From contig JABJJO010000166.1 in NCBI GenBank assembly GCA_018660825.1, positions 1-64,000 of the forward strand: DNA of 64,000 nucleotides. Direction: 5' to 3'. Numbering within the stretch: the stretch's first letter is position 1; the number at the start of each line of letters is the position of its first letter. The DNA is from Planctomycetaceae bacterium (lineage in GTDB: Bacteria; Planctomycetota; Planctomycetia; Pirellulales; Pirellulaceae). Positions 1-64,000 of this stretch are shown here, one piece after another. The translations under genes were made by a program, and so were the position numbers. The notes beneath the pieces were generated by a model. That model saw nothing but the letters and a program-made list of their open reading frames with translations. It was not told where the DNA came from and ran no database searches.

Positions 1-2175
1 ATTACGGAAATAGAGCCACGTGTAGGGCTGGTCATCCCACAATTGCAGGTGGATTTTTTGGTAAATAGCCGCTCTTTTTTCAGGGTCGAGTTCTCGTTTA
101 CCATCTTCAAAAAGCTGATCAACGATCTTACTGGAATAACAGCCATAGTTGCGGCCAGCGTCGATGGCATTGGTTGTCCATAAATTCTCCGAAGTGTCGG
201 GGTCAGCGCCTGTTCCCCAACCGGCAAAAATGGCATCGAATTGATGATCGCGTGATAACTGCTGTAACGTCGTAAATTCAACAGGCTTGACGTTACATAT
301 TATCCCAATTTGTTCTAAGTTCTCGCGCAGTAATGCGCAAATATCAATTCGCTCTTGTTTGTTGCTTGTCAATATAGTGAACTCGAACCGGACTTTCTTG
401 CGACCATCAATTTTGCCGTCGAAATCGTCATCAAGTTCAACAAAATTATCCAAATATCCGTCCTCATCGCTATCTTCCCAGCCCGCTTCGGCCAACAGGT
501 CTTCAGCCTTATCAAGGTCTTGCGTGTAGGGCGTCGGCAGTGTGGTTGGTGCCCAACGAGAGGTTTTATGGAAAATACCTTGGGCTGCTTCATCGAGGCC
601 AAAGCGATGACGGTCAAGCAGTTCTTGGTGGTTAAACGCATAACTCATCGCCTGACGCACTCGGACATCCCGAAAGAAAGGTGATCGATTGTTCCAACCG
701 AAATAGTAATAAACCCATTCTAGAGCATAGGACTTAGTATTGTTTTTGTAGAATTCTTCTCCACTGGTTTGCGATTGCCATTGCTCCGGCGACAATTGCA
801 TTTCTTCAATGTCTCCTTTTTTTAATGCCAATAAAGCGGTGCTGCTGTTTTCGACAATGTGGAAGCGGATTGTCTCAAAATTAGGTTTTCGACGGACTTC
901 TTTGCCATCAACAATATAATAGGATTCGCGACGCTTGAGCACGATTTCTTGTCCACGCGCGCGTTTTGTTATTTGATAAGCACCGCCAGTGATTGGGTTT
1001 TCGTCGAGAGCGACATGAGCCTCACTTTTGGCCATCGTGGGGTCTTCAGGCACCGTGCTTTCGTAAATGTGTTTAGGGATCACTGGAAAATTGATATTCC
1101 ACACATTTGTAGCTAGCGACTCGTTGTGGAAAAAAATGACCGTGTGATCATCATAGGCATGGACGTATTTTAGTTGATCGGTGCCAGAACGAACTGCCGG
1201 AATCGGTACGCTTGACGTCATGATAACCTGATAAGAATAAGCGACGTCATGTGCCGTAATTGCAGTTCCGTCAGACCACAGCAGATCGTCTCGCATCACA
1301 ACTTTGTCGTAGAGTCCGTCGGCAGATGTCTGCCATGAGACAACAACATCCGAGGAGGCAAACGGGACAAAATTCCAATCGAATCCAAACAGTCCCATAT
1401 TGGTTAATCCAGCGACATCGAACTCCGCTGTCGAACTGATCATGAGTGGGTTGGTACTTTTAATATCGCCAGCGGTATGCCTGTTCCATTCGGCAGAAAA
1501 ATTAACTTCACCTTCTTGGGCGAGCCGCCCCATTGCGGAAATGATTTTATTGTTGTTAGCAACCGAGCTGTTTTTAAGAGCAAGCGCTTCTGCAATCGAC
1601 ACTGGCCCGACTGTGTGTTCTGTGTGTTCTGTGTGTTCTGTGTGTTCTGTGTGTTCTGTGTCTCGCATAAGGAAGATTCCTATCATGGATGCGACCCAAC
1701 AAAGCAGGATCACGAGTAACCCAGCTTGTTTAAATTGATTGTACGCCACCCATCCGATCAACAACGAAAATACGCTAAGCCCAATGATTGTTAACGTAAA
1801 AATTGACATGGAAACCGATTCGGTGGTCACTGCGGTTTGATCATCTTGTTGAGGATTAACTTCGTCACGTATTTCTTGTTGATCTCCAGATGTAGCGAGT
1901 GCTTGTTCTCCCTCTTGTCGCTCTCGCATTAGCTCAACGGCATCTAAAACGGGCTTATCGGTCCATTCGTTTCCGGAAACGATTTCTTCGAGTGCTGGCG
2001 GGTCAAAAGGCTTAACGAGATCAGCAAAATCAAATTCGACAGCTTGGTTGGCATTGGTATTTAATGAGGTATAACCCGTAGTATCCGTGGAAGTGTCAGC
2101 GAAGGTGGTTAAGCAGGCAAGTGCACCAACGAGTAAAGTGAGACGGAAGGTTGAGTGGTGAGTAAATGATTTCAT
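1..2175 (-). CDS. Membrane-anchored oligopeptide-type ABC substrate-binding protein (3' end outside window)
   Basis: The frame is open from ATG at 2175 to the window edge, giving 725 codons with no stop. The second half matches the SBP_bac_5 (DppA/OppA) family: segments such as DDLLWSDGTAITAHDVAYS, FRDVRVRQAMSYAFN and FDAIFAGWGTGADPDTSENLW are typical of it, so a role in binding peptides or similar solutes for an ABC importer is likely. The N-terminus looks like a signal peptide, with a weak lipobox (ALAC). An acidic stretch of about 100 residues follows, then two predicted membrane helices at roughly residues 123-148 and 150-170, an (EHT)x5 repeat at 174-188, and the binding domain from about residue 200. 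Internal helices before the binding domain are unusual, because these proteins are normally secreted or lipid-anchored. Any cognate permease genes would lie left of the window. Family call firm; substrate unknown. Confidence 0.85.
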   Translation of the reverse strand, partial: MKSFTHHSTFRLTLLVGALACLTTFADTSTDTTGYTSLNTNANQAVEFDFADLVKPFDPPALEEIVSGNEWTDKPVLDAVELMRERQEGEQALATSGDQQEIRDEVNPQQDDQTAVTTESVSMSIFTLTIIGLSVFSLLIGWVAYNQFKQAGLLVILLCWVASMIGIFLMRDTEHTEHTEHTEHTEHTVGPVSIAEALALKNSSVANNNKIISAMGRLAQEGEVNFSAEWNRHTAGDIKSTNPLMISSTAEFDVAGLTNMGLFGFDWNFVPFASSDVVVSWQTSADGLYDKVVMRDDLLWSDGTAITAHDVAYSYQVIMTSSVPIPAVRSGTDQLKYVHAYDDHTVIFFHNESLATNVWNINFPVIPKHIYESTVPEDPTMAKSEAHVALDENPITGGAYQITKRARGQEIVLKRRESYYIVDGKEVRRKPNFETIRFHIVENSSTALLALKKGDIEEMQLSPEQWQSQTSGEEFYKNNTKSYALEWVYYYFGWNNRSPFFRDVRVRQAMSYAFNHQELLDRHRFGLDEAAQGIFHKTSRWAPTTLPTPYTQDLDKAEDLLAEAGWEDSDEDGYLDNFVELDDDFDGKIDGRKKVRFEFTILTSNKQERIDICALLRENLEQIGIICNVKPVEFTTLQQLSRDHQFDAIFAGWGTGADPDTSENLWTTNAIDAGRNYGCYSSKIVDQLFEDGKRELDPEKRAAIYQKIHLQLWDDQPYTWLYFRN
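1612..1656. repeat. Five perfect 9-bp tandem repeats inside the substrate-binding protein gene
   Basis: The unit TGTGTGTTC occurs five times without mismatch, followed by a partial copy. On the minus strand it encodes Glu-His-Thr five times, directly after the second membrane helix. Nine bases is a multiple of three, so changes in copy number would alter linker length without shifting frame. Perfect identity suggests recent expansion by slippage. Confidence 0.95.
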
Positions 2176-2275
2176 GTGGCCGGCTTTCTTTTTCTGACAA
2201 CTAGCGTGATTACGTGATTAATTTTTATCTAATTATTATCACTTCGTAGCAGCGTACTATTACTTTATCTAATTA

Positions 2276-2306
2276 GGGTATTGTAAGATACCCAGAGCCA
2301 TTGGGT
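2276..2306. promoter_or_regulatory. Two overlapping, mutually exclusive hairpins upstream of bioF
   Basis: GGGTAT at 2276-2281 pairs with ATACCC at 2288-2293. ACCCA at 2290-2294 pairs with TGGGT at 2302-2306. The two stems share ACCC, so only one can form at a time. They lie about 80-110 bases before the bioF ATG, in the 212-base region between divergent genes. No canonical BirA operator is visible. The stems are short, so a regulatory role is only a suggestion. Confidence 0.3.
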
Positions 2307-2387
2307 CTAGGGTTATGCGACCTATGATTTATTTGATATGGCATTTTCCAAATAATCGTTTGCAGTGTTTAATACAAAAAGAGTGCA

Positions 2388-3557
2388 ATGTCCAACGATC
2401 CACTACATTGGCTCGAAGATGAGCTAGCTGGTTTATCCGCGCAACATCTGCGACGAGAGTTGCAATTCTGGAATCGTGAGCGCGTTAATGGATCTCTCTG
2501 CAGCGGCGATGTGCCATTGATAAATTTTGCCTGCAATGATTATTTGGGCCTTGCTCGAGAACTCAATAGTTCAACCTTGCAAACGACGTTGGCGGAATTT
2601 GGATGGGGCAGCGGCGCAAGTCCATTAGTGACGGGGCGGACAACTGTTCACGCCGCACTAGAGAACGACTTAGCTACCTTCAAAGCAACAGCGAGCGCGC
2701 TTACTTTTCCGACAGGGTATGCAGCTAATGTTGGTACGATCGCCGCGTTGGTGGACAAACAAGATGTGATTCTGAGCGATGCTCGTAATCATGCCAGCAT
2801 TGTTGATGGGTGTCGGTTATCGGGCGCGACGGTTCTGATTTACCGTCATAATGATGTGGATCATTTGGCGGAGTTGTTAGGGACTGCTCCACCGCATCGT
2901 CGCCGATTGATTGTAACGGACTCGCTTTTTAGCATGGACGGCGACGTCGCACCGTTGCCCAAGATTGCGGAGCTCTCGCGAACACATGATTGCATGTTGA
3001 TGATCGATGAAGCGCACGCAACGGGCGTATTTGGTGAACATGGTCGTGGGTTGGCGGAATTGTTTAATTGTGAAGACGCAGTCGCCGTTACCGTGGGTAC
3101 GTTTAGCAAAGCGTTAGGAAGCATCGGTGGTTTTGTAGTGGGTAGCAAACCACTTATCGATTGGCTCGCCAATTCTGCCCGCAGTTATATGTTTTCAACC
3201 GCATTGCCGGCTGCTTGTGCCAGTGCAAATCGATCCGCCGTGCAGTTGATTCAAACAGAACCGCACCGCCGAGAACAACTATTATCCAACGCTCAACATT
3301 TGCGTCAGCGTTTGCAATCGATGGGGATGTTGGATGAATCACAAAACGAATTCTGTTCGCAGATTGTCCCCATCGTTGTTGGCTCGCCAGAGAAAGCGAT
3401 AGCCCTAAGTGCCGCCTTAAAATCTGCGGGGCTGCTGGTACCAGCCATTCGTCCGCCGACGGTGACGGTCGGCGGGAGTATGTTACGTGTGAGTTTGAGC
3501 GCTATGCATACACAAACCGAAATTGATCAATTGGTAGATGTGCTAGCTATTAATTAA
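2388..3557 (+). CDS. bioF: 8-amino-7-oxononanoate synthase
   Basis: A 389-residue PLP enzyme of the alpha-oxoamine synthase family, of normal length for BioF. It condenses pimeloyl-thioester with alanine to make 8-amino-7-oxononanoate in biotin synthesis. Visible motifs are NDYLGLA (50-56), GWGSGASPLVTGRT (72-84), MIDEAHATGVFG with the PLP-ring aspartate near D207, and GTFSKALGS with the Schiff-base lysine K241. KBL (2-amino-3-ketobutyrate ligase) is the main alternative, but bioD in the same window supports BioF. The gene stands alone, divergent from the substrate-binding protein gene and convergent with the exporter operon. ATG at 2388 gives the family-typical N-terminus. bioA and bioB are not in the window. 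Confidence 0.9.
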   Translation: MSNDPLHWLEDELAGLSAQHLRRELQFWNRERVNGSLCSGDVPLINFACNDYLGLARELNSSTLQTTLAEFGWGSGASPLVTGRTTVHAALENDLATFKATASALTFPTGYAANVGTIAALVDKQDVILSDARNHASIVDGCRLSGATVLIYRHNDVDHLAELLGTAPPHRRRLIVTDSLFSMDGDVAPLPKIAELSRTHDCMLMIDEAHATGVFGEHGRGLAELFNCEDAVAVTVGTFSKALGSIGGFVVGSKPLIDWLANSARSYMFSTALPAACASANRSAVQLIQTEPHRREQLLSNAQHLRQRLQSMGMLDESQNEFCSQIVPIVVGSPEKAIALSAALKSAGLLVPAIRPPTVTVGGSMLRVSLSAMHTQTEIDQLVDVLAIN

Positions 3558-3598
3558 CCCGCTGGCGAAAATGGCCAATCTCGTAATGAATAAACTTT

Positions 3599-4933
3599 TT
3601 ATTCGTGGCGGAGGGCTTCGATGGGGTCCATCTTAGCAGCTCGCATGGCGGGATAGATACCAAACAATGTACCCACAAGTACTGCAATACCAAAAGCAAT
3701 GGGCACCGATGCTTCGACGATCTGCGGCGTCATGGTTTTAATGGTTGTAGGTAATCCGGCCATCCGCTCGGGCATGTACAGATAAAGTCCGTCCCGCACA
3801 AGAATGGTGACAAGCGGCCCGAGGAAACCAGCCGCGATACCGACCAAACCACCGAGCACAGAAAGCGTAATAGTCTCGACCAAGAATTGACGGATAATCG
3901 CGGATTGTCGAGCACCGAGAGCTCGGCGGATACCAATTTCACGTGTTCGTTCCGTAACCGTTGCCAGCATAATATTCATAATGCCGATACCACCGACAAG
4001 TAGTGACACACCAGCAATTAAACCCATGAAGACCATGAACATCATCCGCGTCGACTTGGCTTGTTCGAGCAACTCGAGTGGTACGACTACTTCAATATCC
4101 CCCATCTCGTCGTGATGGCGAAGCGAGTCCTGGATCATTTCCGCGGTTGCTAATACTTCGTCGACGCTGCGAATTTGCAATGTCGCCTGATTGAGCTCAA
4201 CGAACTCGCCACCAAACGAACCACCGACCCGGCGAAAAATGGTACGCCCTAATCGCTGTTTCATCGTTGTCAGTGGAATATAGACGTCTTTGGTATAGTC
4301 TTGTGCGGCAAAGGAACCGCCGATTCCAGCCGTCGCACCGCGATGTTTCAGTACACCTACGACTTCAAAGAAGTCATTAAGCTCAGGCAGCAATATTTTT
4401 TGACCAATTGGATCTTGGTAGGGGAAAAGCTTAGAGGCAACTCCCTTAGCCAGAACACAATAGTTCTTATTTTTGTCGTAATCGGAGTCAGTCAGAAAAC
4501 GACCGCGATCAATGGTCAGCTTGGCTGTTTCGTAGTACTTGGGGGTTGAGCCGACGAGTCGCCCATCGATTTCGACCGATTGGAATAGAAAGGTTCGTTT
4601 TACTTCTCTAATGGGCACCGCATGTTCTATTTGAGGAAGCGTTTCCAACAGCATTTCATACTCTCGGTTGTTTAATCCATAGACAGCAACGATGCCATCG
4701 CCGAGTGCCTCCGCTGGTGGCTTTATAGAACGGACAATAATGTTCTGAGCACCGAGCTGTTCGATTTGACGTTGAGCTTCTTGGCTAATTCCTTCACCGA
4801 TTGCGAGCAGCCAGATAACGGAGGCTACACCGATAAAGATACCGAGAATGGTCAGCATCGAACGCATTGGGTGTAGCAATAAGCTCTTGATACCGAGCTG
4901 AAAGGTTCGCACCCAGGTTGTAATGAATCCCAT
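3599..4933 (-). CDS. MacB/FtsX-type ABC transporter permease
   Basis: 444 residues with the MacB_PCD plus FtsX layout: one membrane helix near residues 25-45 (TILGIFIGVASVIWLLAIGEG), a large periplasmic domain, then three helices over the last 140 residues (GLIAGVSLLVGGIGIMNIML onward), ending in the typical PAMRAAKMDPIEALRHE. This is the membrane half of a mechanotransmission-type exporter that works from the periplasmic side with an adaptor and an outer-membrane channel. Its start overlaps the stop of the ATPase gene by one base, so the two are translationally coupled. Last gene of the leftward export operon. Substrate unknown: macrolide, peptide and lipoprotein exporters all share this form. 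Confidence 0.9.
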   Translation of the reverse strand: MGFITTWVRTFQLGIKSLLLHPMRSMLTILGIFIGVASVIWLLAIGEGISQEAQRQIEQLGAQNIIVRSIKPPAEALGDGIVAVYGLNNREYEMLLETLPQIEHAVPIREVKRTFLFQSVEIDGRLVGSTPKYYETAKLTIDRGRFLTDSDYDKNKNYCVLAKGVASKLFPYQDPIGQKILLPELNDFFEVVGVLKHRGATAGIGGSFAAQDYTKDVYIPLTTMKQRLGRTIFRRVGGSFGGEFVELNQATLQIRSVDEVLATAEMIQDSLRHHDEMGDIEVVVPLELLEQAKSTRMMFMVFMGLIAGVSLLVGGIGIMNIMLATVTERTREIGIRRALGARQSAIIRQFLVETITLSVLGGLVGIAAGFLGPLVTILVRDGLYLYMPERMAGLPTTIKTMTPQIVEASVPIAFGIAVLVGTLFGIYPAMRAAKMDPIEALRHE

Positions 4934-5760
4934 TATGCTTGTCCGCTGCGGGAAATATGGTCATCATTACTGTTTAACATTGCGAGTTTAGCATCACGAA
5001 TTGCTTCGAGCGACTCCATGCTATTTTCAGGAATAACCTCACTTGTTTCTTGGTCAGTAAAACGTAGTCGATCTTCGTTGAGTTCATCGGAGACAATTAA
5101 ACCGTCGCGTAGACGAATAATGCGTTTTGTGCGTTCTGCTACGTCGTCTTCATGCGTAACCATCACGATCGTTTTACCTTGATCGTTGAGTCGCTCGAAA
5201 ATAGTAAGAATTTCTTCGGTTGTTTTACTGTCCAAGTTACCGGTTGATTCATCGGCGAGGATGTAATAGGGATCGTTGACAAGGCTACGAGCAATGGCAA
5301 CCCGCTGTTGTTGACCACCAGAGAGTTGAGTCGGCCGGTGACTGACGCGATCTCCTAGTCCGACAAGGTCCGCAAGTTCACGGCAGCGACGATTAGCTTG
5401 TCGGTTCAAATTTCCTTGGTAAAACAGAGGCACTTGAATATTTTCCACGACGGAAAGTTGGGCAATGAGGTTGTAAGACTGAAAGACAAAGCCGATACGA
5501 GCCGCACGGACATCCGCCAATTGGTTATCGCTCATATGGGCGACGTTGTCTTCGCCCAGCATCAATAGCCCTTCGGTTGGACGGTCTAGGCAGCCGATCA
5601 TATTGAGCAGCGTACTTTTGCCCGACCCAGAGGGTCCCATGATGGCTACATAATCACCTTCGGGAACATCAAATGAAACGCCACGTAGGGCATGCACGGT
5701 TTCCGATTTAGTAATGTAGTCTTTGCTGAGGCCTTTAACTGTAAGTGCAGCTATGGTCAC
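4933..5760 (-). CDS. ABC transporter ATP-binding protein (MacB/LolD family)
   Basis: 275 residues. Walker A is GPSGSGKST near residue 43, the Q-loop lies in VFQSYNLI, the signature is LSGGQQQRVAIARSL, Walker B is YYILADESTGNLD, and the H-loop is MVTHEDD. These place it in the MacB/LolD/FtsE class that energises export permeases with a large periplasmic domain. A C-terminal extension of about 45 residues follows the usual 225-residue ATPase core; its role is unknown. The start overlaps the adaptor gene stop by four bases (ATGA type). Cytoplasmic face of the inner membrane. Confidence 0.93.
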   Translation of the reverse strand: MTIAALTVKGLSKDYITKSETVHALRGVSFDVPEGDYVAIMGPSGSGKSTLLNMIGCLDRPTEGLLMLGEDNVAHMSDNQLADVRAARIGFVFQSYNLIAQLSVVENIQVPLFYQGNLNRQANRRCRELADLVGLGDRVSHRPTQLSGGQQQRVAIARSLVNDPYYILADESTGNLDSKTTEEILTIFERLNDQGKTIVMVTHEDDVAERTKRIIRLRDGLIVSDELNEDRLRFTDQETSEVIPENSMESLEAIRDAKLAMLNSNDDHISRSGQA

Positions 5761-7736
5761 TGTTGCCCACCTCCACTACCAAAACCCCCGCCACCGGATT
5801 CAGCACGTGCTTTGAGGCGTTTAGCCATGCTGACGATGAATTCTTCTTTTGAAACCTCACCATCTTTATCGGTATCGGCTTTTTTCATACTTGCAGGATC
5901 TCGTGAAGAAGAGATTTCTTCTGCGCCAAGTTTGCCATCGCCATTGGCATCCATTGTTGGCCAGAAGTTTGCCACCATGGTTTCCGCTTGTTTTTTGAAC
6001 TCCGCCAATGGATCTTCGTCCTCTTCCTCAGCGGCTTCTTCAACGGGAATTTCCGTTTTAACTTTGATTTCCAACAGCTCTTGCGTTCGCTCGATCAAGT
6101 TACCAAGTTCATTCACATCAATGGCGCCATTATCGTCCTTATCGACGGCTGTAAAGCTTGTAATGCCTTCAAAACCAAGACGATCATTCATGGTGGCAAC
6201 CTCAGTTGGTGATAGTGATCCATTTTTGTCCGTGTCAAATAAAGACAGTGCTTGACTGCCACGATAGTGAGCGACGAGGCGGTTAAGAATTTGTTCTTCA
6301 GAGCGTGGGTTCATGACAACCATGTCACTCGCCTCTAGGCCATGGGTAATTGCGAGAAATTTATTGTTGCTGGCAGCATATTCAATTTCCACGATCTCAA
6401 CAGAGAACTCCTCACCTGGGTCACCGTGCTTACCACCTAATTGTTCACTGTGCAGTGGGTTATTAATATCATAAGGACGTTTGATTAAACAAAATGCTTG
6501 TTCCTGGTCTTCATGCAATGTTTGTACTGGGATCATCGTTTGATTCGCCATTGTATTGACGAGCATTTCTACTTCGGCAGTTAATCCAGTACGAATTGCA
6601 TCAGGTGGATCGAGAATTTTTATGTAGGTTGCAAATTCTTTAACCTCAGAATTGAACCAACTTCCTGCTTCAGGATATTTGTTGACCTTCAAAACAACAC
6701 CTTGCATTGTTTGACCTTCTAAGGCGCCAACAGTAACGTCGACTCGTTGGCCTTTTCGAATAAAGGCGATACGACCTTCGTTTACCTTTGCTTTTACTTG
6801 CATCTGTTCTGGGTCAGGTAGTTTAATGATCGATTGTCGTTCACGGACATTAGCACCAGCTTCGACAATAAATTCTGCACCACCTCGAGAGCTTTGTTGA
6901 TTGGCGTAAACAACCTGCCCAGCGTCAGGAGCAACGATTATGCAGTTTTCAATTTGTTGTTGAATTTCGGTGAGCTGACTCTCTTCTTCGGCATAGTTTT
7001 TTTCTTCAGCTTGCTCCGAGGCCTTAGCGGTTTCTATGTCGGCGTCAAAGCCAACAAGCATTTTCTGTTTTGTAATTTCACGCAATGTCCGCAGTTCATT
7101 TTCTTTCAAGGACATATCAAGATTAGCGCGTTTCACAGCAAAACGATCGGCTTGTAATTGTTGCTGAGTCACGAACCCTTTGGCAGCGAGTCGTTCACTA
7201 AATGCAACTTTGTCGAGTGCCGTGGATAAATTTTGTTTGGCGATCAGAATATTAGATTCAATGAGTTGTTCGTTTTGCTTGAATGTGCCTTCCAGATATT
7301 CTTGCCGCGCAATTGTTGCTCGGCGGACCGCAGCAGCGGCAGAAATCTTAGTAGATTTTGCTCGGTTCATGATAAGCTGTTGTTGTTGTAGGCTGTCTTC
7401 CAGCGTGGTGGTATCGAGTTCGACAAGTTTGTCTCCTTCTTTCACTTGGGCACCTTCTTCGATGACCCAGATGATTTGCACTCCACCGGCCTTGGATCGC
7501 ACATTGCAGACGATATCGATATTTTGCGAGCTTTCAATGACTCCCGATTCGATCACGGTGTGTTTAAACATCCCAGTTTCAACTTCGCGGAATTGAAAAC
7601 TGGCAAGTTTCTCCTGGGTGAATGCCGTTTTCATCGACGCGTAAGCGTAATAGCCAAGTGCAATTACGAGACAGCCAATAACCAAAAGTATGAGCGTGGC
7701 GTTTCCATTGCGGTGTGTGTAATGGCGAGTGTTCAT
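5757..7736 (-). CDS. HlyD/MacA-type periplasmic adaptor with C-terminal EF-hands
   Basis: 659 residues, much longer than the usual 350-450. An N-terminal anchor helix (about 14-33) is followed by a biotinyl-lipoyl-like half, a long alpha-hairpin coiled coil (about 110-250) and a beta-barrel (VKAKVNEGRIAFIRKGQRVDVTV), as in MacA/HlyD. The C-terminal 150 residues are different: four EF-hand-like loops, DTDKNGSLSPTE, DKDDNGAIDVNE, DANGDGKLGAEE and DTDKDGEVSKEE. An acidic linker separates the two pairs, and a Gly-rich tail ends the protein. The adaptor should bridge the MacB-like permease and the TolC-like channel. The EF-hands suggest calcium binding in the periplasm; their role is inferred only. 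The stop overlaps the ATPase gene by four bases. Confidence 0.9.
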   Translation of the reverse strand: MNTRHYTHRNGNATLILLVIGCLVIALGYYAYASMKTAFTQEKLASFQFREVETGMFKHTVIESGVIESSQNIDIVCNVRSKAGGVQIIWVIEEGAQVKEGDKLVELDTTTLEDSLQQQQLIMNRAKSTKISAAAAVRRATIARQEYLEGTFKQNEQLIESNILIAKQNLSTALDKVAFSERLAAKGFVTQQQLQADRFAVKRANLDMSLKENELRTLREITKQKMLVGFDADIETAKASEQAEEKNYAEEESQLTEIQQQIENCIIVAPDAGQVVYANQQSSRGGAEFIVEAGANVRERQSIIKLPDPEQMQVKAKVNEGRIAFIRKGQRVDVTVGALEGQTMQGVVLKVNKYPEAGSWFNSEVKEFATYIKILDPPDAIRTGLTAEVEMLVNTMANQTMIPVQTLHEDQEQAFCLIKRPYDINNPLHSEQLGGKHGDPGEEFSVEIVEIEYAASNNKFLAITHGLEASDMVVMNPRSEEQILNRLVAHYRGSQALSLFDTDKNGSLSPTEVATMNDRLGFEGITSFTAVDKDDNGAIDVNELGNLIERTQELLEIKVKTEIPVEEAAEEEDEDPLAEFKKQAETMVANFWPTMDANGDGKLGAEEISSSRDPASMKKADTDKDGEVSKEEFIVSMAKRLKARAESGGGGFGSGGGQQ

Positions 7737-8050
7737 GGTTAGTAACTATTTCTGAAAATGAATTTTGATCTAATCAACGGTTTTAGCCAGTTGGCGAATC
7801 AAGCGTTATGTTGTGTGATATAAGGGTCATAACAATAAGTATGCAGAGGCGGAGTGCTACATATTAATATTGCTCACTCTCTATAGAATACCATTATCTA
7901 CTTAGGCACCCTTGAATTGTAAGAGAGAAAGCACCAGTTTTGTGGCATTTTGACGGGCATTTATATAACCCCGGAAGATAAAATCCGTTGCGGCATTTCT
8001 ATGGTGAATTTCAAGTTGGTGCGTGGAACCGCTGACATAGAGTGATTCGT
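7737..8050. other. Intergenic gap inside the exporter operon
   Basis: 314 bases between the tolC-like stop and the adaptor start, both read leftward. I see no ORF, tRNA, convincing hairpin or terminator. The gap is long for an operon and could hold a separate promoter for the adaptor-ATPase-permease genes, but I cannot point to one. Confidence 0.5.
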
Positions 8051-10678
8051 TTACTTTTTACCCTCATCATCATCATCTTTTACCTCATTCTGGGGATAAC
8101 CATATTTTAGTCCGATTGGACCTGGATCAATCCACATGCCTTCGTCGTCGATTTGCATTGTGCCTAATGCAAGGTCGAGTTGGCCACGAGCAATTTCGTA
8201 TCCAACCCATACTCGTAAGATATTATCCTGAGCTCGCTGCAATCCTTGCAGTTGTTGGATAAGGTCACGAGCAACGGTAGGTGACAATCGAGTGCCAGTT
8301 TCACCAGGCGGTTCTTGTAGCCGAGTCCGTACAAAGAGTACGCCACGCGCTGCCACTTGCAGTTGCTTGCGTTGCACTTCAAAGTTGATTTTTTGCATTT
8401 GGATATTGCGTAGAGCCGTTTTGAGCGCTAAATATTGTCCATTTTCATAGTTATAATACCCTCGTTTGGCCTGCTCATATTCAATTAAACTTTGACGATA
8501 TGTATTACGTTCTCGCAATCGTGTGATCGGTGCGTCCCATTCAATACCGGCTTTGAGTGTTCCGGCAGTGTCGCGAAACTTCAACGGATTGTCACCCGTG
8601 TTCCCGATGCCACCGTAAAGGACTATATCAAGATCACTTTCGAGACTGTCGGCGTTGTAGGAGATTAACCGCCATTGGTCCATGATCCCGGCACGTTGGT
8701 TCATCCAATCCAAGCGATTTTTACTGGCTGTCTCAAAGGCTTGTTCAACACTCAAGTCGACAGGGATCAAGGTAATGCTCTCAGCGCGAGCACTGGTTTG
8801 TACAAGGGACAACTCCAAGGCATCGTTGGATATTGTGATCAGCAGTTCAGGCATAATGGAAATCACGGTTGTTTCAAGTTGTGTTAGCAACTCGTCCTCT
8901 TTTAATCCTTTTCCATTGGCCAATAGATCGTCAATTGCCTTGCCTAGGTTGGCATATGTTGGTTGTGCGGCTGCTAATCTGTCGGCTACATCTTTAACGT
9001 CATTTCGCAGCAGCTTTGGAAGATCGTCTAGGTAATCGGCTTCCAGCAAATCGGTCTGCAGAGCGGTATCCGAAACTAAATTGTTTTCTTCAAGTGACAC
9101 TTTGACCTGGCGAACAAACGTTTTCCGTTCTGGAATGGTGCTTGCCATTTTATCGATATCGCTGCGCCCCGTTTCCAATCCTGTCGTGGAGATTTGCTGG
9201 TGGATGGCCACCATCTTGTCAGCCTCGGCTCGTAAGCTTTTTAACGCCGTCTCAATATCATCCGTCCAGACAGTGGTAGTGCTTTGTGGTGCAATGTTCA
9301 TGCCAACAATCAAATCGCCGATTCGATTTTGGATGACTAGGATCTCATTTTGCAGACCTTGCATGTAGGGATCGATTAAATTGAAATCGTTGAGTTCATC
9401 GCCGGTGATGACAATTTGGATATCTGGTGGCAATCCAATTTCGCTGGTAAAGGTATCTCGCGAAGCGTTAAATGTGGATTCGGCTTGCATCAGGTCGCTG
9501 ATTGCTTGATAGAACGAGGCACGTGTTTGTTGGACTTGGTTAAAGTCTGTGAAGCCGGCCGCAAAGTAGGATTCAAATAATCGCAATGAACTTTCTAAGG
9601 CGGTGATGTTGGCTCGTTGGTTGTTCAATTGCTGTAGATTTTGCAACAACCCTAGATAACCACCGGCTGATCGAGGGATTCCACCACCCGTACCACCGCC
9701 ACCACCGAGTCCACCGAAGCCACCGGAGCCAACACCGGTAAAGCCGGACAGGCCTGAACCACCAAACAGTCCACCAATACGACTTGCGCTTTGGACCCCC
9801 GAGTTACCGGTAAGGATGTCTAGATAAAATCCTTTGCGGTATCGTTGGAAGTCTCGAATCTTGTATAGCATTTGGCGTTCAGTACGAGTCAAACGCTCGA
9901 GAACCTTGTCTTTACCACCTTGGCGAAGCAGAGGTTGCACAATATTAATATCGATGAGTGATGTCGTGCTGTGAGTATCAGGGCCACTGAATTGCCACAT
10001 GAGACTGTTGGCAAAATTAGCAACGAGGCTTGTGCCCTTGGCATATTTTTGCCGCATTTGGATACTGCGTGTTGCTAGTGTGAGGTCACTGCGAGGAGAC
10101 CCTGTCACCGCGGCGCCGCGAGAGCGATAGTTGCCGCCGTATCCACCGTAGAATTGAGTGTCAAATTCGAATCGTTCGGCACTAACGTCCAATGCTGACA
10201 TGTACATCGTTTCGAGTTGGCGTTGGTAAGCAGAGGAATGCAACAATGCCAGCCTAACCGCGTCCTGGCCATTAATGTGTAACTTGCCGTCTTCAGCGAG
10301 TGGTAAATGTTCGCGCCATTCTGGATTTTCGAAGTGTTCAAGTTTACCGTCTTTTTCCCAGTCGTCGTAGCCCTCCATTCCATCTACCGATTTCATGAAA
10401 ACACTTGCGGCTTCATCATCTGGCGGCATTGCTGGATGATCAGGATCATCGACACTAAACATGCGACTCTGGTTGCTAATTTCAATCGAAAAGTTCTCCA
10501 TATCCCAGCGAGGGTCGTTTCCTTTTTCGTTGAGGATATATAACGCTTCATGATCTGCTTGCTTACGATAGAAGGTGCGACTACAGCCCATTTGAAAAAG
10601 AACTATCGTCAGGCTAGCCAAGGCAACGGCCTTTGAGGCAAATCTAAAATGGGAGGAGTAAAATGGGACTAGTTTCAT
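8051..10678 (-). CDS. TolC-family outer membrane efflux protein, enlarged
   Basis: 875 residues, about twice the usual TolC/OEP length of 450-500. The N-terminus is basic, then hydrophobic, then Cys (FQMGCSRTF), which fits a lipoprotein-like signal although the lipobox is imperfect. Outer-membrane-factor features include LDINIVQPLLRQGGKDKV-like strands, long helical repeats (NQQRANITALESSLRLFESY region; SLIEYEQAKRGYYNYENGQY region) and duplicated architecture. A Gly-rich insert lies near residues 295-345. A central block of about 200 residues, around 420-630, has no assignment from me. The protein should form the outer-membrane duct for the downstream adaptor and MacB-like pump. It is the first gene of the leftward cluster and divergent from the gene at 11207. 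Confidence 0.82.
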   Translation of the reverse strand: MKLVPFYSSHFRFASKAVALASLTIVLFQMGCSRTFYRKQADHEALYILNEKGNDPRWDMENFSIEISNQSRMFSVDDPDHPAMPPDDEAASVFMKSVDGMEGYDDWEKDGKLEHFENPEWREHLPLAEDGKLHINGQDAVRLALLHSSAYQRQLETMYMSALDVSAERFEFDTQFYGGYGGNYRSRGAAVTGSPRSDLTLATRSIQMRQKYAKGTSLVANFANSLMWQFSGPDTHSTTSLIDINIVQPLLRQGGKDKVLERLTRTERQMLYKIRDFQRYRKGFYLDILTGNSGVQSASRIGGLFGGSGLSGFTGVGSGGFGGLGGGGGTGGGIPRSAGGYLGLLQNLQQLNNQRANITALESSLRLFESYFAAGFTDFNQVQQTRASFYQAISDLMQAESTFNASRDTFTSEIGLPPDIQIVITGDELNDFNLIDPYMQGLQNEILVIQNRIGDLIVGMNIAPQSTTTVWTDDIETALKSLRAEADKMVAIHQQISTTGLETGRSDIDKMASTIPERKTFVRQVKVSLEENNLVSDTALQTDLLEADYLDDLPKLLRNDVKDVADRLAAAQPTYANLGKAIDDLLANGKGLKEDELLTQLETTVISIMPELLITISNDALELSLVQTSARAESITLIPVDLSVEQAFETASKNRLDWMNQRAGIMDQWRLISYNADSLESDLDIVLYGGIGNTGDNPLKFRDTAGTLKAGIEWDAPITRLRERNTYRQSLIEYEQAKRGYYNYENGQYLALKTALRNIQMQKINFEVQRKQLQVAARGVLFVRTRLQEPPGETGTRLSPTVARDLIQQLQGLQRAQDNILRVWVGYEIARGQLDLALGTMQIDDEGMWIDPGPIGLKYGYPQNEVKDDDDEGKK

Positions 10679-11206
10679 TTTTGATTACCAGTTGTGTAAA
10701 TGAGATCGGTGCTTTGGCGAGCAGATGTGGATGTTTAGGGACTCTATTCCGAATACGAAAACTGCACCGATCAATATTATCGGAACGGACTGCAATAAAT
10801 GTCGAATCGTTCAGAATCAGCAATTGCTTAAGGAATTATATGGCAATATGTGAATTTTGCTGTTTTGTGCACCATATTGCGGTAACTGGCACGATTTTAG
10901 TAAGACGCCAGTCAATAGCTTGCTTAGCGAGGGTCTTTTTTCTAGTTATTGAACATAAGAAATACGTTAAACCGGTGTTTCCCTAGGGGCTTTAATTGAA
11001 CAGCGGTAAACGCCCAAAACTAGTAGAAACATTGCTTAATTCAGCTGTTGAGGTATTTTTGGGGCGCTTAAAAACTCGATAGAAGACTAGGTCCCTAATT
11101 TTATTTAGGGGGAGTGTATACAATAGAAGCACGTTTTGTGATTCTATTAACTAGAACCCAATTTGGTTCTAGACGGTTTTGTTTCACAGTAGAGAGAAGA
11201 ATTTCA
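10679..11206. other. Divergent promoter region rich in inverted repeats
   Basis: 528 bases between the tolC-like gene (leftward) and the membrane protein at 11207 (rightward). An ORF-like frame starts with GTG at 11114, but the downstream ATG with a GAGAGAAG box fits better. I see three perfect inverted repeats: GCAATATG 10843-10850 with CATATTGC 10873-10880; CCCTAA 11093-11098 with TTAGGG 11105-11110; and the palindrome at 11151-11172, listed separately. No RNA gene recognised. Confidence 0.55.
11151..11172. promoter_or_regulatory. Perfect 8-bp inverted repeat 35 bases before a start codon
   Basis: CTAGAACC (11151-11158) and GGTTCTAG (11165-11172) are exact reverse complements around a six-base AT-rich centre. 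The spacing and two-fold symmetry look like a dimeric repressor operator or a 5'-UTR hairpin for the gene at 11207. No regulator gene is adjacent. Confidence 0.45.
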
Positions 11207-12832
11207 ATGGGCACAATAGAAATTATCATAGTCGTGTACGGCTTGATCTTTACTGTCATGCTTTTTCTATCCATTAAGCAGTGGCGCTGGTTCCACATCT
11301 TCATGATGTTTTTGTTATTGGGTGCAAACGTAGTTTTATTTGCATTTGCTGGTCGCGTGTTGGAGGTGCGGCACGAGTGGACAAAGAAATACGAAGAGAA
11401 CATTGTCGCTCGAGCTCAAGCGGAAGAAGATCTGCAGATACTACTTCTTGGTACAAAGCCAGATGGTTCTATTGTCAGTGATACGAGTATTGCGGAATCG
11501 TTAATCGGTATTCGGCATGAATATCAGCGAACGTTGATGGGCCGCGGTCGAGTCTGGCGTGGCGCCAATTTGACCAACATGCAACTTACCAACAATATCG
11601 TTGACAGCACCGCAGTTGTTACATTGGCAGATGCTCAACATGGTATTGAAGCGGATGATCGGATTTTGCTTTTCCGCGAAGCTGTTATGCAAGATGCAGA
11701 TGGCCAAGCCCAAAACGTGCCTGCTGTCTATTTTGGTGAATACAATGTTGAAGCGGCCAACGGCGCGGCGATTACACTCAAGAATGTGTTTGCACCAACT
11801 ATTTTCAACCCACAAGTCATGGTTGCTGGTGCGCCAGTTTCGATGTACGAGAAAATGCCAACGGACGCACATGCTCCCTTTGCGGTGAAACCAGAGAACA
11901 AATACAAGCAGCAAGCCTCGAGTTTTGAAGACAACACAAATCCGATGTTTGGAACAATGGACCCTGCTCATATCGACCTGGTGTTTAATACAGTCATTAA
12001 TCCTCTACAGCAGCAATTGCAGGCGTATGATTTATCGGCAATGCGAGATCGATTTAAAGCAGATGGTTCACCGCTGTTGGGCCGAGAAGCAAATCCACGA
12101 AATATTTGGTATAAAATTCGCTTTACACAAAATCACACATTGAATCAAAAGGTGAATGGCGACGACATCCAAGCCAATATTGTAGGCAGTGATTTCCGAG
12201 CAGGTGAAGCGGTCGTACCAATGTTGTATCATCGCACGCCGAGCGTTGTGAGTTACGATAATGTATCGCAAGAAACAAGCCTGACCCCAGGCAGCAAAGC
12301 CGATTCAATCACGTTCCAAGAAGACGAGATTATTTTTATTGCGGCGGCAGAAAAAATCGTACAAGACACTCGGATTGTCCCGGCATCTATTTTGGTGACG
12401 GGAGCCGAAGGTGTTGAGCCGGTTGCCGAAAAACGGACGGAATACTATGTCCGCCCCGTGCATAACTTCACCGATATTTTTCATGGCTATCTAACGCGGG
12501 TTGCTTCTCTCAATTACACCAACGACAGTGCCTTGCACGATATCTCACACATTACGGAATCACACAACAAAGCAGCGATTCAAGTCTTGTTTCGGAAGCA
12601 AGAAAAAAAGCGGTTGGAATTGGATTTAGAGTTGTTTCGTCGAGATGAAGTAGAAGCGGGTGAGTATGCCGGCCTGTTGTCTTCGGAAGTCATTAAGTTG
12701 ACTGCACAGTTAGCAGCTATTTTCCAACGCAATCAGGGCTATGCGGAACAGCTAGCCAAGGATCAAGCCGCCCTTGAAGCGGAAATAAATGCCAAAACGG
12801 CTGCTGCCGCGAGCGTTAATTCAAAGCAATAA
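11207..12832 (+). CDS. Unknown two-helix membrane protein with periplasmic domain
   Basis: 541 residues from ATG 11207, chosen because GAGAGAAG precedes it and the N-terminal hydrophobic helix then starts at once (GTIEIIIVVYGLIFTVMLFL). A second helix follows (HIFMMFLLLGANVVLFAFAG). After about residue 65 the protein is soluble: mixed beta-rich sequence to about 410, then a charged helical C-terminus (RKQEKKRLELDLELFRRDEV and QRNQGYAEQLAKDQAALEAE) that should form a coiled coil. I recognise no family or catalytic motif. Similar proteins without assigned function are common in planctomycetes. It is followed by the rhomboid gene on the same strand, 62 bases on. The alternative start GTG 11114 would add 31 residues and weaken the membrane-first topology. 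Confidence 0.75.
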   Translation: MGTIEIIIVVYGLIFTVMLFLSIKQWRWFHIFMMFLLLGANVVLFAFAGRVLEVRHEWTKKYEENIVARAQAEEDLQILLLGTKPDGSIVSDTSIAESLIGIRHEYQRTLMGRGRVWRGANLTNMQLTNNIVDSTAVVTLADAQHGIEADDRILLFREAVMQDADGQAQNVPAVYFGEYNVEAANGAAITLKNVFAPTIFNPQVMVAGAPVSMYEKMPTDAHAPFAVKPENKYKQQASSFEDNTNPMFGTMDPAHIDLVFNTVINPLQQQLQAYDLSAMRDRFKADGSPLLGREANPRNIWYKIRFTQNHTLNQKVNGDDIQANIVGSDFRAGEAVVPMLYHRTPSVVSYDNVSQETSLTPGSKADSITFQEDEIIFIAAAEKIVQDTRIVPASILVTGAEGVEPVAEKRTEYYVRPVHNFTDIFHGYLTRVASLNYTNDSALHDISHITESHNKAAIQVLFRKQEKKRLELDLELFRRDEVEAGEYAGLLSSEVIKLTAQLAAIFQRNQGYAEQLAKDQAALEAEINAKTAAAASVNSKQ

Positions 12833-12894
12833 TCTCTTGAATAAACTGCGTTAGCGACTCTATATTTGCTACGCGCTGTAGTAAAATTGTTGTT

Positions 12895-13809
12895 ATGGGT
12901 ATCTACGATCGAGATTACTGTCGCGAAGACGCGAATTCATCAGCGCCGGGCATGATGCGCTCTGTCAGCAACATGTCTATGACGAACAAATTAGTCGTGG
13001 CCAATATTGTTGTCTATATTCTGTGCTGGCTAGCAGGCAATAGTAATCAAGTGGTGAACGCTAAAATCTATGACGTCTTAGCGATCGACTCGTCGTTTTT
13101 TACACACCCGTGGCAAATATGGCGGTTAATCACCGCCGGCTTTATGCATGCAGCTGCTTGGGGGACGCACAACAACTTGGGCGTTATGCACATCGCGTTT
13201 AATATGTTCGGCTTGTGGATGTTCGGCCGGTTTGTTGAACAGCGGTATGGCGCTAAAGAGTTTTTCAGATTCTATCTGTTGGCGATTATCGTGAGCAGTT
13301 TGATCTTTGTGGTGAGTTATTATTTTTTGGCATTGCCTGAGGGAGTACCTGTTGTCCGAGCGGTAGGTGCATCGGGCGGTGTTGTATCCGTTGTTATCCT
13401 GTATTGTTTTTTATATCCAAAAACCAAATTATTAATGATGATGATTATCCCTGTAGATGCTTGGATTGCCGGCCTTATTTATGTTGGCTATGACATTTAT
13501 TTGGGAGTGCAATCTTCTACAGGCGAATCGGCAGGAATCGCTTGGCAGGCTCATCTAGGAGGTGCGGCTTTTGCCGCGCTGTACTTTAAATTGGGATGGA
13601 AGTTTGGCGGTTGGGGCAAGACTAAGCCAAAAACGAAACTTAAAATACATAAGCCAGTCCCAGATGAGCTTAGTGCCGATCAGCAGTTAATTGATCGAGG
13701 TGAAAAAATATTAGAACAAGTACACCAGCGCGGTGAATCTAGTCTTTCGGCGCGCCAACGCCAAACGTTGAAGCGGTACAGTGAATTGATGCAGCAGCGA
13801 CGAAGGTAA
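12895..13809 (+). CDS. Rhomboid-family intramembrane serine protease
   Basis: 304 residues with about six membrane helices between residues 30 and 245. The catalytic serine sits in VGASGG (S160) and the partner histidine in WQAHLGG (H220). The HIAFNMFGLWMFGRFVEQRYG region is the rhomboid HxxxN-type segment. It cleaves transmembrane substrates within the inner membrane. A soluble basic tail of about 65 residues (KPKTKLKIHKPVPDELSADQ onward) ends in a segment resembling the short helical tail seen in many planctomycete rhomboids. ATG at 12895. Same-strand neighbour of the unknown membrane protein; a functional link is not shown. Confidence 0.92.
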   Translation: MGIYDRDYCREDANSSAPGMMRSVSNMSMTNKLVVANIVVYILCWLAGNSNQVVNAKIYDVLAIDSSFFTHPWQIWRLITAGFMHAAAWGTHNNLGVMHIAFNMFGLWMFGRFVEQRYGAKEFFRFYLLAIIVSSLIFVVSYYFLALPEGVPVVRAVGASGGVVSVVILYCFLYPKTKLLMMMIIPVDAWIAGLIYVGYDIYLGVQSSTGESAGIAWQAHLGGAAFAALYFKLGWKFGGWGKTKPKTKLKIHKPVPDELSADQQLIDRGEKILEQVHQRGESSLSARQRQTLKRYSELMQQRRR

Positions 13810-13843
13810 TTTTTGACGCTTTAAAAAGTATGCATATCCAGTA

Positions 13844-16804
13844 ATGAATACGCTTGACCAAAACTCGAAAACCGTGGCGATCATTATGATCGCGGCTCTC
13901 TTATTCGGTCACGCTTGTAGCAGCGCCGCTGGCGCAGACGAATCAGCGGCGGCACTAAAGATCTTGCGGACAAAATGTGGTAGTTGCCATCATCCCAAGA
14001 ATCCTAAGGCTGAGCTGGATCTATCAACCCTAGCAGGTGTCCTTGCCGGTGGTGAGTCGGGCTTGGCGATCGATGAAGATGCAGCTAATTCCTTGTTGTG
14101 GGAAATGGTGGATAGCGAAACAATGCCCCCGGAAGATTCTCCGCAGTTGACCACCGCTGAAAAACAGACATTGTGGAAATGGCTCAAGTCAGATGAGCTG
14201 ATACATCGCCGGCAGCTCCAACGTGTCAGCGTTTCGCAGGTGTTGCCGATTTTAGAGTTGCGCTGCACGGTCTGCCATGGTAAGCGGTTGCAAGAGGGCG
14301 GCTTGGACTTGCGGTCTCTTGATTCAATGTTAATGGGGGGTAAATCGGGGCCCGCGTTAGTTCCAGGAAAACCGAATACCAGTTTGTTGCTTAAAAAAAT
14401 TCATACGGGTGAAATGCCTCCTAAGCGGCGGATTGTGGAAGTTAGTGTTCAGGTAATTACCGCCAGTGAGATAAAGTTGCTCGAGCAATGGATTGAACAA
14501 GGAGCGATCGTCGATAAAGTTAAGGCTGATACCGCAAGTTTGGCTGGTGATAGATTAGTCACCAATGAAGATCGGCAGTTTTGGTCGTTTGGTGCGGTTA
14601 AACGTCCCGCTGTGCCAGCGCCGGCTGTTCCCCCACCGGATTCTGTAACTCAGGAAAATGTAACGTTACACAATCCAATTGATGCGTATATCCAGCAGCA
14701 ATTGACGCATCGCGATCTTGGTTTTTCTGAGCGAGCGCCACGCACTACACTTATCCGTCGTCTCTATCTAGATTTGTTAGGTGTTCCTCCTTCTCCGCAA
14801 CAAATCCTTGAATTTGTCAATGACGCTGACCCAATGGCCTATGAGCGATTGGTTGATGAAGTCCTGGCTTCGCCGGCCTACGGCGAACGTTGGGGTGGCT
14901 TATGGCTCGACTTGGCTGGCTATGCAGACAGCGAAGGCATCCAAGAATCGGATCCCCCGCGGCCATGGAATTACCTTTATCGTGATTATGTCATCAGTAG
15001 CTTTAACCAAGATAAACCATACTCGGATTTCGTCACTCAACAATTAGCAGGTGATGAATTGGGAGATTATTCGGATGCCGATAATATCACGACTGAAGTG
15101 TTTGATAATCTCGTCGCTACGGGATTCCTGCGACAAAGTTCCGACGGGACGTTCTCTAATATTACGGGGTTTGTGCCTGACCGCCAGCGTTATATCAATA
15201 GCGTTATAGAAGTTTATAGTTCAGCCATTCTCGGGTTAACGATCAAGTGTGCTCGTTGTCATTCGCATAAATTCGACCCGATACCTCAGCGGGATTTTTA
15301 TCGGTTACTCGATGTCTTCAAGGGTGCACTTGATGAAAACCACTGGTATGCACCTCTGGAAAGGGGTACCGGCCGTCATAAGCCGGCGAGGTACTTGCCG
15401 GTGATGAAGACCCCAGATCGCTTAGCATTGCAGGCAAATAATAAAACTGTGCAGTCGGAAATAGACGCATTGCAACGTACGTTAACAAGTCGCGAAGAGA
15501 TAGAGATTTCCAAAGTTGTTGCCGCCAGGCTGTTGGAGGTTCCTGCGAGTATTCGAATGGACGTGGAAAAAATGATCGACATCGCCAAAGATCAGAGAAA
15601 TAAGATTCAAACCTATCTGGCCGCACGCTTCGAAGCATATTTGACCGTGACAACGGATGATGTTGAACTAGTTGACAAGGTCTTCGCTGAATATCGAGAG
15701 AACCAAACTAAAGCCATACAGTCGCTGAAGGCCAAATTAAAGTTGCCTACTAAAATACGAGCCTTGTGGGATGATGGTGACCCGTCGGCGACTTATATAT
15801 TAACCCGCGGCAATTACCTAACTCCGACACGGCGTGTCGGTCCGGGAGTGCCAGCCGTGTTGACTGATGGTGAGACGGAATTTGTTGTGCAGCCGTTGAC
15901 GACAGGTGACTCTGATGATAAACGTACTACTAGTACTGGCCGTCGCTTAGCCCTGGCACGCTGGACCGTTCAACGCGAGCATCCACTGACGGCACGTGTC
16001 ATGGTGAATCGAATCTGGAAGCATCATTTTGCGAAGGGTTTAGTAACAACTCTGGAAAACTTTGGGCTGGCTGGTGCTCGGCCCTCACATCCTCAACTGT
16101 TGGATTGGCTGTCTGCCGAGTTTATGGAAAACGGGTGGAGTGTCAAACGTATTCATTACCTGATAGTAACGAGCCGTACATATCAACAATCGTCGGGCAT
16201 AAACGACCAGCATCTCGCACAAGATCCCGAGAACATATGGTTAGCACGGATGCCGATGAGACGACTAGATGCCGAAATGGTACGGGATAGCCTGCTGGCA
16301 ATAGCGGACGTGTTATCGCTGCAACCCTTTGGGCCAGCTGATGGTGTGACACCCAGAGCGGACGGACTGGTTGTCTCTAAGGACACTCAGGGTGGATGGC
16401 GACGTAGTATCTACGTGTTGCATCGGCGGACAGCGATGCCAACATTGCTGGTGAATTTTGATCGGCCGCGGATGAGTCCCAATTGTGTTGAACGAACCGA
16501 TTCAACAGTAGCACCCCAGGCGCTACACCTGATGAACGACAAACAGGTACATCTCTGGACGGAGTTGTTTGCCGGGCGCGTACAAGCATCTGCGGGAAAT
16601 GATACTGCACGGCGAATCACCTATGCATATTTGTGTGCGACTGGACGTGATCCCACTGATACAGAAATGAAAGTGGCCGTTTTGTTCATGGAAAAATTGA
16701 CAGAACAGTGGCAAAACGAACAAGCCGCTGACGCAGCGGATAAAGCACTGGTGAATCTTTGCCATGCATTGATTAATTCGGCCGCTTTTTTGTATGTTGA
16801 TTAA
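13844..16804 (+). CDS. PSD1 family protein: cytochrome c-like, DUF1549 and DUF1553 domains
   Basis: 986 residues with a signal peptide, then two CXXCH haem motifs: KCGSCHHP near residue 46 and RCTVCHGK near residue 143. These are the planctomycete cytochrome C domains. DUF1549 follows (about 280-490; [20 protein letters not shown] and [18 protein letters not shown]), then DUF1553 (about 690-960; [20 protein letters not shown]). This is the large multidomain family abundant in Planctomycetes. Its molecular function is unresolved; current ideas link it to electron transfer and polysaccharide breakdown in the periplasm or on the cell surface. It is paired with DUF1501 32 bases downstream, as in most planctomycete genomes. 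Start ATG 13844. Confidence 0.92.
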
Positions 16805-16836
16805 GAACGTTTAATTTTATGAGAATAGATGGATAG

Positions 16837-18294
16837 ATGATCAAGCAGCCAATTACTCGCCGAAACTGGATGCAACGCACTGCTGCTGGCCTCAAGGCTG
16901 CTGCGCTGACGAGCATTTTTTCAGGCGAGCTTTATGGCGAGCAGGCGCAAAACAGAGTCAAATATCGTGGCCCCCTTGGTCAGCAGCAACGTGCGGCGCA
17001 GCGGGATGCTCCGGCTCAATCGGTGATTCATCTGTTTATGAACGGTGGCCCCAGTCAAATGGATCTATTTGATCCGAAGCCAGAGTTGAGCAAACGCCAC
17101 GGCGAATCGTATTTTAATGAACTAGCTAGCGAAGTGGAAAGCCCAGCGGCGGCAGGCGCTTTGATGAAGACACCCTATCGCTTTGCGCAACATGGTGAAG
17201 CGGGGCACTGGATTTCAAATGTCCTGCCGCATTTATCGACGTGTGCGGATGATTTAGCTGTTATCAAGTCTATGTATACGACCAATCTAACGCATGAGCC
17301 GGCGTTGTTTAAAATCCATGGTGGGAAAGAAATACCGGGATTGCCCGCCATGGGATCCTGGGTGTCTTATGGACTTGGAACCGAAAATCAAAACTTGCCC
17401 GCGTACATCGTGTTGGATGATCCACTGGGCCTGCCGGTAAACCAAACACAAAATTGGCAGGCTGGGTATTTACCACCGACTTTTCAAGGCACTCGTTTTC
17501 GTAGCACCGGATCGCCCGTGTTGAATCTTGAGCGAGCGTTTGAGGAACCGGACAATATAACGGAGTTGGAACGAGATTTAATTGCTGGATTAGATCGCAT
17601 TCACTTGGAAAATCGACCGGGACAATTGCAACTTGACGCGCGGATTGCGAGTTACGAATTAGCCGCCAGAATGCAATTGGCGGCAACGGATGTATTGGAC
17701 ATTACCCACGAGACCAAGGCCACTTTAGCGATGTATGGTATTGGCGAGGAACCGACCGATTCCTATGGTCGGCGGTGCTTGTATGCACGACGATTGGTAG
17801 AACGAGGAGTTCGATTTGTTCAGCTGTTTATTAATTTTCAGATTTGGGATAATCATACAGGACTAGAGCAGGGCTGTCGCACAGCATGTGGGCGGACTGA
17901 TTTACCGATTGCTGGGTTGCTTAAAGATTTGAAACAACGGGGCTTGCTGGATTCGACGTTAGTGGTCTGGGGAGGTGAATTTGGTCGCTTGCCAATTGCT
18001 CAATTGCCGGGCGACAAAAATGTCGCAAATGCTGGGCGGGATCATAATAAGAACGCCATGATCACTTGGATGGCCGGTGGGGGAGTACAGGGTGGTGTAA
18101 CAGTTGGCGCGACTGACGATCTAGGATTTGCCGCCGTCGAAAATCGGATTACGGTTGCTGATTGGCATGCTACGATCTTGCACCAACTAGGTTTGGAATA
18201 TGAGCACCTGTACTTCGAGCGCAATGGGCTCAAGGATCGTTTGACCGGTGTTGAAGAAGCCAGAGTTATCAGCGAAATCCTGACGACAAATTAA
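16837..18294 (+). CDS. DUF1501 family protein
   Basis: 485 residues. The N-terminus carries a Tat-like signal (RRNWMQRTAAGLKAAAL), so export in a folded state is likely. DUF1501 belongs to the alkaline-phosphatase/sulfatase-like fold group. Visible signatures are VIHLFMNGGPSQMDLFDPKPEL near residue 65, ERGVRFVQLF and STLVVWGGEFGRLPIAQ, plus the terminal WHATILHQLGL. Enzymatic activity is not established for the family. It is nearly always downstream of DUF1549/DUF1553 genes, as here, so the two products probably act together outside the cytoplasm. Confidence 0.92.
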   Translation: MIKQPITRRNWMQRTAAGLKAAALTSIFSGELYGEQAQNRVKYRGPLGQQQRAAQRDAPAQSVIHLFMNGGPSQMDLFDPKPELSKRHGESYFNELASEVESPAAAGALMKTPYRFAQHGEAGHWISNVLPHLSTCADDLAVIKSMYTTNLTHEPALFKIHGGKEIPGLPAMGSWVSYGLGTENQNLPAYIVLDDPLGLPVNQTQNWQAGYLPPTFQGTRFRSTGSPVLNLERAFEEPDNITELERDLIAGLDRIHLENRPGQLQLDARIASYELAARMQLAATDVLDITHETKATLAMYGIGEEPTDSYGRRCLYARRLVERGVRFVQLFINFQIWDNHTGLEQGCRTACGRTDLPIAGLLKDLKQRGLLDSTLVVWGGEFGRLPIAQLPGDKNVANAGRDHNKNAMITWMAGGGVQGGVTVGATDDLGFAAVENRITVADWHATILHQLGLEYEHLYFERNGLKDRLTGVEEARVISEILTTN

Positions 18295-18300
18295 CCGGCC

Positions 18301-19521
18301 TTATTTTTTCGTACTACCCACTGCGGGGTGGGTAAAATCGTTGTACAGTTCAGTCATCTTCGCGGCGTTGGCTTCCCCTTGATGCACCACCATTCGATAC
18401 TTGGTGACGAGGGGTTTGTCAGGTTTGATTTTGTAGTCACCTAAGACCATTGGTGCCCAACAAAAATAAGGCATGGATGGGTGTAAACGGACGGGCTGTG
18501 GGAAACGATAGTTATCTGGGTGATTGAGTACGGTAATTCCTGCATGTTTGCCATTCGAGACTGGACCGTGAATATTAACCCATTTGGGTCGTGTGTGATT
18601 TCCTGTGTCACGATCTTTGCCTTCGCTTGTCAGAAACCCAGCACCGGTGGTAGCTTTCACCCAGTTCCGGCGTCCGCGGATTGCCCAACCTCCGTAATGA
18701 TATTCTTGCAATACTAAAGGATCGTCGGTCGCGCATTTCTGAGTTGAAGTGAAATCAATCAAAAATAACTCGTTTTGTTGGTAGACAACAACCTGCCATA
18801 TTTCTGTGAGCGCGGCGGTGGTTTTATCAGTGTCTAGCAAGGCAACGTGATGTAGCTCGGCGATAAAACCTCCGAACACAGGTCCGGTAACAGTTCCTAC
18901 TAAATTTGCATGAGTTACATTACCCTGTTTGGCAGCCTGATTCCAAAAATCCACTGCCTGCCCTCGAAACGTGGTCTTTGTATAGGGGAACATAACACCA
19001 TGTTGATGCATGTGATCTGGTGGAAAGTCGTCCGTTAGAACATTGCCTCGTGGGTCGAAGATGGGATGGATAAATCCAGAACGAGCGTAGTACGGTTTGG
19101 TTTCGTCAGGACTCGGGCGAATTGCCATGTTGTATTCCAGCACCGGTAATTCTCCGACGGTGATTTTGATAGCGTCGTTGGTATTGGTGGCTCGGACCCG
19201 CGGAATCCGTTTGGGAAATCCATCAACAAGGACGAAGCGATAGCTACGAGATTGTCCGGAATACAGTGGCTGCTCTAGCATCCAGCGGACGACCGGGACG
19301 TCGCCACTGTAATCGAATTGAGTAGCCACGCGTTTATTAGTGTCATTGGAGATAAGAATGAACGGGTGGCGGTTGGGAATGCTGTCCGGAATTGGCGCCT
19401 GCACCGGTACCCCAATTCGGTCATATAAGCCAGCTTCGATCTTTATAGTACGGTCTTGGGCAGAGATAAAAATTGATTGCGATAGCAATAAGAACAAGAT
19501 AATACAAAATCGAAGTCGCAT
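18301..19521 (-). CDS. DUF6807 family secreted protein (database name 'PmoA')
   Basis: 406 residues with a clear signal peptide (RFCIILFLLLSQSIFISAQ). Conserved blocks include DDFPPDHMHQHGVMFPY and VDFWNQAAKQGNVTH, with several histidines that could bind metal, and YHYGGWAIRGRRNW. The family is often labelled methane oxygenase PmoA in annotation pipelines. It is unrelated in layout to particulate methane monooxygenase, which is a membrane protein, and it usually occurs with sugar-degradation genes in planctomycetes. Function unknown. Convergent with DUF1501 (6-base gap) and divergent from the GPx gene. Confidence 0.85.
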   Translation of the reverse strand: MRLRFCIILFLLLSQSIFISAQDRTIKIEAGLYDRIGVPVQAPIPDSIPNRHPFILISNDTNKRVATQFDYSGDVPVVRWMLEQPLYSGQSRSYRFVLVDGFPKRIPRVRATNTNDAIKITVGELPVLEYNMAIRPSPDETKPYYARSGFIHPIFDPRGNVLTDDFPPDHMHQHGVMFPYTKTTFRGQAVDFWNQAAKQGNVTHANLVGTVTGPVFGGFIAELHHVALLDTDKTTAALTEIWQVVVYQQNELFLIDFTSTQKCATDDPLVLQEYHYGGWAIRGRRNWVKATTGAGFLTSEGKDRDTGNHTRPKWVNIHGPVSNGKHAGITVLNHPDNYRFPQPVRLHPSMPYFCWAPMVLGDYKIKPDKPLVTKYRMVVHQGEANAAKMTELYNDFTHPAVGSTKK

Positions 19522-19644
19522 ACGGGGTACCCATCGAAAAATAACGTCTAGGTTGTTCAGCCTATATCAGCGGCAATCTCTACAGGATACAATAAAGCAA
19601 GTTGGCGAAGAGCATCCAATTACTATTAAGAAAGGAATTTTCAA

Positions 19645-20232
19645 ATGTTGAATAAATATGGTAAATCGGTATTAACGGCGCTGGCCGTAACGATTTGTTT
19701 TGCGTGTCATATTGACCAAGAAGTTCGAGGAGCAGATAAAGTGCCCACTGCATTAAATCACACAGCCAAAGACATCGATGGCCAAGACGTGAAGCTTGAG
19801 AAATATGAAGGGCGCGTGCTGTTAGTTGTCAATTTGGCAAGTCGCTGAGGTCGTACTAAACAATACCTGCAGTTGCAGGCACTTCATGCTAAATATAATA
19901 GCAAAGGCCTTTCGATTTTAGGATTTCCTTGTAATCAGTTTGGGCTTCAAGAACCAGGTACAAATGCTGAGATCAAAGAATTCTGTAGCGCTAAATATTC
20001 CGTCGCTTTCGATTTATTTTCGAAAGTCAATGTGAATGGCGACCAAGCCCATGGGTTCTACAAGCACTTAACGGCTCAAAACACTTCGCCAAAAGCAGCT
20101 GGTAAGGTTTCGTGGAATTTTGAAAAATTCTTAATCGATCGTTCCGGTACAGTGATTGCTCGGTTCGATGGAAAAGTGCAACCAGATTCCGCTGAGTTAG
20201 TGAAATTGATTGAGCAACATTTGGCAAAATAA
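19645..20232 (+). CDS. Glutathione peroxidase family selenoprotein (UGA = selenocysteine at codon 68)
   Basis: Two in-frame pieces separated only by TGA at 19846-19848 make one 195-residue GPx. The TGA falls in VVNLASR-U-GRTKQY, exactly where GPx enzymes carry the peroxidatic Cys or Sec (GPx4: NVASQ-U-GKT). Everything downstream is intact, including FPCNQFGLQEP (catalytic Gln 102) and SWNFEKFLID (Trp 157, Asn 158). A SECIS-like hairpin begins at the UGA. The N-terminus is a signal peptide (TALAVTICFACHIDQEVRGA), so the enzyme should reduce peroxides in the periplasm, probably with a thioredoxin-like partner. AAAGGAA precedes ATG 19645. A TTG at 19873 would start a fragment lacking the active site, which makes a separate gene unlikely. 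A pseudogene or a TGC/TGT-to-TGA sequencing error is the alternative. No sel genes lie in the window. Confidence 0.85.
19846..19886 (+). promoter_or_regulatory. Candidate bacterial SECIS element in the GPx mRNA
   Basis: The UGA starts a hairpin. UGAGGU (19846-19851) pairs with ACUUCA (19881-19886), including one G-U pair. The apical stem CCUGC (19866-19870) pairs with GCAGG (19875-19879) around an AGUU tetraloop. The loop begins 22 bases after the UGA and has G in its second position. Both match the bacterial SECIS rules I know: apical loop about 16-37 bases downstream and a G among its first two bases. The UGA at the stem base also resembles E. coli fdhF. Confidence 0.7.
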
Positions 20233-20269
20233 GCCAACCTGTGACTAATTGTGACATGGTAAATGACCC

Positions 20270-20305
20270 CAGCCGTTGCTGCTCATTGCGAGTAGTCAAC
20301 GGCTG
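20270..20305 (+). terminator. Strong hairpin after the GPx gene, terminator-like
   Basis: CAGCCGTTG (20270-20278) pairs with CAACGGCTG (20297-20305). Inside it CTGCTC (20279-20284) pairs with GAGTAG (20290-20295) with one G-U pair and a single-base bulge, leaving a five-base loop. That makes about 15 pairs, 38 bases after the GPx stop. The following TGTTATTAAA is only a weak U-tract, so an RNA-stabilising role is possible. Confidence 0.6.
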
Positions 20306-20356
20306 TGTTATTAAATGGACTATCAAGGAATATAATTAGAATAACTGAGAGTAACC

Positions 20357-21985
20357 GTGAGCAACGAAGTTCAAGCATTAATAACGATACTAAAGCAAGC
20401 CGTCCAACAATCACCCGCCACACAGAGTTGGCCGGTGGCCGTGGATTCGTGGTTCTATTATTGTGACGCGGCTGAGATGAGTTTGTTATTTCAGGAATTA
20501 TTGCAACTCAAGGTACCACTAGACGAAGGTTCTCAAACTGCGTGGGGCAAGCTGCTCGAACAGTTTATTGATTTACAACGGAGGTCGTCGGTACTTGCAG
20601 GCGCTGATTTATCACAAGAGCTCAAAGAATTGCCTGAGCGTCAGGATTTGATAGAGCTTTATAGTTTCTTGGGTACGGAGAGTCGTATTCGTCACCAGAT
20701 ACTACTGTTGCTGGCAATGCGTGCCGATGATGCTAGTACGGAAGCGGTCGTTTCGTTGTTGATTAACGATCCACCGCTAGAAGTTACGGGTTTTGCGATT
20801 GCGTTGAGTCCTTATTTACAACGTGACACGAATTGGGATCTGTTGTTCCCGGCGTTGTTTCAGGCACTACGACATCCCATTGCCGCTGCGGCAGTGCTTG
20901 ATCTCGCAAATTACTTGTGTCGGAATTCCAAATTAACACCTCACGCAGCCACTCCAATTAGTACTCAATTGGTTCAACTGTTAACCGGTGTCGTCGAACA
21001 ATTAAGCATGATTGAGGATGGCTCCATCATGAAGCACCGCGGCGATTTAACAGCCCCAGAAATTTCCGAACAGGTCAATCAGGGTGTTTCATTGGCCGTT
21101 TCGCTGTGCGATGCGTTGGCCCTCGTGGGTGATCCTGAATTATCATCAGCGGTCTTTCAAGCGATGAATCTCAGTCATCGGCGGATCCAGGTTGAAGCGG
21201 CAGCAGCTCTGATAAAACTCGAACAGGACGCAGGGAGACAGCGGTTGGTAACGTTAGCAGAGGAACCGGCTATTCGTATCCGAGTGTTGAAATATGCCGA
21301 AGAATTATCAGTCATCGATGAGGTCGCTGCGCAATATACAACGCCGACTGCTCGAGCTGAGGGTGAGCTAGCACTGTATCTCGCACAACCTCACATCATG
21401 GGTATGCCTCCCGCTCGGTTGGAATTATACGACAAAGTGGAGATGTATTGGCCAGGATTTGATGCGCAGCAAACTTGTTTTTTGTTTCGTTATGAATATC
21501 TGCTAGGTGCTGAACCGTTGATGAATATCGCGATCGCCGCTCCCGAGGTTCAAAGCGTTACGGCGGATCTGACGCACTGTAGCCCCGAAGATATTTATGC
21601 ATTGTTTGCAGCGGAAGGAGTTACGCATGATGAAATATTTGAGATGGATGCGGACGACTTAGATAGCCAAGCGGAAATCGACATTGTGCGGTTACAACGG
21701 CGTGCGCACGATCGAGGATATGAGCAGATAAAATTGATTCAGTTGGGGTTTTTCTTTGGAGATCGTGTGTTGTCGGCCGAAGCCGCACGCGACGGGGTAT
21801 CGGGAATCGTAGTTGTTGATGCCGCAGATGATGTTTGGTTTGCTCAACAAAACCCTCAGCGACCCTTAACAGCCCAAGATGCGTACAATATTTACAAAGG
21901 TCGAAAGTTATTAGCGACATTTAATCCGGAATTAGATTCCCAACGGGAAACCGCTCTAGAAAGTAATAGCGATGACACCGTCTGA
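20357..21985 (+). CDS. Hypothetical protein with HEAT-like helical repeats
   Basis: 542 residues from GTG 20357 (poor RBS; the start is uncertain). No signal peptide or membrane helix is visible. The first 350 residues are Leu/Ala-rich helices with HEAT-like spacing (RHQILLLLAMRADDASTEAVVSLL; VEAAAALIKLEQDAGRQRLV), suggesting an alpha-solenoid for protein binding. The last 190 residues are mixed alpha/beta (ELYDKVEMYWPGFDAQQTCFLFRYEY; YAEELSVIDEV) with an acidic end, and I recognise no domain there. Its 3' end overlaps the thioredoxin-like gene by 14 bases, so the two are probably co-translated. Function not assigned. Confidence 0.75.
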   Translation: MSNEVQALITILKQAVQQSPATQSWPVAVDSWFYYCDAAEMSLLFQELLQLKVPLDEGSQTAWGKLLEQFIDLQRRSSVLAGADLSQELKELPERQDLIELYSFLGTESRIRHQILLLLAMRADDASTEAVVSLLINDPPLEVTGFAIALSPYLQRDTNWDLLFPALFQALRHPIAAAAVLDLANYLCRNSKLTPHAATPISTQLVQLLTGVVEQLSMIEDGSIMKHRGDLTAPEISEQVNQGVSLAVSLCDALALVGDPELSSAVFQAMNLSHRRIQVEAAAALIKLEQDAGRQRLVTLAEEPAIRIRVLKYAEELSVIDEVAAQYTTPTARAEGELALYLAQPHIMGMPPARLELYDKVEMYWPGFDAQQTCFLFRYEYLLGAEPLMNIAIAAPEVQSVTADLTHCSPEDIYALFAAEGVTHDEIFEMDADDLDSQAEIDIVRLQRRAHDRGYEQIKLIQLGFFFGDRVLSAEAARDGVSGIVVVDAADDVWFAQQNPQRPLTAQDAYNIYKGRKLLATFNPELDSQRETALESNSDDTV

Positions 21986-22553
21986 TTTGTCACCCGCATC
22001 TTCGACAGCACAACCGCCTCCGTCGAACGAATTAGGAATTCGTCGGACGCTGTACTATCTGGCTGGGTTGATGATTGTGTTGCTGGTCATGGTGATAATG
22101 TTTGCTCCCCAGCCAGTAACGTCGAAGTTTATGGGGCAGCAAATTACATTTCGAGGTGTTAGCTTGAGCACGGATTCCGAGATTAGGGTTTTTGACCTTG
22201 AATCACATCGCGGGAAAGTTGTGCTCATCAATTTTTGGGCGACCTATTGTCATTATTGTCTTGAAGAGATGCCACATGTGCAGCGTATTTATACGGACCT
22301 GCAGCATGATGACTTTGTGGTTATTGGTGTGAGCAGTGATACTCGTCCGGTTTTAGAGGAGTTTTTGAGCAAACACAGTCAGGTTTGGGACAATATTTAT
22401 GGAGTGGATTCGGGGCGTTTGAGCTATGAGTTTGATGTAAATACTATTCCCCGAGCCTTCTTAATTAACCGCCAAGGTGTTCTTGTTGCCGTAGGTAATG
22501 GGGTCGAGTCGATTCAAAACGAAATATATGCGCTTGTTCGGAACGACTTTTAG
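21972..22553 (+). CDS. TlpA/ResA-type membrane-anchored thioredoxin-like protein
   Basis: 193 residues. A single membrane anchor (LAGLMIVLLVMVIMFAP, about 30-46) precedes a TlpA/AhpC-TSA-like domain facing the periplasm. The active site is NFWATYCHYCLEEMP, a C93-x-x-C96 pair, and the cis-proline region is NTIPRAFLINRQG. Proteins of this type reduce periplasmic disulfides or apocytochrome thiols. That fits a genome with many exported CXXCH proteins, although the specific partner is unknown. Its start lies within the end of the HEAT-like gene (14-base overlap). ATG 21972. Confidence 0.9.
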   Translation: MTPSDLSPASSTAQPPPSNELGIRRTLYYLAGLMIVLLVMVIMFAPQPVTSKFMGQQITFRGVSLSTDSEIRVFDLESHRGKVVLINFWATYCHYCLEEMPHVQRIYTDLQHDDFVVIGVSSDTRPVLEEFLSKHSQVWDNIYGVDSGRLSYEFDVNTIPRAFLINRQGVLVAVGNGVESIQNEIYALVRNDF

Positions 22554-22637
22554 AGTTTGCCGTTAACAGAACTGGTCGAAACGGTTAGTTTATGGATAGC
22601 TAAAGAAACGAAAACAGTAAAAGAAATCAGGTTTAGA

Positions 22638-23951
22638 ATGGATATTGATGGCGGTTCGCAGACGGACCAGACAAACGAAGTGGCAAGTGCAATCAACGAC
22701 AGCAGCGAAAGTAATGAAGGCGAGCAGCAAATAGGTTTTGCTGATATGGATCTTAGTCGCGACATGCGGCGTTCGCTAGAGCGAGCTGGTTATGAAGAGC
22801 CATCTCCGGTTCAAGCGGGCGTTATTCCACCGGCGCTGGATGGATATGATGTAATGGGGCAAGCGCAAACGGGTACGGGTAAAACCGCTTCATTTGCAAT
22901 CCCCATTCTTGAGCAACTGGCTTCGCCAAAAGATATAGCGGGTGTGCAAGCCATTATATTGGTACCGACAAGAGAGTTAGCCGGACAGGTTCGCGAAGAA
23001 TTTGAAAAACTTGCTTACTACATGGATATCAAAACGACCGCTATTTACGGTGGCCATCCGATTAAGAAGCAAATCGAAGTGTTGAAGAATGGCGTGCAGG
23101 TTGTGGTAGGAACACCTGGTCGTGTGATCGACCATATCAACCGAGGCACATTGAATCTACATGAGGCATGGTGTGTTGTGCTTGATGAAGCAGACCGCAT
23201 GCTTGATATTGGGTTTCGTCCGGATATTGAAAAGATACTTCGCGCAGTCACGCGCAAAGACCGTCAGACATTATTGCTCAGCGCGACGGTTCCGCCTTCG
23301 ATTAAACGCTTGTCGACGCAATATATGTACGAACCGATTATGTTGGATTTTTCGAATACGAACGTATCGGCCGACACAATCGATCAATTCTATTTTACGG
23401 TGGATCGCAAACGAAAATTTGCTTTGTTGAAACGTTTAATACAACGTGAACAACCTCATCAGGCGATTGTTTTTTGTCGCACTAAACGAGGGACGGATCG
23501 TATTGCCCAGCAACTGTCAGAGACCTTTGACAATGTGGGTTGTATTCATGGTGATATGAATCAGTCAGTGCGTGATCGAGTGATGAAAAAATTTCGCGAT
23601 GAAACGCTAAAGGTATTGGTTGCAACAGATGTTGTCGGCCGAGGTATCGACGTAACCAGTATTTCGCACATCATCAATTTTGATACACCTGAAGACTGTG
23701 ATGACTATGTACATCGCATTGGTCGAACTGGCCGCATGGGCCGTGAAGGTGTGGCCTATACGTTCGTCTCGGATGATGAAGGTGAGTTGTTGACGAAGAT
23801 TGAGGTGAGAATCAATCGCTTGTTGGAACCCGACGCGATGGAAGGCTTTGAATTAAAAGTTGAAACACCGGTTGAGTATAAAAAAGAACGGGTCGCTGCG
23901 GTTGCGGCGATGCGTGGTCGAGGGCCCGCGAAACATCGCCGGAGATTATAA
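22638..23951 (+). CDS. DEAD-box ATP-dependent RNA helicase (RhlE-like)
   Basis: 437 residues from ATG 22638, preceded by TCAGG. An upstream in-frame TTG at 22557 would add 27 unconserved residues. Canonical motifs in order: Q-motif (PSPVQAGVIP), I (AQTGTGKT), Ia (PTRELAGQ), Ib (GTPGR), II (DEAD), III (SAT), IV (IVFCRTK), V (ATDVVGRGIDV) and VI (HRIGRTGR). It remodels structured RNA, for example in ribosome assembly or mRNA decay. The C-terminus is short and basic (GRGPAKHRRRL). The N-terminal 35 residues are acidic and low-complexity. Its stop overlaps the next ATG (TAATG), which couples it to the lipoprotein gene. Confidence 0.93.
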   Translation: MDIDGGSQTDQTNEVASAINDSSESNEGEQQIGFADMDLSRDMRRSLERAGYEEPSPVQAGVIPPALDGYDVMGQAQTGTGKTASFAIPILEQLASPKDIAGVQAIILVPTRELAGQVREEFEKLAYYMDIKTTAIYGGHPIKKQIEVLKNGVQVVVGTPGRVIDHINRGTLNLHEAWCVVLDEADRMLDIGFRPDIEKILRAVTRKDRQTLLLSATVPPSIKRLSTQYMYEPIMLDFSNTNVSADTIDQFYFTVDRKRKFALLKRLIQREQPHQAIVFCRTKRGTDRIAQQLSETFDNVGCIHGDMNQSVRDRVMKKFRDETLKVLVATDVVGRGIDVTSISHIINFDTPEDCDDYVHRIGRTGRMGREGVAYTFVSDDEGELLTKIEVRINRLLEPDAMEGFELKVETPVEYKKERVAAVAAMRGRGPAKHRRRL

Positions 23952-25456
23952 TGATGTGTAGTGGTTCACAGAATAGATTCAGCATGGGTTCTGTGGCTTG
24001 GTGTTGCTTATTATTGGTGAGTTGCTCGTCGCGTGAAGCCGCCCAATCCGACAATCCGGTGGCGAAACAAAAGGGTACAACGTCAACGAAGCGTATGCAG
24101 CAACCGGCTCAACCTCCAGCCCCAGTTGTCGTAAGCCCTAACACACAAACCCAACCGGCGATGCAGCCGTTGCCAATACAGATCGACGGGCCCGCAGCCG
24201 CAGCGCGCAAAAATCCGTTGGACCCGGAGAAGATCCGCGCGCAGGGTATTCGAACGATACAAGGCCAACATCTAACTCTCTACACCGACATGCCCACGAA
24301 CGCGGATATTCAGAGTTTGCCTAAAATCCTTGAATTGGCGATTCCACAATGGTGCGAGTATTTCCACGTTGCTCCCGAGAAAATGGCCGCGTGGAAAGTC
24401 TCGGTTTGTTTAATACAAGAGCGCCAGAAGTTTGATGCGGCTGGCTTGATTCCCGCAACATTGCCCAGCTTTGAACATGGATACGCGTTTGGCAACAGAT
24501 TGTTTATCAATGAACAACCGAGTGCCTACTACCGCCGTCACTTACTGCTGCACGAGGCTACGCATGCGTTTATGTTCGAAAATTTTTCTAGCGCAGGCCC
24601 ACCTTGGTGCATGGAAGGCATGGCTGAATTCTTAGCCACGCATACTTGGGATGGCACACAACTTCAGCTGCGGCAAATGCCAAAAACTAAAGAAGACGTT
24701 CCTTATTGGGGCAGAATTAAGATCATCAAAGACCAAGTTGCTGAGAAAAAAGGGTTGATGATCCAAGAGATTATGAATTTTGGTAGTGATGCTCAGTTGC
24801 GCTTAGATGCTTACGCTTGGAGTTGGGCGGCCTGTAGTTTTCTAGATACTCATCCCGCCTTTCAAAAGACGTTTCGGGAACATTTGAAGAACATCGGAGA
24901 CAGTTCGCCTGAGTTTTCGCTCGACCTAGTCAAGGCCTATGGCGAGCAATGGTTTCAGGTTCGCCAACAGTGGCAAGTCTTTGTGATGAATATTGAATAT
25001 GGATTTGATATTGCACGAGAATCCATTGATGTTGTTGAGGTTCGGCCACTTGAATTAGCGGCCGAAGTAATTCCTGTTCGTGCCGATCGTGGTTGGCAGT
25101 CTACGGGGTTGCGGGTTACGGCAGGAATGAAATTGGCAATTACGGCCACCGGTCGATTTGTTATTCATCGTGAGGAATCAGAAAACCAGCCACAGGGTAT
25201 ACCATGGGAAAGCGAAGCGGGTGGGATTACGCTACGTTATCATCGGGGGCAGCCGTTGGGAAAATTATTGATTGCACTCGATGAACCACAACAACTTGGC
25301 GAAACTGGCTTATCTAATTATGGTCCGGTTGGTGCAGGTGGAGATATTATGATCCCGTCGGACGGAGTGCTTTATTTTCGAGTAAACGATTCACCGTCTG
25401 AACTTGCTGCGAATGAAGGCACATTGCAAGTAACTGTGCAGCAAATAACAGATTAG
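23951..25456 (+). CDS. Putative gluzincin metallopeptidase lipoprotein with LecA-like C-terminal domain
   Basis: 501 residues. A lipoprotein signal ends LLLVSC (Cys 25), followed by a Pro/Gln-rich linker. A zinc-peptidase signature HEATH (H201, E202, H205) is followed by a glutamate in GMAEFLATH (E226), the HExxH-x20-E spacing of gluzincins. The middle resembles peptidase MA-like/DUF1570 proteins common in planctomycetes, but I cannot name the family with certainty. The last 120 residues (GLRVTAGMKLAITATGRF; VLYFRVNDSPSELAANEGTL) resemble PA-IL/LecA-type carbohydrate-binding domains. Probably a surface-anchored hydrolase that binds glycans; substrate unknown. Start overlaps the helicase stop. 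Confidence 0.75.
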   Translation: MMCSGSQNRFSMGSVAWCCLLLVSCSSREAAQSDNPVAKQKGTTSTKRMQQPAQPPAPVVVSPNTQTQPAMQPLPIQIDGPAAAARKNPLDPEKIRAQGIRTIQGQHLTLYTDMPTNADIQSLPKILELAIPQWCEYFHVAPEKMAAWKVSVCLIQERQKFDAAGLIPATLPSFEHGYAFGNRLFINEQPSAYYRRHLLLHEATHAFMFENFSSAGPPWCMEGMAEFLATHTWDGTQLQLRQMPKTKEDVPYWGRIKIIKDQVAEKKGLMIQEIMNFGSDAQLRLDAYAWSWAACSFLDTHPAFQKTFREHLKNIGDSSPEFSLDLVKAYGEQWFQVRQQWQVFVMNIEYGFDIARESIDVVEVRPLELAAEVIPVRADRGWQSTGLRVTAGMKLAITATGRFVIHREESENQPQGIPWESEAGGITLRYHRGQPLGKLLIALDEPQQLGETGLSNYGPVGAGGDIMIPSDGVLYFRVNDSPSELAANEGTLQVTVQQITD

Positions 25457-25600
25457 GCACCATTTCTAGCGCGGCCTGATTGACGAGACAGTGCTGGGCT
25501 TCCACAATTTTTAATTGACCATAAAACAATTTATTTAACGCATTTGAAACTGCATACAATTTACCCGTTGGACGCAAACAAGTAGGAAGTGAATAAACGA

Positions 25601-26845
25601 ATGAGCGTAATGCAAACGCAAGACCCCGCCGTTTTCCAGAGCATTGAACAGGAGCGCAATCGCCAACGATTTGGATTGGAGATGATTGCTAGCGAGAATT
25701 ACACGAGTCGCGCAGTAATGGAAGCGTGCGGCAGTGTTTTGACTAATAAATACGCAGAAGGATATCCAGGCCGGCGTTATTACGGAGGCTGTGAACATGT
25801 TGATACAACGGAATCTATCGCGATTGACCGAGCTAAGCAATTGTTTGGCAGCGATTCAGTCAACGTTCAAGCGCACTCGGGCTCCCAAGCCAATACGGCC
25901 GTTTACTTGTCGTGTTTAGAGTATGGCGATTGTGTGATGGGCTTGGACCTAGCGCACGGCGGTCACTTGACGCACGGTATGCATCTCAATATTTCGGGCA
26001 TTCTTTACGATTTTGTGAGTTACGGAGTAGACCCCGAGACGCATCGTTTAGATCTGGATCAAGTGGCAAAGTTAGCGAAAGAGCGTAAACCAAAATTGAT
26101 TGTGGCTGGTGCCAGCGCTTATCCGCGAGAAATGCCGCATGAGGCATTTGCACAGATTGCGGAAGATGTTGGAGCATTGTTGTTCGTGGATATGGCCCAT
26201 TATGCGGGACTTGTCGCGGCGGGCGTCCATCATAATCCCGTTGAGTGTGCAGACTTTGTGACCACGACGACACACAAGACTTTACGAGGTCCGCGGGGCG
26301 GGATGGTGATGTGTAAAGACGAACACACCAAGGCGATCAATCGCAGCATTTTCCCTGGTTTGCAAGGTGGGCCGTTGATGCACATCATTGCCGGTAAAGC
26401 GATTTGTTTTGGCGAGGCGTTAACTGATGAATTTAAACAATATGGCCAACAGACTGTCGACAATGCGAAAACACTCGCGGCGGCATTACAAGCTGGCGGT
26501 ATGACGTTGGTCAGTGGTGGCACGGATAACCACTTGATGTTGCTCGATGTATCTCAGTCGTTAGGAATGGGCGGTAAACTTGCCGAGGCCGTATTGGATC
26601 AATGTGGAATTACGGTGAACAAGAATATGATCCCCTTTGACGAACGAAAACCGAATGACCCATCTGGAATCCGTATTGGTACGCCAGCGTTAACGACTCG
26701 AAAAATGGGCACCGATGAAATGAATTCCATTGCTGGTTGGATGATAAGCGGCTTGCAAGCTCCGGAAGATACTTCGCTGCATCTATCAATTCACCAACAG
26801 ATTCGCGAGTTATGCGAGCAGTTCCCAGTTCCTGAAGACAGGTAA
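25601..26845 (+). CDS. glyA: Serine hydroxymethyltransferase
   Basis: 414 residues from ATG 25601, chosen because AGGAAG lies 12 bases upstream; GTG 25589 sits directly on that box. A PLP enzyme that interconverts serine and glycine while making methylene-tetrahydrofolate. Motifs: [59 protein letters not shown], and [14 protein letters not shown] with the Schiff-base lysine. Length is typical of bacterial GlyA. It stands alone, with about 145 bases of non-coding sequence before it. It is the only folate C1 gene seen here, separate from the methanofuran-type genes at the right end. Confidence 0.95.
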
Positions 26846-27021
26846 TCTCAGCATAATATAGAAGAGCATTTTTGGTTTCCTAACAATTGTTGTACGATAT
26901 ATGTAGAACGACCGGTCGGATAGTTGGCCACATGCTTATAATGTATTAAGCGGTTTGAGGTTCTTCAACGATGGCCGTCGAAACTCACAAGGTAATTATA
27001 AATAGGGTAACCAAGTAAGCG

Positions 27022-27453
27022 ATGTCAGAAAAGAATAGAATTTTAATTGCCGACGACAACCAAGCAAATTGCGAATTGCTAGACGCCTATTTGTCTGAAT
27101 TGGATTGCGAGATTGATTTTGCCGTCGATGGACAGGATACGCTCAATAAGGTTGTGTCGTTTAATCCAGATTTGATATTACTAGACGTAATGATGCCCAA
27201 ATTCAATGGATTTGAAGTTTGTGAGCAGATCAAATCGACTCCTTCCACGGCTGCGATTATGGTCCTGATGGTGACAGCCTTGAATGAACGGGGTGATATT
27301 GAACGTGCAGTGAAGGCGGGCACGGATGATTTTTTGTCTAAGCCAGTCAATCAAGTTGAGCTGTTAAAACGAGTGGAGAACATGTTAAAATTAAAAGATG
27401 TCACTGACGAAGTCGAGCGATTACGCAAGTATATCGAGGAGATGGAACAGTAG
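27022..27453 (+). CDS. Single-domain response regulator with C-terminal coiled coil
   Basis: 143 residues: a CheY-like receiver with acidic pocket D11-D12, phosphoacceptor D55 (ILLDVMMPK), T85 and K107 (FLSKP). No DNA-binding output domain follows. The last 25 residues (DVTDEVERLRKYIEEMEQ) form a charged helix, likely a short coiled coil. It should relay phosphate or act through protein contact. No histidine kinase is adjacent. A 10-base palindrome CGACCGGTCG lies at 26909-26918 in the upstream region. RBS is weak. The TPR gene starts 77 bases after its stop. Confidence 0.93.
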   Translation: MSEKNRILIADDNQANCELLDAYLSELDCEIDFAVDGQDTLNKVVSFNPDLILLDVMMPKFNGFEVCEQIKSTPSTAAIMVLMVTALNERGDIERAVKAGTDDFLSKPVNQVELLKRVENMLKLKDVTDEVERLRKYIEEMEQ

Positions 27454-27529
27454 ATTTGCTGCGAAGTCGGAATTGCACGTTTGCCCCATTCTCTCGTTCG
27501 CCAAATCAAAACCTGAAGAAGAGCGTGTT

Positions 27530-29425
27530 ATGCCAGTTACCAGATCCATCTCTGCCAACCAAGCCCCGCTTGTCCACCGCGATAATCGCCGTAGATTTTT
27601 ATTGTTCTTGCTTTGCTTTGCATTGTTTACATCGATATTCGTGCTTTGCTCAAAAACGGTTTACGCCGCTCAAGGCAGCCCCACATCGCGACAAAAACGT
27701 ATCGCGGTTTTGATTGAACAATTAGGCAATGATGATTTCACGACTCGAGAAGTTGCCCAAGACAAATTGCTGGAACATGGGTTATACGCTTTTGATCAAT
27801 TACATGTCGCTCAACATCATGATGACATTGAGATATCCAAACGCGCGATGTTTCTGATTGGCAGTATTCGTATTCCCTGGACTGTGCGCACGGACGGACC
27901 CGAAGTGCGGGTAATCCTGAGTGGATACGCAGACAAAAATAGCGAAGATCGCAAGAGTCACATGCAACGTTTAGCGGCGTTGGATGATTACCTTGGCATA
28001 GCAGCGTTGAGTCGTATGGTGCGCTATGAATCATCAAATCGTCTGTCGCGCTTTGCCGCGTTGTTAATCATGAACCAAGTAGTCCCGGCAGATGTTGCCC
28101 GCACCAAAGACCTAGCGGCAGAATTAAACGGCTTGTTTGGTGAGAGCAGTCGAGTGGGGGCACGGTGGGTGCGGGCCTACGCGTTGTCGCTAAAATCTCC
28201 CCAGGAATCAGTAGCCACTTGGGATAAAATTACTCGTGACGAAGAAGTGTTATTAGCTACGTTCCCTAATCAATCTAGTCGCCTCTTGCTACGAAATTTA
28301 TTGAGATGGCAATTTCAATTACTGAGGGGCTTAGGTGACGAGGCAGCCGCAGGACACGTTGCCCGGCGCAGCGTTAATCTATTGGATGGTTCTCGTGAGC
28401 AACTTATCGAAGCGATTGATTGGTTTGCCAGTCAAGAAAGTTGGGAATATGCCGAGCTAATCGCCGACCGGTTCCCGATAGAATTTGGAGAATTACCGGA
28501 ACTGTTGTATCGACTGGCGGAAGCTCACTTGTATGCAGAGAACCAAGCACTAGCGGACAAGGCGGTTCGGCGGGCTGTTGCAATAAAACCAGAAGATATC
28601 GTCGCTCATACCACCATGGCAACGTGGTTAACCAAACACCATTTTTATGATTGGGCGATAGCGGAGTATCAACAATGTACGGAGCAAGCAACCGTTGAAT
28701 CGGATATGGGTGTGCGCGTGCGGATTATATTGGCTGAGTTGTTTCATGATTTGTCGCGGGATGCGGAAGCGGCTGAGGGCTTGGCTGAGGTTATAAAACA
28801 ACGAGACAACAATGCTGTTGTGATGGCCGTGAAGCGATTTTATCCGAGTTTTGCTGCATTGGAATCGCGTTACATCTATTACCAAGCGAGTGCAGCGGCG
28901 AGGCGCGAAGATTTTGCACAGCAAAAAACATTATTGGAAAAGGCGTTGAGCCTCGATCGGTATGATGGTGACGTACTTATCGCAGCGTTTAGGTATACCC
29001 AAGCGGATGATAAGTGGCGGCAGGATACCCTCGCGAATATTGCGGGAGCCGCAGAGCATTATGCAAAAGAAGTTGAACAACTAGAGAAAAAAATCAAAAC
29101 CACATTGGATCGTACCGCAAAAGCTCAAATGGGTTATGATTTGGCGCGCGCCTATAACCAATACGCTTGGGTCGTCGGGAATACGGTCGGTGATTTTGAG
29201 CAGGCGATTAAATTCAGTCGCAAGTCGCTGGATCTCCGAGGTTGGACATTATCTGGATATCTTGATACGTTGGGCCATGCGTACTACGGCGCGGGGAAGT
29301 TTGAAGAGGCGGTGTTGTGGCAAAGCAAGGCGGTGGAGTTAGACCCAGCGAGTCAGGCTATGAGTCGTAAGTTGAAGGTCTTTCAGGCGGCCTTGGAAAA
29401 ACAAACCGCAAATGACAGCGAATGA
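27530..29425 (+). CDS. Secreted or membrane-anchored TPR protein
   Basis: 631 residues from ATG 27530, preceded by GAAGAAGAGCG. A longer frame from 27398 would overlap the response regulator, so I reject it. An N-terminal hydrophobic segment (RFLLFLLCFALFTSIFVLCS) serves as signal or anchor. Residues 70-150 look HEAT-like (IAVLIEQLGNDDFTTREVAQ, a motif common in planctomycete proteins). The C-terminal half has TPR-like helical pairs (LAEAHLYAENQALADKAVRRA; SGYLDTLGHAYYGAGKFEEAV). No catalytic motif is visible; probably a scaffold in the periplasm. May be co-transcribed with the response regulator. Confidence 0.8.
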   Translation: MPVTRSISANQAPLVHRDNRRRFLLFLLCFALFTSIFVLCSKTVYAAQGSPTSRQKRIAVLIEQLGNDDFTTREVAQDKLLEHGLYAFDQLHVAQHHDDIEISKRAMFLIGSIRIPWTVRTDGPEVRVILSGYADKNSEDRKSHMQRLAALDDYLGIAALSRMVRYESSNRLSRFAALLIMNQVVPADVARTKDLAAELNGLFGESSRVGARWVRAYALSLKSPQESVATWDKITRDEEVLLATFPNQSSRLLLRNLLRWQFQLLRGLGDEAAAGHVARRSVNLLDGSREQLIEAIDWFASQESWEYAELIADRFPIEFGELPELLYRLAEAHLYAENQALADKAVRRAVAIKPEDIVAHTTMATWLTKHHFYDWAIAEYQQCTEQATVESDMGVRVRIILAELFHDLSRDAEAAEGLAEVIKQRDNNAVVMAVKRFYPSFAALESRYIYYQASAAARREDFAQQKTLLEKALSLDRYDGDVLIAAFRYTQADDKWRQDTLANIAGAAEHYAKEVEQLEKKIKTTLDRTAKAQMGYDLARAYNQYAWVVGNTVGDFEQAIKFSRKSLDLRGWTLSGYLDTLGHAYYGAGKFEEAVLWQSKAVELDPASQAMSRKLKVFQAALEKQTANDSE

Positions 29426-29444
29426 AAAATTTTCGTAGACTGGC

Positions 29445-29490
29445 TTTGTTTTTGATTGCCACAAATCCTATAATGACGAGCACCTGTCAT
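29445..29490 (+). promoter_or_regulatory. Possible promoter with overlapping inverted repeat before the DUF2617 gene
   Basis: TTTGTT (29445-29450) lies 18 bases before TATAAT (29469-29474), a plausible sigma-70 type pair. ATGAC (29473-29477) and GTCAT (29486-29490) form a small inverted repeat overlapping the -10 box. Short AT-rich matches are common by chance. Confidence 0.3.
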
Positions 29491-29530
29491 AGTTAACCAC
29501 TGTCTCATTGAATCAAATAGGATCTCAAAC

Positions 29531-30067
29531 GTGCTCTCCGTAAGACCAAAAGTTGCTGAACTTGCTTTCCAACTCTATGGCCGTTCATTGCATCCAGAAT
29601 TATTTGATATCTTTGAGATTCGTTCCATTGAACGCGGCAATTATAAAGTAACAATTGCGATTACTCGCGATGGCCATGTGATCACGTTTGAGCATAATAA
29701 TATGGTGTTGGCCGAGGTGGCTGCCGCCAGTACCCAACCCCTCCCGCGTCGACGACGATTGTTGTCACGTAAACTTACAGGTGAGCATTGTGAATCATTG
29801 TCATGCAAAGGGGGCGTTCATTATCAAACGAGCTTCCAGTTGGAGGAAGTGTCCCCAGATATTTTTTGGAGCTTTCAACAGGAATTGGCTCGTGATAGCA
29901 AACTCCAGGGGATGGTACACGCGTTTAACAACAGTAACCGAGTGCAAACCGGAGCGTTGAGTTATATCAATATAGAAACGCGGCAAAATCGTTTGTTGGT
30001 GCAAGCGTTTCACACGTTCCCAGATGACTATGCAATCGTCAAAAGTCAGTCAGTCTTTACGATTTAG
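29531..30067 (+). CDS. DUF2617 family protein
   Basis: 178 residues starting with GTG 29531. The N-terminus (SVRPKVAELAFQLYGRSLHP), the middle (ITRDGHVITFEHNN) and the Cys-containing ESLSCKGGVHYQTSFQLE segment fit the DUF2617 family, which is conserved in planctomycetes and has no known function. No signal peptide or membrane helix, so cytoplasmic. Its 3' end overlaps the convergent Cys-motif gene by 18 bases. Confidence 0.8.
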   Translation: MLSVRPKVAELAFQLYGRSLHPELFDIFEIRSIERGNYKVTIAITRDGHVITFEHNNMVLAEVAAASTQPLPRRRRLLSRKLTGEHCESLSCKGGVHYQTSFQLEEVSPDIFWSFQQELARDSKLQGMVHAFNNSNRVQTGALSYINIETRQNRLLVQAFHTFPDDYAIVKSQSVFTI

Positions 30068-30571
30068 TACGACGGTCACGCAGACGAGCAGCAAACCGAT
30101 GACACAGATAATCAGGCCACCCTTGGCCCGATTAAAGAAGGCCTCTTGTTTTTTTTGTTCAACTAAAAAATCAACGGTTTGTTGTTCCCCAAGTCCACGG
30201 CCAGCGATGACGGCAAAAATCTCGATGGATTCAAATGGCGGCATCTGATCGATGACAATATTGCCATATTCGTTTGCCTCATCCGTTGTGTCGGTGGTGA
30301 TTATTTTATTACCAACAGAGTAGTTATATACAGCGACCGTTAGGCCCACAGCAATAAATACAATTGCTATGGCGAATATAGATCCGCCAATTGCATTCCA
30401 TTGATCCTTGGGTTTGTCGAGCGGGTCGTCGGCAAGTGGCAATTGTTTTACGTCACGCAAATTTGGCACGGTGATAGGCGCACCACATGAACAAGTGAGT
30501 TGATCGCCCGCTTGGGCAACTTGCACTGGCATGTCGAGCCCGCATTCGCATGTTAATAGATAAGTGGACAT
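30050..30571 (-). CDS. Small membrane protein with N-terminal zinc-ribbon-like Cys motif
   Basis: 173 residues. The N-terminus has two CxCG knuckles (LTCECGLDM and LTCSCGAPI), a short zinc-ribbon pattern frequent in planctomycete proteins. Two membrane helices follow (IGGSIFAIAIVFIAVGLTVAV near 65 and GGLIICVIGLLLVCVTVVL near 150), with a soluble loop of about 70 residues between them. Function unknown. The downstream end overlaps DUF2617 tail-to-tail. ATG 30571. Confidence 0.75.
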   Translation of the reverse strand: MSTYLLTCECGLDMPVQVAQAGDQLTCSCGAPITVPNLRDVKQLPLADDPLDKPKDQWNAIGGSIFAIAIVFIAVGLTVAVYNYSVGNKIITTDTTDEANEYGNIVIDQMPPFESIEIFAVIAGRGLGEQQTVDFLVEQKKQEAFFNRAKGGLIICVIGLLLVCVTVVLNRKD

Positions 30572-30619
30572 AGAAAATTCATGAGGGGTTGTAGTGTGTT
30601 ATTGAAATTAGTGACAGGT

Positions 30620-31417
30620 TCATTCGGAAGGGGCCGCTGAACCGCGCGCGGCCCACCATGGTAAACTGATACCGCCATCAACGAGCAGTGTTGCGCCGGT
30701 CATGTAAGGGTTGGCTGGATCGCTCAGAAATATAATTGCTCGAGCGATTTCTTCCGGCGTTCCTAATCGGCCTAGGGGAATTTTTGCTCCGCCAGTTTCG
30801 AGTGTTTCTTCGCTGGCAAATTTGCGCTCGCCGGGAGTGTCAATCCAACCAGGCTGGATCATGTTGATGCGGATACGATGCTCCGCTACTTCAATGGCAG
30901 CTGTCCGAGCCATATGCTCAAGCGCTGCTTTTGCCATGTTGTAGGCCATCGCCTTAGGGGCTGGAATAAACGCATGGGGGGAACTGACAAGTGTAATAAT
31001 ACCGCCATCACCTTGTGAAATCATTTGTTGTGTAGCAGCGCGGGTAAGATAGAATGCTCCCCACATCGTTACGTCGACGGTGCGGCGAAATCCTTCCATA
31101 TCCGCTTGATAAAAGTAGTCTCGATCACTGTAGGCCGCATTGCTGACGGCAATATCAACTCGACCGAACTCATCGACACCACGCTGAATTAAAGACTCGA
31201 CAGCCTCTTGGTCAGCCATGTCCGCATGATGTGCTACAGCCTGCCCTCCCGCCGCTTCGATCTGAGCGACGACTGTTTGGGCAGCGTCTTCACTTGAGCG
31301 GTAATTAACTACCACATTGGCCCCGCATTCGCCGAATGCCAAAGCGGTTGCTCGCCCGATTCCTAAACTTGCGCCGGTAACGATGACTGTTTGATTGTTG
31401 AGAGTTGTGTCGACCAT
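30620..31417 (-). CDS. Short-chain dehydrogenase/reductase (glucose/ribitol type)
   Basis: 265 residues of classical SDR form. The cofactor motif is TGASLGIG (15-22), the structural motif is NAAY, and the active site includes Ser (TLVSSPHAF) and YNMAK (Tyr/Lys). RSSEDA after the second strand favours NADP. The C-terminal MTGATLLVDGG is typical. It oxidises or reduces a hydroxy compound or sugar, but the substrate cannot be read from sequence; FabG-like names would be over-specific. Upstream lies a gene-free kilobase. Confidence 0.9.
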   Translation of the reverse strand: MVDTTLNNQTVIVTGASLGIGRATALAFGECGANVVVNYRSSEDAAQTVVAQIEAAGGQAVAHHADMADQEAVESLIQRGVDEFGRVDIAVSNAAYSDRDYFYQADMEGFRRTVDVTMWGAFYLTRAATQQMISQGDGGIITLVSSPHAFIPAPKAMAYNMAKAALEHMARTAAIEVAEHRIRINMIQPGWIDTPGERKFASEETLETGGAKIPLGRLGTPEEIARAIIFLSDPANPYMTGATLLVDGGISLPWWAARGSAAPSE

Positions 31418-31931
31418 TATTATTGTGAGTTTAGTAGGTTTACATAAAAGGATTGGATCAGGTACGCATTACATAGTATCCGTTTAAAGTATGCCATCTA
31501 AAAGTAAACGCTGCGGGAAGAGTTGTTATTTTTTATCAATCAAAGTGTCTTTATTTGCGGGGAAAATGTGCTCTTTATTTTTTAATTTGACGTGAATGCG
31601 ACAAAGCCAAAATAAAAGTTGTTTTTGGTGGCGGATTGCGCTCGTAAAAACGTAGTAAAGGTATAGGAAGGAGTTATTTAAGGATACGTAATGAACTAGG
31701 GGCATCGTTCAGAGTAGATTAGTTTTTTTGTTTATCTACTTGGATTATCAGGAATTCATTTGTTTTGATACTAGACCCAACGCCATTGGTAGGTAAAATT
31801 AACCAAGTACAAAGCAGATACGTGCAAGTACAGGTGTTAACTAGACTTGCTACATGACTGTAGTAGGTAGGAACTCCAGCGTTTTTTTATGAGGATATGA
31901 AAGAGCGAACCTTAGTTGTATCAGGGAAACT

Positions 31932-32090
31932 GTGTCGACTAGGCAAGAACACAATATTGGGCAGTTGTTCAGCATTGGGATTTTTTGGGAGGGGTTGAAT
32001 GTCAAATTGGTTTGACTGGTCGTGTTGTTACGGTCACACTTGAATCTCAAGGGCAACAATTCAGCTGGAAATTAAACGTCTAGTCGACAC
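31932..32090. repeat. Perfect 11-base inverted repeat, arms 137 bases apart
   Basis: GTGTCGACTAG (31932-31942) is the exact reverse complement of CTAGTCGACAC (32080-32090), extendable by a G-U and a C-G pair. The core GTCGAC is itself palindromic, which raises the chance of coincidence. It could be two copies of a protein-binding site or the closing stem of a structured RNA. Confidence 0.5.
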
Positions 32091-32324
32091 TCGTAAAAAC
32101 CCGATGGTACATTTATCCGTGTTCACAGTGAGCCAATGGCGAAACGCCAATGCCACATGCTTCGAACCAATGAGCCATTCAAGGTGCTGCAACTGAAATT
32201 GAGCCAAATATCGATTCAGCAGCCTCTTAAAGATTACCTTAAATACGTTACCCAAAATTTATTACTTTCCATCGTTATTAGTAAATGATGGCTACATACG
32301 GACCTAGAAGGTATTTCAGTACCC

Positions 32325-32351
32325 ATTTTGTTCTTTCGACGAGAACAAAAT
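32325..32351 (+). promoter_or_regulatory. Perfect 10-base hairpin before the sigma factor start
   Basis: ATTTTGTTCT (32325-32334) and AGAACAAAAT (32342-32351) are exact reverse complements with a seven-base loop. The hairpin ends 46 bases before the sigma ATG. It could be a repressor operator or an mRNA leader hairpin. It is too AT-rich at its base, and lacks a U-tract, for a standard terminator. Confidence 0.5.
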
Positions 32352-32397
32352 CCAACCAACAATCCAACCACACTTTAATCTGCCAGGAATTAAAAGT

Positions 32398-33942
32398 ATG
32401 AATTCGTATTCTTCACCTTTGGATGATTTTGAAGAAGATCCAGCACAATCAACCACTACCGGAAGTAGTGGTTTTCAGAATGGTACGCCAGGGTCAACTG
32501 ATAGTAAATCGGCAACGCCGTCGTCAACAACTACTGAAATAGTTGAAGAAACGACGACTGTCGATCAACAGGAATCTTGGTCGGACGATCCAGTTCGTAT
32601 GTATTTGACTCAAATGGGAGAAATTCCATTATTGACTCGCGTCGAAGAAATTCGACTGGCAAAACGCATTGAAGACACGCGCAGAGACTTTCGCGCTAAG
32701 CTTTTAGAAAGTGATTACGTTTTTCAAATGGCCTTTAAAGTGCTCGGTCGAGTACATCGTGGTGAATTGCCCTTTGACCGAACTGTCCAAGTGTCCGTTA
32801 CCGATCGGCTAGAAAAAGAACAAATTATTGGGCGCCTGCCCGGTAACCTTACGACGCTAGGAAAATTATCACGACTCAACAAACGTGACTTCCACGTAGC
32901 AGTCAATAAAAAATGTACCGCTGAAGAACGCAGGCAGGCTTGGCAGAACCTAGGTCGCCGCCGCCGTCGTTGTGTTCGCCTTGTTGAAGAACTTGGCTTG
33001 CGTACACATCGCATCGAACCAATGATTCAAACGCTCGAAGATTTTAGCAGTTGTATTGATCAATTACAGCAAGACATTGAACAAGCACGCGAGAACAAAG
33101 ATCGCCAGGCCAAGCGGGATTTGCTGGGTCAGTATCGAAATATTTTGTTAGCGATCCAAGAAACGCCAACCAGTTTGCGGAATCGTGTGAAATACATCAA
33201 ACGTGTTTACTCAAACTACCAGCAGGTCAAACGAGAATTGTCTGAAGGTAACTTGCGTTTGGTCGTCTCGATTGCCAAGAAATATCGCAACCGTGGATTG
33301 AGTTTCTTAGATCTCATTCAAGAAGGCAACGCTGGTTTGATGCGGGCGGTTGATAAGTTTGAGTATCGCCGCGGCTTCAAGTTCTGTACGTATGCAACTT
33401 GGTGGATTCGCCAAGCGATTACTCGTGCAGTCGCGGATCAAAGTCGTACGATTCGTATTCCCGTACACATGGTGGAAACGATGTCGCGCGTGCGAAACTG
33501 TTCGCGACAATTGTTGCAAGAACTCGGTCGTGAGCCGACACTTGAAGAAACCGCACGTCGCAGTGAAACCACGGTAGATGAAGCTCGTCGTGTATTGGCG
33601 ATGAGTCGTTATCCAATATCACTCGATCGACCTGTAGGTAATAGCGAAGATAGCCAATTTGGTGATTTACTGCCTGATGGCGGAGCGGAAAGTCCCGCGT
33701 CTGGTGCTGCTCAGGAAATGTTGCGCAATCGAATCGGGAATGTTCTGAAAACATTGAGCTATCGCGAACGAGAAATTATCAAACTTCGTTATGGGCTTGG
33801 TGACGGATACAGCTATACACTGGAAGAAGTGGGCCATATTTTCAAGGTGACTCGCGAACGTATACGCCAAATCGAAGCCAAGGCAGTGCGGAAACTACAA
33901 CAACCAAGCCGTAGCCAAGAACTAGTCGGATTCCTCGATTAG
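32398..33942 (+). CDS. rpoD: RNA polymerase primary-type sigma-70 factor
   Basis: 514 residues. Region 1.2 is [21 protein letters not shown] (about 61-82). Region 2 is [21 protein letters not shown] followed by [21 protein letters not shown]. Region 3 starts with RIPVHMVET. Region 4 has the helix-turn-helix [21 protein letters not shown]. The N-terminus is Ser/Thr-rich and lacks a recognisable region 1.1. A non-conserved segment of about 120 residues separates 1.2 from 2. It directs RNA polymerase to housekeeping promoters; an alternative RpoD paralogue cannot be excluded. The AGGA box near 32385 supports ATG 32398. Convergent with the GlnE-like gene (12-base gap). Confidence 0.9.
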
Positions 33943-33954
33943 TGTGATGGACCC

Positions 33955-36900
33955 TTACACCGTTTTTAAGATCGTATTAAAACGGCGGCGGTTGTCTTGT
34001 CGGAAGCGGCGGCAGATGGTGACGAGTGCTTGGGGACTTTCATAACCCAATAGTGATGCCAGCGTTGTGAGTGCCAGCGGATCTTTGGGTAGATCATGCC
34101 GGGCTGAGGTATCCATCAAACGCAAGCCGGCTTCGATTTCGCGCAGGAAAATGTACGATTGGCTAAGTGCTTCTGCGTCTTCGCTGCTCAGGCACCCTTG
34201 GGCAGCAAGTTGTTTCATTGCTGCCAATGTTCCGACTTGGAGGATCTCGGGATGTTGCGATGCGTGTTTGAGTTGCAACATTTGCACAATGGTTTCGACG
34301 TCCATTGTCCCGCCAAGATATCGCTTTAAGTTATGTTCGGCAGCGCCCTGTTCAGATTCGATCCTTAGTTTATAAATCTCCTGTTGCCAATTGTTTTCCC
34401 GCGGCATCGAGATAATGGTTTGATGAATTTGCGCGATGAGCGATTCGCTGCTGTTTGTTAAATCACTTGATTGGTAAACGACTCGTGAATTACAGAGCCG
34501 TAAAAAATGACTGATCTTCGCTTTGTCACTGCCAAGGAATTTAATAAATTCGGAATTTTCGACGGCTAAAGATCCAGTAGGCGTCGTTGCCCGCAGTTGG
34601 CTATTCATTTCAAACAGTCGACCGTGAGGCCCAGAGCGAGTTACCGCTTTGAGGATACGTTTAGCGAGCTCATTAAAGAAATGGTGATTGGATGTCGGTT
34701 TGTTGCGATGATGTCGGTCTCGAGCGACGGTGGTGCCGTTAGCATCATACAAAAATAGGATTTCGGCATCGCTATGAAAATTTGGTTCGCGGCCACCAAG
34801 CTTTCCAATAGCCAGCATGAGAAAGGCCGCGGTCTGCCCTGTATGTGGCCCGCTTTCGATCGTCGGAATACCATACTTGGCCACTAATTGTTCATAATTT
34901 TCCCTGGCGACTTCCTCTAAACAAACATCCATGATGTCTGATAATGATTGATGTGCAGCGGATAAACTGTCTTTGCCAAGGATGTCTCGGACGCCTACTC
35001 GCAAGTGTTGAGCATGCTTAAAAGTCCGCAATACATCGATGAGCAGCGACCCACCGAGTGACGCGCTTTTTGTTAACTCGCGAAGAATATTTTGCAACGA
35101 TTCTTTGTTTGGTAGTTGATCTAGAATCAATGAATCCATCAGTTCATCGATCATCCCCGGATAGCTCGTTAAAATTCCCGTTAGGTATGGACTTGTCGAA
35201 CACAACTGCACATATAATTGTAGCGTCGGGGGATTTAGTTGAAACAATTCCCAGAGGACTCCTTTGCCCCCCAGTGATTCACTAACGGCACATAAATTGG
35301 CCAAAGTGGCATCTGGATTCGGCGTTTGAGCGATTGCTGCTAGCAACTGGGGTGCAATTAAAGCCAGAAAATGGCGGCAGCGGCGAGTGGATAAGAACGA
35401 AATGCGTTCAGTTGCAAGGTCCGTTAAATATTGATGTGTGAGTTGGACATTGCGGAAGTTATGCTTGCCGAGCACTTCATTTAAGCGTTGATCCGAAGGG
35501 TGAGGATCGAGCACAATATCCATCTCAGATGGCGTGTCGGCCTCTTGGTCAACGAAAGATTCATCCAACAACCGGTTCAGGATCTTACGGCTTAGTGTGA
35601 CGGCATGCCGCACATCGTTGGTCAATCGGTCATTTTGTTCGTCGTCGGTATACCCCAGACTGCTAGCGAGATGCTGGAGACGTTTGGAGTTTTGGGGCAA
35701 GGCCGTGGCACTGGAATCTGTGATAACCTGAAGTCGATGTTGGATGTGTTTCAGCGTCAAATATGAATCGCGGAGCGCATTGTGTTCTTCAGCGGTAAGC
35801 AATTTGTTGTGGTGCAGGGCTGCGATGGCATTAATCGTTCCGGCAACACGGATGTTTGTAAAAGCGGCGCCATTGAGTAATTGAATAAACTGTACGATTG
35901 CGACGATGTCGGCTGTGGCTCCAGGCGTAGCCTGCAAATCCAACGCTACGCTGGCGGTTAGGTCGGCTCGGTAGAGCCGACGTTTTTGTGATCGCAGCCC
36001 AGTCATGTCGGCTCGACTTAGATAGCGACGATAAATCCATTTGTCGATACGCCGCAAAAATTCCGCCCCTAATGCAGCATTACCAACACAGGGTCGTGCC
36101 CCGATGAGTGCGCAACGCTGCCATGTCCGGCCGGAAAAATCGAGATAACGAACGGCAGCATTGAGATTAGTTGCTGGTGAGGAATCGTTATTGGATAATG
36201 GAAAACTGACATCAACAGTAAAAAGCGGTTTGCCGGTGGCTGAAGTTAACAACGCCAGTGTCTTGGCCAACACTTTATTAAGAAGATTAGCAAAAGCACT
36301 GTTGTGTGAATTCGCAGTTGATACTTTTGGCTCGTCATACACCACCATGATTTTGACAGTGTCGCCATAACACATTTGATTGGCCGCGAGGTCTCCGATG
36401 GCGATCACGGCGAATTGGTCTGTTAGGGTGGAGTTATTTGTTGCGGCGGTACTACGCACCGCAACCTGGAATGCTGCGGCTAGCAATCCTTCATATAAAT
36501 AACTGGTTTGTTCTAGCACCGTATCCGGATTTTGTTTTCGCACGAGATCACCGTATGTAATTCGTAGCCACTCGCGGTGCAGGATGCGTTGCAATTGACG
36601 CTCCACAGCGACATCACCGGAAACACTTAGTACTTCGTTAAGAATTTCATCGAGGATGATCCCGCGATCGACACGCTGGCCGTCCGTTATCCGCAACAAG
36701 TCATAACACTCCGGTTCGTCAATCAAGAGTTGGCTAAGATGCTGACTGGCCGAGAAAATAGTAAGCAGCGTAATGAGCGCTTCAGTATCTCGTTCCCACA
36801 AAGCCCCTAGCGAAATTGGATTTCGAGAGACACTAATAAATTGTGCTAGCGCGTGAAGTACTTGTTCCGGCTGTGCGAGGGTTGGCAGAATTTGTTCGAG

Positions 36901-37062
36901 TTGAGTCAGCGTGACGCTCACTAGGTCAATTGTCATGCCCGCTTCGTTTAACGCTAGCAATGAGTGGGATGCGGCTGTGGTGTCCGTTACACCTAGATTG
37001 GCTAACCAAGCATGAGCGGCTTTGGGCGAGTCGAGTAATTCGATGACTTGTGCAACTTGCAT
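33955..37062 (-). CDS. GlnE-like (glutamine synthetase adenylyltransferase family) protein with altered active sites
   Basis: 1035 residues with the two-lobed GlnE layout: two nucleotidyltransferase domains, each followed by a GlnD/PII-uridylyltransferase-type helical domain. In active GlnE both lobes carry GKLGGRE...SDxDL plus a VDxRLRP segment. Here the N-terminal site (about 221-241) reads GDLAANQMCYGDTVKIMVVYD, so both metal aspartates are replaced (T and K). The C-terminal site (about 751-771) reads GKLGGREPNFHSDAEILFLYD, with D then E, and the later RLRP segment reads EMNSQLRAT, with Asn for Asp. It may be a regulatory pseudo-enzyme, or a divergent GlnE with reduced activity. No glnA or glnB is nearby. 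The frame is intact, so not an ordinary pseudogene. Confidence 0.82.
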   Translation of the reverse strand: MQVAQVIELLDSPKAAHAWLANLGVTDTTAASHSLLALNEAGMTIDLVSVTLTQLEQILPTLAQPEQVLHALAQFISVSRNPISLGALWERDTEALITLLTIFSASQHLSQLLIDEPECYDLLRITDGQRVDRGIILDEILNEVLSVSGDVAVERQLQRILHREWLRITYGDLVRKQNPDTVLEQTSYLYEGLLAAAFQVAVRSTAATNNSTLTDQFAVIAIGDLAANQMCYGDTVKIMVVYDEPKVSTANSHNSAFANLLNKVLAKTLALLTSATGKPLFTVDVSFPLSNNDSSPATNLNAAVRYLDFSGRTWQRCALIGARPCVGNAALGAEFLRRIDKWIYRRYLSRADMTGLRSQKRRLYRADLTASVALDLQATPGATADIVAIVQFIQLLNGAAFTNIRVAGTINAIAALHHNKLLTAEEHNALRDSYLTLKHIQHRLQVITDSSATALPQNSKRLQHLASSLGYTDDEQNDRLTNDVRHAVTLSRKILNRLLDESFVDQEADTPSEMDIVLDPHPSDQRLNEVLGKHNFRNVQLTHQYLTDLATERISFLSTRRCRHFLALIAPQLLAAIAQTPNPDATLANLCAVSESLGGKGVLWELFQLNPPTLQLYVQLCSTSPYLTGILTSYPGMIDELMDSLILDQLPNKESLQNILRELTKSASLGGSLLIDVLRTFKHAQHLRVGVRDILGKDSLSAAHQSLSDIMDVCLEEVARENYEQLVAKYGIPTIESGPHTGQTAAFLMLAIGKLGGREPNFHSDAEILFLYDANGTTVARDRHHRNKPTSNHHFFNELAKRILKAVTRSGPHGRLFEMNSQLRATTPTGSLAVENSEFIKFLGSDKAKISHFLRLCNSRVVYQSSDLTNSSESLIAQIHQTIISMPRENNWQQEIYKLRIESEQGAAEHNLKRYLGGTMDVETIVQMLQLKHASQHPEILQVGTLAAMKQLAAQGCLSSEDAEALSQSYIFLREIEAGLRLMDTSARHDLPKDPLALTTLASLLGYESPQALVTICRRFRQDNRRRFNTILKTV

Positions 37063-37154
37063 GACATTATTCTATTGGATTTAGGTGAACAACGGGCTCA
37101 GCTAGTCCGGCATTTGTGTTGATTTGAACAAAATATCTATTGGCTAGGATGGCT

Positions 37155-37853
37155 TTAGTTACCACACTGGCCAAGTGCATACCAATTAATATCGGGATCT
37201 AACGAGCCTTGATAGGATACGCTAGCGAGTACGGGAGGAAAACTACACCTCGTGATCTCGTCAAAATTAGTGGCTTGGCTGATATCATCTATAGGTAACG
37301 CCTGCTGGTTATTTAAAACGGTTCCCGCCACGGGCAGGCCATCTTCGAAGGCAGCGGCGGTAATAAGTGTTTGTAGCGTTTGGTTTATGCACCCGAGTTC
37401 GTTACTCGTGACGACGAGTAGTGGATAGCCAAACTCATAGGCCAGATCGGCTACATAATCTTCATCACTGACAGGCGACATTAAACCGCCAATACCTTCG
37501 ACAACAACAAAGTCATAGTTATCTTGCCAGTAGCTCAATCCAGTCCGTAGTAATTGGGCATCGATTTGGCGGCCTTCTGCTTTAGCAGCTAGGTGTGGGG
37601 CCAATGGTGCAACAAATTGTTGTGGACAAACTTGCTCCAATGAACCAGGCTGTCCGGCGGCGGCCCATAATTGTTGGGCGTCCGCGCTAAAGTGCGATCC
37701 GTTTTCGAGTGGGCAATCACTAGCAGCTGGTTTATAGACGCCCACGCGGATTCCGCTACGAACTAACGCTTGGATGATAAGCGAGGCAATATAGGTTTTC
37801 CCAACTTCTGTGTTGGTACCTGTAATAAATAGACCTGGGGTAGCACGAGTCAT
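37155..37853 (-). CDS. bioD: ATP-dependent dethiobiotin synthetase
   Basis: 232 residues. P-loop GTNTEVGKT (12-20), then KPAASD (Lys of the substrate site), VVVEGIGGLMSPVSDEDYVA (catalytic loop) and VTSNELGCINQTLQT. It closes the ureido ring of biotin from DAPA, CO2 and ATP. Length and motif order are normal. It lies 7 bases downstream of aroE, so the two are probably co-transcribed, though they serve different pathways. bioF is 33 kb away in this window. Confidence 0.93.
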   Translation of the reverse strand: MTRATPGLFITGTNTEVGKTYIASLIIQALVRSGIRVGVYKPAASDCPLENGSHFSADAQQLWAAAGQPGSLEQVCPQQFVAPLAPHLAAKAEGRQIDAQLLRTGLSYWQDNYDFVVVEGIGGLMSPVSDEDYVADLAYEFGYPLLVVTSNELGCINQTLQTLITAAAFEDGLPVAGTVLNNQQALPIDDISQATNFDEITRCSFPPVLASVSYQGSLDPDINWYALGQCGN

Positions 37854-37860
37854 GAGTTTG

Positions 37861-38736
37861 TCAGAGTTCGAGATATTCTTCGAGAGCTTCCCGCATCACA
37901 TTGGGATCTGGGTCGATTTTGGTCCAGATTTTGAATCCAATTACAGCCTGATTTACGAGCATAGCTAACCCATCGAGTGTCTGGCAATCGCGTTGTTTCG
38001 CATCGCGTAACAGCCGTGTTTGGGGTGGGTTGAAGACAACGTCGGCTACAACCATCGACGGCAGCAGTGTTTCAACATCCAAGGGCACCTTCGCTTCGGC
38101 ATCGCCTAAGCCAATGCTGGTAGCGTTAATTACGACTTGGACATCTTCATCGACTTCAAAATCACCGTCGAGCGTGACCAAATTGGAGCGGCAGTTAACG
38201 ATTTGCTGCAGCACAGTAAGAAGTGCTTGGCCTCGGGACTCTGTGCGGTTCACAATTGTAATACTAGCGGCTCCGGCAAGCCCCAGTTCGACCGCAATCG
38301 CTCGAGCTGCGCCGCCAGCGCCCATAATGACAATTTTTGCTCCAGCAGGATCGATGACTTCACTTAATGACTGCACAAAACCTTTGCCATCGGTATTCTC
38401 ACCGATCAGTTTCCCGTCGACCACATTGACGCAGTTGACGGCGCCCATTAATCGAGCGGCATCGCTGAGGTCATCGAGGTATTCAAGCACGGCAACTTTA
38501 TGCGGGATCGTGAAATTACCGCCGCGAAACGACATCGCGCGGAAGCCTGCCATGGCATCACCAAGATTTCCCTCGGGAACTTGTAGTGTTAAATACCGCC
38601 AATCAAGATTGCCAGCAGCAAAAGCACGTTCCATCATGAATTGACTGGGATTTCCGGCGACCGGGTTCCCCATACAACTAACAATGTCCTGAATAGGTTT
38701 ATCCACCACCGCGATATCCTCTCTGCTCGTATTCAT
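37861..38736 (-). CDS. aroE: Shikimate dehydrogenase
   Basis: 291 residues, NADP-dependent reduction of 3-dehydroshikimate in aromatic amino acid synthesis. Visible: NFTIPHK (catalytic Lys), ENTDGKGF (Asp of the substrate site), the Rossmann motif GAGGAARAIAVEL, and NRTESRG (NADP-preferring). The usual N-terminal shikimate-binding SxS motif reads GNPSQ here, so the first serine is Asn while the second is kept. This may be a lineage variant. Quinate/shikimate dehydrogenase is the alternative. ATG 38736. First gene of an aroE-bioD pair, possibly continuing to the GlnE-like gene 92 bases on. Confidence 0.9.
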   Translation of the reverse strand: MNTSREDIAVVDKPIQDIVSCMGNPVAGNPSQFMMERAFAAGNLDWRYLTLQVPEGNLGDAMAGFRAMSFRGGNFTIPHKVAVLEYLDDLSDAARLMGAVNCVNVVDGKLIGENTDGKGFVQSLSEVIDPAGAKIVIMGAGGAARAIAVELGLAGAASITIVNRTESRGQALLTVLQQIVNCRSNLVTLDGDFEVDEDVQVVINATSIGLGDAEAKVPLDVETLLPSMVVADVVFNPPQTRLLRDAKQRDCQTLDGLAMLVNQAVIGFKIWTKIDPDPNVMREALEEYLEL

Positions 38737-38855
38737 TCAATGTTATCTGCAAGCTTGTTCCGTTGCTTCGTCTACTGTTAGTATTGTGGCGCAGCACACG
38801 TGTTTCTGCAATTGCAAACTACGTCTCAAATCGCTGAACATGTATAGGTCCAAAA

Positions 38856-39710
38856 TCAATCTGGAATGACGAGCTGGGGTTTGTTGTTACTTCGTGTGAC
38901 TTGACTGCTACGGCGGGCCTTGATGCGCATGTAGGGAGCGGTAAAGTGACAACGGTCGCCAAAGCTACTGCGATCAGCATCTGGGTCCGCGTGAAAGGGT
39001 TCGATGAAATCTTCAATCACAAAACCTGTTCGGCACATACCGCCGAGGATGTCTTCCCAGCGGTGGAGATATTCGTGAGTCCCTTCTTCGCGGAGCCGAG
39101 AACCCTGACCTTGATTCAGCGGTAACATCGGCAATGGACCAGTACGATAATAGGGTTGATCCAATGTCCAGCCATTTTCACTACGTTGTAAACTTGTTTG
39201 TAAGCTGGTGGGTTGTTTATGTTGACTGATATAGATTCCACCGGAGCGTAGGACCCGAGCTACTTCCATAAAAATTGGAGCAATGTTTGGTAAATAGCAG
39301 GTGCTGACCGGTTGGATGACGATGTCAAATTCAGCGTTAGAAAAAACAGAAAGATCGTCCATGGAAGCTTCGACGATGCGCAACTCAAAACCTCGTTGCT
39401 GCGCGACTTGACGGTCAAGTTCAAGCATCGCAGGTGAAATATCGACAACCGTTACGTTTGCGCCGGCCGCGGCATAAATTGCACTTTGCCGACCGCCACC
39501 AGCTGCCAAACAGAGCACTTGTTGATTGGCAATATCCCCGCCGAGCCAGCCTTGTGCATCGATTACGCCTAATGGATTGTGGAGATCTTCATCTTTGGCG
39601 GGCTTCGTGAAGCACCGTTTACCGACGACCATTTTATCCCAAGCCTTGCGATTGTGTTCTCGCGCTAGTGCTTGTTCGACTTCTAAATTTTGCTTTAATC
39701 TTCGACTCAT
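38856..39710 (-). CDS. SAM-dependent class I methyltransferase
   Basis: 284 residues from ATG 39710, which overlaps the upstream hydrolase stop as ATGA; a longer frame from 39770 would lie inside that gene. The SAM-binding site is VLCLAAGGGRQSAIYAAAG, followed by VTVVDISPAMLELD (acidic end of strand 2) and ASMDDLSVFSNAEFDIVIQPVS (motif IV area). Methyltransf_11/25-like. Substrate unknown. The C-terminal RIKARRSSQVTRSNNKPQ is basic and probably disordered. Confidence 0.85.
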   Translation of the reverse strand: MSRRLKQNLEVEQALAREHNRKAWDKMVVGKRCFTKPAKDEDLHNPLGVIDAQGWLGGDIANQQVLCLAAGGGRQSAIYAAAGANVTVVDISPAMLELDRQVAQQRGFELRIVEASMDDLSVFSNAEFDIVIQPVSTCYLPNIAPIFMEVARVLRSGGIYISQHKQPTSLQTSLQRSENGWTLDQPYYRTGPLPMLPLNQGQGSRLREEGTHEYLHRWEDILGGMCRTGFVIEDFIEPFHADPDADRSSFGDRCHFTAPYMRIKARRSSQVTRSNNKPQLVIPD

Positions 39711-40717
39711 TTTTGTTTGCTTCCATCGTAAATATTGCCATCTTCTAGTCGGTGAAAACGCTTCAGCCAATCTAGCGCTGCCGCGGTAATTCCCTCATGA
39801 CCCCCTTCAAATATAGTCACTCGACTTTGACCGGCGTAGCGGCGCAAATATATTTCGCGACCCAAGGCAGTATCTTGCTCTTGGTCTAGTGGCAGCGGAT
39901 TTTTTAGCCGCCCTTGTGGGATACTTAGTTGTTTTATTTCATTTGCGGTAATCAGACGATCACCAGTCGCTTTGGCAATTTCATTGAAGGCTAGTAATGA
40001 ATGAAAAATGGGCACGCTGCCGGTATGTCCATCGTGAATGCCGGCGGCGATATCAAGTGGGACCTTGCTCGAGTTTTTTAGGAATGGTAGCGGCGATCGT
40101 TGGCGGTATTGGGCATCCACTTGGGCGCTGTCGCCCGGTGCACCACCACAACTTTTTCGCAGCATGGCCCCGTACCTTGATTTTTCATGCAATGCGTACC
40201 ACGCGGCGAGGTCACTAATTCCAACCCACGCACTGGCGGCCGTCCAAACTTCTGGATGACGACTCACCATCAACATCGTCATATGTCCGCCACCAGAGGC
40301 GCCGGTAAGATAGATGCGGGAATGGTCAATGCGATAGTTTTGTTTGGCCCAAATGACGGCGTCGAGAATATCTTGTTGTGCCAGTTCACTGCCGCACGCC
40401 GCCGGAGTTTGATTGGGCCCGCGAAAATGGGGAAACACGTAGATCCATCCAAGCTTAGCCGCCTGTTTCTCGAGTTCGGGTTTGACTTGTTCTAACCCCG
40501 CACTCCAGCTATGAAGTGATATGAGTAATGGTCTTTTGTCGACATCGTTGGACTTCTCGTAGCCACGGGGCAAAATGACGTAACAGGGCTGCTGAGTTTG
40601 ATCGACGGTGCTGGTAATCAAGACTTTTACCTTCTTTTGAGCGAGATTGCTTTGCAGCGGAAAGTAGCACAGCAGTGCGGTGAAGATGGTTTTTAGTATT
40701 AGCTTGTAGCGAGGCAT
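39707..40717 (-). CDS. Secreted alpha/beta hydrolase (esterase/PHB-depolymerase type)
   Basis: 336 residues from ATG 40717, which places a signal peptide at the N-terminus (ILKTIFTALLCYFPLQSNLA). The frame could start at 40762, but that would bury the signal. The nucleophile elbow is LTGASGGGHM (G-x-S-x-G) and a late histidine lies in EGGHEGITAAALDWL. RPLLISLHSWSAG is the oxyanion region. Similar proteins are annotated as prolyl oligopeptidase-like or feruloyl-esterase-like in planctomycetes. Coupled by a 4-base overlap to the methyltransferase gene. Confidence 0.82.
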   Translation of the reverse strand: MPRYKLILKTIFTALLCYFPLQSNLAQKKVKVLITSTVDQTQQPCYVILPRGYEKSNDVDKRPLLISLHSWSAGLEQVKPELEKQAAKLGWIYVFPHFRGPNQTPAACGSELAQQDILDAVIWAKQNYRIDHSRIYLTGASGGGHMTMLMVSRHPEVWTAASAWVGISDLAAWYALHEKSRYGAMLRKSCGGAPGDSAQVDAQYRQRSPLPFLKNSSKVPLDIAAGIHDGHTGSVPIFHSLLAFNEIAKATGDRLITANEIKQLSIPQGRLKNPLPLDQEQDTALGREIYLRRYAGQSRVTIFEGGHEGITAAALDWLKRFHRLEDGNIYDGSKQK

Positions 40718-40856
40718 ATTAGTAATTTCACAGAGGTCCAAAAAAGGAGACAGAAACAGCACAGCATGTTTGACGGCATGGTTTTAGACAAACTATACTG
40801 TAGTCATAATCATAAGGGCATTTAGTAAATCCCTTCGCTGTTTATCCTACCTGTTT

Positions 40857-43223
40857 ATGCCTTCCAAAGAAAATAGACCCTTGCCAATGAAATGCTGTCC
40901 AACCCTATCGCAGACATTGAATTTAATAAAAACAGCATTTTCTATTATTGTTCTGACGGCTTGTTTTTCGACTACTTGGGCTGCGCCGGTTATCTCCAGT
41001 GTTACTCCACGGTCCATTCGCCCTGCTCAAACTACGGAAGTCACGCTCGTTGGAACGGAATTAACGTCGCCGTTAAATGTTTGGACTACTTTCGCAGCGG
41101 ATGTCAAAGTGTTAGCTGCTGCGGAAGGAACAGATGACAGTAAGACGGCAAAATTGGCGATTACATTGACAGACAAATCGGCGGTAGGTGTGGGTGGGTT
41201 AGTGGTTTCCAGTGCTACAGGTGTCTCACAACTGTTTCTGGTAATGGTCGATGATTTGCCCGCTACAACTGACGGTGGCAAAAACAATACTGCCGGTACT
41301 GCGCAGGGGGTGGACCAACCGACGAACATCATCGGAACGAGCAGTGGAACGACACACGATTACTATAGTTTTCAAGCGAAGGCCGGCGAACTTATTAGCT
41401 TCGATGTATATGCCAGCCGCATCGGGTCTTCAATGGATCCCGTATTGAGGTTGCTGACAGCGGTTGGCAATGAACTGGCCTATGCGGATGACAGTGATGG
41501 CCTGAATACGGATTGTCGATTTCGTCATCAATTTGTAACAGCGGGAACGTACATCATCGAAGTTGCTGATAGCGGATATAAATCTGGCCAACCCTATGCA
41601 CTGCGAATCGGAAATTTTCCAAACGTGACAACCGCGTTTCCGTTGGGAATACAACAAGGGGTAGAAGCAACTGTCGGCTTTACGGGTCCCTCGAGGGATG
41701 AAGCTCAGGTCTCATCGATTTATGAAAATGGAAATGCAGCGGGGACGTTAATGGCAGTTTCAGCCCGAACTGCTAACAGTAATGCTTCAGGTATGGCACT
41801 GGCGATTGCTGCAGGGGGTGCACAGGCTGTTGAACAAGAGCCTAACGATGAATTCAAACAGGCAACGCAGATTAGTCTACCCGGTGGTGCGAGTGGTTTG
41901 TTGGGCCAAGCGGGTGATGTTGATCTCTTTAAGTTTCAAGCGGAGAAGGGCAAGCGTTTGCGGTTTCGTGGATACTCACGCAGTTTAGGATCACCAGCCA
42001 TCGTAAAATATCGTGTGCTTAAAGTTGATGGCACACAATTAGCGGCAGCGGCCGTCACCGATGAAGATGAATTTGTGTTGTCATGGATTGCTCCGGAAAC
42101 AGGCGAGTACCTATTAGAAGCAGTTGATTTATTGCGTCGAGGTGGAAACAACTTTGGCTATCTCATTACCGCAGAGCAGGGCAACTCGTTTTCGTTGTCA
42201 CTTAAAAATGACAAAGCGACCAAAAACAAATATCTAGTCGATGCCAAACTCGGCGCAATTAGTTTTCCAGTAACTGTTGTTCGCGATGGTTATGATGGAC
42301 CGATAACGATAACAACAACGAACGATATTGCAGGTTTGCAGTGGCATAGAAACGTTATTGCCAAGGGTGCTAACGCCGCAACGGTTATTGTACGATTCCC
42401 GTCGGACATCAAAGCAGGCGCGTTAGTCAATTTCCACATTGTGGGTGAAGCTGAGATTGATGGTCAGTTGGTGCAAATTCCGCTAATGTCTCGCGAGTGG
42501 ATTCGCACGCAATTTACAATGATGAGTCACCCTCCTTCTTATCTAAATCGATTGTTTCAATATGCGACCGTGGAAACGGTTGCTGAGTTCTTTGAGCCGG
42601 CGTTTACACCCGCAGTCGCCTATGTCCCGCGGGGTTCCAAAACAACGACTCTGACGATGATAACGAAAAGCAAATTGGAAGCCTTCAAGGGTGCGATGGT
42701 GCCATTTTATGGTGACATATCCGAAGGAATGACCGTGGCGGGCAAAGATAATAAAGGCACTCATACCATTACGGTTACCGTTGCTGAAGACCTCACGTCG
42801 GAGCAAGCTAAGGAAAAATCATTCACCGTTCATGCGTTCGCTGAACACGCTGGTCGAGGTCAAATGGTATCTCGTAAGGTAGCGATTGAAGTGATTGATC
42901 CTGTTACGGTATCATTGGAATTGGCGGCAGCAATTGCTGTTGGCCAAAGTCAGAAAATGAAAGTGGTCATTGTGAGGGGCCCTGGTTCGAAGGCCGCTGC
43001 CGTAACAGTAGCAGTACAAGGGTTACCCGAAAACGTGACGGTTCCCAAGGAACTCACGATTGCGGCAGACAAATCAGAAATTGAAGTGGAAATCAAGGCA
43101 GCCGCAAACGCTGAAATCGCAGCAACCCAAGATGTGCTCGTGATTGCCAAAACAAAATATGCTGGTAAGGATGTCCAGGCCAACAGCAACAAAATTGTTG
43201 TCCAAATAAAGGCCGCAGAATGA
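40857..43223 (+). CDS. Secreted PPC-domain repeat protein
   Basis: 788 residues with a signal peptide (TAFSIIVLTACFSTTWAA). ATG 40857 and 40887 are both possible starts. An IPT/TIG-like strand set at the start (VISSVTPRSIRPAQTTEVTLVGTEL) is followed by two pre-peptidase C-terminal-like domains, DYYSFQAKAGELISFDVYAS (about 165-250) and DVDLFKFQAEKGKRLRFRGY (about 355-440). The C-terminal half consists of Ig-like beta domains. No enzyme motif; probably surface or periplasmic binding. Its stop overlaps the DUF1549 gene as ATGA. This PPC/DUF1549/WD40 gene trio is a recurrent planctomycete arrangement. Confidence 0.85.
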   Translation: MPSKENRPLPMKCCPTLSQTLNLIKTAFSIIVLTACFSTTWAAPVISSVTPRSIRPAQTTEVTLVGTELTSPLNVWTTFAADVKVLAAAEGTDDSKTAKLAITLTDKSAVGVGGLVVSSATGVSQLFLVMVDDLPATTDGGKNNTAGTAQGVDQPTNIIGTSSGTTHDYYSFQAKAGELISFDVYASRIGSSMDPVLRLLTAVGNELAYADDSDGLNTDCRFRHQFVTAGTYIIEVADSGYKSGQPYALRIGNFPNVTTAFPLGIQQGVEATVGFTGPSRDEAQVSSIYENGNAAGTLMAVSARTANSNASGMALAIAAGGAQAVEQEPNDEFKQATQISLPGGASGLLGQAGDVDLFKFQAEKGKRLRFRGYSRSLGSPAIVKYRVLKVDGTQLAAAAVTDEDEFVLSWIAPETGEYLLEAVDLLRRGGNNFGYLITAEQGNSFSLSLKNDKATKNKYLVDAKLGAISFPVTVVRDGYDGPITITTTNDIAGLQWHRNVIAKGANAATVIVRFPSDIKAGALVNFHIVGEAEIDGQLVQIPLMSREWIRTQFTMMSHPPSYLNRLFQYATVETVAEFFEPAFTPAVAYVPRGSKTTTLTMITKSKLEAFKGAMVPFYGDISEGMTVAGKDNKGTHTITVTVAEDLTSEQAKEKSFTVHAFAEHAGRGQMVSRKVAIEVIDPVTVSLELAAAIAVGQSQKMKVVIVRGPGSKAAAVTVAVQGLPENVTVPKELTIAADKSEIEVEIKAAANAEIAATQDVLVIAKTKYAGKDVQANSNKIVVQIKAAE

Positions 43224-45688
43224 TTATGGAAAAACGAATGAAATTTATTTCTCAATGGCGAGGGTTCGCCATTTTAATAGTGTTGTGTTTAGCGTCCGCG
43301 CCAGCCTCGGCGGCCAAAAAGGTCAAGCTATTACAGGTTGAGGTATTTCCGCCCGCGATTGTTTTGGACGGCGTGCGCGAAGAATCGCAACTGGTCATTA
43401 CGGGGCACTATAGTGATGGTTCGATTCGAGATTTAACTCGGGAAGCAGAACTAACTTCTACCAACGAGCAAGTGGCAGCGCTGCAAGGGTCGGTTGTCGT
43501 CCCAGTTGGCAATGGCTCCGCGGACATCAATATTAAAGTGACAGGTAAAAAGATTTCGACAACGGTCTCGGTTTCCAATCAAGATAAACCACAGCCTGTT
43601 TCGTTTCTATACGATACGCTTGCCGCCTTGAGTAAAAACAACTGTAACGCGGGTGCTTGCCATGGGTCACCAAGTGGTAAAGCGGGATTCCGTTTGTCAT
43701 TACGGGCCTTTGACCCAAAACTTGACGAACTAACATTGATCCGGGAAGATTTTGGCAGACGTACGAATTCATTAGATGCTGATAATAGTTTGCTGTTGCT
43801 AAAACCCTTGATGAAAGTGGCACACGGTGGAGGTCGACAAATTCGCTCGGACGATCCAGCTTACGCTGTGATACGAGATTGGATTGCGGAAGGTTGCAAG
43901 ATGGATGCCGCGGATGCCCCACAACCCGTTAGTATTGAAGTCTATCCAAAATCGGGGCGAATTCTTGAAAAACCAGCGTTTGGGCAGCAGATCAGTGTTT
44001 GGGCACATTACAGCGATGGAAGTGTTCGTGATGTTACCAAGATGGCCGTCTATACGAGTTCGGATGTAGAAGTTGCCGATGTTGATCGTACGGGTTTAGT
44101 GAATGGCGCGAGACGTGGTGAAATCGCGGTGATCGTACGGTACCTAGAATTTATCGAATCATGCTTTCTAACCTTTACCGAAGAGATTGAAGGATTTCAA
44201 TGGAACGATCCACCAGTGCACAACTATGTCGATACGTTGGTCGATGAAAAGCTGCAGCAACTGCAATACTTGGCTTCTAACCTATGTACCGATGAAGAAT
44301 TTATTCGTCGGTTATATTTAGATGTGATTGGTATCTTGCCTGCTCTAGATGAAGTCCAGAAGTTCGCTGAAAACAATTCCGCCAACAAACGCGATGTGCT
44401 CGTAGATGCATTGTTACAGCGGCCAGAGTACGCCAAATTTTGGGCTTTGAAATGGGGCGATTTATTGCGTTTGACGAGTGGTCAAGTGACCCCCGAAGGA
44501 GTTCATAAGTATTATCGCTGGGTAGAGCGGTCACTACGTGAAAACAAGCCATACGACCAATTTGCGATGGAGTTGTTGACGGCGAGTGGTAGTACGTTGA
44601 CTAACCCTGCTGGGAATTTCTATCGCACGGCAAAAGATATGAATGATTGTGTGGAGACGATCTCACAAGTCTTTATGGGCGCACGTCTGCAGTGTGCGAA
44701 ATGTCATAATCATCCATTTGAGCGTTGGACTCAAGACAACTACTACGGTATGGCCGCGTTTTTTAATCGAATTCAACGCAAGAATACGAAGCGTACCAAT
44801 GAGATGTTTATTTGGGTTGCGGACAGCGGCGATGTCACTCAACCTCGAACGGGTCAAAAGATGACCCCGTGGGTGCCAGGTCAAGGCGAGATTACAGATC
44901 CCGATAAACATGATTCGCGGAGGGACTTTGCACGATGGTTGACCCAAGCAGACAATCCGTTTTTTGCTAAGATTGAGGTCAACCGTATTTGGAGCCACGT
45001 GTTTGGTCGAGGGATTGTTGACCCCCCCGATGACTTTCGTGACACCAATCCACCAAGTAATGCTGCATTGCTTGACCGGCTCGCGAGTGAGTTTGTTGAA
45101 AGCGGCTACGACCGAAAAGCAATCTTGGCGACGATGCTCAAAAGTCGAGCGTATCAAGCAAGCTATCAACCCAACGACTTTAATACAGATGATGTGAAGT
45201 ACTTTTCACACTACCAGCCGCGTTTATTAGGTGCTGAACAATTGCTGGATGCTATTTGTCACGTCACGGATATTCCCGAGATCTTTAGTGGATTACCGGT
45301 TGGAACCAAAGCGACTCAATTGCCCGCACCGGACCTAGTGAAAAATGATTTCCTTAAAATATTTGGTCAACCGGATCGTCAAACGGTGTGTGCCTGTGAG
45401 CGCACCAGTGAATCAAATTTAAGTATGGCGATTCAGTTCTTTAATGGGCCACTCGTATATGGAAAATTGCGAGACGAAAAGAACAGCTTCCGAAAAATGA
45501 TTGAAGCGGGGAAAAATGATACGGAGATTATTTCTCAGTTGTATCAGCGAGCCGTTTGTCGATTACCAAGTGAAACGGAATTGCAGGCGAGTTTGGATCA
45601 TTTGGTTTCCAAGGAAAATCGCGTCGAGGCGTTAGAAGATATTTGTTGGGCGATTTTGAACACAAATGAATTTTTGTTCCAACATTAA
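43220..45688 (+). CDS. DUF1549/DUF1553 family protein with Ig-like (BIG2) domain
   Basis: 822 residues with a signal peptide (FAILIVLCLASAPASA). An Ig-like BIG2-type domain (about 30-115), a CNAGACHGSPSGKAGF motif near residue 142 (C-x4-CH rather than CXXCH), a second Ig-like segment, DUF1549 (about 335-550; CAKCHNHPFERWTQDNYY) and DUF1553 (about 575-800; KIEVNRIWSHVFGRGI). Unlike the homologue at 13844 it lacks the paired N-terminal cytochrome C domains. The role of the family is unresolved. Translationally coupled to the PPC gene (4-base overlap); the WD40 gene follows on the same strand. Confidence 0.9.
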   Translation: MIMEKRMKFISQWRGFAILIVLCLASAPASAAKKVKLLQVEVFPPAIVLDGVREESQLVITGHYSDGSIRDLTREAELTSTNEQVAALQGSVVVPVGNGSADINIKVTGKKISTTVSVSNQDKPQPVSFLYDTLAALSKNNCNAGACHGSPSGKAGFRLSLRAFDPKLDELTLIREDFGRRTNSLDADNSLLLLKPLMKVAHGGGRQIRSDDPAYAVIRDWIAEGCKMDAADAPQPVSIEVYPKSGRILEKPAFGQQISVWAHYSDGSVRDVTKMAVYTSSDVEVADVDRTGLVNGARRGEIAVIVRYLEFIESCFLTFTEEIEGFQWNDPPVHNYVDTLVDEKLQQLQYLASNLCTDEEFIRRLYLDVIGILPALDEVQKFAENNSANKRDVLVDALLQRPEYAKFWALKWGDLLRLTSGQVTPEGVHKYYRWVERSLRENKPYDQFAMELLTASGSTLTNPAGNFYRTAKDMNDCVETISQVFMGARLQCAKCHNHPFERWTQDNYYGMAAFFNRIQRKNTKRTNEMFIWVADSGDVTQPRTGQKMTPWVPGQGEITDPDKHDSRRDFARWLTQADNPFFAKIEVNRIWSHVFGRGIVDPPDDFRDTNPPSNAALLDRLASEFVESGYDRKAILATMLKSRAYQASYQPNDFNTDDVKYFSHYQPRLLGAEQLLDAICHVTDIPEIFSGLPVGTKATQLPAPDLVKNDFLKIFGQPDRQTVCACERTSESNLSMAIQFFNGPLVYGKLRDEKNSFRKMIEAGKNDTEIISQLYQRAVCRLPSETELQASLDHLVSKENRVEALEDICWAILNTNEFLFQH

Positions 45689-45762
45689 ATTTAGTTAGAT
45701 AATGAGTGATAGCGATTTTGGGGTGCTATCTTTATTGGTCAATGCATAGCGAATTGAAAATT

Positions 45763-47109
45763 ATGAATAAATCAGGAATACAGTTAGTGGCGGGCATTCT
45801 TTTGGGCACACTGTGCTTGAGTTTGCAGGCCGAGGAAGTCAGCTTCAAGAGTGGGATTGCGCCTATTTTGATCGATAATTGTCTTGCTTGTCATGGGCCC
45901 AAGAAAGCAGAAGGCGGCTATCGTGTTGATAGCTATGAGCGTTTTTTGACAGCGGGTGACTCGGAAGCGGCGGCGATTACCGCAGGCAATCTTGAGGAGA
46001 GTGAATCGTTACAGCGAATTATTGCGGAGGATGATTGTTTTCGGATGCCGTTAGAAGGTGACCCGTTATCCGTCGACCAAATTGCATTGATTACCCAATG
46101 GATCAAAGAAGGCGCAAAATACGACGCCGACGATCCGCAGGCGGTGCTGGCAAGTATTGTGCCCGCACCGACGTATCCCGATCCACCAGAGACCTATCCA
46201 CGCAGCGTACCGGTAACTGCTGTTGCATTTAATCCAGCGGGAAGTCAACTCGTTGCCGGTGGTTATTACGAGCTTACGATTTGGAACGTTGCCGATGGTT
46301 CGCTTGTCCGTCGTATCAAGAATATGGCACAACGTACGTTCGCAATTCGTTTCAGCAACGATGGCAAGACGATCATTGCTGGAGGCGGATCGCCGGGACA
46401 AATTGGGGAAGCTCGGTTGTTTGACGCGGAAACTGGAGAATTGCAACAGGTATTGGGAACAACCTCGGATGTCGTTTTAGACGTGCAGTTGAACCCCAGC
46501 GGAGATAAATTAGCAGTGGCTGGTGCGGACGGCGCGGTACAGATATTTAATCTGTCCGACGCTAAAGCAGTACGTACGATCACCAGTCATTCAGATTGGG
46601 TTATGGCTGTTGCTTGGAATGCCGACGGAACTCAAATTGCGTCGGCAAGTAGAGATAAAACGGCCAAGGTGTTTGATGTGGAAACGGGAGAGTTATTGGT
46701 GACTTACGGCGGACACTCACAACCGGTCCAAGGTGTTGTCTTTCACCCTAACGATGAACTTGTATATAGCAGCGGTAAAGACAATAAAATCCACTGGTGG
46801 AATAAGGCCGACGGTAAAAAGAGTGGTGAGTTGGCATTAGGTGGTGAGGTTTTCAAATTACAACAAACGGGCGCATTTATTTTTGCGGCGTCGGCTGATA
46901 AATCGGTGAGACAACTCGATGCGGCGTCCCAAAAAGAAGTGCGAAAATACGCCGGGCATGGCGATTGGGCGTTGTCATCCGCGCACCATTCGGACACCAA
47001 GCGAGTTGCTAGTGGTGGGTTTAATGGCGATATTCAAATTTGGAATGCGGAGGATGGTAAAAGCCTAATCAGTTTTGTGGCCGCGCCCGGGATTAGCAAA
47101 AAAGAGTAA
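45763..47109 (+). CDS. Cytochrome c-like (PSCyt1) and WD40 repeat fusion
   Basis: 448 residues from ATG 45763, which gives a signal peptide (LVAGILLGTLCLSLQA) directly at the N-terminus; the frame is open from 45706. A single haem motif CLACHGPKKAEGG (near residue 41) lies in a PSCyt1 domain. From about residue 140 to the end there is a WD40 beta-propeller with about seven blades (VTAVAFNPAGSQLVAGGYYEL; SDWVMAVAWNADGTQIASAS). Exported; probably a haem-bearing scaffold working with the DUF1549 and PPC proteins encoded just upstream. The fusion is typical of planctomycetes. Confidence 0.9.
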   Translation: MNKSGIQLVAGILLGTLCLSLQAEEVSFKSGIAPILIDNCLACHGPKKAEGGYRVDSYERFLTAGDSEAAAITAGNLEESESLQRIIAEDDCFRMPLEGDPLSVDQIALITQWIKEGAKYDADDPQAVLASIVPAPTYPDPPETYPRSVPVTAVAFNPAGSQLVAGGYYELTIWNVADGSLVRRIKNMAQRTFAIRFSNDGKTIIAGGGSPGQIGEARLFDAETGELQQVLGTTSDVVLDVQLNPSGDKLAVAGADGAVQIFNLSDAKAVRTITSHSDWVMAVAWNADGTQIASASRDKTAKVFDVETGELLVTYGGHSQPVQGVVFHPNDELVYSSGKDNKIHWWNKADGKKSGELALGGEVFKLQQTGAFIFAASADKSVRQLDAASQKEVRKYAGHGDWALSSAHHSDTKRVASGGFNGDIQIWNAEDGKSLISFVAAPGISKKE

Positions 47110-47124
47110 TCACGGATAAGCATC

Positions 47125-47751
47125 ATGGATCTTATTTGGGATGGTTCACCGCAGGCGACTTGGACTTTAATACTGGCTCATGGCGCCGGTGCTCCACTGC
47201 ACTCTGAATACATGCAATACTTTGCTCAGCGATTAGCAAATCAGGGCATCCAAGTAGGACGGTTTAATTTCCCGTATATGGTGAAAGCGATCGCGACCCA
47301 ACGGCGGCGCCCGCCCGATCGAGCACCTGAATTATTGGCTGCTTGGCAAGAGATAATCGAGCGAGTTCGCGCGCGATTGGCTAGCGACCAACGGTTGGCA
47401 ATCGGCGGCAAATCAATGGGTGGTCGTATTGCTTCGATGTCCACCCAGCACGATGGTGTCGACGCTTTAGTTTGTTTGGGCTATCCATTTCACCCGCCAG
47501 CGAAGAAGGATAAGTTACGGATAGAACACCTGGCGGATATCAAAGTGCCTACGATAATCTTACAAGGTGAACGGGATAACTTTGGAACCCGAGAAGAAGT
47601 TCGAGGATATCGTTTGCCACGAAAAATTAAAGTCCGTTGGCTAAATGATGGGGATCATAGCTTCAAACCACGGCAGCGGTCTGGAGTGACACAAACAGAG
47701 AACTGGGATACGGCAATCGGGTCGATTATCGAATTTTTGAGTGGTGGGTGA
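47125..47751 (+). CDS. Small alpha/beta hydrolase (KANL3/Tex30-like)
   Basis: 208 residues, cytoplasmic. Features are LILAHGAGAPLHSEYM (oxyanion region), the nucleophile elbow GGKSMGGRIAS, VPTIILQGERDNFG (acid loop) and a late histidine in LNDGDHSFKP. This matches the KANL3/Tex30 alpha/beta-hydrolase-like family, whose bacterial members have no assigned substrate. It starts 15 bases after the WD40 gene and may be the last gene of that operon. Convergent with the aldehyde oxidoreductase gene. Confidence 0.85.
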   Translation: MDLIWDGSPQATWTLILAHGAGAPLHSEYMQYFAQRLANQGIQVGRFNFPYMVKAIATQRRRPPDRAPELLAAWQEIIERVRARLASDQRLAIGGKSMGGRIASMSTQHDGVDALVCLGYPFHPPAKKDKLRIEHLADIKVPTIILQGERDNFGTREEVRGYRLPRKIKVRWLNDGDHSFKPRQRSGVTQTENWDTAIGSIIEFLSGG

Positions 47752-47766
47752 GGTTTTGTGGCGGAG

Positions 47767-49560
47767 TTATTTGGACGATATCCCATCTAAATAGCCGTCC
47801 GCGGTCCAGCCTCGTTTTAAGTTGTAGGCAGTAATCATCGTTTGTAGTGTTTGCGTGTTTAGCTGCGCTGCAGCGTCATCCTGTAAGGCGGAATTGAGCA
47901 TCCGGTGCGGTAGCGTGTCTTCGACGGGTGTCCAACCACAGCGAATATTGAATTCCTTTTTAGCATCAATAATCCCGCGAGCCATGTTTTGCATTGCGGT
48001 TTGGTCGAGGTCCCAGCCTGTAATAAGGTTCAGGAGTTCGGCGGTTTCGGTGAAGTAGTCAGTGAATACTCCGCGGAGAAATTTACAGAGGATCAGCGAG
48101 TCCATGATGGCGGCTTTGTCTTCGGTGTCGACGGCAAGTCGGGCGGCTGCGGCAGTACCGTTGCGGCGATCCGCGGCATCGGAAAAGTCGATTTCATAGG
48201 CGCCACTACGATTGTGATCGGCACCACGGGTACCGACGGCGAATCCCAGCGCCATTGTTTGTAACGCACGCGGTTCATAGCCCGGTATCTCCAAGCCCTT
48301 AACCTGCGGCGCGAATTCGATACTGTTGTGACCAATAATATTTGCCATCGCGCGGCTGCCTTGCCGCAGTAGTTTACCCAGTCCTGCGCCGGTACCGATT
48401 AAATGGATCGCCTCGAGTAGTGCTGCACCGTCGCCAAAGCGTAGCCAAGTTTCATTGAGGAAACCACGTTCCACACATTCCATTGCAAAGGCGATGGTTC
48501 CGCCCGTACTGATCGTGTCGATTCCCAATTCGTCACAGCGTTGAGAAGCTTGTAGTACCGCCTCCGGATCTTGTACGTCACACAACGGGCCGAGTGCATA
48601 GATGTTTTCATATTCAATGCGTACGTTGCGATTGGATGTAGGGGAGTTGGTGGAATAGAGGTGCGTACATCCGATTGTACAGGCCGCACAGCTTGTGCGT
48701 GTTTTATTTCGAGCAGCTCCCAGTGCTTCTGGTGAGAACTGATCACTATTGGCGAAAGATCCGCGTTGAAAGTTTCGCGTGGGCAGGCAATGCAGACGAT
48801 TAAAGACGAGCAGATTGGCCGCAGTACCAAGCTCGCGGTATTTTTCGGTCGCGGGGCCAAATGACAGATCGGATAACTGCTTGGCGCGCTTCACTAACCC
48901 GTCGGTATTTGCCCAGGCAGTGCGTTGGTTGCCGGCGACGACGACCGCTTTTACGTTTTTCGCACCGAGAACAGCGCCGCTACCGCCGCGACCGGCGTGT
49001 CGACCGTTGTGCGAAATCGTAGCGTAGGATACCTGTTGTTCACCGGCAGGGCCAATTACCGCAAAATGGTGCCCCCCGTCGAATTGTTTTTTTAAGCGAG
49101 CCTCGGCATCTTCGGCAGATAGCCCCCACAGATGATCAGCGGGAAGTTTACGTGTTTGTTGGTCGTCGATTACGAGGATGCAAGGTGTTTTCGATTTGCC
49201 AGTGATTAGAATAGCATCGTTACCGCTTCTTTTTCCAGCGAGTGCAAAAGTACTGCTGGCTAGAGAATCGTTGAGACGTCCGGTTAGAGGACTGCGGCTG
49301 ACAACGGCAAATTTAGCGCTTGTGGTTAACGGACTTCCTACTAAGGGGCTAAACGCGAAGACCAACGAAGATTCAGCACTCAAGGGGTCGTGTTGCCACG
49401 CGTGATGTTCGAGCAACAGGTGAGTGCCGAGTGCTGAGCCGCCAGGGAATCGACGAAGTATTGACTCGGTGAGCGAAGATTGACTGCTGGTGCCTGTCGT
49501 CGCATCGACGCTGATGTAGGCGCCATGATATCCGCAGCGATTCACATCATCCTCCTGCAT
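47767..49560 (-). CDS. Aldehyde:ferredoxin oxidoreductase family tungsten/molybdenum enzyme
   Basis: 597 residues, normal for the AOR family. AOR_N fold: GGSALGTHLLLEH, FSPLVGSPL and HAGRGGSGAVLGAKNVKAVVV. The [4Fe-4S] cysteines are TSCAACTIGCTHLYS (C-x2-C-x3-C), with a fourth in LILCKFLRGVF near residue 500. The family oxidises aldehydes to acids with a tungsten bis-pyranopterin and passes electrons to ferredoxin. Substrate cannot be inferred. Its start overlaps the MoaD-like gene by 14 bases, so that protein probably supplies sulfur for this enzyme's cofactor. Fwd and Moco genes lie 6-16 kb to the right. Confidence 0.92.
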   Translation of the reverse strand: MQEDDVNRCGYHGAYISVDATTGTSSQSSLTESILRRFPGGSALGTHLLLEHHAWQHDPLSAESSLVFAFSPLVGSPLTTSAKFAVVSRSPLTGRLNDSLASSTFALAGKRSGNDAILITGKSKTPCILVIDDQQTRKLPADHLWGLSAEDAEARLKKQFDGGHHFAVIGPAGEQQVSYATISHNGRHAGRGGSGAVLGAKNVKAVVVAGNQRTAWANTDGLVKRAKQLSDLSFGPATEKYRELGTAANLLVFNRLHCLPTRNFQRGSFANSDQFSPEALGAARNKTRTSCAACTIGCTHLYSTNSPTSNRNVRIEYENIYALGPLCDVQDPEAVLQASQRCDELGIDTISTGGTIAFAMECVERGFLNETWLRFGDGAALLEAIHLIGTGAGLGKLLRQGSRAMANIIGHNSIEFAPQVKGLEIPGYEPRALQTMALGFAVGTRGADHNRSGAYEIDFSDAADRRNGTAAAARLAVDTEDKAAIMDSLILCKFLRGVFTDYFTETAELLNLITGWDLDQTAMQNMARGIIDAKKEFNIRCGWTPVEDTLPHRMLNSALQDDAAAQLNTQTLQTMITAYNLKRGWTADGYLDGISSK

Positions 49561-49822
49561 CGGTCGAGAGAATCAAAATATGGTCGCCGTTAACAACTTG
49601 GGTATCCAACGACCTTACAAATTGCTCTCCGTTGAGATTAATGATTGTTTCGCGAGATAATTCGTTTCCAGTTAAGCATTGTTCGCCAAACGTAGTATGC
49701 CGTCGCGCAATTTCGGTAAGTACGTCGGCGAGCGATATCGGAGCACTGGTAAATGAAAGCGAATCCGAACTGATGCCTGTCTTTTGTCGGGGCACTCCAA
49801 AATATTCGATCGTAACAAACAT
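49547..49822 (-). CDS. moaD: MoaD/ThiS-family sulfur carrier linked to the AOR gene
   Basis: 91 residues with beta-grasp composition and the diagnostic C-terminal Gly-Gly (STDAGG), the site that is adenylated and thiocarboxylated. ISLADVLTEIARRH and NGDHILILSTDAGG are typical MoaD segments. It delivers sulfur for molybdopterin dithiolene formation. MoaD-type partners beside AOR genes are known in archaea and anaerobic bacteria. Its gene overlaps the AOR start by 14 bases, indicating coupled translation. moaE, moeB, moaA and moaC are not in the window. Confidence 0.85.
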   Translation of the reverse strand: MFVTIEYFGVPRQKTGISSDSLSFTSAPISLADVLTEIARRHTTFGEQCLTGNELSRETIINLNGEQFVRSLDTQVVNGDHILILSTDAGG

Positions 49823-49993
49823 TCACTGTGGATCCGCGGAAAAATAATTTAGTGTTACTTGCACTTGTGGGTGTGACGCATGAGAATATAGTCATACGCA
49901 TATCGTATGCGGAATGTAGAATATTCACAATCAACGATGGCCCCGTTCGTTCGCGCAAGCCATAAATAAACGATTTTTTAGGGTAGGATTCTC

Positions 49994-51010
49994 ATGGGTA
50001 AATTGTCTCAAATGGTTTTAGGAATGGCGTGCTTCCTGTTTGTAGTTGCCGCAGGATCAATTTCGGTTGGGGCGGGGCCAAAAATTTCGGATCCCTCCAA
50101 AGTTGATTCAGACTATGCACTACAAGGCGAGTACTCAGGAAATTATGAAGACGAGGATGGTAATATTGTCAAAGCGGGTGCTCAAGTGATTGCTAGTGGA
50201 AATGGCAAATTTCGTCTTGCCTTTTATCCCGGCGGTTTGCCAGGTGCTGGGTTTAAAAATGATAAGTCGACGATTGCACGAGCGGATGGTGAGTTAAAAG
50301 ATGGTCAAGTGCGTTTTCAGCACAAAGAGCTTGGCGCGGCCGTTCTCAATGACGGCCGGTTAGAGTTATATGATTTGGCAGGTCAAGGCGGACTGTCGCT
50401 TGCAAAAGTAAACCGCAAGAGTCCGACTTTAGGAAAAACCCCCCCAGCGGGCGCCGTGATTTTGTTTAATGGCAAAAACGTTGATGCTTGGAAAGACGGA
50501 AAAATGACGAAGGATGGTCTATTAATGACAGGCCAGACAAGCAAGGCGCGTTTTCAAGATCATTATGTGCATGTCGAATTTCGTTTACCGTATCAACCGT
50601 TAGATCGAGGTCAAGCGCGGGGCAATGCTGGTATTTATGTTCAAGGTCGATATGAAGTTCAGATGCTCGATTCATTTGGGCTTGTTGGAAAAATGAACGA
50701 ATGTGGGGGAGTATATTCTGTTTCCGATACTCCGATTAACATGTGTTTGCCGCCTTTAGTTTGGCAAACGTACGATATTTATTACACAGCTGCCCGATAT
50801 GATAATGCTGGTAAATTAATGACCAATCCGCAGATGACGGTTCTTCACAATGGAGTGAAGATACACGACAAGCTGGAATTGCCAGGCGATCGGAATACAA
50901 CAGCCGCGCCGCTGGGTGCTGGTCCGGAAGCCGGACCGGTATATTTACAGGATCATGGGTGTCCAGTGCGATTTAGGAATGTGTGGGTCGTGGAAAACGC
51001 CCAGCAATAA
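49994..51010 (+). CDS. DUF1080 (3-keto-disaccharide hydrolase) family secreted protein
   Basis: 338 residues with a signal peptide (MACFLFVVAAGSISVGAG). The first 125 residues are an extra beta-rich domain (YSGNYEDEDGNIVKAGAQVI). The concanavalin-like DUF1080 domain follows from about residue 150 (AVILFNGKNVDAWKDGKMTK; YVHVEFRLPY; NAGIYVQGRYEVQMLDSFG). The family is named for 3-keto-glycoside hydrolysis in some members. Extracytoplasmic glycan turnover is likely; the exact substrate is unknown. Single gene, ATG 49994. Confidence 0.88.
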   Translation: MGKLSQMVLGMACFLFVVAAGSISVGAGPKISDPSKVDSDYALQGEYSGNYEDEDGNIVKAGAQVIASGNGKFRLAFYPGGLPGAGFKNDKSTIARADGELKDGQVRFQHKELGAAVLNDGRLELYDLAGQGGLSLAKVNRKSPTLGKTPPAGAVILFNGKNVDAWKDGKMTKDGLLMTGQTSKARFQDHYVHVEFRLPYQPLDRGQARGNAGIYVQGRYEVQMLDSFGLVGKMNECGGVYSVSDTPINMCLPPLVWQTYDIYYTAARYDNAGKLMTNPQMTVLHNGVKIHDKLELPGDRNTTAAPLGAGPEAGPVYLQDHGCPVRFRNVWVVENAQQ

Positions 51011-51025
51011 CCGCGTCCGTAGATT

Positions 51026-51409
51026 TTACTCTTCCTGATAGCCATCTTGATCGATAACTTCAAATACATAACCGTTGGGATCCTGAAAGAAGAAGCGTTC
51101 GAATGGCGTGTCCCGTAGGGGATCGATGAGCGTAGCGCCGTGTTCGACAAGCCTTTGTTTAAGGTCAGAAAATCCGCTGCCTGGTTGAAAGATGGCGAAG
51201 TGTCTACCAAATTCCGCTTCAAACGGAGATGGTTCAAATCCTTCTACCAACAATAAATGTAGTTGTTGATTTTCAGTAATATTGAGCCAGTCCGCGGTGC
51301 GGTTGATGTTATTTGGCTTGGAAATAGGTGTCCAACCTAACGTGTTTTGAAAAAATAGGCTGCTCGTCGCAACATCACGAGTGGCAATAGTGAAGTGGGC
51401 AAATGTCAT
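51026..51409 (-). CDS. VOC (glyoxalase/bleomycin-resistance) superfamily protein
   Basis: 127 residues with the paired beta-alpha-beta-beta-beta modules of the vicinal oxygen chelate fold: FAHFTIATRDVATSSLFFQNTLGW at the start and a C-terminal FFFQDPNGYVFEVIDQ, where the Glu would ligate metal. H5 in the first strand and H52 in the middle fit a metal site. Reaction unknown; lactoylglutathione lyase is a poor guess without more motifs. Convergent with DUF1080 (15-base gap). Confidence 0.88.
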   Translation of the reverse strand: MTFAHFTIATRDVATSSLFFQNTLGWTPISKPNNINRTADWLNITENQQLHLLLVEGFEPSPFEAEFGRHFAIFQPGSGFSDLKQRLVEHGATLIDPLRDTPFERFFFQDPNGYVFEVIDQDGYQEE

Positions 51410-51553
51410 TGGTTGGGTCCTTTGTGTTTGACGTCTCTTCTATCATAGGCGGGTTTACCTATACAATAAAGCTGGAACAAGAAAGGTCGCTCCCGCTGCA
51501 AAATTCAAATGGCTCGACGATCATCAGAATAGACGTGCAAATGTAGAATAGAA

Positions 51554-53209
51554 ATGGGAATCAGGATGGGATTAAGACTATGTGGATTATTACTGGCGAT
51601 CGGTTTTTTGGTTTTGACGATTGGATGCGGAGCAGAATCAGAGCCGGAATCTCCGGCACAGGTGAAAACCAAAAAAGTGATACCTGGGGTGAATGCTCCT
51701 TTAACGGGCACTGCCAAAGCACGCCCGAAACGAGAGCAGCCTAAGCCAAGCTTAAATCTCGAGATTGAACCTCCGTCACAACAAACGGTTCGTCCGGCTA
51801 CGGCAATTCATCCTGAAGTCAACCAGCTTTTGGAAAGGTTCAAACAGTCCAAAGATGACGCTCCAACGTTGGTTGTATGGATCGTGGACCGTACTAAGAG
51901 TGCGGCAAATATGGTGGATGCAGTCAAGATGCAAACGCAGTATTTTTATGATGGTTTGGTCATTGAAGAAGAACAACAAACGGAAACGAATTCGGAAGAA
52001 GCGTTGACGGAGCAAACACAATTATTGACCTCCGTTTATTCTTTTGGTGAGTCAACGGAACGGCATTTAGCAGCGTCCGGTGATTTCAAAGCGGTGACCG
52101 CAGCGTTTACGCAAATTTCGATCGATTCCTCTGGTGTGGAAAATTCATTTGCCGCTGTACGACAGGCGACAGACGACGTATTGGATTTTCGCCGTAAGCA
52201 AGGATACGAAGTGTTTTTAGTCGTTGTAACTGATGAAGCAGGTGATGACCAGGATCAGGCGGAGTTGTTGCGGAGTGATTTAGCAAAGTACGTAATTCCC
52301 GTATACGTTGTTGGTGTGCACGCGCCCTTTGGGAAACGCGCAATTTTACCAGAACATGTTGAGGCTGGGGTGGATGGGGCCGCTGGTCGGATGTTTATCA
52401 ATCAAGGCCCCGAGACGCGTGATACAGAACAATTATTGATGGAATATCCAACAGCTTCGATGGTAACGGAAACTGTTGATAGCGGTTTTGGTCCATTTGC
52501 ATGGGAATACATTTGCCGTATCAGCGGTGGCTCCTTTCTAGCCTTGCGAGCGCCTGGTTACACCTCATCGATGTTGAACCGACCGGGTAGCCGTCCGGTG
52601 GCGTTGATTGGTTCATACAAGCGTTCGTCGCTGCAGAAATACGCTCCTGATTATATTAGCCAGGCAGAGTATGAGGCCAAAATTCAAGAAAACAAAGCGT
52701 TAGCTGCTTTGATTCAAGTATCCAAGCTGGAAACGATCCCAGTGCTGAATAATCCCAAACGGGATTTTGTGAAGCGCGATGAAGCAGGGTTCAGTCGTGA
52801 TTTGAGCCAATCGCAACTGACGGCGGCGCAACTAGAACCAGCGCTGTTGCAAGCTTATGAAATATTGCGGCTTGGCGAATCTGACCGCAGCAAGTTGACG
52901 AACTTGCGTTGGCAAGCTGGATATGATTTGGCGATGGGTCGATTGCTAGCTGCGCGTTCTCGTGTGGAAGGTTACAACGCGATGTTGGCATTAATGAAGC
53001 GCGGCAAAACATTTGAAAATGAGACGAGTACAACTTGGGTGTTAGTGCCATCGATGGATACAGAAGTGGGAAGTGTGATTAAGAAGATTGGAGAACGAGC
53101 GGTGCAGTATTTAGAGCGTGTGAAGACCGAGCATTCAGGGACTCCCTGGGCCCGAATGGCAGAAATGGAATTACAGGTTCCTGTCCACTGGCAATGGCAA
53201 GAACAATAA
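51554..53209 (+). CDS. Lipoprotein with von Willebrand factor A-like domain
   Basis: 551 residues. A lipoprotein signal ends VLTIGCGAE; ATG 51554 and 51569 are both possible starts. A Pro/Lys-rich linker follows. From about residue 100 the sequence fits a vWA domain: LVVWIVDRTKSA is a DxTxS variant of the MIDAS motif, and VFLVVVTDEAGDD follows, so metal-dependent protein binding is possible. The C-terminal 200 residues are helical (YEILRLGESDRSKLTNLRWQ) and of no family I recognise. Envelope-facing. Followed by a 54-codon ORF. Confidence 0.8.
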   Translation: MGIRMGLRLCGLLLAIGFLVLTIGCGAESEPESPAQVKTKKVIPGVNAPLTGTAKARPKREQPKPSLNLEIEPPSQQTVRPATAIHPEVNQLLERFKQSKDDAPTLVVWIVDRTKSAANMVDAVKMQTQYFYDGLVIEEEQQTETNSEEALTEQTQLLTSVYSFGESTERHLAASGDFKAVTAAFTQISIDSSGVENSFAAVRQATDDVLDFRRKQGYEVFLVVVTDEAGDDQDQAELLRSDLAKYVIPVYVVGVHAPFGKRAILPEHVEAGVDGAAGRMFINQGPETRDTEQLLMEYPTASMVTETVDSGFGPFAWEYICRISGGSFLALRAPGYTSSMLNRPGSRPVALIGSYKRSSLQKYAPDYISQAEYEAKIQENKALAALIQVSKLETIPVLNNPKRDFVKRDEAGFSRDLSQSQLTAAQLEPALLQAYEILRLGESDRSKLTNLRWQAGYDLAMGRLLAARSRVEGYNAMLALMKRGKTFENETSTTWVLVPSMDTEVGSVIKKIGERAVQYLERVKTEHSGTPWARMAEMELQVPVHWQWQEQ

Positions 53210-53254
53210 ACAACATTCAACAAACAACAACCGGCACTGAATCGAGTAATTAAG

Positions 53255-53419
53255 ATGGATAATAACGACCAAGACGCTCAGCTTCCAATCTTTTCCCCAC
53301 CGGAGATTTCGACCCCCGAATTGGTGACGGTTGATATGTTTAATGAACTTCAGTTGGAATTGCAACAATTGCGAGCAGAATTTGCTGTGTTGCGCAACGA
53401 TATAGTGGGCGGCAGATAA
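53255..53419 (+). CDS. Small hypothetical protein, 54 residues
   Basis: ATG 53255 to TAA 53419, 45 bases after the vWA lipoprotein gene on the same strand. The sequence is acidic with a Pro-rich first half (LPIFSPPEISTPELVTVDMF) and an amphipathic heptad-like second half (NELQLELQQLRAEFAVLRND), which suggests a short coiled coil. It ends 2 bases before the convergent PNP gene stop. RBS is poor. The in-frame, protein-like composition and the position support it, but it could be non-coding. Confidence 0.5.
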   Translation: MDNNDQDAQLPIFSPPEISTPELVTVDMFNELQLELQQLRAEFAVLRNDIVGGR

Positions 53420-53421
53420 TA

Positions 53422-54258
53422 TTACTCGCGGTTAATATTATCCAAAACGGTCATGACGATCGCATGCAGTTTGGGTTCGGCGAGTTGTGCGATATCAATT
53501 ACACCTGCGGCAGTGGTTTCAATCAATGCATCAGGCTTGGCGACATTGGTAACCGCGGACAACGCCAAGATTCGCATCCCCAAGGCGTGAGCGACTAACA
53601 CTTCGGGTACCGTCGACATTCCGACGACGTCACCACCGATTTTGCGAACCATTCGATATTCGCTGCGAGTTTCATAATTTGGCCCCGTGAGTGCGACGTA
53701 ACACCCTTGCTGTAAATAGAAACCTTCGCGACGTCCAGTTTCCAGAGCGTCTTCGATTAGCTGCGGATCATAGATTGGCGATTTAATATGGTTGTGATTT
53801 TGAGTGAACGCAGCCAATTGCGGGTTCACTCGGAAAGTGAGATTGATGTGATTATTCATGACGAGAATATCGCCACCGGATAGATTTGTATTTACACCAC
53901 CACTGGCATTGGAAACGATTAGAATATCGGCTCCTAATTTGTGCATGACATGTAGAGGCAAGACAGCAGCATTGATCGGGTGTCCTTCATATAAGTGGAA
54001 TCGCCCTTGCATGGCAATCAGCGGAACCCCTTTGATCGACCCGGATACTAGTTGTCCTTTATGATCGGGCGCTGAGGAGTGAGGAAAGTGTGGTATGTCG
54101 GTGTAGGAGATGGCGACTGGAGTTTCGATTCGGTCGGCAAACTGCCCTAAGCCGGTGCCTAGAATGAGCGCAACACGAGGTGTTTGTTTGGTGCGTTGCT
54201 GCACGTAAGCATATGCTTCTTGAATTCGCTGAGAATCTAACATACATCTGTTGTTCAT
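53422..54258 (-). CDS. Purine nucleoside phosphorylase, trimeric type (Asn form)
   Basis: 278 residues of the PNP/MTAP family II. Phosphate and ribose site motifs: ILGTGLGQF, GQLVSGSIKG, MQGRFHLYEG and SNASGGVN. The base-site Glu lies in GPNYETRSEYR. The specificity residue is Asn 238 (SAVTNVA), matching human PNP Asn243, which favours guanosine and inosine. It cleaves purine nucleosides with phosphate to base and ribose-1-phosphate. It lies 29 bases downstream of a paralogue with Asp at this position, so the two are probably one operon with divided substrate range. Confidence 0.92.
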   Translation of the reverse strand: MNNRCMLDSQRIQEAYAYVQQRTKQTPRVALILGTGLGQFADRIETPVAISYTDIPHFPHSSAPDHKGQLVSGSIKGVPLIAMQGRFHLYEGHPINAAVLPLHVMHKLGADILIVSNASGGVNTNLSGGDILVMNNHINLTFRVNPQLAAFTQNHNHIKSPIYDPQLIEDALETGRREGFYLQQGCYVALTGPNYETRSEYRMVRKIGGDVVGMSTVPEVLVAHALGMRILALSAVTNVAKPDALIETTAAGVIDIAQLAEPKLHAIVMTVLDNINRE

Positions 54259-54287
54259 GCGGTTTATGGCGGTTGTTTAAACTCTGC

Positions 54288-55115
54288 CTAAGATTGCTCT
54301 AAGGCTAGTACGCCTTTCACCAAAGTTGTCAATCGTGGTTCTGCTTCGTTGGCGACGGCGATGATTTCCTCGACGTTAGCCGGTTTTAATGCGTCAGCCA
54401 GACACATATCGGTAATAACAGAGAATCCAACACAACGCATACCACAATGCACCGCGACAAGGATTTCTGGAACGGTGGACATGCCGACGACGTCAGCGCC
54501 GATGGTTCGTAAGAATCGGTATTCGGCGCGAGTTTCTAAATTAGGTCCAGCGACCGCAACAAACACACCGCGGTGTGCCACGATATCGGCATTGCGTGCG
54601 ACGGCGAGGGCGCGGTCGACTAGGGCCAGTTCGTAGGGTTCACACATGTCTGGGAAGCGTGGTCCGAGTCGGTCATCATTGACTCCAATTAGTGGATTGT
54701 CACCCATTAAATTAATTTGATCTTCGATGATCATGATGTCACCACAGCGATAGGTTGGATTCATGCCGCCACAGGCATTGGACACCACAAGTAGTTCAGC
54801 ACCCATTGCTTGCATCACCCGCACTGGCAAAGTGATCAACTTAAGTGGATAGCCTTCATACATATGCATCCGACCTTCCATTGCCATGACGGGCAGTCCC
54901 TTGAGAGTGCCACAGACTAGTCGGCCGGCATGACTGACAGCGGTGGATTGAGGAAAGTGTGGAATATCAGCGTAATCCAAGGTTACTTCGACATCGATTT
55001 CTTCGACTAGGCTGCCGAGCCCAGTGCCGAGTATAATTCCAGCATGGGGTGCCTTATTCCATTGGTTGCGGATGGCCTGTACTGCTTCTTCTATTTTGTC
55101 AAACAAATCCAACAT
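54288..55115 (-). CDS. Purine nucleoside phosphorylase paralogue (Asp form)
   Basis: 275 residues, homologous to the next gene: ILGTGLGSL, GRLVCGTLKG, MEGRMHMYEG, SNACGGMN and GPNLETRAEYR. The residue equivalent to human PNP Asn243 is Asp 236 (SVITDMC). Asp at this position is found in MTA phosphorylases, and it lets a human N243D mutant act on adenosine. This enzyme may therefore accept 6-aminopurine nucleosides or methylthioadenosine. First gene of the two-gene leftward operon and divergent from fwdD. Tandem duplication followed by divergence is the simple reading. Confidence 0.92.
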   Translation of the reverse strand: MLDLFDKIEEAVQAIRNQWNKAPHAGIILGTGLGSLVEEIDVEVTLDYADIPHFPQSTAVSHAGRLVCGTLKGLPVMAMEGRMHMYEGYPLKLITLPVRVMQAMGAELLVVSNACGGMNPTYRCGDIMIIEDQINLMGDNPLIGVNDDRLGPRFPDMCEPYELALVDRALAVARNADIVAHRGVFVAVAGPNLETRAEYRFLRTIGADVVGMSTVPEILVAVHCGMRCVGFSVITDMCLADALKPANVEEIIAVANEAEPRLTTLVKGVLALEQS

Positions 55116-55221
55116 GGGTTATTCACTATTGTAATGTGATAGGGGTATTTAATATTAAGTAGCTTAGTGTACATCAAACCTCATATGAAGACTAATGACC
55201 TTAGAGTGCAGGGTCAACGCA

Positions 55222-55257
55222 ACCGTTCGCTGGATTTCCCCCCTAGCGGAAAACGGT
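55222..55257. promoter_or_regulatory. Bulged 10-bp hairpin in the PNP/fwdD divergent region
   Basis: ACCGTTCGCT (55222-55231) pairs with AGCG (55245-55248) and AACGGT (55252-55257), with a three-base GAA bulge and a 13-base loop containing a C-run. It lies about 108 bases before fwdD and about 107 before the PNP start. It could be an operator or a 5'-leader element. I do not see the conserved Moco or Wco riboswitch core. Confidence 0.4.
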
Positions 55258-55364
55258 CGTTCAATCCAAAATACATGAATAACTCCTCGTAAAAAGTCGA
55301 TTTAATACGAAGAAGCACTGCGGTATAAATTACAAACACGTCTTCTTAGTTGATCAGTTTCAAA

Positions 55365-55718
55365 ATGATAGAAACATATATTTTGATTCCGGGTCGTACC
55401 AGTAAACAAGGTGTGGGAATCAGTGAAGGTAAGTTTGGTGAAACATATCAAAGCGAAATTACCTGTTTGCAGGTGGCGAGCGAAGATATGATTTCCCGTG
55501 GACTAACTGATGGCGATTGGGTACGGCTTGAAAGTGAATTTGGCCAAATCGAGGTTGCCGTTAAAACAGCGCGTCAAGATGAACTTCCATCGGGTTTACT
55601 GTTTATTCCCTATGGCGATTTATCGAGTCGACTCATGGGAGGGGAAACTCACGGCACGGGGATGCCGACAAGTAAAGGATTTGATGTAACCATGCAGCCA
55701 ATAGCTACACCAAGCTAG
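55365..55718 (+). CDS. fwdD: Formylmethanofuran dehydrogenase subunit D (molybdopterin dinucleotide-binding)
   Basis: 117 residues from ATG 55365; TTG 55350 is less likely. The domain is the molybdopterin-dinucleotide-binding barrel. ILIPGRTSKQG, SRGLTDGDWVRLESEFGQIEV and LLFIPYGD, then ETHGTGMPTSKGFDV, follow FwdD/FmdD closely. With FwdB it builds the bis-pyranopterin tungsten or molybdenum site that interconverts CO2 and formate ahead of the formyl-methanofuran step. Methylotroph Fhc complexes have no D subunit of this kind, so its presence argues for a redox-active complex. fwdB follows after 178 bases on the same strand. Confidence 0.9.
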   Translation: MIETYILIPGRTSKQGVGISEGKFGETYQSEITCLQVASEDMISRGLTDGDWVRLESEFGQIEVAVKTARQDELPSGLLFIPYGDLSSRLMGGETHGTGMPTSKGFDVTMQPIATPS

Positions 55719-55896
55719 CTGCTAGTCATTGATTGTAGATCAAAGTTCTACAGCAAAAAACTGGAGGCGTTAAGCTCTCCCGTCGTTTAAGTTACTAACG
55801 TGCGCACCAAAATGTGAGACCATTTAAGGTCTGGCGAGATTTTGGAAGTACTTAAAACGAGCACTGAATCGCACGCAGCAGTGGAGGGTGCCAATA

Positions 55897-57294
55897 ATGG
55901 CTACTGTTACTCCTGATGCGTCGTCAGAACATGAGCTAAAGGTCATCACTGATGCAACCTGTACTTTTTGTGGTTGCGTTTGTGATGATATCGATCTTAC
56001 GGTCGACGGAGATCACATAATAAAAGCGAAACGTGCTTGTGTCTTGGGCAAAGCGTGGTTCTTGAATCATACAGCGGATGATCGTCCGTCGTGTCTAATT
56101 CAAGGTCAAGCAGCTTCCGTCGAAGCGGGTATCGAGCGGGCAGCAGAGTTGTTGGTTTCGGCACGCTATCCGTTAATCTATGGTTTGAGCGATACGACTT
56201 CGGAATCGCAACGAACAGCGGTGGGAATTGCCGACTGGGTTGGTGCGAATATTGACACGACCAGTTCAGTATGTCATGGCCCGACAGGTATGGCCTTGCA
56301 AGGTGTCGGGGAGGTTACCGCATCATTGGGAGAAGTACGCAATCGAGGGGACATGATTATTTTTTGGGGCGCAAATCCCGCTGAAAGTCATCCACGACAC
56401 TTTACTCGATATAGTCTGACGCCCAAAGGAATGTTTTTACCGAATGGTCGTAAAGATCGCACGTGTGTGGTGGTTGATGTTCGTAAAACCAAATCCGCCA
56501 ATGCTGCTGATATTTTTATTCCAGTTAAACCGCGTAGCGATTTTGAAGCACTGTGGGCCTTACGCGCGTTGGCCAATGATGTGGAGTTAGATGCGAATCA
56601 AGTATTGCATGACACCGGTATTGAACTATCGGTGTGGCAGGACTTAATGACACGTATGAAAGCGGCAAAGTTTGGCGCGATTTTCTTTGGTATGGGTTTA
56701 ACGATGACTCGAGGCAAGCATGCCAACGCTGAAGCGCTGCTGGCATTGGCCCGTGACATGAACAAGCACACTCGTTTTATTTGCAAGCCAAACCGCGGCC
56801 ATGGTAATGTCACCGGCGCAGACAATGTGATGGCTTGGCGGACCGGTTATCCGTTTGGAGTTAATTTGATGCGTGGGTACCCGCGGTTTAATCCAGGTGA
56901 ATATACCGCTTCGGATATTCTAGCTCGACAAGAAGCAGATGCCGCAATGATCATCGCCGCGGACCCCATGGCTAATTTTAGCCAGCCAGCACGCGACCAT
57001 CTTAAATCGATTCCCTATATTGCGTTTGACCCCAAAGAGACACCGACGACGCGTGCGGCTGAAGTGGCGTTTACGGTGGCCACCTATGGCATCAACGTAC
57101 CAGGGACCGTGTATCGTATGGACGATGTTCCGATTTCCCTGCGCCCCGCACTCGAATGTCATCATCCAAGCGACCTCGAAATACTCAAAGGGATCGAGAA
57201 ACAGGTGCAAAAACTAAACATGAAGAATGCAATAGCACAATCTAAAAATGAGAGTTTGCGGCCAGCTCGAGACGAATTCGGCTCTAGCGAATAG
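55897..57294 (+). CDS. fwdB: Formylmethanofuran dehydrogenase subunit B (catalytic), W/Mo site residues intact
   Basis: 465 residues from ATG 55897, with GGAGG at 55883-55887; GTG 55888 would sit on the box. The [4Fe-4S] ligands C22, C25, C29 (TCTFCGCVC) and C48 (RACVLG) are present. SSVCHGP carries C126, equivalent by my alignment to Cys118 of Methanothermobacter FwdB, the tungsten ligand (Sec in some species). LGEVRNRGDMIIFWGANPAESHPRH and TCVVVDVRKTKSANAADIF complete the pterin-binding core. It should be the redox-active subunit, using a tungsten or molybdenum bis-pyranopterin. FhcB of aerobic methylotrophs has lost these residues. Cys is coded TGT at 56272, not UGA. The 3' end overlaps the DinB-like gene tail-to-tail by 11 bases. 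Confidence 0.93.
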   Translation: MATVTPDASSEHELKVITDATCTFCGCVCDDIDLTVDGDHIIKAKRACVLGKAWFLNHTADDRPSCLIQGQAASVEAGIERAAELLVSARYPLIYGLSDTTSESQRTAVGIADWVGANIDTTSSVCHGPTGMALQGVGEVTASLGEVRNRGDMIIFWGANPAESHPRHFTRYSLTPKGMFLPNGRKDRTCVVVDVRKTKSANAADIFIPVKPRSDFEALWALRALANDVELDANQVLHDTGIELSVWQDLMTRMKAAKFGAIFFGMGLTMTRGKHANAEALLALARDMNKHTRFICKPNRGHGNVTGADNVMAWRTGYPFGVNLMRGYPRFNPGEYTASDILARQEADAAMIIAADPMANFSQPARDHLKSIPYIAFDPKETPTTRAAEVAFTVATYGINVPGTVYRMDDVPISLRPALECHHPSDLEILKGIEKQVQKLNMKNAIAQSKNESLRPARDEFGSSE

Positions 57295-57811
57295 GCTCTT
57301 TTGAAAGCAAGCGGCGGAGTAGGCCGATTTGGCCTGCATGGAGCATTTCATGGTGAATACAAAACAACAGACAACCCAACTTCGTTGGGTAAGCAGCGTA
57401 TGGATCGTCGACAGGATCGTTGAGTTGATCCAGCGGATATTCAGCCAGTTCCGACATGGATTGGTCATAGATTGCATGAAACACACTCAAAATAACATCG
57501 ACCGACGGATAAAACTCGGGATCACTAGAGACGGTGGTTCCCCGCGAAAACTTCTTGCGGAACGACGACGACATCAGGTTGCTGTCGTCCAAACTACGTC
57601 CGCGCTGCCGGAACAACAACAAACCGTATTGGGCCATAGCCAAATGACCAACTTGCCAAGCAACATGAGTTGCCGCTGCATTGGGTTGATCCAACAGATC
57701 CGCCTGTTGAAACCACTGATCATGGTCGATATCATCAAGCAGCGTCATGGTATACGCTCGAGCGGTTGTGATTTGATCAATGGCCATTTGAAGTTTAATT
57801 GCATCTGACAT
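57284..57811 (-). CDS. DinB-like superfamily protein
   Basis: 175 residues, four-helix DinB/YfiT type. Potential metal histidines lie in THVAWQVGHLAMAQYG (about residues 49-57) and in CIHHEMLHAGQIGLL (about 153-159), matching the usual three-histidine site. These proteins include thiol transferases and enzymes of unknown substrate. It sits on the opposite strand between fwdB and fwdA, so it is not part of one rightward transcript with them. A link to C1 metabolism is unproven. Confidence 0.82.
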   Translation of the reverse strand: MSDAIKLQMAIDQITTARAYTMTLLDDIDHDQWFQQADLLDQPNAAATHVAWQVGHLAMAQYGLLLFRQRGRSLDDSNLMSSSFRKKFSRGTTVSSDPEFYPSVDVILSVFHAIYDQSMSELAEYPLDQLNDPVDDPYAAYPTKLGCLLFCIHHEMLHAGQIGLLRRLLSKEPIR

Positions 57812-57848
57812 TATTTAAGATCCCCAACTGGTTGCTTTTAGTATCAAA

Positions 57849-57861
57849 CGGTAACATACCG
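57849..57861. promoter_or_regulatory. Short palindrome between dinB-like and fwdA
   Basis: CGGTA (57849-57853) and TACCG (57857-57861) are exact reverse complements around ACA, in the 99-base divergent region, 49 bases before the fwdA ATG. Candidate operator. A lone CGGTA also occurs before fwdD, but this is too short to argue for a regulon. Confidence 0.3.
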
Positions 57862-57910
57862 CAACAAATATTAATCAGTAGTACCGAAAAACAAGATTAG
57901 TGAAAACGGC

Positions 57911-59581
57911 ATGTCTAAACCTTATTTTAAAATCTCCGGCGGTTATGTTTACGATCCATTAAATGGAGTGGATGGTCAAGTACAGGATATTTGGGTTCAA
58001 GATGGACGAATTGTTCCAGCTCCGGTTGCTGGGATCCGCGCGGATCGCACGCTAGATGCGGCCGGTTATGTGGTGATGCCCGGTGGTGTTGATATGCATT
58101 GTCATATTGCTGGGCCTAAGGTCAATATGGGTCGCAAGATGCGCCCGGAAGAAAAACGTCAAGGCGAAGTTATCCCGCGCACGTTAACCACCCACAGTGG
58201 GACACTGGGTAGTGTGCCGAGCACGTTTGCGACAGGTTTTAAATATATCGGATTGGGATATACCTCAGCTTTTGATGCGGCTGTTCCGCCATTGTCAGCA
58301 CGTCATGCCCACGAAGAGTTTGCGGATACGCCCGCCATCGATAAAGGGTTCTATGTCCTCATGGGCAATAATCACTTCATGATGAAGTCGATTTCAGAAG
58401 AAAACCCGAAACAACTAAAGGCATTTATTGCCTGGTTACTTGGCGCTACAAAAGCATACGCACCTAAGTTGGTGAATCCTGGTGGTGTAGAAGTATGGAA
58501 GCATCATCCTGCGGGCAACGTCGACACCATTGATCAAATAGTCGACCATTACGAAGTCACACCGCGGCAAATCATCAGCGAAGTTGCCCGCGCAACAAAT
58601 GAACTTGGATTACCCCATCCGGTGCACATCCATTGTAATAACCTCGGTATGCCTGGGAATTGGAGCACCACGCTTAATACCATGGATGCTCTCAATGGCT
58701 TTAAAGGCCATTTAACTCATATTCAATTCCATAGTTATGGTGGTGGCGAAGGTTCGGAAGAATCTTTTTGTTCTAAAACGACTGAGCTCGCAGACTATAT
58801 TAACACCCATGACAATCTGACGGTGGATGTGGGGCAAGTTATGTTTGGGAAAACGACCAGCATGACGGGCGATGGGCCGCTGGGTTATTTTTTGCATAAC
58901 GTTTACGGCGGGAAATGGCTGAGCGTTGATACGGAAATGGAATCAGGATGTGGCATCGCGCCGATTGAATATCGCAACAAGAGTCTTGTTCACGCATTGC
59001 AATGGGCGATTGGTTTGGAATGGTACTTGTTAGTGGAAGATCCCTGGCGAGTTGTTATGAGTACCGACCATCCAAATGGTGGTTCGTTTATGGCTTATCC
59101 ACAGATTATCCGTTTGTTGATGGATGCCACGTATCGCAATGATGTTTTAAGAAGCGTTCATCCGGATGTAATGAGTCGGTGTGTGTTGGGGGATATTGAC
59201 CGAGAGTATACGTTAAATGAAATTTGCATTATCACGCGAGCGGGGCCCGCGAAAATATTAGGCTTGAAACACAAAGGCCATTTAGGCGTTGGTGCGGATG
59301 CGGACATTACGATTTACTCGCCCCACGAGAACAAAGAAGTGATGTTTGAAATGCCACGCTACGTTATCAAATCAGGCGAAATACTGATTGATGAATGCGA
59401 ATTAAAACAACAAACCTTCGGCAAAACATTTAACGTCGCACCGGCTTACGATGTTGAAGTGGAAGCCGACATCGCTGATTGGTTTGAACAATATTACAGC
59501 GTCCAGTTTCGTAACTATCCGATATCGGATGATTATGTGCACGATTCAGAATTAGTTGACTGTCACGAGAAGGAGTCTTAA
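57911..59581 (+). CDS. fwdA: Formylmethanofuran dehydrogenase subunit A (metal-dependent formyl-group hydrolase)
   Basis: 556 residues of the amidohydrolase superfamily. The binuclear-metal motif is GGVDMHCHIAGPKVNMGR (His-x-His near residue 61). A mid-protein metal lysine (GGVEVWKHHPAG), VHIHCNNLG with further metal ligands, and STDHPNGG (catalytic Asp) follow. It transfers the formyl group between formate and methanofuran or an analogue. Length and motifs match FwdA, and equally FhcA of methylotrophs, so this subunit alone does not tell the two complexes apart. It lies downstream of the dinB-like gene on the fwd strand. Confidence 0.93.
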   Translation: MSKPYFKISGGYVYDPLNGVDGQVQDIWVQDGRIVPAPVAGIRADRTLDAAGYVVMPGGVDMHCHIAGPKVNMGRKMRPEEKRQGEVIPRTLTTHSGTLGSVPSTFATGFKYIGLGYTSAFDAAVPPLSARHAHEEFADTPAIDKGFYVLMGNNHFMMKSISEENPKQLKAFIAWLLGATKAYAPKLVNPGGVEVWKHHPAGNVDTIDQIVDHYEVTPRQIISEVARATNELGLPHPVHIHCNNLGMPGNWSTTLNTMDALNGFKGHLTHIQFHSYGGGEGSEESFCSKTTELADYINTHDNLTVDVGQVMFGKTTSMTGDGPLGYFLHNVYGGKWLSVDTEMESGCGIAPIEYRNKSLVHALQWAIGLEWYLLVEDPWRVVMSTDHPNGGSFMAYPQIIRLLMDATYRNDVLRSVHPDVMSRCVLGDIDREYTLNEICIITRAGPAKILGLKHKGHLGVGADADITIYSPHENKEVMFEMPRYVIKSGEILIDECELKQQTFGKTFNVAPAYDVEVEADIADWFEQYYSVQFRNYPISDDYVHDSELVDCHEKES

Positions 59582-59617
59582 AAAAAGAAGTGGTCTGCGA
59601 GATGGGCTGCAGTGTTA

Positions 59618-60286
59618 TTAACCCGAATTCTGTAACATTTCAATGATGTGTGGTTGGGCAATTAAACCGGCTTGTTTTATAGCCGCAAAATAGTCGTCCG
59701 CTTGATTGAGATTCGCCAGACTTGTCAGTTGCGGGTCGGATTTTTTAAGGAGATCCGTGGATACCGGATTTGTAGTAACTTGGTCATACAAAAACAATGG
59801 CCGCCGACGTTGTGCGGTTAAGAGTTCGTCGATCACAGGAATCAAATGAGTGCGGTATACGGCAGCCAAAGGATGCAGAAAACCATCTTCGCTGGCGACG
59901 GCAACGTCATGTTCCTCGTCAGCATCAAGTTGGTCAATTAATGTTTGAATAAAACCGGGAACTAACAAAGGAACATCACAACCAGTTACAAATGCTGCTG
60001 TTGCTGTGTGTTCGACGGCGGCCAAGCCCATCCGAATGCCTTCGAGTGGACCTTGGTTAGGCTGGCGGTCATGAGTAACGATGATGGAATCTGATAACGG
60101 CGGCAGTTTTGTAGCGGGACCAGCTACGACGACAATTGGAGAAACAACACGATTGAGGATGCGAATGACCCGTTCAATCATGGTCTCGTCGCCGAAAGGC
60201 AGCAAGGCTTTGTCGGTTCCCATACGTTGGCTTTGGCCGCCGCAGAGGACGATGCCGGCAACGGTGGATACGGGAGTGTCTGTCAT
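59618..60286 (-). CDS. mobA: Molybdenum cofactor guanylyltransferase
   Basis: 222 residues from ATG 60286, with AGGAT upstream; the frame extends to 60379 but would overlap fwdC. The nucleotide motif GIVLCGGQSQRMGTDKA, GPLEGIRMGL and VTGCDVPLLVPGF (metal Asp) identify MobA. It links GMP to molybdopterin to form the dinucleotide that FwdB/FwdD-type enzymes bind in pairs. It sits between fwdA and fwdC on the opposite strand, sharing the promoter gap with fwdC. The location supports a functional tie to the Fwd complex. Confidence 0.92.
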   Translation of the reverse strand: MTDTPVSTVAGIVLCGGQSQRMGTDKALLPFGDETMIERVIRILNRVVSPIVVVAGPATKLPPLSDSIIVTHDRQPNQGPLEGIRMGLAAVEHTATAAFVTGCDVPLLVPGFIQTLIDQLDADEEHDVAVASEDGFLHPLAAVYRTHLIPVIDELLTAQRRRPLFLYDQVTTNPVSTDLLKKSDPQLTSLANLNQADDYFAAIKQAGLIAQPHIIEMLQNSG

Positions 60287-60356
60287 AGTGTTATCCTGAA
60301 TACGGTCGTAAACAAATAGTAACGGAAGGTAGAAAGTAAAGATAGGTAATTGACTA

Positions 60357-61175
60357 ATGACGTTGGAACTTGAATACATTGGCGATACGACGATTCCCGT
60401 GGAGCTGCAGGGTGTGACACCTTGTCGGCTTCGTGACTTGTCGTTGTCTGAAATTGAAGGGATGGAGATCTACCATGGGAAAGAAATTGTTTCCTTAGCA
60501 GATTTCTTTAAGATATCGGGTGATCTCTCAGATGAGCAGATGCGTTTGTCTGGTGACTTGTCAGGAGTACACTGGATTGGTTCAAAAATGGAGTCGGGCT
60601 CGATAGCGATCAGGGGAAACTGTGGCCGGCATCTCGGCAGTGAAATGACGTCAGGAACAATTACTGTGCAGGGCAGTGCCAGTGATTGGGTAGGTGCCGA
60701 AATGCGTGGTGGTTTGATTTATATTAAGGGTGACGCAGGACACCAAGTTGGTGCAGGCTATCGCGGCAGCTCTACCGGAATGAATCGCGGCACGATTTTA
60801 GTTCACGGTGACGTGGGGAATGAACTTGGATTAACGATGCGGCGGGGATTGATTGCGGTTGGCGGTAAGGCGGGCGATTTGATTGGGTTTAACATGCGCG
60901 CTGGGACGATTATGTTGTTTGGCGCGTCGGGGATTCGTCATGGAGCCGCGATGCGTCGGGGAAGCATTGTATTTATGGGAGCAGACCATCCGCCGTTATT
61001 GCCAAGTTTTAAATATTCTTGTCGGTACCAACCTGAATTCATGCAGTTGTTGTTGCGTAATCTTCAAAACCTCGGGTTTCCTGTTCCAACTAGTGTCGTT
61101 GATTCGACTTATGATTTACACCATGGTGACATGATAGATGGTGGCCGCGGCGAGGTGTTGTTAAGAGTGTCCTGA
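60357..61175 (+). CDS. fwdC: Formylmethanofuran dehydrogenase subunit C
   Basis: 272 residues. A run of Gly-rich turns spaced about 19 residues apart (GRHLGSEMTSGTITVQG, ASDWVGAEMRGGLIYIKG, GNELGLTMRRGLIAVGG, GDLIGFNMRAGTIMLFG) forms the right-handed beta-helix shared by FwdC and the glutamate synthase GXGXG domain. In Fwd it is a structural subunit that holds A and B and lines the formyl-methanofuran channel. ATG 60357, with AGGT near 60344. It completes a D, B, A, C set. No E, F or G iron-sulfur subunit and no Ftr follow. Confidence 0.92.
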   Translation: MTLELEYIGDTTIPVELQGVTPCRLRDLSLSEIEGMEIYHGKEIVSLADFFKISGDLSDEQMRLSGDLSGVHWIGSKMESGSIAIRGNCGRHLGSEMTSGTITVQGSASDWVGAEMRGGLIYIKGDAGHQVGAGYRGSSTGMNRGTILVHGDVGNELGLTMRRGLIAVGGKAGDLIGFNMRAGTIMLFGASGIRHGAAMRRGSIVFMGADHPPLLPSFKYSCRYQPEFMQLLLRNLQNLGFPVPTSVVDSTYDLHHGDMIDGGRGEVLLRVS

Positions 61176-61215
61176 TGGGCATCCTCACCCTCGAACGAAT
61201 ACAAATGCCTATGAA

Positions 61216-63135
61216 TTATGCAGGATGATTCCCGCTCAACCCAGCGGCGGCCAATTGGCTTTGAAACGATTCGCTTTCCAAAATTGCCATAAACTTCTCT
61301 ACGGCCGGTTTATGAAAACGGTTGACTGGGATAAAAAAATCGTATTGTTCATCTGTTAGTGGCAAAAATCCTAGCTCATCGTTTACGACACTTTTAATGG
61401 CGACACCCCAATCCGCGGTCGCATGTTTGACTGTGGTTGCCACGGCATGATGACTACGCGAGAGAAACGAGTAACCAGCCGGACGAAGTTCTTGCAACAA
61501 GTCATCGATTAAAATTCTTGTGCCGGAACCCGTATTGCGATTTACCATACGTAGCGAGCTATCCGAGGCAATTGTTGCTAGTACCATCTCGAGTGATTGA
61601 TTTTCAAACCGAGTGTCACCCTTACGAAAGACGATGCCTTGCGTGCGTCGGTAACCCGGTACGAGTTGAATCGACTTGTCGACGAGTGATTCGTTGTAGA
61701 TGCCGGTCACGGGATCCAGTAAATGACATGGTGCAATATCACATTCTCCCCGCCGTGCGGCTGCCACCCCCGCAGTCGAGCCGACGCTAATCAGCTTACT
61801 GTTAACACCTTGACGTTGTAGTTCGGCAAGCAATAGATCGATGCCTGTGCAATGACTGCCAATGACTACAAGGTCGGCGATCTGTAAATTACGACCGAGC
61901 AGGGTGACATTAATATCTTCATTGGCTGCAACAATTTCATGGTGTCGGTCAATCGTCACGAAACCGTCTGCATGGCTAAACGTGGTGACACTACCAGAAC
62001 CTTTCCCCATGGGGTAGGCAACAAAAGCTTCGTTTGCTTCAACGAGTCCGACTAACAGAAATTCCATTCGCCCAATCTCTGAGTTTACTTTGACAGCCAT
62101 TTTTGCTGCGACAGTTGCGGGGCTTTTCATTGTGCTTCCCGCTAACCTGCGAATAACCGGTGCCACGAATTCGTGAAATGTAAAAATGGCGGACGTAGGA
62201 AATCCCGGCAAAATAACTATCGGTTTGCCACCGGATCCAGCTAAGCAAATAGGTTTGCCTGGTTTCAAGGCAACACCGTGGGCGACGATTCCTGGGTCGT
62301 CCAGTTTTTCAACAACGTTACAACACAGATCTCCTTCGCCTTTGCTCGTGCCCCCCGAGAGCAATACAACATCACACTCTGCTAGGGACTTATCAACGAT
62401 TGCCTGCAGTTCATCTTCGTCGTCACGTACAATCCCTTGGTAAACGGGCGCGCCGCCACATTCACGGACAGCGTCGGCGAGAATACGAGCGTTCGAATCG
62501 TATACCATGGCGACTTGCATCGGTTCGCCAGGCGCAATGATTTCGTCACCGGTTGAGACTATGGCGACTTTGGGTTTTCGAACGACTGAGATATCCGCCT
62601 CTCCGATCGCCGCCAAGACTCCGGTTTCGCGACTTGTCAGTATCTGGCCTTGTCGCAGAACCATCTCACCAACGGTGATATCAGTCCCCGCATATGCCAC
62701 CCCAAAACCACTATGGATATTGCGGTAAACGAGTACCTGATCATTTTCCGTTCCGCTATGTTCCACCATGAGCACTGCATCGGCACCTCGTGGTATCATT
62801 CCACCGGTTGCAATTGGAATGGTCGCTGCCGCCGTCACTTCCATTTGAGGAACAACCGCCGTAGCAATGGATTCGGGTAATTGTTGCAAGCGAATCGGGT
62901 TGGTTTCACTCGCGCCGTGTGTGTCTTCGGCACGAACAGCGAACCCATCGTAATTGGACCGGTCAAAGGATGGCACGTTATGTTGAGAGATGACGTCAAT
63001 CGCGAGCACTCTGCCAAGTGCCTCGGCGAGTGGTACGATCTCACATTCCAAGGGTTGCAGATCAATTGCTTGGTGAAATAACTCTTGAGCAGTATCACGA
63101 TCAATCACGTCGAGAAATTGTTTTTGTTCGGCCAT
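61216..63135 (-). CDS. moeA: MoeA fused to a periplasmic-binding-protein-like domain
   Basis: 639 residues. The N-terminal 410 residues are MoeA (metal insertion into adenylylated molybdopterin): PSFDRSNYDGFAVRAEDT, IATGGMIPRGADAVLMVEH, VAIVSTGDEI, LSGGTSKGEGD and LPGFPTSAIFTFHEFV. The last 220 residues are a PBP-like domain (ADLVVIGSHCTGIDLLLAEL; MVNRNTGSGTRILIDDL), known in archaea and some bacteria as the MoeA-LysR-substrate-binding type. It may sense molybdate, tungstate or a cofactor intermediate; this is inference. It follows another moeA by three bases, so the two are one operon. Confidence 0.92.
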   Translation of the reverse strand: MAEQKQFLDVIDRDTAQELFHQAIDLQPLECEIVPLAEALGRVLAIDVISQHNVPSFDRSNYDGFAVRAEDTHGASETNPIRLQQLPESIATAVVPQMEVTAAATIPIATGGMIPRGADAVLMVEHSGTENDQVLVYRNIHSGFGVAYAGTDITVGEMVLRQGQILTSRETGVLAAIGEADISVVRKPKVAIVSTGDEIIAPGEPMQVAMVYDSNARILADAVRECGGAPVYQGIVRDDEDELQAIVDKSLAECDVVLLSGGTSKGEGDLCCNVVEKLDDPGIVAHGVALKPGKPICLAGSGGKPIVILPGFPTSAIFTFHEFVAPVIRRLAGSTMKSPATVAAKMAVKVNSEIGRMEFLLVGLVEANEAFVAYPMGKGSGSVTTFSHADGFVTIDRHHEIVAANEDINVTLLGRNLQIADLVVIGSHCTGIDLLLAELQRQGVNSKLISVGSTAGVAAARRGECDIAPCHLLDPVTGIYNESLVDKSIQLVPGYRRTQGIVFRKGDTRFENQSLEMVLATIASDSSLRMVNRNTGSGTRILIDDLLQELRPAGYSFLSRSHHAVATTVKHATADWGVAIKSVVNDELGFLPLTDEQYDFFIPVNRFHKPAVEKFMAILESESFQSQLAAAGLSGNHPA

Positions 63136-63138
63136 GAT

Positions 63139-64000
63139 TTAGTTGTACCGAAAAACGGTAACCTTGCAATCGCCCGCATAACCTTCAAGGTTTTCATTAA
63201 TGACTACAAAACCATCCGCTGTAGTGGTACTACTCAAGACGCTAGCACCGCCAATTGCAAGTGGATGTACCTGGCCGTCAATAATTATTACTCGAGCATA
63301 ATCAGTACGACCGATTGCCGAAACTAGTTTCCGAGCAAGTGGTAATTTTTCGCTAGGATATGGCCATTGTGCCGGCAAGCCAGACATTTGACGGATTGCT
63401 CGCCCCGCAAAAAAATCATAGGCGCACAAACAGGAGACGGGGTTACCCGGTAGTAAAAACACCAGCCGCCCGTCGAGCCGCCCCATGCCAGTGGGGCTAC
63501 TGGGTCGCATAGCGATGCCGTGAATATCAAGCGAGCCAAGTTCCGCCAGCAAACTAGGAGCGTAGTCTTCTTGTCCGACGCTCGATCCGCCTGCGACAAT
63601 AATAATGTCGGCGTCTGGATTAAGTAATGCATCACGGATACTGCTCGGATCGTCCGGCAGGATACCTGGGTGAATGACATGACCTCCATCGCGAGATATG
63701 AGGGCGGAGAGCATGGGGCTATTCGCATCGGCGATACAGAACGGAGTGGTTGCTGATCCAGGCGGCAGCAATTCATTTCCTGTGACAATAATTCGTACTT
63801 TTGGTTGGCAATGCACAGGTATTTCAGATAAGCCAATAGATGATAACACGCCGAGATCTTGGGGACGTAATATTCTTGCGGCAGTGAGCACGGTCGTTCC
63901 TTGTTGAATATCTTCACCGGGGAAGCCAACATGTTTTTGCGGTGCGACTTGGCCTTCCGCCAAAATAAAGTCCGCATAGATTTGCACTTGCTCGGCAGGT
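63139..64000 (-). CDS. Second MoeA family protein (5' part outside window)
   Basis: The frame stays open to the right edge; only about the last 287 residues are visible. Motifs: HVGFPGEDIQQGTTVLTA, ILRPQDLGVLSSIGL, VRIIVTGNELLPPG (molybdopterin-binding region), VAGGSSVGQEDYAPSLL and FLLPGNPVSCLCAYDFF. A GTG at 63987 could be read as a start, but conserved MoeA sequence continues upstream of it. Stop TAA 63139-63141 lies three bases before the MoeA-PBP start. Two consecutive moeA genes may handle tungsten and molybdenum separately, or act as paired subunits. Confidence 0.88.
   Translation of the reverse strand, partial: PAEQVQIYADFILAEGQVAPQKHVGFPGEDIQQGTTVLTAARILRPQDLGVLSSIGLSEIPVHCQPKVRIIVTGNELLPPGSATTPFCIADANSPMLSALISRDGGHVIHPGILPDDPSSIRDALLNPDADIIIVAGGSSVGQEDYAPSLLAELGSLDIHGIAMRPSSPTGMGRLDGRLVFLLPGNPVSCLCAYDFFAGRAIRQMSGLPAQWPYPSEKLPLARKLVSAIGRTDYARVIIIDGQVHPLAIGGASVLSSTTTADGFVVINENLEGYAGDCKVTVFRYN

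Follow-up and report, generated by a model that had tools for sequence, protein, structure and literature searches.

Can a planctomycete oxidise a formyl carrier to CO2, or does it carry a complex that only releases formate? Fwd, which oxidises a formyl carrier to CO2, is regarded as archaeal and anaerobic, and the aerobic, hydrolytic Fhc is seen as descended from it. The window analysed here, a stretch of 64 kb from a Planctomycetaceae bacterium, carries the genes fwdD, fwdB, fwdA and fwdC, whose products, an earlier note had proposed, could oxidise a formyl carrier to CO2 while reducing a low-potential acceptor; we find this proposal plausible. In our best explanation, to which we give a probability of roughly 60%, the window complex is a full FwdDBAC of the formylmethanofuran dehydrogenase type and not Fhc, whose FwdA would hydrolyse formyl-methylofuran and whose FwdBD, with tungsten or molybdenum, would oxidise the formate to CO2 and reduce a low-potential carrier. 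Behind this explanation stand observed genes, site residues, phylogeny, co-occurrence and linkage.

The window carries a fwdD, fwdB, fwdA and fwdC set

The four genes span positions 55365-61175, all on the plus strand, and the set is broken by two opposite-strand genes. Family models confirmed the set as it had been proposed, with A, B and C over their cut-offs and D recognised via Pfam Molydop_binding. The first gene, fwdD (55365-55718), is predicted from family models, PDB FwdD chains and co-occurrence to encode the molybdopterin/tungstopterin dinucleotide-binding subunit, which completes the active site of FwdB. Its product matched NF042908 with an E value of 2.6e-20 but with 72.8 bits, under the model cut-off of 175; it scored over the cut-off of Molydop_binding and matched PDB FwdD chains with a best E value of 1.8e-15, so that the reported presence of FwdD at the locus holds. 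The predicted catalytic subunit, assigned by family model (TIGR03129, 483.6 bits, cut-off 327.8), site residues, trees and structure fit, is encoded by fwdB at 55897-57294, starting from an ATG at 55897; an in-frame GTG at 55888 offers an alternative start. A DinB-like gene (57284-57811, minus strand), a conserved neighbour in 17 of the 80 named loci, sits between fwdB and fwdA. The latter (57911-59581; TIGR03121, 743.9 bits, cut-off 392.75) encodes an amidohydrolase subunit, the predicted formyl-methylofuran hydrolase, which keeps H63, H65, K186, H241, H270 and D386. We take these to be the zinc-site residues; they were matched by alignment to 5t5i_A/9sw6_I, and the zinc-site residues are retained in 46/46 rows. 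Between fwdA and fwdC lies a mobA-like gene for a molybdenum cofactor guanylyltransferase (59618-60379, minus strand; family models), a relative of which is found near fwdB in 22 of the 80 named loci. The GXGXG-repeat structural subunit is encoded by fwdC (60357-61175; TIGR03122, 243.6 bits, cut-off 130.65).

Family models and neighbourhood identify two moeA genes downstream on the minus strand. One, fused to a PBP-like domain (61216-63135), has a predicted role in metal insertion into the pterin; the second (63139-64000) has its start beyond the window edge and continues in L006. On the other side of the set, two purine nucleoside phosphorylase genes (53422-55115, minus strand) stand outside the system and serve as a landmark for the chromosomal slot.

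FwdB retains the metal-ligand motif

Counted from the ATG at 55897, FwdB has C22, C25, C29, C48 and C126 just as had been claimed. The metal-site residues C126-H127-G128-P129, R300 and H302 are the same in all five archaeal rows of the alignment, and the ligand motif is intact, unlike in Fhc, which is recognised by an FhcB devoid of it. The protein shares 35-42% identity with archaeal FwdB structures, and in the alignments the ligand Cys, the His and the Arg/His coincide. Compared as a single-chain model, it fits the tungsten FwdB 5t61_H with Z 31.8 over 407 residues and FhcB 6s6y with Z 24.1, the latter match beginning only at model residue 65.

The four cluster cysteines had also been put forward as a difference between Fwd and Fhc, and this part of the claim did not survive: they are kept in 29/29 FhcB-type rows (15/15 of group P3, 10/10 of group P4 and 4/4 proteobacterial), and are thus ruled out as a mark of redox-type FwdB. 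The other part, that Fhc lacks FwdD, stood (0/29). FwdD was present in 17/17 planctomycete genomes with Cys- or Sec-FwdB (groups P1, to which the window belongs, and P2, respectively) and in none of the 29 others; unlike the cluster cysteines, it is diagnostic of redox-type FwdB.

FwdB falls outside the FhcB clade

The expectation that FwdB would branch apart from FhcB was borne out in both trees, the first of which took in 27 of the 80 named loci. In the careful tree (62 rows), P1 and P2 formed a redox clade (96/94), with P2 as the sister of P1, and P3, P4 and proteobacterial FhcB formed another (86/94). An alternative tree with the Sec group outside P1 plus FhcB was not rejected (p-AU 0.108). 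Archaea were represented in the careful tree by just five rows, and NC10, Firmicutes, Synergistetes and Actinobacteria by none; half of the named rows and, of P4, three long rows (L077, L081, L082) were left out of it, and the alignments held 10 of 20 P4 genomes. The FwdA tree comprised 31 of 46 genomes, 11 named loci and four proteobacterial plasmid rows. For the later 46-genome searches we used the 47 TIGR03129-positive genomes minus G039 and G354 (weak, long frames), plus G274 (no hit). Several of the genomes, G291 and G307 among them, consist of one contig. In one locus, L168, the fwdB range contains one stop codon.

These results bear on the view that the complex is a hydrolytic Fhc, with FwdB and FwdD serving as inert scaffolds. 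Since P3 relatives keep the cluster cysteines (15/15 rows) and in 9/15 rows also the ligand cysteine, all without FwdD, residues alone can mislead, and glycine forms are noted in planctomycetes in PMC4807772. The window FwdB, however, keeps 78/78 core columns together with FwdD, where P3 averages 80% of the columns and P4 54%, although the columns were picked on the redox groups and the contrast is therefore partly built in. With the trees also placing FwdB outside Fhc, we regard inert scaffolds as very improbable.

A tungsten-type AOR is linked to fwdD

The window also encodes a tungsten-type aldehyde ferredoxin oxidoreductase (AOR; 47767-49560, minus strand), identified by domain models, a 1aor match and motifs: both AFOR_N and AFOR_C are present, 1aor is matched over its whole length (E 5.5e-87), and CAACTIGC is found at 291, EYE at 316, RGADH at 445 and DSLILC at 487. 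A moaD/ThiS-like gene for a small protein (49550-49822, minus strand; ThiS E 4.6e-06) overlaps its start. Among the 80 named loci, AOR lies near fwdB in 34, and in 19 it is directly upstream of fwdD, co-oriented and within 400 bases. The recurrent cluster reads moaD-AOR-fwdD-fwdB-fwdA-(ftr)-(mobA)-fwdC-moeA, with ftr in the operon in 16/80 planctomycete loci. The tungstate transporter genes tupABC are present in this genome, elsewhere than the cluster.

AOR of any type was found in 8/8 P1 genomes and in 62/384 others, a count that mixes AOR types; because the genomes are related, its Fisher value does not amount to a probability. The fwd-linked type (at least 53% identity to the window AOR) occurs in six of the eight P1 genomes, only AORs of about 30% identity being found in G130 and G061, and also in three P3-only genomes (G024, G137, G194), which lack FwdDB; no AOR was found in the nine Sec-FwdB genomes. 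AOR as an obligatory partner is thereby weakened.

Between tungsten and molybdenum the sequence itself does not decide. MoeA and MobA serve both metals alike, and the complex could be redox-active with molybdenum as its metal and hand electrons to a different acceptor, be it NAD, quinone or a dedicated protein from another locus; AOR and tungstate uptake would then be mere neighbours that share pterin genes. The nine Sec-FwdB genomes, whose complexes look equally complete without AOR, would agree with this, as would the lack of TupA, by the query used, in 4/8 P1 genomes. For tungsten speaks that the same query found TupA in the other four P1 genomes and in 0/27 others searched. We nevertheless judge it unlikely, as the tup genes adjoin moaD-AOR-fwdD in L217, and in G291 moaD-AOR-fwdD persists as a unit 3.7 Mb from fwdB.

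A proposed route from formaldehyde to CO2

Searching the genome for the H4MPT/methylofuran pathway, as had been suggested, revealed two full copies of fae together with mtd, mch, ftr and mfnB; the two ftr genes both lie away from the window contig. No second FwdB/FhcB passed the cut-off in the genome. RnfC, sought as an electron sink, gave no match over cut-off in this genome, nor did the formate dehydrogenase model TIGR01591 (best 486.5 bits versus 666.25). The idea that redox Fwd replaces formate dehydrogenase was rejected: there is no such anti-correlation, because six of the eight P1 genomes have a TIGR01591 match (G130, G061, G257, G365, G315, G291).

In our best explanation, whose metal, acceptor, direction and substrate tunnel we infer, formaldehyde would be carried over H4MPT by Fae, Mtd and Mch, and Ftr would pass the formyl group to methylofuran. 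At its binuclear-zinc site FwdA would release formate from formyl-methylofuran, and the formate would move inside the complex to a bis-pterin site built by FwdB and FwdD, there to be oxidised to CO2. The one [4Fe-4S] cluster in FwdB would pass the electrons on to ferredoxin or flavodoxin as a diffusible low-potential carrier; a diffusible acceptor is suggested because a FwdF/FwdG polyferredoxin gene is not at hand, no FwdF/FwdG-like gene being among the conserved neighbours of the 80 loci. Tungsten is the probable metal, given the AOR and metal-pterin genes of the cluster and the tungstate transporter encoded in the genome. By oxidising aldehydes, AOR would supply electrons to this low-potential carrier as well.

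For an archaeal CO2-releasing Fwd, PMC11493965 describes such a hydrolysis-tunnel-oxidation scheme, with a tungstopterin site that has the same cysteine; as near-identical archaeal sites run in either direction according to that source, the sequence does not fix the direction. AOR could therefore oxidise aldehydes to supply reduced ferredoxin that drives CO2 reduction by Fwd to formyl-methylofuran, bringing C1 units into H4MPT. In favour of this, the potential of aldehyde/acid couples is sufficiently low, and no pair is linked more tightly than AOR and fwdD. The two Fae copies, on the other hand, fit formaldehyde oxidation, and the same AOR is found in genomes without FwdDB, so that we hold this reversal to be quite unlikely.

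Redox and degenerate B subunits share a chromosomal slot

The rarity implied by the earlier note was not upheld: genome contigs held 460 related stretches, and the best 80 of the 460 all read SVCHGP. Nor is redox-type Fwd new to planctomycetes, a Sec-FmdB operon (fmdD-B-A-C) having been in print since 2016 (PMC4807772). We found no printed account, however, of the recurrent moaD-AOR-fwd-moeA cluster with tungsten AOR, together with a tungstate transporter elsewhere in the genome. The same applies to two further observations. In seven genomes one A subunit occurs alongside two B subunits, and within one family redox and degenerate B subunits occupy the same chromosomal slot, marked by the purine nucleoside phosphorylase genes, beside which family-mates hold a degenerate FhcB.

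We tentatively suggest, as a possible though doubtful picture, a planctomycete tungsten C1 module whose AOR and FwdDB are joined in one low-potential electron circuit. A single FwdA-FwdC core would take either the redox B-D pair, giving CO2 and reduced ferredoxin, or a cofactor-poor B, giving formate, and P3 B subunits would be living steps from Fwd to Fhc.

Both forms and intermediates thus lie within one phylum, side by side in genomes with one A and in the same slot of one family, and the origin of Fhc becomes testable in bacteria. An intact-looking archaeal-type enzyme here and a stripped-down version in near relatives, which should only release formate, make the change itself open to study within that phylum. 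Should the enzyme be active, formaldehyde would supply some planctomycetes with low-potential electrons which others lose as formate, and one could test whether bacterial C1 oxidation requires tungsten.

Comparison with known systems

Archaeal Fwd/Fmd (5t5i/5t61 of Methanothermobacter wolfeii; 8rja of Ca. Ethanoperedens) resembles the window complex in its A, B, C and D subunits, the Cys-His-Gly-Pro motif, the site Arg and His and the zinc-site residues of A. The planctomycete locus differs in its bacterial host, in having no FwdF/FwdG or F420-reductase subunit gene nearby, in an expected carrier that is methylofuran and not methanofuran, and in a cluster that adds AOR, moaD and moeA. With the planctomycete Sec-FmdB operon described in PMC4807772 (group P2, nine genomes) it shares the D-B-A-C set and the redox-type site, whereas that group has selenocysteine (an in-frame TGA) for cysteine, its own FwdA clade and AOR in 0/9 genomes.

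Fhc of methylotrophs (6s6y, Methylorubrum extorquens) is alike in the A and C subunits, the H4MPT pathway and the B fold (Z 24.1), but in the structural match its FhcB lacks a domain corresponding to the first 64 residues, and among FhcB-type rows the ligand motif or FwdD has been lost, both of which are present in the window complex. The actinobacterial fwdDBA-ftr-fwdC operon without FwdE/F/G (PMC7325909) shares the ABCD set, the catalytic cysteine and the absence of polyferredoxin genes, and it contains ftr, as do some planctomycete loci. Its host differs, being an anaerobe with the Wood-Ljungdahl pathway and, per the authors, no H4MPT synthesis genes, and no AOR linkage is seen in the parts of that source describing the operon. 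Finally, the planctomycete AOR is like that of Pyrococcus (1aor) over its whole length, in the cluster cysteines and in the conserved Glu/His motifs, and differs from it in being encoded with fwdD.

The fwd gene set and its neighbours in the window

The genes fwdD (55365-55718), fwdB (55897-57294), fwdA (57911-59581) and fwdC (60357-61175), all on the forward strand, lie where an earlier note had placed them. The FwdA, FwdB and FwdC products scored above the NCBIfam cut-offs, and FwdD was over the Pfam Molydop_binding cut-off, yet under the narrow NCBIfam FwdD cut-off. The genes do not form a single unbroken operon, as two opposite-strand genes intervene: a DinB-like gene (57284-57811) separates fwdB from fwdA, and mobA separates fwdA from fwdC. 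Downstream of the fwd genes there are two copies of moeA, one of them fused to a PBP-like domain. The DinB-like gene is a conserved neighbour at 17 of the 80 named loci, which are the top 80 among 460 related stretches.

FwdB of the window is not an FhcB

At an E-value of 1e-20, TIGR03129 matched 47 of 392 planctomycete genomes, with 25 over the cut-off, and the B subunits that were aligned fall into four groups. P1, found in the window genome and 7 others, carries the cysteine motif SVCHGP and is 64-68% identical to the window FwdB. P2 (9 genomes, 54-56% identity) has a TGA in frame at the ligand position, and in 8 of the 9 genes (L051-L059) the predicted fold contains a GC-rich short-loop hairpin approximately 20 bases downstream, as would be expected for a bacterial SECIS; these loci thus appear to encode selenocysteine FwdB, a form (Sec-FmdB) already published for one planctomycete (PMC4807772). 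P3 (15 rows, 41-49% identity) has Cys in 9, Gly in 5 and Ser in 1 at the ligand position, and in P4 (24-35% identity; 10 of 20 such genomes aligned) the ligand motif is lost.

The careful tree of 62 rows joins P1 (99/94) with P2 (100/100) in a single clade (96/94) and sets P3, P4 and the proteobacterial sequences in a second (86/94); a tree forcing P2 outside P1 plus FhcB was not rejected (p-AU 0.108). A quick tree of 78 rows agreed. Lying in the P1 and P2 clade, apart from P3, P4 and the proteobacterial rows, the window FwdB is therefore not an FhcB. In this tree, which has no rows from NC10, Firmicutes, Synergistetes or Actinobacteria, P3 takes the basal position on the FhcB side. A profile built from 17 FwdD rows detected FwdD in every genome whose FwdB is of type P1 or P2 (17 of 17) and in none of the 29 others.

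Planctomycete-type P1 FwdB is also present in two records titled Euryarchaeota archaeon (L155) and Acidobacteria bacterium (L223), the latter with the entire planctomycete gene order; these are probably mislabelled or contaminated bins.

Site residues and core columns of FwdB

In the alignment, Cys126-His127-Gly-Pro, Arg300 and His302 of the window FwdB are the same in all five archaeal PDB rows, counting as cysteine an unknown residue printed at that position in 9sfi_Q. Over 78 core columns, each unvarying in 97% or more of the 49 rows of redox-type and archaeal proteins, mean retention was 93% in archaeal, 100% in P1/P2, 80% in P3, 54% in P4 and 45% in proteobacterial FhcB rows, a contrast which is partly built in because the columns were picked on the redox groups. 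The predicted FwdB model (mean pLDDT 77.9, pTM 0.68) gave Z 31.8 (407 residues, rmsd 6.2) against M. wolfeii FwdB. Against Methylorubrum FhcB it gave Z 24.1, with the match beginning at residue 65. The four cluster cysteines had also been proposed to mark Fwd against Fhc, and this did not hold: they are kept in 15/15 P3, 10/10 P4 and 4/4 proteobacterial rows and are therefore uninformative on this distinction.

A possible route from formyl carrier to CO2

The window genome assembly (4.94 Mb, 96.6% completeness) is that of a planctomycete and holds one FwdA, one FwdB over the cut-off, two copies of ftr, one mch, mfnB, two full copies of fae with one weak partial match, an Mpt_N-type methylene-H4MPT dehydrogenase gene adjoining fae, and a tupABC tungstate-type transporter. 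The same genome gave no formate dehydrogenase match above the TIGR01591 cut-off and no RnfC match above its own. The two ftr genes (G000:C19:11166-11594 and C110:51133-51570) differ, and neither adjoins the fwd genes.

The scheme described for an archaeal CO2-releasing Fwd (PMC11493965) is hydrolysis, internal formate passage and oxidation. By analogy, the most likely working mode of the window enzyme would be that FwdA frees formate from the formyl carrier by hydrolysis, and that this formate would travel within the complex to the bis-pterin site that FwdB and FwdD form; CO2 would be released there and the electrons would exit via the iron-sulfur cluster. We infer the metal, the acceptor and the direction, and the last rests on pathway context because near-identical sites serve either direction, according to the same source (PMC11493965).

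AOR genes are frequent neighbours of fwdB

A tungsten-type aldehyde ferredoxin oxidoreductase (AOR) gene (47767-49560) lies 6 kb upstream of the fwd genes and is overlapped by a moaD/ThiS-like gene (49550-49822). This AOR would either supply the low-potential carrier that Fwd uses or take electrons from it. Neighbours were counted within at most 8 kb in the top 80 among the 460 related stretches, many of whose contigs end early. SVCHGP was present in 80/80 and fwdB was accompanied by fwdD in 64, fwdA in 46, AOR in 34, fwdC in 24, a moaD-like gene in 23, mobA in 22, moeA in 19 and 22, and ftr in 16; no ferredoxin gene was found among the conserved neighbours in these 80. AOR lies upstream of fwdD in the same orientation in 24 of them, at most 400 bases away in 19. 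One locus (L194) carries in succession, all on the same strand, moaD, AOR, fwdD, fwdB, fwdA, ftr and moeA, which overlap or are only a short distance apart; in another (L217) tupABC adjoins moaD-AOR-fwdD, its TupA and TupB matches being under their cut-offs; and in genome G291 moaD-AOR-fwdD stay together 3.7 Mb from fwdB. TupA occurred in 4 of 8 P1 genomes versus 0 of the 27 others searched.

A fixed AOR-Fwd link is counted against by G130 and G061, whose sole AORs are approximately 30% identical. The same holds for three genomes (G024, G137, G194; loci L252, L253, L254) that have the fwd-linked type of AOR without FwdDB, their B subunit being P3 only, and for the Sec-FwdB genomes, in none of which an AOR was found.

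One FwdA may serve two kinds of B subunit

Seven genomes (G087, G257, G266, G291, G307, G315, G365) combine a FwdB of redox type with a P3 subunit, each having exactly one FwdA, and at two loci (L212, L057) both B genes lie within one stretch. In the FwdA tree, A subunits from P1, P1+P3 and P3 genomes are intermixed in one group, and those of P2 operons form a separate one (support 100). From the single FwdA per two-B genome and the mixed group, we infer that one FwdA serves both B types. An intact P1 fwd cluster at L187 is followed downstream, at L187:15667-16059, by the remnant of another B subunit gene that contains a stop codon; L212 carries a full P3 gene at this site.

Three family-mates of the window genome (L076, L078, L083), compared with window positions 51026-57294, carry a P4 FhcB next to the pair of purine nucleoside phosphorylase genes that adjoins fwdD-fwdB in the window, and the further neighbours are shared as well. 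The chromosomal slot is the same and the type of B protein differs, degenerate FhcB versus FwdB. The window arrangement is found throughout in four named relatives (L145-L148).

Comparison with published systems

A limited literature search returned no AOR-Fwd link in planctomycetes. Redox-type bacterial Fwd has already been published (PMC4807772, PMC7325909, PMC10100899), with 149 bacterial FwdB proteins counted in the last of these. A 2016 opinion paper describes planctomycetes as being without fwdD (PMC5020050); the genomes analysed here and the 2016 Sec-FmdB paper say otherwise.
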